From contig OMIX01000029.1 in assembly GCA_900299195.1 (NCBI GenBank), positions 1 to 38,310 on the forward strand: 38,310 nucleotides of DNA, read 5' to 3'. Under the pieces are notes generated by a model. The model was not told where the DNA came from, did not search any database, and saw nothing but the letters and a program-made list of their open reading frames with translations. The first letter of the stretch is position 1, and every line of letters starts with the position of its first letter. This stretch comes from Deltaproteobacteria bacterium (GTDB lineage: Bacteria; Bdellovibrionota; FAC87; UBA2466). Shown here one piece after another: positions 1 to 38,310 of this stretch. The position numbers were made by a program, and so were the translations under genes.

Positions 1-1932
1 GTGGATGAACTACAAACTTTCCTTCCTAAAATCTATGAAATCAGCACCCCTATTTCCAATGTTATTTTTCGAGAGCTTTCACTTCAACATCTCCCCAATG
101 AACTCTTGGGAGTCCGGTTCTATCGAAAGAATTTAACAGACGCATCATTCACGCTGATTAAAGATTTTAAAAATACCGACCTTTTTCAAAATCGCTCTCT
201 CGCTGATTCCGTTTTGGAACAGATTGATCGAACCGTCCCCCCACAGCTAGAAACTTTCTCATTTGCCGAGGGAACAAAAATCCTAAATCGCTCGATCAAG
301 ACTTCAGGATTTTCCGGTGTCGTCGAGTTACCAGTCATAACTTTTCTAATCTCGGGATCTTTTGTGAATGACAGCTCAAAGTCAGTAGTCATTGTGGTGG
401 ATCTCGTTCAAGATTTTTTAAGAAAGAAACTTTCCCAATCTGAACTGGCTGAAGTTTTTCTCATCTCAAAAAACGGAATGTTAATCAGTCACAGCTCTAC
501 TTCGAAGCTTCTTCAAAACAGTCAGAAGATCTACTCTCATCCCATTGTTGAAAAACTCAAAACTCGTCAACTCCCCAGAGAAAGCCTAGAGCTCAAAATA
601 GGGTCTGAAAACTATCTCTGTAATCTCTCCGAAACTGGATTTGCCGATGTTTATGCCATTTCTCAAATCAAAGAAAGCGAAGCTTTTCAGGCTCTCAAAA
701 CTTTGATGAAAGAGACCCTACTCACAGGCGTTTTTGTATTTAGTATCGCTTTAATCATCAGTATCATTTTCTCAAATAAACTCACCGCGAATATCAAGAA
801 GTTAAAAATGGGTGCCCAATCGATTGGCCGAGGTGATTTCGAGGTCAAATTAAATATCAAGTCCAATGATGAAATTCAAAATGTTGCAGACAGTTTCAAT
901 TGGATGGCCTCTCGAATTAAGCAATTGATCACTGAAACAGTCACTAAAGAACGGATGGAAAAAGAATTAGAAACGGCAAAATTGATACAATCGACCCTCT
1001 TAAGCTCAACTCACATTAACACTGATGCCGCCGAAGTTGAGCCTTTTTATCTTTCGGCTTCCGAGTGCGGAGGGGATATCTGGGATGCTTATCAAACCGG
1101 AACCACCCTCACTGTTCTTGTTGGAGATGCCACAGGACACGGGGCTGCAGCGGCTATTGTGACCGCAGTGGCTAAAAGCTGTTTTATCACTCTAAATTCC
1201 GTTTACAGTGCGACTCCTCTTTCACCCAAGTCATTCTTAGAACAACTAAATCAAGTGATCTATGGGTCTTGTAAAGGTCAACTGCTCATGACGATGTCAG
1301 TGCTTCAAATCGATCTCAGTTCGGGTAAAGCTCTTTTAAGTAATGCCGGGCATGAGGCCCCCTTACTTTTAAAAGCCCCAACTACACCAGAACACAAAAA
1401 CAAATGTGAACCTCTTTTTGTCCGCGGTGAACGGCTTGGCTTTGCTCCAGATTCAAAATTTGAGAATCTAGAAGTTCAGCTTGGAATTGGAGATACTGTT
1501 CTTATTTATACTGATGGAATCTCAGAAGCAGTAAACCTAGAAAAGAAACCGTTTGGCGAGCGAGGTATTAGAAAGCTTTTCAATCGATTAGGCTCCGAAC
1601 CTTTACCAGAGATTAAGACCCAACTTTTTAAAGAATTAAAAGACTTTATGGGTGAAACCGAACAACAAGATGACATCACATTTCTGTTAGTGAAATGGCA
1701 TCATCAGCTTGAATCGCAAAACCCGGCACCAGACTCCCTATATAATAAAGGAGAATCTCAACGCGTTATTTCGACACCCCCCCCCGTACTTCCCCCCACA
1801 GAACAAAAGATTTCACTCAATGAGTTAGCTAAAACTTCCGATTTCAACGAAGAAGAAGTCGATACTCATTATTCCAGGATAGAGGATTTAGAAAACCAGG
1901 ATAACGATTCTTCGGAAGGAGAAGCCGCTTGA
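1..1932 (+). CDS. HAMP-PP2C (RsbU/SpoIIE-like) membrane phosphatase, 5' end possibly cut
   Basis: A sensor phosphatase that would dephosphorylate a STAS-type antagonist in a partner-switching pathway. The frame is open to base 1, where a GTG sits, so the true start and a first membrane helix may lie outside the window. The first ~235 residues look like an extracytoplasmic sensor. One membrane helix lies at about 239-260, then a HAMP domain at 260-312. The PP2C/SpoIIE domain spans about 320-565 and shows metal-binding acidic motifs: ECGGDIWD near 355, GDATGHG near 376, YTDGISE near 503 and QDDITF near 557. The last 80 residues are a Pro/Glu-rich low-complexity tail encoded partly by a run of nine C. 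The stop overlaps the next start by 4 bases (TTGA), implying coupled translation. Family call is firm; the sensed signal is unknown. Confidence 0.88.
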   Translation: MDELQTFLPKIYEISTPISNVIFRELSLQHLPNELLGVRFYRKNLTDASFTLIKDFKNTDLFQNRSLADSVLEQIDRTVPPQLETFSFAEGTKILNRSIKTSGFSGVVELPVITFLISGSFVNDSSKSVVIVVDLVQDFLRKKLSQSELAEVFLISKNGMLISHSSTSKLLQNSQKIYSHPIVEKLKTRQLPRESLELKIGSENYLCNLSETGFADVYAISQIKESEAFQALKTLMKETLLTGVFVFSIALIISIIFSNKLTANIKKLKMGAQSIGRGDFEVKLNIKSNDEIQNVADSFNWMASRIKQLITETVTKERMEKELETAKLIQSTLLSSTHINTDAAEVEPFYLSASECGGDIWDAYQTGTTLTVLVGDATGHGAAAAIVTAVAKSCFITLNSVYSATPLSPKSFLEQLNQVIYGSCKGQLLMTMSVLQIDLSSGKALLSNAGHEAPLLLKAPTTPEHKNKCEPLFVRGERLGFAPDSKFENLEVQLGIGDTVLIYTDGISEAVNLEKKPFGERGIRKLFNRLGSEPLPEIKTQLFKELKDFMGETEQQDDITFLLVKWHHQLESQNPAPDSLYNKGESQRVISTPPPVLPPTEQKISLNELAKTSDFNEEEVDTHYSRIEDLENQDNDSSEGEAA

Positions 1933-2663
1933 CTCTTCCTAAACCTAAAAACATTTTAACTCATTCCTCAGCAGTAGGGCTTTTCGACAAAAAAGAGGCT
2001 GCAGAATTTATTGTGGAAGGCTGCCGTCATGTCCACTCCTCAATTTTAGGACAAAAAGATCCCCTGGTGAAAACGACATACCAATCTCTAGAAGAAACCA
2101 AAGTTTTTACTTACTCTTGGGAATCAACTGAAAAAAAGAAACAACTTTTTCTTCGAAGCAGCTCCCAGAGGAAAGAAATATTAAATGAGCTTTTAAGTCA
2201 TTTAGAGGTCAAGCCCCAATCTTCCCTAGGAGATCGGGTAGGCACGGCTTTTGAAGAACTTCTTACGAACAGTATTTTTCACTCTTACCTAGACACGAAC
2301 AAGCTTGAGAAATATCCGCGAAATCAAGTAGCCCATCTAGATTCCTCAGAGCACATTGCAATTGAGTTTTGCCGGTCTAACCAGGGTGTGTTTGTTTCTG
2401 TGAGAGATTATGGTCAGGGATTGAAGTTTTCAAGTATTCAGTCCTCTTTTAAACGTTGTTACAGCCAACGAGATGAGTCTCAAGTTGAAAAAAAACTGGG
2501 AGGGGCTGGATTGGGTATGTTTGTTATTTTTGAATTAGCTACCCATTTGAAAATTGTCACTTTTCCTGGGAAGGGAACTTTGACGAATTGTTGGTTTGCG
2601 CCAGCTTCTGCATTTGATCCCAATCATTTTTCTTTTAATTTTTTTGAAGGAGATAAACCATGA
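1929..2663 (+). CDS. RsbW-like GHKL ATPase (serine kinase/anti-sigma type)
   Basis: A 244-residue protein with a histidine-kinase-like ATPase fold of the RsbW/SpoIIAB type, which in known partner switches phosphorylates a STAS protein or binds a target. The N-box is FEELLTNSIFHSY near 107-120, the G1 box is VRDYGQG near 156, and the G2 box is GGAGLGMFVIFE near 193. About 75 N-terminal residues precede the ATPase core, more than in a minimal RsbW. The start is TTG, chosen because the AGGAG at 1917-1921 sits correctly upstream and TTGA overlaps the stop of the phosphatase gene. Its own stop overlaps the STAS gene start (ATGA). Order and overlaps strongly suggest the three proteins act together. 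Whether it is a true kinase cannot be told from sequence. Confidence 0.85.
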   Translation: MTLPKPKNILTHSSAVGLFDKKEAAEFIVEGCRHVHSSILGQKDPLVKTTYQSLEETKVFTYSWESTEKKKQLFLRSSSQRKEILNELLSHLEVKPQSSLGDRVGTAFEELLTNSIFHSYLDTNKLEKYPRNQVAHLDSSEHIAIEFCRSNQGVFVSVRDYGQGLKFSSIQSSFKRCYSQRDESQVEKKLGGAGLGMFVIFELATHLKIVTFPGKGTLTNCWFAPASAFDPNHFSFNFFEGDKP

Positions 2664-3145
2664 ATACGGCTGAATTACTTAATGATAATTTTAGATTCGA
2701 AATTTCCGAAAGTTCCAATAAATACCATATTAAGCTCATTGGGATCATCGATGAAAATGCTGATTTATCTTCTTTGGTGAGTTGCAAAAACAAACCCATA
2801 GTCTTCAATTTCAAAGAAGTTTCATCCGTTAATTCCTGTGGAATCCGAACCTGGGTCAATTTTATGAAGGAATTAAATAATAGCTCTATTGAGTTCGTCG
2901 ACTGCCCTCCCACTATAGTTCGACAAATGAATATGGTTCCTAGTTTTTTAGGTAAAGCTAATGTCATTTCGGTTTATGTTCCTTATGTATGCGATGCTTG
3001 TGAACACGAACATCAGGAACTTACACAAATAAAAGATTATAAATCTGGGACTCCAGTAGCTGAGAGTTTAAAATGTCCCAACTGTTCTTCCGAAGAAATG
3101 GAGATAGACGGCAATGTCAAACAATACTTTGCGTTTGTTAAATAA
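2660..3145 (+). CDS. STAS-domain protein with C-terminal Cys4 zinc ribbon
   Basis: A 161-residue protein. Residues 1 to about 100 resemble a STAS (SpoIIAA-like) antagonist domain, with the signature loop VNSCGIRTWVNF at 57-68. In SpoIIAA the residue just before this Gly is the phosphorylated Ser; here it is Cys60, with Ser59 next to it. After the STAS core are two CxxC pairs, C110/C113 and C139/C142, which look like a zinc ribbon. The ATG overlaps the upstream stop by 4 bases and has AGGAG at 2648-2652. The 3' end overlaps the diguanylate cyclase start by 32 bases. The context (phosphatase, GHKL ATPase, STAS) supports a partner-switching role; the ribbon and the Cys substitution are unusual. 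It could alternatively be a non-phosphorylatable scaffold. Confidence 0.8.
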   Translation: MNTAELLNDNFRFEISESSNKYHIKLIGIIDENADLSSLVSCKNKPIVFNFKEVSSVNSCGIRTWVNFMKELNNSSIEFVDCPPTIVRQMNMVPSFLGKANVISVYVPYVCDACEHEHQELTQIKDYKSGTPVAESLKCPNCSSEEMEIDGNVKQYFAFVK

Positions 3146-4160
3146 CCCCTCTCATATTTCCTCAGATGAACTAAAAGCGGATTTACTTCAATGGGGAGAA
3201 AATCATTCTTCTTTGCTCAAAATCTTATTGGATTCCTACTGTATCGTAGATCTCCAAGGGAATATTGTTGCATGCAATATTGCTTTTGAGACATTAGTCG
3301 AACAATCTCAACGAAAAATTTTAAAAACTCCCCAATTCAATCACTTTTTAATCACTGAAACCACCCCCGAAAAATGGGAAAGCGTTTTTACCAGCGGAGA
3401 AAATTGGTATCGAGATGATGAAGTCTCCGCATCGATAAAAAGTAAATCCCAGGCGGAACCCAAACAAAAAAAACTGATTCTTGCTGCTATTCCCATTTTT
3501 TCTGGAACCCCAAGCCGGTTAGGCACTCTGGTTACCATTCGAGACGTGACAGATGAGTCTAATGTTCAGAACGAAAGAATTCAGAGTATCAACAAATCCA
3601 ATACCGATGGATTAACTCAACTGTGCAATAAAGTTTTTACTGAGGGTTGGCTAGTTAAGCAAATTGAATTAGCCCATAGAAATCCGAGTCCTATTTCTAT
3701 TTTGATGTCGGATGTCGACCACTTCAAAAAAGTTAATGATACTTACGGACATCAGGCGGGTGACTTTGTTTTACAAACCGTAGCTCGTTTGCTTCAGGAG
3801 GACATTCGAAAAGGAGATGTAGCCGGCAGATTCGGCGGAGAAGAGTTCATTGTAGTAATGAGCAACACCCCCTTGGAAGGCGCTTGGGTAGTGGCTGAAA
3901 GATTCAGAGAGAAACTTAAAAACCTTCGAGTTGAGTTTCAAGGAAAGGTGATTCCGCTGACCATTAGTATCGGAACCTCAACTTTATCGGAATTCAAATC
4001 GGTGGCGAACAGGAGTAGCGAAGAGATAAGCAAAATGTTGATAGCACAATGCGATCAGGCTCTCTATCATGCAAAACATACGGGTAGAAACCGTACATGC
4101 CAATTTGAAACTCTACCCGCAGAAAAAAAGACTGATCCTAAAGAATCAAAGGAATCTTAA
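3114..4160 (+). CDS. PAS-GGDEF diguanylate cyclase
   Basis: Makes the second messenger cyclic-di-GMP from two GTP. A PAS-like sensor region covers about residues 25-145 (LDSYCIVDLQGNIVACN near the start). The GGDEF domain spans about 160-330, with DVDHFKKVNDTYGH for metal and substrate binding and an intact GGEEF at 241-245. An RKGD at 232-235 lies exactly five residues before GGEEF, matching the RxxD inhibitory site, so product feedback is likely. No membrane helix or signal peptide is visible, so it should be cytoplasmic. The ATG lies inside the STAS gene with GGAG at 3100-3103 upstream. The last codons overlap a minus-strand terminator stem. This appears to be the last gene and possible output of the partner-switch operon. 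Confidence 0.92.
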   Translation: MSNNTLRLLNNPSHISSDELKADLLQWGENHSSLLKILLDSYCIVDLQGNIVACNIAFETLVEQSQRKILKTPQFNHFLITETTPEKWESVFTSGENWYRDDEVSASIKSKSQAEPKQKKLILAAIPIFSGTPSRLGTLVTIRDVTDESNVQNERIQSINKSNTDGLTQLCNKVFTEGWLVKQIELAHRNPSPISILMSDVDHFKKVNDTYGHQAGDFVLQTVARLLQEDIRKGDVAGRFGGEEFIVVMSNTPLEGAWVVAERFREKLKNLRVEFQGKVIPLTISIGTSTLSEFKSVANRSSEEISKMLIAQCDQALYHAKHTGRNRTCQFETLPAEKKTDPKESKES

Positions 4161-4171
4161 GAATCAGTCTT
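4123..4171 (-). terminator. Rho-independent terminator for the Cys4 small-protein gene
   Basis: Arms 4128-4143 and 4156-4171 form a 16-base stem with two mismatches around a 12-base loop. Read on the minus strand it is followed by seven U (A tract at 4123-4129). It lies inside the end of the diguanylate cyclase coding sequence. Confidence 0.75.
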
Positions 4172-4188
4172 ATCTTCAAATCGAAAAT

Positions 4189-4341
4189 TTATTTCTGGGA
4201 GAGGATCTTATAGACCCCTGTTCCACAAACGGAACATGCCCCTTTCATCGCGGGCCTTCCATTTTTCATTTTTACTTCCTGACAATCTTTCATGGTTGTC
4301 TTTTTACGACACTTAACACAATAAGCTGTTTCCTCTGCCAT
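4189..4341 (-). CDS. Small Cys4 protein, DUF5679-like
   Basis: A 50-residue protein beginning MAEETAYCVKCRKK, with paired CxxC motifs (CVKC and CSVC) separated by a short basic stretch (KMKNGRPAMKG). This matches my memory of the DUF5679 family of small putative zinc-binding proteins, whose function is unknown. The start at 4341 is preferred over the longer frame from 4386 because AGGGAG lies just upstream of it and the family begins near here. A terminator follows directly. It is transcribed against the 3' end of the diguanylate cyclase operon. The tail-specific protease gene lies 126 bases upstream on the same strand, but a separate promoter is plausible. Confidence 0.8.
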   Translation of the reverse strand: MAEETAYCVKCRKKTTMKDCQEVKMKNGRPAMKGACSVCGTGVYKILSQK

Positions 4342-4373
4342 GCTGCTAGTCTCCCTTCTAGTTGTTACATAAA

Positions 4374-4402
4374 ATTGTAATGACATTCAGTGCCTATGAC
4401 TA
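4374..4402 (-). promoter_or_regulatory. Candidate sigma-70 promoter of the Cys4 small-protein gene
   Basis: On the minus strand, -35 TAGTCA (4402-4397) and -10 TACAAT (4379-4374) are spaced by 17 bases and would give a leader of about 25-30 bases. The -35 lies in the loop and stem of the plus-strand terminator, so the two signals share bases. Matches are 4 of 6 and 5 of 6. Confidence 0.45.
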
Positions 4403-4414
4403 GGCTATTTTTTT
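4392..4414 (+). terminator. Rho-independent terminator of the signalling operon
   Basis: GCCTA (4392-4396), loop TGAC, TAGGC (4401-4405), then TATTTTTTT. It is a short but well-formed hairpin with a T run, 230 bases downstream of the diguanylate cyclase stop and beyond the whole antisense small gene. Confidence 0.75.
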
Positions 4415-4467
4415 AAAAACAGAAAACTAGTATGACTCAGCACAACATGATTGTTTCCAATAATGAT

Positions 4468-6396
4468 TTAAAAGGAATCGAGATGAGCTAGGTCAGACAC
4501 AATGGCAATAGCTTCCTCAAGATCCTTGTCTTCAACCAAGCCAGTTGAGGTTTCCATTCGTTCTTTGCTCTTACCTCTAAGAAATTCGATCTGATCTTGA
4601 TGCTTAAGTTCACTCAACTGAAGTTCAGATTTTAATTCTACATCGACTATAGGTAAAATTTCATGAGCCAAAGATTTCTGATTCACTTGTGGTAGTTTAT
4701 CATTCAAAACGATGTCGGTAGAAACCCCACCATTCGCAGGAGTATGACCCAACGGAGAATAAAACACACTGGTAGTTAATTTGATCACGCCAGTCCCCAA
4801 TACTCCTTCTTCGGAAGCGAATAGAAAAGGATCTTCCAATTGAAACAATCGTTGAACCGTTCCTTTTCCATAAGTTCTGGAGCTTCCAACAACGATAGCT
4901 CTTTGATAATCTTTAAGAGCACCCGTCAAAACTTCGGCCGCGCTGGCACTGCTCTCATCCACAAGTACCACCAAGGGACGATGATAAACAGTTTGATTTG
5001 AGGATGGGTTTTTCAAGACTCGAGTTTTCCCCTCCTCTAAGACTCCAACGATGGGTTTATTTCCCACAAAAAAAGCCCCTAAAGAAACTGCCTCTTCTAA
5101 ATATCCGCCGGGATTTCCACGAAGATCTAAAACCATTCCAGTATGGTCGGTTTCTGTTAACAAGGCCTCTCTCACTCGATGTTGAAAATCTTCCGAAACA
5201 CTTTTTTCTTCCGTGCCCGTTTCAATCCCACCACGACCATAAAAAGCGGGGACAGCCACTACAGCCACTTTAGAACTTTTTTGGGGGTCAGTTTTGGGAG
5301 ACTTCCAAGCAAAGCTGACTTTACTTTCCTCAAGTTCAAATGGGGTTCTTTCCAAAACTAATTCGATAAATTTCTCCTGAACCTCAGAGTGGTTACAATT
5401 TAACCCCAATTTAACCGAGGAACTCTCAGGCCCTTTCAACAGTTTTTTTGCCTCATCAAAAGAGATCGAACCTAAAATGACATCATCAATTTTTTCAATC
5501 GTATCCCCAGCATGAATTTTTTGAGATCTTTGAGCTGACGAATTCTCAATGACCTTTTCAACTAAAAAACCCTTGGGGACTTTTTGTAATTTAAGTCCCA
5601 AACCCGATGCAGAACCTTTGAGTTCTTCATAAAAGTCTTCAAACTCCACAGGTGAAAAATAAGTGGAGTAAGAATCTAATCCCCCAAGAAGAGCTTTAGC
5701 CAAAAGATTTCTCGACTCGGGTCCTGTCTCAAAATATTTCTGTTCAAGTCTATCTTTTAAAAATAGCTTTTTTTTCTCCTGATAGGCTTTCAAAAGTGGG
5801 TTATCGGCCTCGGCTAGAAGAGAGTTAAATTCAAAAACCCACCTCTGCTCCAACTCGCGCTCAGAGGCCGCAAAAGTGGAATACTGGGAAATCTTTTCTC
5901 TTTTTAACTTTCGAGGTTCTTTATACTTTTTTAACCATAAAGCTATTCTTTGTTGAGATTTAGGATATCTGTTTTCAAGCCATTGTTGCCAAGGTTCACA
6001 ATCTGCTTTTTGGGTCAGTCGATTCCACTTTAATTGAGTCATCGCTTTCAATTGTTCCAATTCAGAGGCCGTGATTAACATCCGATTGGGGTCCAACTTG
6101 TCTGCAAAGATTTCTGCCACTCGGCTGGCTTGCTTAAAGCTAAAAAGGTCGGTTTGTCCAAGTCCACCATATTTTTTTCTGCCCCATTCAGCCAATTTCA
6201 GCACTTGTTCGCAGGAAAGCTCAGGCTTAAGAATAGGGTGTCCAAAAGGAAGACCGGTAACTTCTACTGGATAAGGCTTTGGGGCTAGACAAAAAACCAT
6301 TGAAATCAGGAGCCCCACAAAAAGAAGTCCCAGCCTATTCTTCACAATTAATTTTTTGAAAGACCCGACAAAGTGTCGATTCAATTCACACCTCAT
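4468..6396 (-). CDS. Tail-specific (C-terminal processing) protease, S41 family
   Basis: A periplasmic serine protease that degrades proteins from their C-terminus, as Prc/CtpA do. It has an N-terminal membrane/signal segment at about 19-37 (RLGLLFVGLLISMVFCLA). A helical N-terminal domain follows, then a PDZ domain at about 253-335 (SGLGLKL, AGDTIEKIDD) and the S41 catalytic domain. The catalytic Ser is Ser485 in DESSASAAE and the general-base Lys is Lys511 in YGKGTVQ, a 26-residue spacing like that of E. coli Prc. LDLRGNPGGYLEEA and GVIKLTTSVFYSP are also typical. At 642 residues it is close to Prc length (~680). The ribosome site is weak, so the exact start is uncertain by a few codons. 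It faces away from the pilus operon. Confidence 0.92.
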   Translation of the reverse strand: MRCELNRHFVGSFKKLIVKNRLGLLFVGLLISMVFCLAPKPYPVEVTGLPFGHPILKPELSCEQVLKLAEWGRKKYGGLGQTDLFSFKQASRVAEIFADKLDPNRMLITASELEQLKAMTQLKWNRLTQKADCEPWQQWLENRYPKSQQRIALWLKKYKEPRKLKREKISQYSTFAASERELEQRWVFEFNSLLAEADNPLLKAYQEKKKLFLKDRLEQKYFETGPESRNLLAKALLGGLDSYSTYFSPVEFEDFYEELKGSASGLGLKLQKVPKGFLVEKVIENSSAQRSQKIHAGDTIEKIDDVILGSISFDEAKKLLKGPESSSVKLGLNCNHSEVQEKFIELVLERTPFELEESKVSFAWKSPKTDPQKSSKVAVVAVPAFYGRGGIETGTEEKSVSEDFQHRVREALLTETDHTGMVLDLRGNPGGYLEEAVSLGAFFVGNKPIVGVLEEGKTRVLKNPSSNQTVYHRPLVVLVDESSASAAEVLTGALKDYQRAIVVGSSRTYGKGTVQRLFQLEDPFLFASEEGVLGTGVIKLTTSVFYSPLGHTPANGGVSTDIVLNDKLPQVNQKSLAHEILPIVDVELKSELQLSELKHQDQIEFLRGKSKERMETSTGLVEDKDLEEAIAIVSDLAHLDSF

Positions 6397-6570
6397 GAGC
6401 GATTGAAACCTTAGATTCGAAATGAATAACGCAGTGTAACATAAGTTGACAGTGAAAATCAGTTGCCTTTTTAGGGCTTACCTAATTTGTCACTTTATGT
6501 GTCAAAAAGTTCGACAACTGTCCATGAAAAACCTCAATAAAAAGCCAATTATTTCCGAAAAGTAGAGCAG

Positions 6571-6590
6571 AAAGTGTACAAAGTGTGTAC
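6571..6590. repeat. Tandem AAAGTGTAC / AAAGTGTGTAC element, possible operator
   Basis: Two near-identical units, 6571-6579 and 6580-6590, lie directly adjacent and end about 43 bases before the pilin -35. Together they also contain two GTAC tetramers seven bases apart. The position suits an activator site, but this is pattern-based only. Confidence 0.3.
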
Positions 6591-6633
6591 GAGTAAAAAT
6601 GTTTATTTTCAACAACTTACAATATGACGCATT

Positions 6634-6662
6634 TTGACATAATTTGAGAGGGTTGGTATGAT
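6634..6662 (+). promoter_or_regulatory. Near-consensus sigma-70 promoter of the Flp/Tad operon
   Basis: TTGACA at 6634-6639, a 17-base spacer, and TATGAT at 6657-6662 (12-base consensus with one mismatch). Transcription should begin near 6669, giving a leader of about 50 bases that ends in AAGGAG before the pilin ATG. This is the strongest promoter I see in the window and fits high pilin expression. Confidence 0.8.
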
Positions 6663-6721
6663 TTCAATATCGGAACGTTGCTCCAAACAAAACTTATGAC
6701 AACTAGGCAAGGAGAAACACC

Positions 6722-6907
6722 ATGTTGAAAAAATTCCTAAAAGAAGAGGAAGGGCAATCAACCGTAGAGTACCTACTCATCATCGCAGTGGTGGTGACCG
6801 TAGTGACCGCTATGGGATCTAAAATTAAACCTGCTATTGAAAAGCTCACCGAAAACGTTTTCGGTCGCATCAATAAGCAAGTTGGAACATTGATGGGAAG
6901 TCCTTAA
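6722..6907 (+). CDS. flp: Flp-type (type IVb) major prepilin
   Basis: A 61-residue prepilin for the Tad pilus. After a short acidic/basic leader (MLKKFLKEEEG) comes the class III cleavage motif G|QSTVEY, with Glu at mature position 5, then a hydrophobic helix (LLIIAVVVTVVTAMG). The short C-terminal half has no disulfide. Its size matches Flp pilins. It is first in the operon behind a strong promoter and a good AAGGAG site, as expected for the major subunit. A 10-bp stem-loop covers its last codons and stop. Cleavage by the peptidase encoded at 7193 is expected. Confidence in the family is high. Confidence 0.93.
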   Translation: MLKKFLKEEEGQSTVEYLLIIAVVVTVVTAMGSKIKPAIEKLTENVFGRINKQVGTLMGSP

Positions 6908-6920
6908 TTAGGGCTTCTCC
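6895..6920 (+). other. Intercistronic stem-loop at the major pilin stop
   Basis: GGGAAGTCCT (6895-6904) pairs with AGGGCTTCTCC (6910-6920) around a 5-base loop, with one bulged T and one G-U pair. The pilin stop lies in the loop. No T run follows, so it is more likely an mRNA-stabilising or processing hairpin than a full terminator. Confidence 0.6.
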
Positions 6921-6944
6921 AATCAAGTCCAAATTAAAAACTTT

Positions 6945-7151
6945 ATGAGGAACGTTCAGTTAAAAGTTTTTATGAGAAATAAGCGCGGCCAAAGCACCGT
7001 CGAGTATGTCTTGATGCTGGCTATGGGCGCACTTTTTTCACTTCAGATCACATCCTTTTTTAATAACGTTTTTAAAGAAGGATTACAGGGTCTGGAGAAA
7101 AATATTGCTCAAGAAATGGCCACAGGCCAGGGGTTCGGCAACAGTAACTGA
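6945..7151 (+). CDS. Second Flp-type prepilin
   Basis: A 68-residue prepilin with the same RG|QSTVEY cleavage motif as the first pilin, followed by a less hydrophobic helix (MLAMGALFSLQITSFF) and a longer polar C-terminus ending in a Gly/Asn-rich tail. The start is uncertain. The ATG at 6945 gives a 15-residue leader but has no visible ribosome site. The ATG at 6972 gives the short leader MRNKRG and also lacks one. It sits 37 bases after the major pilin, beyond the stem-loop, so it is probably made in smaller amounts. It may be a minor or alternative pilin subunit. Confidence 0.85.
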   Translation: MRNVQLKVFMRNKRGQSTVEYVLMLAMGALFSLQITSFFNNVFKEGLQGLEKNIAQEMATGQGFGNSN

Positions 7152-7192
7152 ACCTGCTTTCTGCCCTTTCGTGAACTTTTAAGGGGGACGTT

Positions 7193-7696
7193 ATGTCCGA
7201 GGGGTACGAAATTGTGGTGTGGATAATTCTCATTGTAGCCTCTATCACAGATCTACTATGGGGAAAAATCTATAACTACCTCACTCTGACTTCTTTGGGG
7301 AGCGGTGTTCTAGTCCGCTTTGCCCTCGAAGGGACGCCTTCTTTTGCTATCACACTTCCAGCGATAGTCACTGCCCTCTGTTTATTTTTTCCCCTGTACT
7401 ATTTAAAAACTTTAGCTGCGGGTGATGTAAAACTACTCATGGCCGTGGCTCCTTGGGCTAACTTTCAGTGGGTCATTCACCTAGCCATCACCACTATTTT
7501 GTTAGGAGCCCTGGTTGGCCTCTTTGTCTTATTAAAGAAAAAAGGGCTTAAGAAAAGTGCGCAATCCATGGGTGAAGCAGTCAAAGCCCCGACGCACTCT
7601 TTCAACCAAATGACTCGAATGCCCTTTGCCCCAGCTTTTTTGTGTTCACTATTATTTTTAAAAATCGCGGAGTTTAAAGGATGGTCGTTATTCTAA
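7193..7696 (+). CDS. cpaA: Prepilin peptidase of the Tad system (A24 family, TadV/CpaA)
   Basis: An inner-membrane aspartic protease that removes leader peptides from Flp and pseudopilins. At 167 residues it has only the peptidase core, without the methyltransferase half of PilD, as in TadV. The two catalytic Asp are Asp20 in SITDLLWGKIYN and Asp78 in LAAGDVKLL; the usual GxGD motif reads AAGD here. About five membrane helices are visible. AAGGGGG at 7181-7187 is the ribosome site; it could pair with CCCTT at 7164-7168 and so be partly masked. The 3' end overlaps the next gene by 16 bases. It has five likely substrates in this operon. Confidence 0.92.
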   Translation: MSEGYEIVVWIILIVASITDLLWGKIYNYLTLTSLGSGVLVRFALEGTPSFAITLPAIVTALCLFFPLYYLKTLAAGDVKLLMAVAPWANFQWVIHLAITTILLGALVGLFVLLKKKGLKKSAQSMGEAVKAPTHSFNQMTRMPFAPAFLCSLLFLKIAEFKGWSLF

Positions 7697-7914
7697 AAAA
7701 TCGAAAAGGCCAAACGACTATCGAATGGCTTATGCTCTTAGCAGCCTCATTCACGACGGGGTATTTTATTGTGACGGGACCCTTTGCAACTTTTACGTCA
7801 AATTTATTAACCCGAATTCGAATCTATACCAACAATATTGTCTTAAGGGGAGAGTCCGACGCGAAAGCTCCCTCCCCTTCGGAACCCAAAAGATTTCGAC
7901 CGGTGCATTTATGA
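7681..7914 (+). CDS. Small pilin-like protein with class III signal
   Basis: A 77-residue protein beginning with a basic leader and KG|QTTIEW, a prepilin-type cleavage motif with Glu at mature position 5 and Trp in place of the usual Tyr/Phe. One hydrophobic helix (LMLLAASFTTGYFIV) follows. The C-terminal 25 residues are Pro/Ser/Arg-rich. It overlaps the peptidase gene by 16 bases and its stop overlaps the next ATG (ATGA), indicating coupled translation. It is likely a minor pilin or pseudopilin that initiates or caps the Tad pilus. It is not a clear TadE because it is short and has no C-terminal globular domain. Confidence 0.8.
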   Translation: MVVILKNRKGQTTIEWLMLLAASFTTGYFIVTGPFATFTSNLLTRIRIYTNNIVLRGESDAKAPSPSEPKRFRPVHL

Positions 7915-8444
7915 AAAACAGGGGCTATAAAAAGTTAAATGAGAAAGGCCAATCAGCGATAGAGTTTATCGTGGTTGTCGTCGTGGTCTTTTTCTTTCTT
8001 CTTTTTTACCTAAGCTTCTCTATCACCTTAATCGCCAGTGAATATGTGGACTACGCCACCTTCATGGCCGCTCGGACCTACAAATCAGGAAACATCGACC
8101 GGGACAGCCAAGAAGAAGCCGCCAGAAGAGTTTTTAATCAATATATAGCCCCTTTAGATTCTGTTATCCGTTCACCGACGATTACTTTTTCGCCGGCTAA
8201 TGTCCCGAACCAGACCGAGGGAGTCACCGCTCAATATCAGGTCGACCTCTTTTATCTGCCGCCCGTATTCATCAAAGACGGATCGGCTCCCCCCAGTCGA
8301 CTCACTTTAAGCTCTCAATCTTTACTAGGACGAGATCCGTCCTTAACTGACTGTCTTAGTTTCTTTCAAAGATATTCAAATCAAATGGGTTTGAACATTG
8401 GAAATACGTTCTTAATTAACTTAATGGATGATAACGGATGCTGA
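7911..8444 (+). CDS. TadE-like pseudopilin
   Basis: A 177-residue protein with leader MKNRGYKKLNEKG and cleavage motif G|QSAIEF, then a strongly hydrophobic helix containing a run of Val and Phe. The remaining ~125 residues form an extracytoplasmic domain with EYVDYATFMAARTY, reminiscent of TadE-like sequences. A frame extends upstream to 7725, but the ATG at 7911 is chosen because it begins the class III leader and overlaps the previous stop (ATGA). Its stop overlaps the next ATG by 7 bases. TadE-type pseudopilins are processed like Flp and are needed for pilus assembly. Confidence 0.85.
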   Translation: MKNRGYKKLNEKGQSAIEFIVVVVVVFFFLLFYLSFSITLIASEYVDYATFMAARTYKSGNIDRDSQEEAARRVFNQYIAPLDSVIRSPTITFSPANVPNQTEGVTAQYQVDLFYLPPVFIKDGSAPPSRLTLSSQSLLGRDPSLTDCLSFFQRYSNQMGLNIGNTFLINLMDDNGC

Positions 8445-8797
8445 GAGTTAAGTTACAACTTAAAACCCGATTGAATCATCGGGGACAGGCCGTAGTAGAA
8501 ATGGCATTAGCTATGCCCTTTTTGATTTGGCTGATCTATTACACTCTGAATGCTTTTTATACCATCCACTCTTCTCATATCGCTCAAAAATATTCGGCCA
8601 TGAATTTATACCAACGGCTCAATAACAGGTCGAAGATTTCAGTAGATGACATAAATAGAACCGTGGTCAATCGAGAATTTATTGCAGTTCAATACATGGA
8701 GCCCGAAGCCAATCGTCCTCCGCAGCGAAAAATTATCGCTGGGCCCAATGCGGTTAACAATGTTGTCGGCATTTGCCGAGAACCGGGGTGCAACTAA
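8438..8797 (+). CDS. TadE/TadF-like pseudopilin
   Basis: A 119-residue protein with basic leader ending HRG|QAVVEMALAMPFLIW, a typical TadE/TadG opening, with one hydrophobic helix and a short extracytoplasmic domain containing two Cys near the C-terminus (ICREPGC). It overlaps the preceding pseudopilin gene by 7 bases, and the first CpaB gene begins one base after its stop. It probably works with the TadE-like protein at 7911 as a pseudopilin pair. Assignment to TadE versus TadF cannot be made by eye. Confidence 0.83.
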   Translation: MLRVKLQLKTRLNHRGQAVVEMALAMPFLIWLIYYTLNAFYTIHSSHIAQKYSAMNLYQRLNNRSKISVDDINRTVVNREFIAVQYMEPEANRPPQRKIIAGPNAVNNVVGICREPGCN

Positions 8798-8798
8798 T

Positions 8799-9749
8799 AT
8801 GGATAAGAAACGTGCCTTTTTAATCTCCGCTGTTTTTTTGAGTATCTCGATTTTTTTAATCATGGCTTACACCGATGCTTTACAAACTGAGCTCACAAAA
8901 ACATTCGGCCCTCCAGTGGGAGTGGTAGTCGCTAAAACTTCTATTCCTGAATATGGAATCATACGTCCTGAAATGCTTGAAGTAGCCCCTATGTTTAAAA
9001 ATTTTTTACAAACGCAAACGGTGAGCGTAGCGCTCGGCGATGACATTGCCGCTAAAAAAGCTATCAATGAAGTTGCTGGAAAAGCGGCCTACGTTCCTAT
9101 TTACGCTGGAGAGCAAATCACCCTGACGAAATTGGTTCATCAAGATGGAAAACCGGTTCTCGACAGACAGGTCGAGAAGAAAATGAGAGCAATCACCGTA
9201 GCTGTGAGTCCAGCCACCGGGGTAGGAAGATTGATTCGCCCGGGAAACAGAGTAGATATTCTGGGAAAGGTTAACTACGAAATCAATGGGGCTGAGCAGT
9301 TCGAAGTTAAAACCTTTTTTCAAAATATTTTAGTTCTGGCCACGGGAAAAAATCTTCAGAACTCGGTTCCCACTAAAGTTACCCGAGAGGTTTTGTCAGC
9401 GCTCGAAGCTCAATTCGAGGAGCAAAAAAGAAAAGATTTATACACCACCAACGTCGACTCTGGAACTAGCCGTCCAGATGACAATTACACTCATATGACG
9501 TTACAGCTCACCCCCGATGATGCTGACAAACTTCTTTTTTTACAAAGTAAAATAGGTGATGGCGGTTTGTACTACACCTTGAGAAACAGCGCTGACTCTA
9601 GTGTAGTTTCTTTAGAGACTACGATTCTAGATCAAGTTTTGGGGCCAGACAGTGAATTAGGTAGAAGCAGAGTAAAATTCACTCCGCCTCCACCGTTGAA
9701 GCCTAAATATTATGACTCAGTAGGAGATAAAATTGTTCCCAAATTTTGA
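8799..9749 (+). CDS. cpaB: Flp pilus assembly protein CpaB/RcpC (first copy)
   Basis: A 316-residue periplasmic protein anchored by one N-terminal helix (RAFLISAVFLSISIFLIMAY). The SAF domain at about 40-115 has the family pattern GVVVAKTSIPEYGIIRPEML and later IYAGEQITLTKL. The RcpC region carries MRAITVAVSPATGVGRLIRPGNRVD followed by the second half with LQLTPDDADKL. CpaB/RcpC proteins support the outer-membrane secretin, possibly binding cell wall. The ATG at 8799 is preferred over an upstream one because it begins the membrane anchor. It is 42% or so similar in layout to the next gene, with the same length and ending, so the pair is a tandem duplication (similarity judged by eye only). 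Confidence 0.9.
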   Translation: MDKKRAFLISAVFLSISIFLIMAYTDALQTELTKTFGPPVGVVVAKTSIPEYGIIRPEMLEVAPMFKNFLQTQTVSVALGDDIAAKKAINEVAGKAAYVPIYAGEQITLTKLVHQDGKPVLDRQVEKKMRAITVAVSPATGVGRLIRPGNRVDILGKVNYEINGAEQFEVKTFFQNILVLATGKNLQNSVPTKVTREVLSALEAQFEEQKRKDLYTTNVDSGTSRPDDNYTHMTLQLTPDDADKLLFLQSKIGDGGLYYTLRNSADSSVVSLETTILDQVLGPDSELGRSRVKFTPPPPLKPKYYDSVGDKIVPKF

Positions 9750-9761
9750 GGATATTTAACT

Positions 9762-10709
9762 ATGCAAGACCGACGCGCATTTTTAATTTCAGTCTCTTTC
9801 TCAGTTCTGGCGATGTATTTAGTGTATCAGTACATTTCGGGGGAAGAACAAAGACTATCGGAGATGTACAAAAAAACGGTCACCGTAGTACGCGCGAAAA
9901 GAGATATCCTTCAATATGGATCCATACGACCTACCGATGTGGAAACGATTTCGGTTCCTAAAGCCATAGCTCCTGAAGGAGCTATCGATATTAAAGAGGA
10001 TGCTTTTGATGCAGTAGCCGCTGTTCCGATCAGTCAGGGTGAATTTATTTTGGACAATAAACTCATCTCAAAAAATGTCTACTCTGGACTCGAATCGCAA
10101 ATTTCAAAAGAGAAACGAGCTATCAGTATTCCCGTGAATGTCAAAAGTGCCGTAGGCTATTTGCTCCGCCCCGGCAACAGGGTCGATTTGGCGGCCCATT
10201 TTGAATATTTATTACCCAAACCTGGAAGCAATGGAACCAAAAATGCCTCGGAGGTTAAAGTGTTTTTGCAAGATCTGCTGGTTCTCGCCTCTGGAAGAAC
10301 TATCCAGACGACTCCCCCGAAAGCCGTGGACCAAAACATCATCCGAAGCTTGCGCGGCCTCAAAGATGATTCTTTGAATAAACAAACCGAGGGAGAACTC
10401 CGAGAAGCGCTCAATTTTGCCAAGGAAGATAAAAACTATCAAACGGTAACACTGGAAGTGACCCCGCAACAAGCCCAAACCCTAGTTTACGTTCAAAGTT
10501 TGTATGGAGAATCTCTAACTTTACAACTTCGTCATTCCGACGATAGACAACTGGAAAGTCGTCAGCCCGCTAACTTAGCGAAAGTTATGGGACCTGAATC
10601 CTACCTTAATAAAGGAAATAAATTGCCCCCGCCCATCGCCATTCCTAAATATAAGTTTTTTGATTATGTCGGTGATTCTAGTGTTCCTGTTCCAGCGGGA
10701 GGACCCTAA
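9762..10709 (+). CDS. cpaB: Flp pilus assembly protein CpaB/RcpC (second copy)
   Basis: A 315-residue paralogue of the preceding protein. It starts MQDRRAFLISVSF, with an anchor helix, then the SAF domain (VTVVRAKRDILQYGSIRPTDV) and the RcpC signature KRAISIPVNVKSAVGYLLRPGNRVD. Both copies share the C-terminal pattern of a GPDS/GPES motif, a Pro-rich stretch and a YDSVGD/FDYVGD segment. It follows the first copy by 12 bases and precedes the secretin gene by 2 bases. The two may form a mixed periplasmic assembly or serve different substrates. Tad loci normally carry one copy, as far as I know. Confidence 0.9.
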   Translation: MQDRRAFLISVSFSVLAMYLVYQYISGEEQRLSEMYKKTVTVVRAKRDILQYGSIRPTDVETISVPKAIAPEGAIDIKEDAFDAVAAVPISQGEFILDNKLISKNVYSGLESQISKEKRAISIPVNVKSAVGYLLRPGNRVDLAAHFEYLLPKPGSNGTKNASEVKVFLQDLLVLASGRTIQTTPPKAVDQNIIRSLRGLKDDSLNKQTEGELREALNFAKEDKNYQTVTLEVTPQQAQTLVYVQSLYGESLTLQLRHSDDRQLESRQPANLAKVMGPESYLNKGNKLPPPIAIPKYKFFDYVGDSSVPVPAGGP

Positions 10710-10711
10710 GT

Positions 10712-12331
10712 ATGAAACTGAAATTTAAGTTGATATTTTTAACTTTGCTGTTCATGGGTGGCGTAAATCTTACCTTGATGAGTTTCACTCACCACCTCTG
10801 GGCTGCTGAAGAAGCTTCTGAGGATAACGAAGAGCCTAAGTCGATCAAAGGCAAAGATAAATCACTCACACTCTCGGAGGGAACTTCTCGACAACTTGAA
10901 TTTCCCTTCGACCTGGGAAAAGTGGATATCGGCAATGAAGCTCTATTTTCCTTTGTGCGATTTCAGAAAAACGGAAAAGATAGAATCATTCGTTTTGTCC
11001 CAAAAACCTCCGGGACAACCACCATGACAATTTATGATGCCGAAGACAACCCAAGAATCACCTATACCGTTAGAGTCACTCGTGAAGATCTGGGCCAAAT
11101 CATCTCGCAATTGGAAGAGCTTCTAGGTGATGTCGAGGGACTCAAAATCAAATCGGTGGGAGGAACTGTAATACTCGATGGAGAGATTCTTCTCCCGAAA
11201 GATATGATTCGAATCAATCGCGTCATTCAGGCACTAAGAGAGCGAGATCCAAAAACTAGAGATAAATCGACTCCCATTAGAAATCTAACCACCATTGGAA
11301 AAGTCACCATGAATATTCTTGCTGAGAGAATTGAAAGGGAAATTAATTCTCCTGAAATCACAGCCCGAGTGATCAACAACACCATTCTTCTTGAGGGAAC
11401 GGCTGAAGGCGATGCAGATGCCGACAGAGCTTTCGAAATAGCTAAAACTTACCTTCCCGACGTAGTGAAACCCAGTACCTCAGGGGAACTCTCAAGTGTT
11501 CAAGGACGACTTCAAGGAGGTGACGCTGGAGGAAGTCCCATTATTATCGATTTAATGCGAGTAAGACCCAGACAAGCAGCTCCCCCCAAACAGGACATCA
11601 AAATCACTATCAATTATGTCGAGCTCACTAATGAATACCAAAAAGCTTTCAACTTTCAATGGAGACCCCTGGCATCGGACCAAAGCTCAGCCACATTCGA
11701 TACCAGTTTGGGGGAGATCAGTGCCAACCTGATTGCAACGGTCACTGGACTTTTGCCCAAGCTAAACACGGATAAAAATCACCAACACGCAAGGGTTTTA
11801 AAACAACAGACTATTATTGTTGAAGACGGCTCAGACAAAGAAGCGGCTATCGACAGTTCTCTCGACATTTATACTCGGGTTGTGGACAACCAAGGAAACG
11901 CGCAACTCAGTCCAATTCAAGTTCAAAATTCCTTAAAAGTTCGAGCAGCCACTTTACCGGGATCGGATTCTATTTCTTTGGGTCTTCAGGTTAACCTAAC
12001 TTCGCTTGTAGGAACCGATAATGGGCAACCTATCGTTGCACGAAACTCCATGCAAACGAAAGTGAACATCAAAAATGGTGATTCCGCTGCACTCGGAGGT
12101 TATGGAATTGACAATGCCCTAGCGGGGTATAACCGAGATCCCCAGAGAACAGTTTCGACTGGAAACAACAGTGGAAATGCCTCACCCATTTTCAACTTCA
12201 ATCGTACGAAAGGATTTCGACACGACAAGCAACAATATGTCATTTTCGTCACTCCTGAAGTTCTAAGAACCGCTAGCGCAGGAACTGACGATATCACCCG
12301 TAAGTTTCGACTTAACGCTGGGGAAAGATAG
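10712..12331 (+). CDS. cpaC: Outer-membrane secretin CpaC/RcpA
   Basis: Forms the outer-membrane pore through which the Flp pilus emerges. Residues 1-32 are a signal peptide ending near LWAAEE. An acidic linker and the pilus/BON-like N-domains follow (LTLSEGTSRQLEFPFDLGKVDIGN, then GGTVILDGEI and NNTILLEGTAEGDADADRAFEIAK). The C-terminal half (about 285-525) is the secretin domain, with DIKITINYVELTNEYQKAFNF at its start and QYVIFVTPEVL near the end. GGGAGGA at 10699-10705 lies upstream of the ATG. Length 539 is usual. No pilotin or RcpB gene is seen nearby. Confidence 0.92.
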   Translation: MKLKFKLIFLTLLFMGGVNLTLMSFTHHLWAAEEASEDNEEPKSIKGKDKSLTLSEGTSRQLEFPFDLGKVDIGNEALFSFVRFQKNGKDRIIRFVPKTSGTTTMTIYDAEDNPRITYTVRVTREDLGQIISQLEELLGDVEGLKIKSVGGTVILDGEILLPKDMIRINRVIQALRERDPKTRDKSTPIRNLTTIGKVTMNILAERIEREINSPEITARVINNTILLEGTAEGDADADRAFEIAKTYLPDVVKPSTSGELSSVQGRLQGGDAGGSPIIIDLMRVRPRQAAPPKQDIKITINYVELTNEYQKAFNFQWRPLASDQSSATFDTSLGEISANLIATVTGLLPKLNTDKNHQHARVLKQQTIIVEDGSDKEAAIDSSLDIYTRVVDNQGNAQLSPIQVQNSLKVRAATLPGSDSISLGLQVNLTSLVGTDNGQPIVARNSMQTKVNIKNGDSAALGGYGIDNALAGYNRDPQRTVSTGNNSGNASPIFNFNRTKGFRHDKQQYVIFVTPEVLRTASAGTDDITRKFRLNAGER

Positions 12332-12341
12332 AGAGACTGGT

Positions 12342-14510
12342 ATGGCTAATGGATTTATCATCGCAGTTTTAGGGGGCAAAGGGGGCGTCGGTAAATCTAC
12401 GTTTGCGGTGAACTATGCTATCGCGACGAGCATCGACTCGAAATCAAAAGTTTTACTAGTGGATTTAGACCCGAAGGCCTGCGGAGACCTTGGGATGTTA
12501 ATGGGTACTAAGCCCAAGAGAACTTTACTTGAACTTGGCTCTCACGAAGGAAAATTCGATCCTAACTTGTTACAAAACTACGTTGCAGTTCACCCTTCGG
12601 GGATTCATTATCTTCCCAGTGTTCTAGAGCCTGAGCAAATCGGGTCGTTGGATCCTTCCCATGTTGGAAAAGGGCTGTCACTTCTAACTGGATTTTACAA
12701 TTACATTATCGTGGATTTAGGTTCCGATATCGATCCCTTGACCGTTAAAGCATTGGAAAATTCTTCCCTCATTTATGTACTTACCTTGCCCGAGATTTTG
12801 GTGCTTCATCACACGCGACGTATTATTGAAAAGGTTCAAAACTTATTATTTCCGCCAGAAATGATCAAGCTAGTGGTAAACCGTTTTAGTGCCACCAAAG
12901 GGATCTCACCTCAAATGATTCAAGGGAATCTTAAAAAACCCGTTTTGGGCGTCATTCCCGAAGACGAATTAACCACAGTAAACTCAATGACCAAAGCCCA
13001 ACCCTTAATTGTAGGAGCCCCTAGAACGGAAATCACCAAGAGTTACTTTTTTCTCGTTAGAAATATCCAGCAACAACAAATTCTCGAAAAACTTTCTCAG
13101 CTCAAAAAACCCTCTGACGCTATCTCTAGACTAGGAGGAAATAAAACTGCAACTGCCTCCAAACCTAGCGACAAAGCGCCCAGCATGGTGGTCTTCGATC
13201 GAAGCCAGATGAAAGATGAAAAACCAGCCGATCAATGGTCATCTTTAAAACAACGAATTCACAAACAGTTAATTGAAACCATGGATCTTAAAAAAGTAGA
13301 TACTGAAACCGGAAATGATCCCAGAAAAAAAGCTGTTTTAAGAGAAAAAACCAAAACCGTGGTCGTTGAACTTTTGGATAAAGAAGAACACCCCTTCAGA
13401 TCTCGAGATGAAATTCAAAAACTCGTCAAAGAAATTTTAGATGAAGCTTTAGAGTTAGGCCCTATCCAGGATCTTCTCAATGATGATTCCGTAAACGAAA
13501 TCATGGTTAACCGTAAAGATCAGATTTTTGTTGAGAGAAAGGGAAAGCTCGTTTTATCCAATACGACTTTTTCTGGGACGGCCCAGCTATTAGCCTGTAT
13601 CGAGAGAATAGTCACCTCTGTGGGGAGACGTATTGATGAAAAGCAACCCTATGTGGATGCTCGTCTTGTCGACGGTTCAAGGGTTCACGCCATTATTCCG
13701 CCACTTTCGATCCAAGGTCCTATGTTGACCATTCGGAAGTTTTCTAAAAGTCGTCTCACTTACAAAGATCTTGTGAAGTACGGATCAATGACCGAAGAGA
13801 TGGCCGACTTTCTTCGTTGTTGTATTGAGGCAAGACTCAATATCGTCATTTCCGGAGGTACCGGCTCTGGTAAAACCACCCTTCTCAACATCATGGCAGC
13901 TTTTATTCCCCCTGGAGAGCGCATTCTTACTGTAGAGGATTCGGCCGAATTACAACTTCCCCAAGAACACTGGGGACGCTTAGAGACTCGCCCCGCCAAC
14001 ATGGAAGGAAAAGGGGAAGTGACTATTCGGGATCTCGTAAGAAACACTTTGAGGATGAGACCTGACCGAATTGTCATCGGAGAGTGTCGAGCCGGGGAAG
14101 CTTTGGATATGCTTCAAGCGATGAATACCGGTCACGATGGGAGCATGACAACCGTGCACTCCAATACTCCTCGTGATGCCGTAGCCCGATTAGAAACCCT
14201 TTGCTTGATGGCGGGAATGGATCTTCCAGCCAAAGCCATACGGGAGCAAATTGCCTCTGCAGTTAATTTAATCATTCAGCAAACTCGTCTTGCAGATGGC
14301 TCAAGAAAAGTGACGAGCATTACGGAAGTGATTGGAATGCAGGGAGAAGTTGTGACCATGCAAGAAATATTTGGTTTCAGGAAAACTGGGATGGATAAGG
14401 ACCGTAAAGTGGTAGGGAAGTTTGTAGCTACTGGTTTTATTCCTAAATTTATCGACGAATTGGACCAACAAGGAATCAAAATTCCCAGAGGTATTTTTTC
14501 AGTAGGTTAA
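12342..14510 (+). CDS. MinD/CpaE-like and CpaF (TadA) ATPase fusion
   Basis: A 722-residue single chain. Residues 1 to about 245 are a MinD/ParA-type ATPase like CpaE/TadZ, with deviant Walker A KGGVGKST at 13-20, VDLDPKACGDLG and IIVDLGSDID. The N-terminal receiver-like domain of classic CpaE is absent. A Lys/Ser-rich linker (about 250-300) leads to a complete CpaF/TadA assembly ATPase: VNEIMVNRKDQIFVE near 384, Walker A GGTGSGKTT at 505-513 (Lys511), catalytic Glu in LTVEDSAEL, and Walker B with His motif in RIVIGECRAGEALDML and GSMTTVHSNTPRDA. Both halves keep their nucleotide motifs, so both look active. The frame has no stop or obvious frameshift at the join. In most Tad operons these are two genes. 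It would join localisation and motor functions. Confidence 0.93.
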   Translation: MANGFIIAVLGGKGGVGKSTFAVNYAIATSIDSKSKVLLVDLDPKACGDLGMLMGTKPKRTLLELGSHEGKFDPNLLQNYVAVHPSGIHYLPSVLEPEQIGSLDPSHVGKGLSLLTGFYNYIIVDLGSDIDPLTVKALENSSLIYVLTLPEILVLHHTRRIIEKVQNLLFPPEMIKLVVNRFSATKGISPQMIQGNLKKPVLGVIPEDELTTVNSMTKAQPLIVGAPRTEITKSYFFLVRNIQQQQILEKLSQLKKPSDAISRLGGNKTATASKPSDKAPSMVVFDRSQMKDEKPADQWSSLKQRIHKQLIETMDLKKVDTETGNDPRKKAVLREKTKTVVVELLDKEEHPFRSRDEIQKLVKEILDEALELGPIQDLLNDDSVNEIMVNRKDQIFVERKGKLVLSNTTFSGTAQLLACIERIVTSVGRRIDEKQPYVDARLVDGSRVHAIIPPLSIQGPMLTIRKFSKSRLTYKDLVKYGSMTEEMADFLRCCIEARLNIVISGGTGSGKTTLLNIMAAFIPPGERILTVEDSAELQLPQEHWGRLETRPANMEGKGEVTIRDLVRNTLRMRPDRIVIGECRAGEALDMLQAMNTGHDGSMTTVHSNTPRDAVARLETLCLMAGMDLPAKAIREQIASAVNLIIQQTRLADGSRKVTSITEVIGMQGEVVTMQEIFGFRKTGMDKDRKVVGKFVATGFIPKFIDELDQQGIKIPRGIFSVG

Positions 14511-14512
14511 TA

Positions 14513-15388
14513 ATGACAGCAACTCTTTACAAATTCTTGTCTATTGGATGGGTAGGTGGAGTTCTACTTGTGGGATTACTACTCAACGGAGAACAGCTCT
14601 ATGGTTGGGTAGGACAAAGATTTCGCTCAGAGCAAGATGAGATGCGACGGCTTTTAGATCTGATGTTTATTTCTATCACCCCCGAAAGATTAAATTTACT
14701 TTATTTTCTCTACCTGTTGGGATTGTTCGGACTTGCGATTCTTTTTTTCGCCCCTTCTGTCGGAGGAAGTGTTTTCTTTGGATTTTTATTTATATCCGTG
14801 GGTTGGACTTTTCCGAGAAGAGTTTTGACTCTCATGCATCGTCGCCGAATCAAAAAATTTGTTCTGCAAATGATCGATGGGCTTTCTCTCATGTCGAATG
14901 GGCTTCGTTCGGGACTTAACGTGCCTCAAGCGCTACAAATTGTAACCGAGGAGCTTCCCAATCCCATCTCTCAAGAATTTGCTCTGGTACTCTCTCAAAA
15001 CAAACTGGGTGTTACGTTGGAAGACGCCATGTCAAATCTATCAGTTCGAATGCCGGCCGATGACATTGAAATGTTTACCACTAGTGTCAATATTCTTAAG
15101 GAAACTGGGGGTAACTTAGCCGAAACTTTTGACACTATCTCCAATACGATTCGAGAGAGAATTAAAGTGGAATCAAAAATTTCAGCTATGGTCTCTCAAG
15201 GTGTAATGCAAGGAGTTATCGTTGTTCTCATGCCCTTTGCCCTAGCGGGAGTTCTCTATGCCGTGGATCCTGAGAGAATTTCTCCTATGTTTACTACGAT
15301 TCCAGGTTGGGCTCTGCTTCTATTGATGATGAGTTTGCAATTTCTGGGCGGGTTTACTATTTGGAAAATCGTTCAGATTAAAGTCTAA
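14513..15388 (+). CDS. tadB: Inner-membrane Tad platform protein TadB
   Basis: A 291-residue inner-membrane protein of the GspF/TadB type that anchors the pilus machine to the CpaF motor. Membrane helices lie near 9-27, 62-105, 235-255 and 268-287. The cytoplasmic GspF domain at about 115-235 has MIDGLSLMSNGLRSGLNVPQAL and ILKETGGNLAETFDTISNTIRER, both characteristic. The gene follows the fused ATPase by two bases. It is the last gene of the pilus operon; the usual partner TadC does not follow, so either TadB acts alone or TadC lies elsewhere. Confidence 0.9.
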   Translation: MTATLYKFLSIGWVGGVLLVGLLLNGEQLYGWVGQRFRSEQDEMRRLLDLMFISITPERLNLLYFLYLLGLFGLAILFFAPSVGGSVFFGFLFISVGWTFPRRVLTLMHRRRIKKFVLQMIDGLSLMSNGLRSGLNVPQALQIVTEELPNPISQEFALVLSQNKLGVTLEDAMSNLSVRMPADDIEMFTTSVNILKETGGNLAETFDTISNTIRERIKVESKISAMVSQGVMQGVIVVLMPFALAGVLYAVDPERISPMFTTIPGWALLLLMMSLQFLGGFTIWKIVQIKV

Positions 15389-15410
15389 ACGCGTCAATCA
15401 CCTCAAATTA

Positions 15411-15469
15411 ACTCGCTGCAGATATTATTTTTGAATACGTTTATCCCTGAATAAAATTCATTAGCGAGT
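15411..15469. repeat. Spaced inverted repeat ACTCGCT...AGCGAGT at the Rhs-like gene promoter
   Basis: Perfect 7-base arms at 15411-15417 and 15463-15469, separated by 45 bases (centres about 52 bp apart). The right arm abuts the TATAAT box. It could be a paired operator or chance. Confidence 0.3.
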
Positions 15470-15474
15470 ATAAT
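15446..15474 (+). promoter_or_regulatory. Promoter with perfect -10 for a leaderless mRNA
   Basis: TATAAT at 15469-15474, with only a weak -35 (CTGAAT at 15447-15452, 16-base spacing). Transcription would start near 15481-15482, which is the ATG itself. No ribosome site precedes the ATG. Confidence 0.5.
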
Positions 15475-15481
15475 AGTTAGA

Positions 15482-17230
15482 ATGAAAAACATCCTAAAAA
15501 AAGTAACTTTAACCAGTTTTGTTTTTTTAGTTTCAATGGTTTGCAGTTCTGCCCACGCAGTAGTCGTTAATCGAGTCAATGGCGGAATGAATGCCGTTTA
15601 TGTAGACTTCAGTCTCTCAGGAACTGCAGTTCCCCTGGAAGTAGTAAGAACTTACAACAGTATCACTGCTATCAATGAAGCCACTGCCTGGCCGGGATCT
15701 TTTGGATGGGGATGGACTTCTCCTTTCGAAACCACATTGACCATCACAGCTGAAAGAAATGCGATCCTACGTGATGGAGGGACTGGTAACACACTTTATT
15801 TCAAACCTGAAAAAGAAGATCCCAAAGTGCGGGTGCAATTCATCAAAGCTGTTACTAAAGCTTACTTTGAGCTCAAAAAAGGGCGTGCTTTGTCAGAAGA
15901 AGAATTAACAGCTGCAAAACTGCCCGAAAAAATGTTGAAGCAACTCCAAAGCAGTGCTCAGTTCCGAGCTGAAACTGCGGCCAACTATCAAATTCAAACT
16001 CCACTTCCAAAAGGGGAGATCCTAGTCTCGAACGAATATGGCTACCAGACACTTCAATTTACCAACAACCAATGGATTCGAGAGAAAGAGGGGCTTGTTC
16101 AAATTTTTGATAAAGAGGGACGAATCGTAAAGCATCTTGATAAAAACAATACCAGTTTCAACTTTATTTATTCCTCGGGGCCTAAATCTCATTTGATCGA
16201 AGTTCATGATCAGGACAAAGTCTCTAGCATTAAATTAAGCTGGAGAAATGATCGGGTCACTGAAGTGGTCGACAATAAAGGCCATCATGGAAAATATATC
16301 TACGACAATAATGGGAATTTAACATCGGCGACCGATTCTAATGGTCAGGTTTTTAACTATAAATATCAAAACAAAAAATTCCCTCACCTGATTACACAAA
16401 TTATTTATGTGAGTGAATCCTCTGAAAAACAATTAGTGACCCGAGATTTTAGATATGATGACAACGGTCTAGTCATTTATCACAAGGAAAAAGAGGGTGT
16501 GGAAATTGCCTACGCCTACGGAAGAAATGCCACCGATCCAGAAAACAACTTTACCACCAAAGTTACCTTTAAAAATGCTTCTGGAACTCTCGAAGAGTTA
16601 GACGAGTTTTTCATCAAGAGTCGACAAGATGGATCCAAATATTTATATAAGCAAGAAACTAAAAGTCCGGTGGGTAATATCACAACGGTTTACACTCCCT
16701 GCTGCGGAAAACCCGCCCAAATTGTAAAAAATGGAGAGGTCACCGATTTTAAATATGATGGAGAGGGGTTCTTAACTGAAAGGACCAGCAAGTCCGAAAA
16801 TCTCAAAATAGAATATGATCGAAAGTGGAAAAAAATTGCTAAAGTCGTTCAAAACGGCCTGACCTCAAATTTTGATTACGATAATCGTGGCAATTTAATC
16901 AAAGCTGCCAATAGTCGAAAAGAGCAAGTGACTTTAAAGTATGACAGAGCCGGAAAGATCACTGAAATGGGAGACGGAAGTTCCAACTTACTCTCTTTTA
17001 AATACGGTCCTCTAGGAAAACCCACGGTCATTTCTCAAAAAGGGATCGGAACAGTAAAAATTCAGTACGATCAAGAGGGTAGAATTATCAAAACCGAGAC
17101 GGTGGGGCCTGACAATACCCCAAGACGCCCCACTCAAAACAATTCTCAAGACATCGCTAAAAGAGTCATGAAAAACTTTCAAAATCTGCTAAACATCATT
17201 CGCCCCGCCGGCGTTCAAATGAATGGATAA
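15482..17230 (+). CDS. Secreted YD-repeat (Rhs-like) protein
   Basis: A 582-residue exported protein. The signal peptide runs 1-26, ending SSAHA. The next ~75 residues have DFSLSGTAVPLEVVRTYNS and WPGSFGWGWTSPFETTL, like the DUF6531-type opening of Rhs/wall-associated proteins. From about 195 on come YD-type repeats (GYQTLQF, FDKEGRI, YIYDNNGNLTSATDSNGQ, FDYDNRGNLIKAANS, IQYDQEGRII). A CCGKP motif with two adjacent Cys lies near 410. It is far shorter than toxin-bearing Rhs proteins and lacks the PxxxxDPxGL core and a toxin tail; it ends with a short Asn/Pro-rich helix. The next gene overlaps it by 8 bases. It may be a surface or periplasmic beta-cocoon. The function is unknown. Confidence 0.82.
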   Translation: MKNILKKVTLTSFVFLVSMVCSSAHAVVVNRVNGGMNAVYVDFSLSGTAVPLEVVRTYNSITAINEATAWPGSFGWGWTSPFETTLTITAERNAILRDGGTGNTLYFKPEKEDPKVRVQFIKAVTKAYFELKKGRALSEEELTAAKLPEKMLKQLQSSAQFRAETAANYQIQTPLPKGEILVSNEYGYQTLQFTNNQWIREKEGLVQIFDKEGRIVKHLDKNNTSFNFIYSSGPKSHLIEVHDQDKVSSIKLSWRNDRVTEVVDNKGHHGKYIYDNNGNLTSATDSNGQVFNYKYQNKKFPHLITQIIYVSESSEKQLVTRDFRYDDNGLVIYHKEKEGVEIAYAYGRNATDPENNFTTKVTFKNASGTLEELDEFFIKSRQDGSKYLYKQETKSPVGNITTVYTPCCGKPAQIVKNGEVTDFKYDGEGFLTERTSKSENLKIEYDRKWKKIAKVVQNGLTSNFDYDNRGNLIKAANSRKEQVTLKYDRAGKITEMGDGSSNLLSFKYGPLGKPTVISQKGIGTVKIQYDQEGRIIKTETVGPDNTPRRPTQNNSQDIAKRVMKNFQNLLNIIRPAGVQMNG

Positions 17231-17549
17231 GTTTATGAAAAAACCCGACCTCACCGAAGTCTTAAAAAAAGCCAAAGAAATGAAAACCAAAGCCTCTCAA
17301 TTAACTCGAGAGGCGGGAAAAGCGGCCACCGTGGTTAAGGACGCCGTTGCGGTAGGTGTTTCTAGCTCCAAAACCGCCGTAGAAAAGGCGAAAGAAATCA
17401 TCACTCCTGAACGCATTTCTCAGGGACTTGAAGCCACTTCCAAAGGAATGGAACTAGCTGCTAAGGGGGCCAAAACATTGGCAAATTCTATGGATAGAGC
17501 CTCAAAAGAAGTTAAAAAGCTTGGGAACAAAATCAAAAAGAATCCCTAG
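17223..17549 (+). CDS. Small cationic, Ala/Lys-rich helical protein
   Basis: A 108-residue protein I do not recognise. It is almost entirely predicted helix, rich in Lys, Ala, Thr and Val (TREAGKAATVVKDAVAVG, ATSKGMELAAKGAKTLANS), with basic ends and no Cys, signal peptide or membrane segment. Composition resembles LEA-like or phasin-like amphipathic proteins, without clear repeats. It starts 8 bases inside the end of the Rhs-like gene; a second Met at 17235 is an alternative start. Coupled translation suggests a shared role, for example binding to or being carried by the Rhs-like protein, but that is inference. Base composition and codon use look like the neighbours. Confidence 0.65.
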   Translation: MDKFMKKPDLTEVLKKAKEMKTKASQLTREAGKAATVVKDAVAVGVSSSKTAVEKAKEIITPERISQGLEATSKGMELAAKGAKTLANSMDRASKEVKKLGNKIKKNP

Positions 17550-17585
17550 CCCCTCTATCAAGCTAACGAACTTTCGAATGCAGTA

Positions 17586-20500
17586 ATGACAAAGCTAGCG
17601 CTTTGCGCTATGTCATCGGCCAGAAACATTAACGATATTGATATGATGAATGACACAAAAGACCTCCCTTTAGGTATTACTGGTTTTAATTTTTCAGACC
17701 TCTACCAACCCTTACGACTAAAAGACCTCCATTCCGAGTTTTGGAAATATTGTGATGAAGCCTACCCTGAAACCGCTAAGAAATTTCGAGCTTTAAATCC
17801 CGAAACATCTTATGCCGAAGAAGGAAATGTTTTAATCGATACTGCCAAAGTAGTGGGAGAATTCATTGCAAAACTATTTAACATCGCTAACCACACGGCT
17901 TTGGTGAAGGCCACAACCCAAGAACTCCAACCTACTTTCAAGTTCAAAAAAGATTTCTTAAACATTCGAGTCTTTAAACGTTTTACCGAAAACCCATGTT
18001 CTCAAGAAGAGTGGAAAAAACTCGACGCTTTAGTAAAAAAGATTTTAACCCAAGCTCCTCAAAAAGCTGCCAAAGAACCTGAAGTCCAGTTAGCTGAGAT
18101 TGTTCTCTTTCTAGTGGATTCTGAAAAACAACTAAAGACTGGATCCCTAGCCACTCCGGAACAAAATCGACTACAAAATCTTCTTCTTCACTTCCCGGGT
18201 TCCAACGTGAGTGAAAAAGTAGTGGCGGCTCTAAAAACTTTCGAGGACTGGTGTGTTCAGGTTTGGGTACACCCTGATCGCAGGGAAGCCATTCATGGAT
18301 GGGGTTCTTTTGTCAGAGCTGAAAAGCTTGATTTCGATCACTTGGTAGAAACCCTTCATCCTAAAACAGATCTTCCCGAAATGGTTTATGGTCCTGAAGA
18401 ACACTTGCGCCAACGAGTAGGATTCAAGCTCACCGATCCCAGAATGACCACGAAGGAATATCTTCGCGAAGTCGATTATTGCATTTACTGCCACGAGAGA
18501 AAAAAAGATTCTTGTTCCAAAGGTTTCGAGGAAAAAACCGGTGGCTACAAAAAGAATCCTTTAGGAATTTCTCTCACAGGTTGCCCACTCGACGAAAGAA
18601 TTTCAGAAATGCATGTGCTTAGAAGAGAGGGTGAAGTTATCGGTGCTCTTTCCATGATCATGCTAGACAATCCGATGTGCCCTGGAACTGGCCACCGAAT
18701 CTGCAACGATTGCATGAAGGGCTGCATTTTTCAAAAGCAAGATCCGGTCAACATTCCTCAAACGGAAACCGGGACTCTGACGGACGTCTTAAATCTCCCT
18801 TATGGATTTGAAATTTATAGCTTGTTGACTCGATGGAATCCCATCAATCGAAAACGCCCTTACGCCCTCCCCTACAATGGCAAAAACATTCTGGTTGTGG
18901 GCCTAGGGCCTGCGGGTTACACGGCTGCTCACTACTTCGCCAATGAAGGGTTTGGAGTCGTTGGAATTGATGCTTTAAAACTGGAACCTGTGGATCCCAA
19001 CCTATCGGGAAGAGGAAAAGCATTTCCGAAACCTATTCAAAACTTCTCTGAAATGAGAAAAGAATTGGACGAAAGATTTCTGATGGGTTTTGGCGGAGTT
19101 TCGGAATATGGCATTACCGTTCGGTGGGATAAAAACTTTTTATCGGTCATTTATCTAAGCCTTCTTAGACGCAAGGGTGTTAGATTCTACGGTGGAGTTC
19201 GATTCGGAGGAACGATCAACTTAGAAGATGCCTGGAATTTGGGTTTCCATCATGTCGCCTTGGCCACAGGAGCTGGAAATCCCACGATTATCGACATGAA
19301 AAACAATTTATGCCGTGGAATAAGAAAGGCGTCGGACTTCCTCATGGCGCTTCAACTCACAGGAGCTTTTAAGAAAACGTCGATGGCTAATCTTCAGGTT
19401 CGGCTTCCAGCTTTAGTGATTGGTGGCGGTCTCACCGCTATCGATACGGCTACTGAACTCATGGCTTACTATCCCCTTCAAGTTGAAAAAGCTCTTGAGA
19501 GGTTCGAAGGCATCAGCAAATCGGTGGGAGAAGAAGCTACATGGGCAATGTGTTCTGCTGAAGAGAAGGAAATTTTAAAAACCTTCCTAGAACACGGAAA
19601 AGCTATTCGTGAAGAAAGAGCGAATGCTAAAAAGGAAAAAAGACAACCTAACTTTATTCCGCTTTGCCGAAGCTGGGGTGGAGTCAGTGTCGTTTATCGA
19701 AAGAAACTTTCCGACTCTCCGGCTTATCGACTTAACCATGAAGAAGTAGAAAAAGCGTTAGAAGAAGGAATTGGATTCATTGAAAATATGACCCCAGTCG
19801 AAGCGGTCAAAGATTCCTTTGGGGCTGTCGAAGCTCTCATTTTTAAAAGAGCCAATGGAGAAACCCTCTCTCTTCCTGCTAAATCAGTGATGGTAGCTGC
19901 TGGAACCAGTCCGAATACCATTTACGAAAGAGAATTTCCCGGAAGCTTCAAACTTGATGAACGTGGCAATTTCTTCAAAAAATATCGAGCTGAACACTCT
20001 GGAGACAAATGGAATTTGGTCGAAGGCAGTAAAGATGACAACAAGGCGTTCCTTCTCTCCTACGAAAAAGAGGGCAAGTTTGTTTCTTACTACGGTGATA
20101 ACCATCCTGACTACGCAGGCAACGTCGTTAAAGCCATGGCTTCTGCCAAACATGGGACTCAAGAAGTGGCTAAATTATTCGCCACTGACATTTTACTAGC
20201 GGATAAAAGTCCTTCAGACACCACCCGTTTTGAGAATCTCATCAAGCACCTCGACGAAGCTTTAATTCCTAGAGTTGTTAAAGTGGTTCGCCTCACAGAG
20301 ACCATTGTTGAAGTTATCGTCAAAGGTCATTATGCAGCGACTCGCTTCGAGCCTGGACAGTTTTATCGATTCCAAAATTACGAGACCTCAGCACACATGA
20401 TTGATGGTTCTCGACTGACCATGGAAGCTTTAGCTCTCACTGGGGCTTGGGTTGACAAAGAAAAAGATCTGCTAAGCATGATTGTTCTTGAAATGGGCGG

Positions 20501-21239
20501 CAGTTCTAAACTGTGTTCTATTTTAAAACCGGGAGAACCCGTGGTAGTCATGGGACCCACGGGTGCACCTAGTGAAATCGCTGAAAATGAAACTGTTCTT
20601 TTGGCTGGGGGCGGATTAGGAAATGCGGTGCTCTTAAGCATTTCGAGAGCTCTCAAAGCAAGAAATTGCAAAGTTCTCTATTTCGCCGGCTACAAAAAAA
20701 GCACAGATCTGTTCAAACAGCATGAAATAGAAGAAGCCACCGATCAAATGATTTGGGCGACCGACTCTGGAGAAGCCATCACACCTCATCGCCCTCAAGA
20801 CAGGTCATATGTCGGCAATATTGTTAAAGCGATGGAAGCCTATGGCAAAGGAGAACTGGGAGGAGCCCCTATGTTTCCTCTTAATACGGTGGATCGTATT
20901 TTTGTCATTGGTTCGGATCGGATGATGGCTGCAGTAGGTGCGGCTAGACACGGAGTTTTAAAACCCTACTTAAAAAATAATCATGTAGCGATTGCTTCCG
21001 TTAACTCACCCATGCAATGCATGATGAAAGAGGTTTGCGCTCAATGTCTACAAAGACATGTGGATCCGGTCACAGGGAAAGAGACGTTTGTCTTCTCGTG
21101 CTTCAATCAAGATCAAGAGATCGATAAGGTCGATTTCACTAACTTGAATGATCGATTAAAAACGAACGCTCTACTTGAGAAGCTAGCCGACAAATATCTC
21201 GATAGCCTTCTTAAAAAAGGCTCTTTAGAACAAATTTAA
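17586..21239 (+). CDS. GltD-like and PyrK/NfnA-like flavin/iron-sulfur oxidoreductase fusion
   Basis: A 1217-residue cytoplasmic redox enzyme. Residues 1 to about 295 form an unrecognised helical domain. Residues 298-400 hold a GltD/NfnB-type iron-sulfur region: CIYCHERKKDSC, TGCPLDERI and CNDCMKGC. An FAD/NAD(P) domain follows, with GLGPAGYTAAHYF near 439 and a second nucleotide site VIGGGLTAIDTATE near 613. Residues from about 890 on resemble the ferredoxin-reductase subunit of PyrK/NfnA: FEPGQFYRFQN, a nucleotide loop LLAGGGLGNAVLLS, and a [2Fe-2S] motif C-x5-C-x2-C-x17-C near 1145-1173. This is the content of a two-subunit NADH-ferredoxin:NADP reductase in one chain. The substrate is unproven. 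The start is uncertain: ATGs at 17586, 17610 and 17643 all lack a ribosome site. Confidence 0.85.
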   Translation: MTKLALCAMSSARNINDIDMMNDTKDLPLGITGFNFSDLYQPLRLKDLHSEFWKYCDEAYPETAKKFRALNPETSYAEEGNVLIDTAKVVGEFIAKLFNIANHTALVKATTQELQPTFKFKKDFLNIRVFKRFTENPCSQEEWKKLDALVKKILTQAPQKAAKEPEVQLAEIVLFLVDSEKQLKTGSLATPEQNRLQNLLLHFPGSNVSEKVVAALKTFEDWCVQVWVHPDRREAIHGWGSFVRAEKLDFDHLVETLHPKTDLPEMVYGPEEHLRQRVGFKLTDPRMTTKEYLREVDYCIYCHERKKDSCSKGFEEKTGGYKKNPLGISLTGCPLDERISEMHVLRREGEVIGALSMIMLDNPMCPGTGHRICNDCMKGCIFQKQDPVNIPQTETGTLTDVLNLPYGFEIYSLLTRWNPINRKRPYALPYNGKNILVVGLGPAGYTAAHYFANEGFGVVGIDALKLEPVDPNLSGRGKAFPKPIQNFSEMRKELDERFLMGFGGVSEYGITVRWDKNFLSVIYLSLLRRKGVRFYGGVRFGGTINLEDAWNLGFHHVALATGAGNPTIIDMKNNLCRGIRKASDFLMALQLTGAFKKTSMANLQVRLPALVIGGGLTAIDTATELMAYYPLQVEKALERFEGISKSVGEEATWAMCSAEEKEILKTFLEHGKAIREERANAKKEKRQPNFIPLCRSWGGVSVVYRKKLSDSPAYRLNHEEVEKALEEGIGFIENMTPVEAVKDSFGAVEALIFKRANGETLSLPAKSVMVAAGTSPNTIYEREFPGSFKLDERGNFFKKYRAEHSGDKWNLVEGSKDDNKAFLLSYEKEGKFVSYYGDNHPDYAGNVVKAMASAKHGTQEVAKLFATDILLADKSPSDTTRFENLIKHLDEALIPRVVKVVRLTETIVEVIVKGHYAATRFEPGQFYRFQNYETSAHMIDGSRLTMEALALTGAWVDKEKDLLSMIVLEMGGSSKLCSILKPGEPVVVMGPTGAPSEIAENETVLLAGGGLGNAVLLSISRALKARNCKVLYFAGYKKSTDLFKQHEIEEATDQMIWATDSGEAITPHRPQDRSYVGNIVKAMEAYGKGELGGAPMFPLNTVDRIFVIGSDRMMAAVGAARHGVLKPYLKNNHVAIASVNSPMQCMMKEVCAQCLQRHVDPVTGKETFVFSCFNQDQEIDKVDFTNLNDRLKTNALLEKLADKYLDSLLKKGSLEQI

Positions 21240-21258
21240 ACTCTTTCTTCAAAACGTT

Positions 21259-23202
21259 TTAGGGCAGGTCTAAACTTGGATTTTTGACAAAAAATCCGGC
21301 TGGCAACAATTTAAACCCTAAATGCGCAACGGGCATGATGGGCCATTCTTCAGGTCTAGGAACGTGAGTAATACCCACCGTGTACCATGTGACCAAATCT
21401 TGATTCTCGATGGACTCCTCGTTAGAAACCCACTGTTTTAGCCCGTACCCTAATTTATTTTGATTGATGAATTCTCCTGCCGCATAGATTTCATCAGGAT
21501 GGTATTGAGTCGTCCAAAAATGATAATCGATAAATCCCCCTCTTTTTCGGACCCCGGATTCAGGGCGTGCATACGGAATCGTATTATCCTCAGGGATAAG
21601 AACATAACCTGGATGATAACCCAGACTATTTTTCATATTTGAGTTAAAGACTCTCCACTTTCTGGCCTCCTCGAGACTCAGGTTCCGACAAGATTCGTTC
21701 TCTTTTTTAAAAACCACCTCTTCCATTTGAATGACATTATTCAAAGGATTAAGAGAGCCTTTTTCGGCACTTCGAGTGTTGATCTCCATTACGGAATTTT
21801 TTTCTCCATCCACATCAAAATCGAGTCGAAAATTAAAAAAATGCTGATGATGAGGAGCTACGACATGAGGAGCTACCAAGTGACCGTAGTGGCCGCCTTC
21901 ATGAAGCTTGGGATCCCCAAGGTTTTTGGCCTCAACCCCTTTGGGTAACATAATTCCTGTTAAGTCCAACTCTTGCCGAATCCCCCCCTCTTGACCAAAA
22001 ATCCACTTGAATGCGTAGTCATAATTTCCCACTGCGGTTGTAAACGTAATCACTAACTCTCTTGCTCTTCGGGCTTCATTCTTGTCAGAATAAATATCCC
22101 AGTGTTCCCAAATCATCCCCCCGTCGCGTTCGTAAATTCCGACGACATTTTTTTGGTAGTAGGCTTTCCCTAGATCATTACTAAAAGTAGCTCCGAAAAG
22201 CTCACCGTTCTCAGGAATGTCTTTACCTTTTTCTAGAGGAGCAGCTAGCCTTCCTACTCCATATTCTCCGGCATCAAAAGCATTTCTCCACGACCAATTA
22301 GCGTCAGGATCGCCATAAGGAACCACCATTTCAGAAACTGAAGCTCGATAGAGAATAGGCATGATCTTGCCTTGATCTTCGTACCCAACGTCGTACAGAA
22401 CCAACCCCTCTCGCGGATGCAAAGCCCACCTAAAATGCCATTTCTGCCAAACAATTTCATTTCCCCGAACTTTATAGCTGACCCCTCCAGGCTGGGTGAT
22501 GCGCAGAGGCTTTAGGTCTTTTCGGACTGGACTTTGGGATTTGGAATCAAACTGTTCCGATTTTTCTGCGATCGGAACCACTCCAGTATCCACGACTTCA
22601 ACCACTTTTTCTTGATTCATATCGACAAGAACAATCACCCCTTCAATAGGTCTGCCATAAAAGTTCATGTCTTTTTCTTTTAAATAGGAAATCCCGCGCA
22701 AAAGACGTCGACCGTCATCAAATTCTTTGTTGATCAAATGGCCAGCTGCCCAAGTATCAACCTGAACTTTAGAGAAATCATGAATTCCTCGCTTTTTCAT
22801 CGCCTCTTGCCATCGCAAATCCTTTTTTACAATGGTGGGAACCTTTTCATACTCCTCGAGAAGCACCATGGGTTGTGCATTTTTTTCTTCTTTCCAAAGT
22901 GTTACCGCTTGTGTTTTTAGATCACACACAGCTCGAAAAGTTTTGTTCGTTTTTTTTTCAAAAACCCAAATCAAAGCCTCTCGCCGAAAGGATTTTCCCG
23001 GTTTAAATGCTCTCACTTCTTCTTTAGGAGGTTCATTCAAAGCTACAAGAGGAAACATCCCCTCTTTGGGAAACTGCGAATAAGTTCTGACACACCGGCT
23101 AGCTTTTTCGATTTCAGCCCGATCGAGAGGCTCCAATGGATGAGCGGCTCCCAAAGCTAGACTTCCATAACAAAGAATCAAACTAATCGATTTTAATTTC
23201 AT
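21259..23202 (-). CDS. Periplasmic copper-containing amine oxidase
   Basis: Oxidises primary amines to aldehydes, releasing ammonia and hydrogen peroxide. It has a signal peptide (MKLKSISLILCYGSLALGA). The topaquinone precursor is Tyr394 in the N-Y-[DE]-Y motif NYDY (393-396). The base Asp is in NAFDAGEYGVG near 312. Copper ligands are the HxH in APHHQHFFNFRLDFDVDG and the His in VGITHVPRPEEWPIMP near the C-terminus. At 647 residues it matches bacterial enzymes lacking the extra N-terminal domain of E. coli TynA. AAGGGG precedes the ATG and can pair with CCCTT just upstream. It diverges from an amine-related permease operon, which points to uptake and catabolism of amines. Confidence 0.92.
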   Translation of the reverse strand: MKLKSISLILCYGSLALGAAHPLEPLDRAEIEKASRCVRTYSQFPKEGMFPLVALNEPPKEEVRAFKPGKSFRREALIWVFEKKTNKTFRAVCDLKTQAVTLWKEEKNAQPMVLLEEYEKVPTIVKKDLRWQEAMKKRGIHDFSKVQVDTWAAGHLINKEFDDGRRLLRGISYLKEKDMNFYGRPIEGVIVLVDMNQEKVVEVVDTGVVPIAEKSEQFDSKSQSPVRKDLKPLRITQPGGVSYKVRGNEIVWQKWHFRWALHPREGLVLYDVGYEDQGKIMPILYRASVSEMVVPYGDPDANWSWRNAFDAGEYGVGRLAAPLEKGKDIPENGELFGATFSNDLGKAYYQKNVVGIYERDGGMIWEHWDIYSDKNEARRARELVITFTTAVGNYDYAFKWIFGQEGGIRQELDLTGIMLPKGVEAKNLGDPKLHEGGHYGHLVAPHVVAPHHQHFFNFRLDFDVDGEKNSVMEINTRSAEKGSLNPLNNVIQMEEVVFKKENESCRNLSLEEARKWRVFNSNMKNSLGYHPGYVLIPEDNTIPYARPESGVRKRGGFIDYHFWTTQYHPDEIYAAGEFINQNKLGYGLKQWVSNEESIENQDLVTWYTVGITHVPRPEEWPIMPVAHLGFKLLPAGFFVKNPSLDLP

Positions 23203-23281
23203 CTTTTCCCCTTAAAAAGGGACTTTACCAAGGAGTAGAGGAATGTTCAAATAATCGCCTAGATCGGAAAGGCCATGTACC

Positions 23282-24706
23282 ATGACGAATTGGGATCAAG
23301 AACAACTCAATCGAGATGCTCGAGAGCTAGAAAAGCTCGGTTACAATCAAGAATTGCTTCGGGGGTTGGGAGGCTTTTCTAATTTCGCAGTCGCTTTTTC
23401 AGTCGTTTCTATTCTAACCGGAATTAGCCAACTCTACGGCTATGGTTTGCAACACGGCGGCCCCAGCCAAATGTTTTGGGGTTGGATCTTAGTAGGTTTT
23501 TTTACTTTGATCGTTTCGTTGGCTATGGCGGAACTCGCCAGTGCTTATCCTACAGCTGGAGCCTTGTACCACTGGAGCAGTTTTCTCGGGGGAAGAACCG
23601 TAGGTTGGTTTACAGCCTGTTTTAATGCCATTGGAATGTTCGCTATTCTTGCGGGCATCGATTATGGTTTAGCTAAATTTCTGATTCCCTTGCTCCACCT
23701 TCCTAATCAGACCTGGGTGGTCAATGTTCTCTATGCCTTTCTTTTGTTTTCTCATGCTTTCTTAAATTATCGAGGAATAAAATGGGTAAGTTGGCTCAAT
23801 GATTTTTCAGCCGTTTATCATGTGGTGGTGGTAGCCATTTTGATTGGCGCACTTGCCTTCAAAGGTTTTCATCAGCCTCTTCGGTTTCTAAACCACTTTC
23901 ATGCTACGGATGGATTTTCACCTTCTTACAGTTTCATTATTGGGTTGCTTTTAGCCCAATGGACATTAACCGGCTATGATGCTTCTGCTCATGTGACTGA
24001 GGAAACTATCGATCCGGGTAGGCGAGCTCCTTGGGGAATTTTCTTTGCTGTGGTTTTATCTCTTTTCAGTGGCCTTTTTATGTTGATGGCCGTTACTCTT
24101 TCCATTCCTGATTTAGCTGAATTCACTGCTAAGGGGGACTCCGCTTTCCTCGAAATTTTTCGATTCAACTTAGGTGATGGTTTTGGCTCTCTTGTCGTGG
24201 GACTATGCGCAGGAGCTATGTGGTTGTGTGGACTTGCAGGGATGACTTCAGCCTCTCGAATGGTATTCGCTTTTGCGAGAGACAAAGGACTACCCATGTC
24301 TCATTGGCTTGCCAAAGTAGATGAAAATTACAAAACACCCGCGCCTGCCATTTGGGCCCTAGCCATTTTTGCTCTGGTTCTGGCGTTTTCAGTAAGCATT
24401 TATAGTGCTGTGGTATCCATTGCGACAGTGGCTCTCTATATCTCTTATGGACTTCCCATCGCTACTCGACTGTGGGCGAGACTGAATCGAAAACACGAAA
24501 AGATAGGCCCTTGGAATCTTGGAAAGTTCAGCACTCTCGTTTCTATCCTCGCTGTGGGTTGGGTCTCATTTATCACTATAGTTTTCATGCTTCCTCCCAA
24601 TGAGCAAGCTGGACAGGTCATGGGAATTTTATTTTTGATTCTGATTTTTTTGTGGGGCTTCTATGTTCGGCATCGTTATGTCGGCCCCAAATATCATGAA
24701 ACTTGA
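23282..24706 (+). CDS. APC-superfamily amino acid/amine permease
   Basis: A 474-residue inner-membrane transporter with about 12 hydrophobic helices. The opening ELLRGLGGFSNFAVAFSVVS and the following SLAMAELASAYPTAGALYHW are typical of the APC-family subgroup that includes GABA and choline/amino acid permeases. AHVTEETIDPGRRAPWGI is also a conserved loop of that subgroup. GGAAAGG at 23266-23272 is the ribosome site. It is first in an operon with an aldehyde dehydrogenase and an aminotransferase and diverges from a copper amine oxidase, so a likely substrate is an amine or omega-amino acid such as GABA or putrescine. The exact substrate cannot be told from sequence. Confidence 0.88.
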   Translation: MTNWDQEQLNRDARELEKLGYNQELLRGLGGFSNFAVAFSVVSILTGISQLYGYGLQHGGPSQMFWGWILVGFFTLIVSLAMAELASAYPTAGALYHWSSFLGGRTVGWFTACFNAIGMFAILAGIDYGLAKFLIPLLHLPNQTWVVNVLYAFLLFSHAFLNYRGIKWVSWLNDFSAVYHVVVVAILIGALAFKGFHQPLRFLNHFHATDGFSPSYSFIIGLLLAQWTLTGYDASAHVTEETIDPGRRAPWGIFFAVVLSLFSGLFMLMAVTLSIPDLAEFTAKGDSAFLEIFRFNLGDGFGSLVVGLCAGAMWLCGLAGMTSASRMVFAFARDKGLPMSHWLAKVDENYKTPAPAIWALAIFALVLAFSVSIYSAVVSIATVALYISYGLPIATRLWARLNRKHEKIGPWNLGKFSTLVSILAVGWVSFITIVFMLPPNEQAGQVMGILFLILIFLWGFYVRHRYVGPKYHET

Positions 24707-24733
24707 TTTATCTCTTAAGATAAGGAGCAAACG

Positions 24734-26200
24734 ATGAAAACTTATCGGATGTATGTTAGGGGCGAATGGGTAGAAGCGAAATCCAAATCGAAACGGGAAA
24801 TTTTTGATCCTGCTAGCGGTGATTTACTAGGCGTGGTTCCAGAGGCTCATCGCGAAGATGTAGCCGAGGCGATTAAAGCTGCTAGAGAAGCTTTCGATCA
24901 TGGCCCATGGAAAACGACTACGGCTTTAGACCGAGGAAAATATTTATTTAAAATTTCTGAACTTATCAAAAGAGAATCCAAGCGACTTGCCGAGCTGGAA
25001 GTTAAAAACTGCGGTAAGCCCTTAGCCGAAGCCGAGTTTGATGTTGCGGATGCTGCCAACTGCTTTGAATTCTATGGGGGTCTGGCCACCAAAATTCATG
25101 GAGAGACGATGTCAGTCCCCGCTAATTCCATGAGTTTTGTGGTTCGAGAACCGATTGGGGTTTGTGGACAGATCATTCCTTGGAACTACCCGCTTCTCAT
25201 GTCCGCATGGAAACTGGCACCTGCCCTGGCAGCTGGTTGTACTGTCATTTTAAAACCTTCAGAATTAACCCCACTCACCGCACTTGAACTCGCCGAACTA
25301 ATTCATGAAGCGGGAATTCCCAAAGGAGTCGTTAATATTGTGACTGGACCTGGGGCTGGAGCTGGGGAAGAACTAGCCGCCAATAAACTTTGCGATAAAG
25401 TGGCTTTCACGGGAGGAACCGTCACCGGTCGAAAAATTTTGGAAGGTGCTTCCTCTAATCTCAAACGAGTCACTCTTGAGTTGGGAGGAAAAAACCCCAA
25501 TATCGTTTTTGCCGATTGCGATCTGGAAGCAGCGATAGATGGCGCTTTGTTTGCTGCTTTTGCGAACCAAGGAGAAGTTTGTTCTGCGGGTTCTCGTTTG
25601 TTGGTAGAAAAATCTATTCATAAGAATTTAGTCGATGGCATGGTTTCGAAGATTGGCCGAATTAAGTTAGGACATGGGTTGACTCCAGGGGTGAAAATGG
25701 GCCCCTTAGTTTCCAAAGCTCACTTGGAGAAAGTACAAAACTATATCCAAATCGGGATTCAGGAAGGGGCCAAACTCATCTGCGGCGGTAAACGCCCTGA
25801 AGGCGCTGAGTTTGCCAAGGGCAACTTTTTGATGCCGACTATTTTTGATCAAGTTAATCCCAGAATGCGCATTGCTCGAGAAGAAATTTTTGGACCTGTT
25901 TTATCGGTGATTCCGTTCTCCACAGAAGAAGAAGCGATTCAGATTGCGAATGATTCTGAATACGGGCTGGCTGCTGGAGTTTGGAGCAAAAATATTTTTA
26001 GAGCTATGAGGGTGATTCGCCAACTGCGGGCTGGAATCACTTGGATCAACACCTATCATCCCACTTTCAATGAAATGCCTTGGGGTGGATACAAACAAAG
26101 TGGTTGGGGACGTGAGCTAGGTCTTCACGGCATCGAAGGTTATCTTGAAACAAAACAAATCAATATCAACCTCGATGAAGCACCCATTAACTGGTATTAA
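24734..26200 (+). CDS. NAD-dependent aldehyde dehydrogenase (betaine/aminobutyraldehyde type)
   Basis: A 488-residue aldehyde dehydrogenase that oxidises aldehydes to acids with NAD. The catalytic Cys283 is in NQGEVCSAGSR and the general-base Glu249 in TLELGGKNPN, 34 residues apart as expected. IIPWNYPLLMSAWKLAPAL carries the conserved Asn. EEIFGPVLSVIPF and PWGGYKQSGWGRELG are typical of the betaine-aldehyde/aminobutyraldehyde subgroup. Its length is standard. It follows the permease by 27 bases with AAGGAG before the ATG, and the aminotransferase starts two bases after its stop. It is well placed to take the aldehyde made by the amine oxidase. Confidence 0.92.
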   Translation: MKTYRMYVRGEWVEAKSKSKREIFDPASGDLLGVVPEAHREDVAEAIKAAREAFDHGPWKTTTALDRGKYLFKISELIKRESKRLAELEVKNCGKPLAEAEFDVADAANCFEFYGGLATKIHGETMSVPANSMSFVVREPIGVCGQIIPWNYPLLMSAWKLAPALAAGCTVILKPSELTPLTALELAELIHEAGIPKGVVNIVTGPGAGAGEELAANKLCDKVAFTGGTVTGRKILEGASSNLKRVTLELGGKNPNIVFADCDLEAAIDGALFAAFANQGEVCSAGSRLLVEKSIHKNLVDGMVSKIGRIKLGHGLTPGVKMGPLVSKAHLEKVQNYIQIGIQEGAKLICGGKRPEGAEFAKGNFLMPTIFDQVNPRMRIAREEIFGPVLSVIPFSTEEEAIQIANDSEYGLAAGVWSKNIFRAMRVIRQLRAGITWINTYHPTFNEMPWGGYKQSGWGRELGLHGIEGYLETKQININLDEAPINWY

Positions 26201-26202
26201 TT

Positions 26203-27531
26203 ATGATCGAATTAAAAACTCAAATTCCCGGGCCTAAGAGTCTCAATCTCATGGAGAGAAGAAAAAATGCCGTGGCTCGAGGTCCGTTCCACACTACTCC
26301 TATTTTTGCCCAAAAAGCGGAAGGGGCATGGATAGTCGATGTGGATGGGAATCGACTCCTCGATTTTTCTTCAGGGATCGGAGTGGTAAATGTGGGACAC
26401 TCGCCTAAGTTGGTGGTGGAATCTGCTAAAACTCAACTGGATCACTTTATCCACACAAGTTTCAATGTAGTTGCTTACGAAAATTATGTCGCAGTCTGTG
26501 AAAAGTTAAATTCTGCGATGCCAGGAAACTTTCCTAAAAAAAGTTTTTTGGCCAATAGTGGAGCTGAAGCAGTTGAAAATGCGATCAAAATCGCTCGAGC
26601 TGCAACTCACAAACAAGCTGTGGTCTGTTTTCAGCATGCTTACCATGGCAGAACCTACATGGCGATGTCACTGACTGCTAAAGCCAAGCCCTACAAATAC
26701 GGATTTGCCCCTTTTAATTCTGAGGTTTACCGGGCCCCCTTTCCTTATGCTTACCGTTGGCCCACCACTAGTCAGCCTGAAAAAGTCGCTGAAGAATGTT
26801 TTGAAGAATTGAGAAATTTGATCCAATCTGAAATCGGCATAAACCAGGTAGCTGCAGTCATCATTGAACCCGTTCTCGGAGAAGGGGGATTCGTTCCGGC
26901 GCCTAAAAAATTTCTTTCTTCACTGCGTGAGTTTTGTTCTGAAAACAAAATCATTTTGATCTTCGATGAAGTTCAATGTGGATTCGGTAGAACGGGAACC
27001 CTTTTTGCTTGCGAACAATTAGGGGTGACTCCCGACCTTCTAGTCTCAGCCAAAGGTATTGCCGCTGGACTTCCTTTATCGGCTGTTACTGGAAAAGCAG
27101 AAATCATGGATGCTCCCATGGAAGGAGGGATTGGTGGAACCTACTGTGGAAACCCAGTAGCTTGTGCTGCAGCTCTAGCCGTATTTCAAGAGTGGAACCA
27201 AGGGGAAATTGTAAAAAACACTAAGACCCTCGAAAAAATTCTTACTGAGCGCACCGAACATTGGTTACGTTCTTTTCCCGTGGTGGGAGACGTTCGAGGT
27301 CTAGGCCCCATGAGAGCCATAGAATTGGTTCAAGATAGATCATCCAAAACTCCGCACCCTGAGACAGTAAAGCAGCTGATTAAATTTGCTTACGAACATG
27401 GACTCATTCTGATGAGCGCTGGAACTTTTGGAAACGTGATTAGGTTTTTGCCACCTCTTTGTATTCAAGAGAAGGAACTCAATCAAGGATTAGAGATTGT
27501 TGAAAAGGGCTTAGAAAAAATTTCCTATTAA
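26203..27531 (+). CDS. Class III PLP aminotransferase, GABA transaminase-like
   Basis: A 442-residue aminotransferase that would move the amino group of an omega-amino acid (for example 4-aminobutyrate) to a keto acid. The PLP lysine is Lys284 in LVSAKGIAAGLPLS. The cofactor-binding Asp is in IFDEVQCGFGRTG, and the phosphate site appears in LANSGAEAVENAIKIAR. AVVCFQHAYHGRTYMAMSLT is typical of GabT-type enzymes. It is the last gene of the permease operon. Its 3' end overlaps the opposing membrane-protein gene by 21 bases. Substrate assignment rests on context and could instead be a related diamine or ornithine-like compound. Confidence 0.9.
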   Translation: MIELKTQIPGPKSLNLMERRKNAVARGPFHTTPIFAQKAEGAWIVDVDGNRLLDFSSGIGVVNVGHSPKLVVESAKTQLDHFIHTSFNVVAYENYVAVCEKLNSAMPGNFPKKSFLANSGAEAVENAIKIARAATHKQAVVCFQHAYHGRTYMAMSLTAKAKPYKYGFAPFNSEVYRAPFPYAYRWPTTSQPEKVAEECFEELRNLIQSEIGINQVAAVIIEPVLGEGGFVPAPKKFLSSLREFCSENKIILIFDEVQCGFGRTGTLFACEQLGVTPDLLVSAKGIAAGLPLSAVTGKAEIMDAPMEGGIGGTYCGNPVACAAALAVFQEWNQGEIVKNTKTLEKILTERTEHWLRSFPVVGDVRGLGPMRAIELVQDRSSKTPHPETVKQLIKFAYEHGLILMSAGTFGNVIRFLPPLCIQEKELNQGLEIVEKGLEKISY

Positions 27532-28341
27532 AATAATGCTAAAGCCAATACAACTGGCTAGCCAAAAGAAATTCACTTTTTCCATAGTTCTTTCAAAGTA
27601 GATGGGACTTGGATTTCTTTGAATCTCTCGAACGGCTCGCCAAACAAAACCGACTGAAGCTCCGATCAATAAAAAAGCCGCTCCAGACAATGCCACTGCC
27701 GCATTATCGAGAGCCGTATTGAGTAAAGCATCTCCCAAGTAAGCCCAAATCCAAAGTACACCGATTCCCACAGAGACAAAGGTTAAAGTTCTTGCTCTAG
27801 ATAGGTTTTTATTAGCGAAAGCTTCAGCATACTGACTTAATGTTTTTTCCGTGCTTTGAAATCGAGCTTCTTTAATTAAAATTCCAATTAAAGATCCAAT
27901 CATCAGGAAAGCAGGTAGCCCCAGAAAATTTTTAAATTCGATATTTTGATAATCCAATCCCATGATACTTCGAACTAAGAATAAAACTAAAGGAATGACA
28001 GAAAGAAAAAGCGTGATTTGATAAGTTAACCAAAATCCCCCAAGATGAATCAATGCCCTTTCTAAAAAGGTATTCTTCTCGGAACTCACATAATCCTTAG
28101 ATTTTTTTGTAAAAAGTGAAACCTGCCAAGCCATAAAAAGAAAAGCGACAGAGAGGGCCAATTGCCAAGATCCCATCAGGAGATTTTTTCTTAAGAAAAA
28201 TGAAATCACACTGAAAACAGACTGTTGAAAAGCTATCGTTAAACTCAAATAGTAGAGAACCTTTGTGGGGACTACACTCCAAGCCATTAACCCATGAACT
28301 TCATTCTCATGGGCCATCAAAGGAGAAATGTTCTTTGCCAT
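27511..28341 (-). CDS. Integral membrane protein, unknown function
   Basis: A 276-residue protein I do not recognise. About six or seven hydrophobic segments are visible, near residues 25-48, 55-75, 98-122, 140-160, 188-205, 212-238 and 255-275. A soluble loop around 160-185 is rich in Glu, Gln and Lys. No catalytic motif or Cys pair stands out. It ends inside the opposing aminotransferase gene (21-base tail-to-tail overlap), and the glycerophosphodiesterase gene lies 24 bases upstream on its left-facing side, so the two minus-strand genes may be cotranscribed. Weak AAAGGAG-like signal (CTCCTTTG on the plus strand at 28317-28324) precedes the start. Confidence 0.7.
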   Translation of the reverse strand: MAKNISPLMAHENEVHGLMAWSVVPTKVLYYLSLTIAFQQSVFSVISFFLRKNLLMGSWQLALSVAFLFMAWQVSLFTKKSKDYVSSEKNTFLERALIHLGGFWLTYQITLFLSVIPLVLFLVRSIMGLDYQNIEFKNFLGLPAFLMIGSLIGILIKEARFQSTEKTLSQYAEAFANKNLSRARTLTFVSVGIGVLWIWAYLGDALLNTALDNAAVALSGAAFLLIGASVGFVWRAVREIQRNPSPIYFERTMEKVNFFWLASCIGFSIILIGNFF

Positions 28342-28365
28342 GAGTTAATTGTAACCGAACTTTGG

Positions 28366-29181
28366 CTATTTCAAAAATTGGATAAGTAAGGTGGGATCAT
28401 CGGTGGTAAGACCCGCCACTCCCATTTGAATCATTTCTTTAAAATCCATGAGAGTATTAACCGTGTAGGGAATCACAGACATGCCTACATCCTTAGCCTG
28501 TGCCATTTTTTCCAAAGAAAGATCTCTATAATGCGGAGCCCAAACCTCCGGCTTAAATCTTTGATAAATTTCACTTATCGAGACTCGGGATTGATACGTT
28601 AAAACGGCCAAGGGCAATTCTGGCACTTGGTTTCGCACCTCGTCTAAAACTGAAAAGTCAAAAGATCTTATTCTCGTCTTTTTCATGTCCCAGTGCTCTC
28701 GAATTTCTGAAATCACTTGAGACACCATCACCCTGGCAGACGGGGCTTTCTTTTCAATCAAGTCTTCTCTTTTGATCTCAATATCCATCAAAGTCGATGT
28801 GGAAAATTCACTATCCCATTTTTTAATCGCTTGAAAAACCTCAGCCAAACTTGGGATTTTCTTCTCAGCCTCACTTAAAGGTCTTTTATTTGCCAATCGG
28901 CGATCCACTCGAATTTCTAAACTTTGCAGAGACTCCAAATCCATTTCCCAAAGCGGTAAAGAAGCGGCCACAGGATTGCCCAACTTATCTCGGCACCATT
29001 CTGGCGTGATTTCAAAATCGTGATAGACAGCCACTCGACCATCTCGAGTCAATTGAACATCAAGTTCAATACTATCCACATTCAGCTCAACAGCCCTTCG
29101 AAATGCGGGCAAAGTATTTTCAGCAAATTCAGAGCATGCACCTCGATGGGCCTGTACATGAATTTTTCTTTGACCCACCAT
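28366..29181 (-). CDS. Glycerophosphodiester phosphodiesterase
   Basis: Hydrolyses glycerophosphodiesters from phospholipid breakdown to glycerol-3-phosphate and an alcohol. Key residues are visible: His12-Arg13 in AHRGACSEFAENTLPAF, Glu39 and Asp41 in IELDVQLTRDG, and His54 in VYHD. The C-terminal VIPYTVNTLMDFKEMIQMGVAGLTTDDP is also typical. There is no signal peptide, so it should be cytoplasmic, like UgpQ. GGGAGG lies 7 bases before the ATG. Only 38 bases separate it from the divergent ferredoxin gene, so both promoters must overlap the neighbouring coding ends. Confidence 0.92.
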   Translation of the reverse strand: MVGQRKIHVQAHRGACSEFAENTLPAFRRAVELNVDSIELDVQLTRDGRVAVYHDFEITPEWCRDKLGNPVAASLPLWEMDLESLQSLEIRVDRRLANKRPLSEAEKKIPSLAEVFQAIKKWDSEFSTSTLMDIEIKREDLIEKKAPSARVMVSQVISEIREHWDMKKTRIRSFDFSVLDEVRNQVPELPLAVLTYQSRVSISEIYQRFKPEVWAPHYRDLSLEKMAQAKDVGMSVIPYTVNTLMDFKEMIQMGVAGLTTDDPTLLIQFLK

Positions 29182-29219
29182 TGGCGGCCTCCCAAAAAGA
29201 CGTTAGTATGTAGTTCACT

Positions 29220-29528
29220 ATGAAAGACATTAAATCACAAGCTCAAGATTGCAAAGTTCAAGTATTGGTTTGTACCAATGAACGCCCTGGAGGAAAAAGT
29301 TGCTGTCATAAATTCGGAGGGCAGGAGTTTTACCTCGCGTTAAAAAACCGTTTAAAACAAGAAGGGCTTTACGATACACATTGGGTGACTCGAACAGGTT
29401 GTTTAGGGTTTTGTAATGATGTCGGAACTGCAGTCGCCATTTATCGACAAAATGAACCTACTCAGTGGTTCAATGAAGTGACTGCAGAAGACATGGATTC
29501 CTTGTGGAAAGAGATTGTGAGAGAATAA
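29220..29528 (+). CDS. Thioredoxin-like [2Fe-2S] ferredoxin
   Basis: A 102-residue protein of the thioredoxin-fold [2Fe-2S] ferredoxin family. Cluster ligands are Cys18 in VLVCTNERP, Cys28 or Cys29 in GKSCCHKF, and Cys61 and Cys65 in TGCLGFCNDVG. The segment GTAVAIY after the last Cys is also conserved. It would serve as a small electron carrier; the partner is unknown. No ribosome site is visible before the ATG, and the 38-base gap to the divergent gene leaves little room for a leader. A secreted-protein gene follows 4 bases after the stop with AAAGGG. Confidence 0.88.
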   Translation: MKDIKSQAQDCKVQVLVCTNERPGGKSCCHKFGGQEFYLALKNRLKQEGLYDTHWVTRTGCLGFCNDVGTAVAIYRQNEPTQWFNEVTAEDMDSLWKEIVRE

Positions 29529-29532
29529 AGGG

Positions 29533-30423
29533 ATGAAACCCTTTAAATTGCTGCTTTGCATTCTAGTCTTAGGGATAGCCATTACTACTGAAGCTGAAAC
29601 TTCCGAGGATTCCACACCTAAAAATGAACTAACTGAACTTTTTTCAAGCCAAACTTATCCTGGTGAGGGAACGTTAATTTTTTCTGATGAGTCCGAAACT
29701 GAAAATATTGTTTTGGGTTCCGACTCTGGTATTTACGGTTTAGCTTTAAATTTAAAAGGGGAATGGCTTCCCTCTCCTTATAAAAATCAATTTTCAAAAA
29801 AAACCATCATTCAAGTGGCGTTAGGAACGCTAAAAACTAAACTCGAAGGAAAAATTCCTCAATTCGGTATCGCTACTTTTATTGCTTCTGAACTTCCTAA
29901 AGATACTACTGCATTTACTTTTCGAGCCCCCGGAGAAAAAAATCCCACAAACTCTCCATTAGCCATTCTCTATTTTACCTCTCCTAAAAATCAACTAGGT
30001 AGAAGCGAACAGGAAAAACTTCAATCCACCTTCTTTGGACGCGAGGGCGGGGTCACTCTCACCCCCGTAGGTAAATTGGAACAAGTTGCCATCAATGCGA
30101 GCGGCAACAAAATCAGCTTTAAAAAACAAAAAATTAAGTTTGATTTTCAAGCGACACTCTCTACTCCATTCAATGGTCTAGAGAAAAAACTGTCAGGTTC
30201 TATTGTTTTCCCGGTTTATACACCTATTGGAAAGGCTGCAGAAAGTTTGGCAACCCGACTAGGTGGCACTTTGGATGAAACCCAGCCCCGACTAAAAAAA
30301 GGGGCGGATCCCGAACGTAAAATCACCCAAATTCCCCCCAAAGCCCCGAAGAGCCTTCAACCCAAAACTCAAAAATCCTCCTCAGTGCTTGAAGAACCTG
30401 ACACTGGCGGCCTAAGCAATTGA
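29533..30423 (+). CDS. Secreted protein of unknown function
   Basis: A 296-residue exported protein I do not recognise. A signal peptide (MKPFKLLLCILVLGIAITTEA) is followed by an acidic segment and a mostly beta-rich central domain (about 45-250) with motifs such as GEGTLIFSDES, FGIATFIAS and LAILYFTSPKNQLG. The C-terminal 50 residues are a Pro/Lys/Ser-rich low-complexity tail ending DTGGLSN. The Cys in the signal segment is not in a lipobox. It follows the ferredoxin gene by 4 bases, so the two share an operon, though a direct functional link is not evident. AAAGGG precedes the ATG. Confidence 0.75.
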   Translation: MKPFKLLLCILVLGIAITTEAETSEDSTPKNELTELFSSQTYPGEGTLIFSDESETENIVLGSDSGIYGLALNLKGEWLPSPYKNQFSKKTIIQVALGTLKTKLEGKIPQFGIATFIASELPKDTTAFTFRAPGEKNPTNSPLAILYFTSPKNQLGRSEQEKLQSTFFGREGGVTLTPVGKLEQVAINASGNKISFKKQKIKFDFQATLSTPFNGLEKKLSGSIVFPVYTPIGKAAESLATRLGGTLDETQPRLKKGADPERKITQIPPKAPKSLQPKTQKSSSVLEEPDTGGLSN

Positions 30424-30441
30424 TTTTATTTATTTAATATC

Positions 30442-30515
30442 AAGCCCCGAAGAAATTCTACATTCCCGCAATTATCATTGTAATTCTTCAAGGAATTTCA
30501 TAGGATGCGGGGCTT
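30442..30515 (+). promoter_or_regulatory. Foldable leader immediately before prs
   Basis: Nested complementary arms: AAGCCCCG (30442-30449) with CGGGGCTT (30508-30515), GAAATTC (30452-30458) with GAATTTC (30493-30499), and AATTA (30470-30474) with TAATT (30481-30485). The closing arm ends at the base before the prs ATG and covers its GGGG ribosome-like site. No T run follows. Confidence 0.45.
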
Positions 30516-31478
30516 ATGACGCTACCCATGTCCCATGAAGATAACTTCAAGCTGCTTTCTGGGTCTGCGAATGTGGCCCTTTCCAAAGCCATCGCCGACC
30601 AGTTGAATGTGCCTCTTTGCCATGCTGAAGTTCGCCGGTTTTCCGATGGGGAGATCTTTGTTGAGATTCAAGAAAGCGTCCGTGGTGCTGATACTTTCAT
30701 CATTCAGTCCACTTGCCACCCTGTAAATGATTCTTTGATGGAATTACTGATTATGGCCGATTCTCTAAAAAGATCCTCGGCTGCCTCTATCACCGCAGTC
30801 ATTCCTTATTACGGTTACGGTCGGCAAGATAGAAAAGTTCAACCTCGTGTCCCTATCACTGCTAAATTGGTTGCGGATCTTTTAACAGCTGCAGGAATCA
30901 CCCGAGTGATTTCAATGGATCTTCATGCGAGCCAAATTCAAGGTTTTTTCAATATTCCCTTCGATCATCTGTTTGCAAAGCCGGTTTTAACCCATTATCT
31001 CAAACAAAACTACGACGCTGATAAACTCATCATCGTTAGTCCTGATGCCGGAGGGGTTGAAAGAGCAAGAGCATTCGCAAAACGATTAGACGTTCCCTTG
31101 GCCATTATTGACAAACGAAGAGTTAAAGCCAACGAGGTCGGTGGAATGAATTTGATTGGTGAAGTCCGAGAACGTCATGCCATCATCGTAGACGACATGA
31201 TTGATACTGCAGGAACTTTAATCCAAGCCACAAAAGTTTTGTTAGATAACGGAGCAGAGCAAGTCAGTGCTGTATGCTCCCACGGAGTTTTTTCTGGAAC
31301 GGCGTACGAGCGGATTCGAGACAGCCAATTAAAGGAAGTCATTTGTACCGACACGATCCCGCTTTCGCCAGCATTAGCTAAACTAACCAAAGTGAAATGT
31401 CTCTCAGTAGCACCCATTTTGGCAGAAGCAATGCGGAGAGTACAAACAAGACAGTCGGTCAGTAGTCTTTTTGATTAA
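30516..31478 (+). CDS. prs: Ribose-phosphate pyrophosphokinase (PRPP synthase)
   Basis: Makes 5-phosphoribosyl diphosphate from ribose 5-phosphate and ATP for nucleotide, His and Trp synthesis. The PRPP-binding motif is IIVDDMIDTAGTL, with the flexible-loop basic residues in DKRRVKANEVGGMN. SMDLHASQIQGFFNIPFDHL and SPDAGGVERARAFAKRL are hallmark segments. At 320 residues it is of normal length. The start may be ATG 30516, or ATG 30528 (MSHEDNFKLLSG), which better fits the family N-terminus; the spacing to upstream G-rich bases does not decide. It heads the run prs-rplY-pth-ychF, a common arrangement in proteobacteria. Confidence 0.95.
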   Translation: MTLPMSHEDNFKLLSGSANVALSKAIADQLNVPLCHAEVRRFSDGEIFVEIQESVRGADTFIIQSTCHPVNDSLMELLIMADSLKRSSAASITAVIPYYGYGRQDRKVQPRVPITAKLVADLLTAAGITRVISMDLHASQIQGFFNIPFDHLFAKPVLTHYLKQNYDADKLIIVSPDAGGVERARAFAKRLDVPLAIIDKRRVKANEVGGMNLIGEVRERHAIIVDDMIDTAGTLIQATKVLLDNGAEQVSAVCSHGVFSGTAYERIRDSQLKEVICTDTIPLSPALAKLTKVKCLSVAPILAEAMRRVQTRQSVSSLFD

Positions 31479-31500
31479 CGAAAGTAGTAGGTAGATAAAA

Positions 31501-32178
31501 ATGGAACAACAAACTCTTTCAGTAGAAAGTAGAACTGGAACAGGTAAAAGCGTAACTCGTAAACTTAGAGCTGCAGGAAAACTTCCTGCTGTTCTTTATG
31601 GTTTAGGCAAAAGTCAGCCTGTTACCGTAGAACCCACCTTCATCACAAAATTATTGCTCTCTGAAGGGGGAAGAAACCAAATTCTCAACCTCAAAGGGGC
31701 GGGATTGGAAGGTAAACATGCCTTGATTAAGGACTACGATGTCGATCCAGTAACTCGTCGATTGGTTCATGTGGACCTACTTGAAATTGACGTTACTAAG
31801 AAAATTGAAGTGACCGTAGCTCTGAACTTTGTTGGAAAAGCCGTTGGGGTTGGTGAAGGTGGAGTGTTGAACTTCATCGAACGAACTTTGGCTATTAAGT
31901 GCTTACCAACTGCCATTCCACAGCACATCGATGTGGATGTGAGTGCACTTGCGATTGGTCACTCTTTACATGCGGATGAACTGAAGTTGCCTGAAGGCAT
32001 TGAAAAAGCCTCTCAACTCAACTCAACCTTAGTCACTTGCGTACCTCCCACTAAAGAGGAAGAGGCAGTGGCTTCCTTGGCTCCGACTGCTGAACCTGAA
32101 GTTATCACCGAGAAGAAACCTGCTGAAGGTGAAGCTGCTGCAGCTGGCGAAGCTAAGAAAGAAGAGAAGAAGAAATAA
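31501..32178 (+). CDS. rplY: 50S ribosomal protein L25, CTC/TL5 type
   Basis: Binds 5S rRNA in the large ribosomal subunit. This is the long form with an N-terminal L25 domain (about 1-92; SRTGTGKSVTRKLRAAGKLPA and LIKDYDVDPVTRRLVHVDL) and a C-terminal TL5 beta domain (about 100-185). The C-terminal 40 residues are a low-complexity Ala/Glu/Lys tail. Length 225 is usual for the CTC form. It follows prs by 22 bases and precedes pth, a typical linkage. The ribosome site is weak (GTAGGTAG). Confidence 0.95.
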   Translation: MEQQTLSVESRTGTGKSVTRKLRAAGKLPAVLYGLGKSQPVTVEPTFITKLLLSEGGRNQILNLKGAGLEGKHALIKDYDVDPVTRRLVHVDLLEIDVTKKIEVTVALNFVGKAVGVGEGGVLNFIERTLAIKCLPTAIPQHIDVDVSALAIGHSLHADELKLPEGIEKASQLNSTLVTCVPPTKEEEAVASLAPTAEPEVITEKKPAEGEAAAAGEAKKEEKKK

Positions 32179-32199
32179 ATTCTTCTTTGAAGCTCGCTT

Positions 32200-32799
32200 G
32201 TGGCAAATCCAACTGAGACGTTTCTTATTGTCGGCCTGGGAAATCCCGGGCCGAAATACGAAAAAACTCGGCACAACATCGGTTTTGAAATCGTTGATTA
32301 CCTTGCCAAGAGCTGGGGGGACAACTCGTTCTCTCCGAAGTTCCAGGGGCTTTTCTGTCAAATCAATCAAAGCGGCGTAAAAGTGCTTCTTTTAAAGCCT
32401 GAAACCTACATGAATCTTAGCGGCCGTAGCGTTCGAGAAGCTCTTCAGTTTTTTAAGCTCAATCCTTCGTCCCAGCTTTTAGTGGTCAATGATGACCTAG
32501 ACCTTCCTCCCGCCCAATTGAGATTGAGGCTTTCCGGAGGAACCGGAGGACATAACGGATTAAAATCGATCGTGGAATGCCTAGGCACAGAAAACTTTGC
32601 TCGACTTAGAGTGGGAATCGGTCGCTCCGAGAAAGTTCCCACAGAAAACTATGTTCTTGGAAAAATTCCTAAATCTGAACAATCTGCTTTTGATGATGCT
32701 ATTCAACGTTCCAAAGAAGGCATTGAGTCAATCTTAAAAGATGGACTCCAGAAAGCGATGAATGTTATCAACGTAAAAAGAGGTCCCGATGAGTCTTAA
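32200..32799 (+). CDS. pth: Peptidyl-tRNA hydrolase
   Basis: Frees peptides from prematurely released peptidyl-tRNA. Conserved residues are visible: the Asn in GLGNPGPKYEKTRHNIGFE (with catalytic His in RHN), the Asp region VVNDDLDLPPAQLRLR, and GGTGGHNGLKSI. The start is GTG, giving MANPTETFLIVGLGNPG; no ATG lies in a suitable place and the family begins only a few residues before this motif. Length 199 is normal. The last 11 bases overlap the start of ychF, implying coupled translation. Confidence 0.95.
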   Translation: MANPTETFLIVGLGNPGPKYEKTRHNIGFEIVDYLAKSWGDNSFSPKFQGLFCQINQSGVKVLLLKPETYMNLSGRSVREALQFFKLNPSSQLLVVNDDLDLPPAQLRLRLSGGTGGHNGLKSIVECLGTENFARLRVGIGRSEKVPTENYVLGKIPKSEQSAFDDAIQRSKEGIESILKDGLQKAMNVINVKRGPDES

Positions 32800-33877
32800 A
32801 TGTGGAATTGTAGGTCTACCCAATGTGGGCAAATCAACTTTGTTTAATGCCTTAGGTTCGGCGAAGGCTGAAGCGGCTAACTATCCCTTTTGTACGATTG
32901 AACCCAATATGGGAATCGTTGAAGTTCCGGATCTCAAACTTCACCAATTAGCAAAAATCATGGGTTCTCAAAAAACTATTCCAGCGACCACCGAAATTGT
33001 CGATATCGCAGGTATCGTAAAAGGCGCTAGTAAAGGCGAAGGATTAGGAAATCAATTTCTTTCCCACATTCGACAAGTTGATGCCATCGTTCATTTAGTA
33101 CGTTGTTTTACCAATGATGATATTGTTCATGTTGATGGAAGTGTCGATCCAGGAAGAGACATTGAAGTCATCAATACTGAACTTTTACTAGCCGATCTCC
33201 AAACCTTGGAAAAAAGAATCGATAAGGATCGAAGACTTGCAAAGTCTGGAGATAAAGAAGCTAGAAAAAACGCTGAAATTTTTGAAGCTCTTTTAAAGCA
33301 CATGAATGAGGGTCAACCTGTCCGCTCTTTCCCACTAGATCCGGCCGATCAACCCAGAATCGCTCCATTATTTTTCTTAACCGCTAAACCTGTTCTTTAT
33401 GTCGCCAACTCCAGTGGAAAACCTGAAGAGCAACCTTATGTTCAAACGGTAGCTAACATCGCCAAGAATGAAAATGCAAAACACATCGTGATCGATTGTA
33501 GTTTGGAAAGTGAAATTGCTCAGCTACCCGAAAGCGAGAAACAAGAAATGTTAGAAACGATGGGGCTTGAAGAGCCTGGTCTGCATCGTTTTATCCGAGC
33601 CGCTTTTGAGTTACTCGGTCTTGCCACCTATTATACTTTGGGACCTAAAGAAGCGAGAGCCTGGACTATCGCTCAAGGCATGAAAGCTCCTCAAGCAGCT
33701 GGAGTTATTCACACCGATTTTGAGCGTGGGTTCATTTGCGCTGAAGCGTACAAAAGCGACGATTTGATTCGTTTAGGAAGTGAGCAAAAGATTAAAGAGT
33801 CCGGTCTTTATCGACAAGAGGGTAAAGAATATGTAGTTCAAACCGGAGATGTTCTTCTTTTTAGATTTAATGTGTAA
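32789..33877 (+). CDS. ychF: Ribosome-associated ATPase YchF
   Basis: A universally conserved P-loop NTPase of the Obg family that prefers ATP and binds ribosomes. The Walker A is GLPNVGKST at 8-16, G3 is DIAGIVKGAS, and a C-terminal TGS domain ends with VVQTGDVLLFRFNV. Length 362 is normal. The G4 position, usually NxxE in YchF (for example NVNE), reads NSSG in LYVANSSGKPEEQP, which is unusual. It overlaps pth by 11 bases, and a glycosyltransferase gene begins on its last base (TAATG). Confidence 0.95.
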   Translation: MSLKCGIVGLPNVGKSTLFNALGSAKAEAANYPFCTIEPNMGIVEVPDLKLHQLAKIMGSQKTIPATTEIVDIAGIVKGASKGEGLGNQFLSHIRQVDAIVHLVRCFTNDDIVHVDGSVDPGRDIEVINTELLLADLQTLEKRIDKDRRLAKSGDKEARKNAEIFEALLKHMNEGQPVRSFPLDPADQPRIAPLFFLTAKPVLYVANSSGKPEEQPYVQTVANIAKNENAKHIVIDCSLESEIAQLPESEKQEMLETMGLEEPGLHRFIRAAFELLGLATYYTLGPKEARAWTIAQGMKAPQAAGVIHTDFERGFICAEAYKSDDLIRLGSEQKIKESGLYRQEGKEYVVQTGDVLLFRFNV

Positions 33878-34758
33878 TGAATAGTTCTCTGCCTAAAATC
33901 AGTGGGTTCACCATAGTGCGCAATGCAACTATTCTGGAATACCCCTTCAAAGAATCGGTATTATCGGTTCTCCCTTTGTGCGATGAGTTTATTATCAATT
34001 GTGGTGACTCTGAAGATGATACGGTTGAAATAGTTAAAGAGCTCGAAAGAGAATACCCCGAAAAAATTAAAGTGCTTTACACCCAATGGACTCGAGAAAA
34101 TCAATCTGGGGGATTTCAACTCAAGAAACAATCGGATTTAGCCTTAGCCCAGGCCAAAGGGGACTGGTGCCTTTACATTCAAGCGGATGAAGTTCTTCAC
34201 GAAGCTGATCATTCCCGTATTTTAGAAGCTATTGAAAAGGCTTCTTTGCGTCCTGAAGTGGATGGAATCGTATTTAATTACATCCATTTTTACGGTAATT
34301 TTTCCTACCAAATACGAGGACGAAACTGGTACCGAAAAGAAGTTCGAGCCTTTAAAAACGGCAGACAAATTGAAGCTTTTAGAGATGCTCAAGGCTTCAG
34401 AAAAGAAGGTAAAAGAATCAAAGTTATTCCCAGTGATGCCAGAGTTTTTCATTATGGCTATGTTCGGACCTCTCAATCCTTAAGAAAAAAAGCGGAGCAA
34501 ATGGCCCAATGGTGGGGGGAAAAAGTGATCGACTCTCCAGAGAGTTTTCTACTCAAAAGACATGTCGGTTTATCGAAGTTCAACCAAACCCATCCTAAGT
34601 GGATGGAAAGGAAAATTGCAGACAACTCTAAATACTGCGACCCTATGAAAGGTTCCCGATCCTGGGATAAAAACGAAATCAAAAACGCGATTACTTTTCT
34701 GTGGGAATCTTTAGTTCCTTATCGTATCGGCGAGTTTAAAAACTACGACTTGATTTGA
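33877..34758 (+). CDS. Family 2 glycosyltransferase
   Basis: A 293-residue cytoplasmic glycosyltransferase with the GT-A fold. The nucleotide-sugar site opens with ISGFTIVRNA and FIINCGDSEDDTVEIVKEL. The acidic metal-binding motif is LYIQADEVLHEAD near residue 100, equivalent to DxD. The C-terminal half has many aromatic and basic residues (FNYIHFYGNFSY, RVFHYGYVRTSQSLRKKAEQM). There are no membrane helices. The acceptor is unknown; lipopolysaccharide or surface glycan synthesis is a reasonable guess. The ATG overlaps the ychF stop by one base. It converges on the large kinase gene with only four bases between stops and no terminator visible. Confidence 0.85.
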   Translation: MNSSLPKISGFTIVRNATILEYPFKESVLSVLPLCDEFIINCGDSEDDTVEIVKELEREYPEKIKVLYTQWTRENQSGGFQLKKQSDLALAQAKGDWCLYIQADEVLHEADHSRILEAIEKASLRPEVDGIVFNYIHFYGNFSYQIRGRNWYRKEVRAFKNGRQIEAFRDAQGFRKEGKRIKVIPSDARVFHYGYVRTSQSLRKKAEQMAQWWGEKVIDSPESFLLKRHVGLSKFNQTHPKWMERKIADNSKYCDPMKGSRSWDKNEIKNAITFLWESLVPYRIGEFKNYDLI

Positions 34759-34762
34759 TGCT

Positions 34763-37474
34763 TTAATCTTCTAACTGGCTCACTAACACTTGAATTTCGA
34801 ACCTTCCTTTGGGAGTAGTCCCAGTGACTTTGTGGGTTGCATAAAGACGATTAAAGTTATTTACCGAAGCCTTACCGGTATAGATATTGGGTAGAGACAG
34901 CTGAAAATTCATTCCCTTCCCTTCTAGCTCTCGCATTAAATTTCCCCCAATTTGATTGCTCACTTCATTTAAACAATCGAACAGATCCAGTTTTTTCTGC
35001 TCAGGAGCTAATTGATCGATTTCAATCGTGTTTTGCAACAAAGCTTTCGCACAATTTAATTCATAACTGAGAAACAAAGTAAGATCGGGTTCATTCTCAA
35101 CTGGGGAAGAGCAAGAAATGATAGCAGTCACTCCCCCCTCAAATCCGATAAGATCCGATTGAGAAGAGAGGGGATGATAAACTAAGGGAAGCCCCAGAGA
35201 ACCAAATTGGAGTTGACACTGTTTTTTCGCCTCTTCCAAAACAGTTCGAGTCACTACAGCCACCTGAGAAGGCACAGTTGGAGTCACTTGCATCTCTTGA
35301 GGCAATCTGAAGTCTCCCACTAAGTAAAAGAGAAATCCATTCCATTCGACGGAGTAACAATAAGTAGGCTTTCCTAAAATTCTAAGAGGCTGTCCCCATC
35401 CAAAATAGGTGAGTGGATAGAGCGCCCTGACCGAAACGCCATCGGAGGTGCTTCTCTCTGAAATTTGGTGTCCCATATCTTTGCCAAATTCCGTAAGCGC
35501 CTCAACATTGTACTTAATGGATAACCGGCTTTTTCGACCGGTGACTCTGGGTAAAATACACTGATTAAAAGTATCTTCAGGCACTAAAAGTCCGGCATAC
35601 CCTACTCTCTCTCCGTTGAATTGAACCAAGGTCCCGTAAGGTTGAGATAATGCTTTTTGGAAATCAAGTTCCGGCAGAACTTTTAACTTTTTGTCACTGG
35701 AAGATACGGCCAAAATACTTTCTAAGCTCGTCAGATGGTAATGTCCTAAAAAGAAATACCCACGATTTTCGCTTTGAGTAGCAGCCCAAATGGACTGTAA
35801 GATCCGAGCTTCTAATCTTCGAACTTGAAACATGGAATAACTATTATTTTCCTTGAAAGCTTCACACAAAGCCTTCACACAAACACCTGTTTCCACAATC
35901 AAGTCAATATTACTAGAGTCGAGGACTGTTTTTTCTTCTGCTACCAACTTCAAAAGATCTTCATAGTTGTGGCACAAGCTAGCGACCCGATTCCAACTCA
36001 GAAATCCTACTACCCCTTTCACGCTGTGAACCAATCGGTAAGCTTCATAAGCTGCAGCTACATTTTTTTCCTTTGAAATCGCATGAAGACTTAGTGTCAG
36101 ACGATCGAGGTAGCCCGATAATTCATCTAATAACAAAGTTTTTTCTTCCTCTTCAGCGACCGAAATTTGAGGGTTAACCGACTGTTCACTTTTGGCCATC
36201 GAAAAATCTTCATTTAGAGGAATGAGTAACTCAATTGCAGTACCAAAAGTAGAGCTAGACAAAACCTTGACCCTTCCACCGATAGACTCTACACCTCTTC
36301 GGACAATATCTAATCCCAGCCCTCTTCCTGAAATGGTATTGGCAGAATCTCGAGTGGAAAATCCGGAGTGAAAAACTAAGGGGGCTAAATCTTCGCTAAG
36401 CATATTTTTAGCCTGTCTTTCGTTGATGATTCCTCTTAGAGTTGCTTTTTCGCGAATTTTCTCAAAATCAAATCCTGAACCATCATCACTTACCACGAGT
36501 CTCAGTTCATTTTCAGAAAAGGCAGCTCGTGTTTTGATAGTTCCAAAAGCGGATTTGCCCTTTTTTTCTCTTTCGTAAGGTAATTCGATTCCATGGTCGA
36601 CTGCATTTCTAAATAGGTGCAACATGGGCTCATAGAGGTGATTTAAAAGTAATTTATCCAAATAGAGCCATGTTCCCTGGGTAACGAAACGAATTTCTTT
36701 CGACTGCTCTTTGGCGATCTCTTGAACAAGCTTGTTTGCTGGTGCAAAAAGAGACTCTAAAGACTCAGACTTCATTTGTCTCATCATTCGCTTGACCCGT
36801 TTGATCTCAGTTCTCATTTGGGTTCTAGCTTTGGGGCCCGTGAACAATCGACGCTCTAATTGTTCTATTGTTTTCAATCGAGAATAAACAGCTTCCAATT
36901 GGGAGGCGTAAACTCTGATTTTTCGAGGTTCAAGAATAGCTTGTCGACTCGAAATTTCCTCAAGAAGCTCTGGGGAGGAAGCATTCAAACTAAAAAAAAC
37001 TTTGAAAGAACCATATCTCGTTTCAACCGGACAAACGTAACAGGAAGCTCGCTCAATGGAGACCTGATAATTTTGCCTAAGACCTCCCCCCTTTTTCAGT
37101 TCGCTCTGAAAATCTTCAGAGGCAAACTGCTTTTCAATTGAGCTTGCAAGAGATTCAAAAATAACTGAGAGAGTAGCTACCAAGGATTCAGTCTCTATTT
37201 CTTCTTGAATGTTAAGCTGTTGGGAAAATACTTTTAAAGCGGGAACATCCACTCCAACTCCAATAAACCCTTCTAACTCTCCCACCACCTTAGCATCGAT
37301 CCAAAATGCAAATTTTTCATCACTTGATACTGGAGCCATTTCGCCAAATAAGACTTCCGACTTCAACAACGGACACAATGACTCGATCAAAACTCGGGTG
37401 AGTAAGCTATAAACTGGAAACTCTTTTGCTGTCTCCAAAACTTTATAGTCAAGTTTTAGAACCGAGGAACTCAT
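34763..37474 (-). CDS. Hybrid CheA-type kinase: CheX-like, ATPase, HPt, CheX-like
   Basis: A 903-residue cytoplasmic signalling protein. Residues 50-170 resemble CheX/CheC phosphatase-fold sequence (GELEGFIGVGVDVPALKVFSQ, then VIFESLASSIEKQF) but lack the Asn of the ExxN motif. A helical dimerisation-like region leads to a CheA HATPase: N-box HLFRNAVDHGIE near 287, DDGSGFDFEKI near 328 and SGRGLGLDIV near 383. An HPt domain follows at about 445-540, with phospho-His His483 in HSVKG. After ~250 less clear residues comes a second CheX-like domain containing EVSN (837-840), the ExxN phosphatase motif, and later NIYTGKA. Normal CheA has HPt first and a CheW-like domain last; neither holds here. 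It begins three bases after a CheY-type gene, its probable partner. Confidence 0.8.
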   Translation of the reverse strand: MSSSVLKLDYKVLETAKEFPVYSLLTRVLIESLCPLLKSEVLFGEMAPVSSDEKFAFWIDAKVVGELEGFIGVGVDVPALKVFSQQLNIQEEIETESLVATLSVIFESLASSIEKQFASEDFQSELKKGGGLRQNYQVSIERASCYVCPVETRYGSFKVFFSLNASSPELLEEISSRQAILEPRKIRVYASQLEAVYSRLKTIEQLERRLFTGPKARTQMRTEIKRVKRMMRQMKSESLESLFAPANKLVQEIAKEQSKEIRFVTQGTWLYLDKLLLNHLYEPMLHLFRNAVDHGIELPYEREKKGKSAFGTIKTRAAFSENELRLVVSDDGSGFDFEKIREKATLRGIINERQAKNMLSEDLAPLVFHSGFSTRDSANTISGRGLGLDIVRRGVESIGGRVKVLSSSTFGTAIELLIPLNEDFSMAKSEQSVNPQISVAEEEEKTLLLDELSGYLDRLTLSLHAISKEKNVAAAYEAYRLVHSVKGVVGFLSWNRVASLCHNYEDLLKLVAEEKTVLDSSNIDLIVETGVCVKALCEAFKENNSYSMFQVRRLEARILQSIWAATQSENRGYFFLGHYHLTSLESILAVSSSDKKLKVLPELDFQKALSQPYGTLVQFNGERVGYAGLLVPEDTFNQCILPRVTGRKSRLSIKYNVEALTEFGKDMGHQISERSTSDGVSVRALYPLTYFGWGQPLRILGKPTYCYSVEWNGFLFYLVGDFRLPQEMQVTPTVPSQVAVVTRTVLEEAKKQCQLQFGSLGLPLVYHPLSSQSDLIGFEGGVTAIISCSSPVENEPDLTLFLSYELNCAKALLQNTIEIDQLAPEQKKLDLFDCLNEVSNQIGGNLMRELEGKGMNFQLSLPNIYTGKASVNNFNRLYATHKVTGTTPKGRFEIQVLVSQLED

Positions 37475-37477
37475 AAA

Positions 37478-37858
37478 TTAAGCGGCATCTCCCGTCTTTT
37501 TGCGTTCACAAACTTTATGGATGACTGAATTCAGGGAATCTTTGTCGAATGGTTTTTTCAAAAACGCATTAGCGCCAGCCTGGTGGGCTGCTTGTTCATT
37601 GGCCAACGTAGCGGCAGAGCTAATCATGATGATTAGAACCTCTTTGTTCTCGTAGCGGATGGCTCTTAGCGTCGAAAGCCCATCAAGTTCCGGCATTACT
37701 AGGTCTAAAGTGACGAGATCCGGCTTTTGATGGGTAATAATTTTTAGTGCCTCAAACCCATTCTCAGCTTCCCCAATAACTTGGTGCCCCAAATCTTTAA
37801 GAAACCTAGCTAACTTAATTCGAATAGTTGAAGAATCATCAGCAATTACAACTTTCAT
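37478..37858 (-). CDS. CheY-like single-domain response regulator
   Basis: A 126-residue receiver domain without output domain. It has the acidic pair in IADDSSTIR, the phospho-acceptor Asp in TLDLVMPELDG near residue 52, the switch Ser in IIMISSAA and the Lys in FLKKPFD, all as in CheY. A short basic C-terminus follows. GGGGAGAG precedes the ATG. The kinase gene starts three bases downstream, so the two form an operon in which the kinase HPt would phosphorylate this regulator and the ExxN CheX-like domain could dephosphorylate it. Confidence 0.92.
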   Translation of the reverse strand: MKVVIADDSSTIRIKLARFLKDLGHQVIGEAENGFEALKIITHQKPDLVTLDLVMPELDGLSTLRAIRYENKEVLIIMISSAATLANEQAAHQAGANAFLKKPFDKDSLNSVIHKVCERKKTGDAA

Positions 37859-37934
37859 TGGCTCTCCCCATTGACCCTCGTAGTTATCGGAATAGAAGAC
37901 GGGACTCGTTAGAGGTTTTTGGGCTGCTGTTTTC

Positions 37935-37943
37935 TGTTATCAT
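37935..37943 (+). promoter_or_regulatory. Possible extended -10 promoter for the last gene
   Basis: TGTTATCAT matches an extended -10 (TGnTATAAT with one mismatch). The -35 region is poor. It would start a leader of about 40 bases to the ATG at 37991. Confidence 0.3.
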
Positions 37944-37990
37944 GGGATTATCACAGTAGGCTTCAAGGCCAAAAACTTTAAACCCGCATC

Positions 37991-38310
37991 ATGAAAATAA
38001 AACTGAGTAACTTTTTTAAATCAAAATCTCTGCCCTTTGATTTAATTTTATTTTGTTTTTTCATTTTAATTCTCAAACTGACACTGGTAGTTATTTTTCC
38101 TGATCCCATGTTTTTACTTGGAGATTCGCATCAGTATCTCATTTCAGCAGAGTCTGGAGCTATTCTATCGGACCGCTCATATCTCTATGGCTTTATCATC
38201 GGGCCTATTCTCAAAATGAGCCACTCCCTATACTCACTAGTTTGGTTTCAAACCCTTCTTTCCTGTTTCAGTTGTTTTTGTTTGCTATATATTTTGACCT
38301 ACTACATCCA
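37991..38310 (+). CDS. Polytopic membrane protein, 3' end cut by window; possible GT-C type transferase
   Basis: The frame is open from ATG 37991 to the window end (106 codons seen). After a short basic N-terminus (MKIKLSNFFKSKS) comes a hydrophobic helix (LILFCFFILILKLTLVVIF), then a periplasmic-type loop with MFLLGDSHQYLISAESG and LSDRSYLYGFIIGP, then a second helix pair (YSLVWFQTLLSCFSCFCLLYIL). An acidic residue early in the first loop followed by Tyr and Arg resembles membrane-embedded (GT-C) glycosyltransferases, but the evidence is thin. No ribosome site is visible before the ATG. It diverges from the CheY gene. Confidence 0.65.
   Translation, partial: MKIKLSNFFKSKSLPFDLILFCFFILILKLTLVVIFPDPMFLLGDSHQYLISAESGAILSDRSYLYGFIIGPILKMSHSLYSLVWFQTLLSCFSCFCLLYILTYYI

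Follow-up and report, generated by a model that had tools for sequence, protein, structure and literature searches.

CheA is normally defined by its CheW-mediated link to receptors, and the locus described here raises the question of how a CheA-like kinase might be governed, and what it might control, where that link appears to be missing. The window (the whole stretch of DNA analyzed, 38,310 nucleotides) derives from a flagellated bacterium of the Bdellovibrio group in which all chemotaxis receptors appear to have been lost. It carries a CheA-like kinase gene adjoining a gene for a CheY-type receiver, and the initial annotation, made from the sequence alone, had described both open reading frames with coordinates and lengths that agree with ours. 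The junction reads TAA-ttt-ATG, with the CheY stop codon 3 nt upstream of the kinase ATG. The features of the gene pair are these:

37478..37858, minus strand: stand-alone CheY-type receiver, 126 aa (Pfam Response_reg, 4e-28)
34763..37474, minus strand: CheA-like kinase, 903 aa (ORF, Pfam, AF2, orthologs)
36980..37414, minus strand: N-terminal CheX-fold domain, residues 21-165, no ExxN (AF2 and Foldseek)
36776..36907, minus strand: P3-like dimerization helical hairpin, residues 190-233 (AF2; alignment to 4xiv)
36212..36763, minus strand: CheA-type P4 ATPase, residues 238-421 (Pfam HATPase_c, PDB CheA P4)
35852..36157, minus strand: HPt (P1-like), residues 440-541 (Pfam Hpt 447-532, 26.2 bits)
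36026-36028, minus strand: putative phospho-acceptor H483, in HSVKG (invariant in orthologs)
35306..35686, minus strand: middle CheX-like domain, residues ~597-723, E662-xx-K665 (AF2, ortholog Pfam, hhalign)
34778..35269, minus strand: C-terminal CheX domain, residues 736-899 (Pfam CheX; aligned to 3hzh and 3h4y)
34955-34966, minus strand: ExxN (E837/N840) of the C-terminal CheX domain (alignment to solved CheX)

Several other gene groups lie elsewhere in the window. At 1-4160 (plus strand) a SpoIIE phosphatase with HAMP, a HATPase partner and a GGDEF protein together resemble a partner-switch module. A Tad/Flp pilus operon occupies 7193-15388 (plus strand), with an A24 prepilin peptidase, TadE, two RcpC/CpaB, a secretin and T2SSF, and it includes a MinD/ParA-like domain fused to a T2SSE ATPase (12342-14510). 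A 1217-aa protein at 17586-21239 (plus strand) has Pyr_redox_2 in its middle (residues 434-794), and the remainder of the protein has no Pfam match.

Kinase core, CheY partner and orthologs

The domain order of the kinase is CheX(N) - P3-like hairpin - P4 ATPase - HPt - CheX(M) - CheX(C), where M denotes the middle domain. Three Pfam profiles pass their curated cutoffs, HATPase_c (residues 285-421), Hpt (447-532) and CheX (793-869), in an order that bears out the earlier proposal of an ATPase core followed by an HPt domain. The N, G1, F and G2 boxes of P4 are intact (HATPase_c, 52.5 bits), and CheA P4 structures in the PDB align from about residue 230 (E ~1e-37), while CheA P1 structures match residues 447-526 of the HPt (1tqg, E 7.5e-6). 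On the strength of these P4 and P1 structure matches we regard the kinase core as CheA-type, with its HPt placed after the ATPase. Ahead of P4, the AF2 helices 190-208 and 214-233 form a P3-like hairpin, and this region aligns to the CheA P3P4 structure 4xiv in both Foldseek and hmmsearch; Pfam H-kinase_dim gave no match. AF2 modeled the whole protein with modest confidence (pLDDT 67, pTM 0.37), so the packing of the domains is not readable from it.

The initial annotation had suggested that the same domain order be sought in other genomes; three genera of the family have full-length orthologs, with identities of 42-79%. His483 within HSVKG, previously picked out as the phosphotransfer site, falls inside the Pfam Hpt match and is invariant, together with K486, in 8/8 full-length orthologs, as are the N box, DDG and SGRGLGL. 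Among 369 genomes of the phylum we found no full-length kinase outside the family, and none was found in plasmids. A single-protein scan of wider genome contigs returned three close relatives; a query of this kind finds close relatives only, so the kinase may also occur in other phyla.

The pairing with CheY, which had been noted for this locus, is kept at nine loci in three genera: counting the window itself, a CheY gene lies upstream of every intact kinase 5' end. Residues D7, D8, D52 and K102 of CheY are conserved in an alignment of the nine partners. In the genus labeled g7 the kinase is followed by a co-directional protein that begins with a hydrophobic stretch and has weak TPR repeats (L010:4197-5198, L011:482-1480, L012:490-1485), possibly an operon partner.

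CheX-like domains and the ExxN motif

Both ends of the kinase had been called CheX-like before, and both assignments stand, the C-terminal one by Pfam and the N-terminal one by AF2 and Foldseek. Structure prediction of the terminal regions, set beforehand as a possible refutation, returned a CheX fold for the N-terminal end. Modeled alone by AF2 (pLDDT 70, pTM 0.70), this domain has CheX 3hm4 as its best Foldseek match (E=3.4e-8, TM 0.75 by target), and all of its matches below E 0.001 are to CheX, CheC, FliY or FliM/C-ring proteins. The corresponding search with the whole model was uninformative about the CheX domains, as CheA P4 matches swamped the result. Pfam CheX does not match the N-terminal domain and its hhalign score is weak (18.4, against a shuffle maximum of 17.2); its CheX identity is therefore accepted on structure only. 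No ExxN was found in the N-terminal domain of any of the eight orthologs. As to the "ExxA" previously reported for this region, the fold is upheld and the register of the motif is uncertain, since counting from the helix end as in the middle and C-terminal domains puts the equivalent position at ~102-104, not 107.

The region between the HPt and the C-terminal domain, where CheW would be expected, is occupied by a further CheX-like domain that had been overlooked. Its order of helices and strands in the AF2 model is the same as that of the C-terminal domain, and hhalign relates it at 78% to CheX plus the C-terminal domain (score 37.0, shuffle maximum 18.6), placing E662 on E837 and K665 on N840. 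Pfam CheX does not match the middle domain of the window protein above cutoff; it touches that of the orthologs L009, L010 (weakly) and L011, with 28.8 bits for the whole L009 protein (best stretch in the middle domain) and 24.4 bits for the L011 middle domain alone, against a cutoff of 27. E662 is invariant in the orthologs and position 665 varies (K/R/S/N/A), such that L011 is the one ortholog with a full ExxN here; the window protein has none. A CheW-like domain in residues 545-800 was considered and rejected, both Pfam and hhalign against the CheW of genomes G002 and G005 being negative. The earlier statement that the kinase has no receptor-coupling domain accordingly holds for this stretch, in which a CheW had been named as the finding that would overturn it. 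The companion idea, in which a degenerate copy at the N-terminus would regulate an active one, finds no support. The protein has three CheX-like copies instead of two, and in most orthologs from outside the genus no copy carries a complete ExxN.

The C-terminal domain scores 30.3 bits with Pfam CheX (curated cutoff 27), and E837 and N840, correctly located by the initial annotation, coincide with the catalytic ExxN of the solved CheX structures 3hzh and 3h4y (LNEVSN versus LTEVGN). This ExxN is intact in each own-genus sequence that reaches it (5/5) but in none of the five copies from three other genera: in L009-L012 E837 is replaced by H/V/L/A and N840 by T/Q/E/H, and a contig-end fragment in G002 has DxxS in its place. 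As judged from these alignments, the putative phosphatase motif is a lineage trait and not a family trait.

This pattern bears directly on the self-contained phospho-cycle proposed earlier, in which the C-terminal CheX would actively remove the phosphate of CheY-P and one polypeptide would set the steady level of CheY-P. The match of E837/N840 to the catalytic motif and its invariance within the genus are as such a cycle would predict; CheX requires both ExxN residues (PMC3510030). In addition, the single CheX match in the source genome is the one in the kinase, and CheC and CheZ were searched for there and neither was found. Against the cycle stands the replacement of both residues in L009-L012 and the G002 fragment, so the family as a whole does not conserve this function; with the middle-domain ExxN confined to L011, a conserved role as phosphatase is excluded. 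We therefore consider the one-chain kinase-phosphatase cycle plausible only for some members, and tentatively place it just short of an even chance. What stands of the earlier proposal is at best a putative, lineage-specific activity, as in the window's own genus.

Nearly as credible, if still somewhat below even odds, is the possibility that the CheX-like domains are non-catalytic and serve in CheY docking (P2-like), dimerization or product sensing, the ExxN of one genus being incidental or secondary. The fold persists in all three places even as the motif drifts: the N-terminal domain is without ExxN in every ortholog, as are most middle domains, where E662 stays invariant though position 665 varies. 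The strict conservation of ExxN in the window's own genus, however, argues for its use there.

CheX matches are also numerous elsewhere in Bdellovibrionota. Many of them (L030-L059) are proteins of 270-340 aa that are extended at the N-terminus by ~100-150 aa, a stretch that may be an anti-sigma-antagonist-like domain.

Receptors, CheW and the flagellar switch

Gene presence and absence were assessed by targeted HMM searches of genomes that are all draft assemblies. CheW and MCPsignal were both undetected in all 10 genomes (three genera) with a confident kinase match, control genomes being positive in these searches. In the source genome neither CheW nor MCP was detected, so the absence of receptor coupling, claimed earlier for the protein, holds at the genome level as well. 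With tblastn, canonical CheA was recovered from G002 and G005 alone. G002 combines a canonical CheA/CheW/MCP system with a C-terminal fragment of the kinase, which shows that kinase and chemosensory array can coexist; because of this genome we gave up the notion that kinase and CheW are strictly complementary. The fragment (L068:1492-1752), cut by the contig end, adjoins the same glycosyltransferase as in the window.

The missing receptors and CheW could be taken as signs that the kinase is a functionless CheA, decaying after loss of the chemosensory array. We disfavor this explanation and consider it very improbable, because eight orthologs, down to 42% identity, have full-length ORFs with intact catalytic motifs, and the pairing with CheY is retained.

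The flagellar switch is the most likely output of the module. FliG is present in all 14 genomes of the family and FliM in 13 of them, and FliM of the source genome begins MAEVLSQNEIDALL, which we take to be the CheY-binding motif. The motif is also kept in G003 and G004, two genomes of the family that have no CheW, MCP or detected kinase, so it counts as weak evidence for the output and not as proof of a CheY-FliM link. CheY-P might instead act on some other target, as in systems with alternative cellular functions. That the kinase gene lies outside any flagellar cluster (within the window annotation), that the FliM motif is conserved whether the kinase is present or not, and that the g7 copies are followed by the TPR-like protein would all fit such a role. 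Yet CheY is by Pfam a bare receiver with no output domain, and every kinase-bearing genome keeps flagellar genes; we regard a non-flagellar output as unlikely.

Proposed mechanism and relation to known systems

The account that we favor, with a probability of roughly 0.6 for the whole, is that of a CheA-derived kinase, free of CheW and receptors, that feeds CheY and the flagellar switch and uses CheX folds as a replacement for the coupling module. The kinase would dimerize through the P3-like hairpin, and possibly also through pairing of its CheX folds, and P4 would phosphorylate H483 of the tethered HPt, from which the phosphoryl group would pass to D52 of the adjacent CheY. The N-terminus of FliM is the most likely point at which CheY-P would act on the flagellar switch. 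In place of a CheW-type coupling module the kinase has three CheX folds, whose most likely role is to bind CheY, positioning or sensing it; in the window's own genus the C-terminal copy (E837/N840) may also dephosphorylate CheY-P. More speculatively, and in our estimation improbably, a CheA that had lost receptors and CheW may have rebuilt its regulation out of CheX folds, homologs of the switch proteins FliM/FliY. Control would then come from the kinase's own product CheY-P or from docking at the flagellar C-ring, and in the window's own genus the protein would be a one-chain kinase-phosphatase besides. If this is true, the kinase would be an array-free controller of switching.

With canonical CheA (P1-P2-P3-P4-P5) the kinase shares a predicted P3-like hairpin, P4, a CheA-type HPt and a CheY partner, whereas it has no P5/CheW, an HPt that follows the ATPase, three added CheX folds and a genome without detected receptors or CheW. 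In a survey of 13,673 CheA sequences every homolog had all four core domains, CheW included (PMC10782961); by that CheW criterion the present protein is CheA-like and not a CheA. The same survey described fusions of CheC/CheX to F1 CheAs in Leptospirae, for which its authors suggest a dual kinase/phosphatase function (PMC10782961). These likewise unite a CheA-type kinase and a CheX-type domain in one chain, but they keep the four core domains including CheW (PMC10782961), whereas the kinase described here is without CheW, has its HPt after the ATPase and carries three CheX-like domains. The CheX phosphatases (PF13690; 3hzh, 1xko, 3hm4) resemble its N-terminal domain in fold and its C-terminal domain in profile and ExxN; they differ in that the copies here are kinase-fused and three in number, with the motif missing from the N-terminal and middle domains and from the C-terminal domain of other genera. 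The bipartite CheA3/CheA4 of Rhodobacteraceae (described in PMC10782961), which show that the canonical CheA order is not essential, have a similarly non-canonical arrangement of HPt and ATPase, but there two distinct proteins make up the working unit, CheA3 bearing a CheW domain at its C-terminus, and the present kinase is one chain. The literature that we searched, which leaves out most subscription literature, contained no description of this architecture. A CheA-CheX fusion is already known, and the order without CheW is a new variation on it.

These observations suggest that a module of kinase and CheY can survive on its own, a different fold standing in for the coupling domain. The CheX domains of the family form a natural series, with the catalytic motif present in one copy or another or gone altogether, and the gene pair provides a compact natural model for the production and removal of CheY-P where there is no array.
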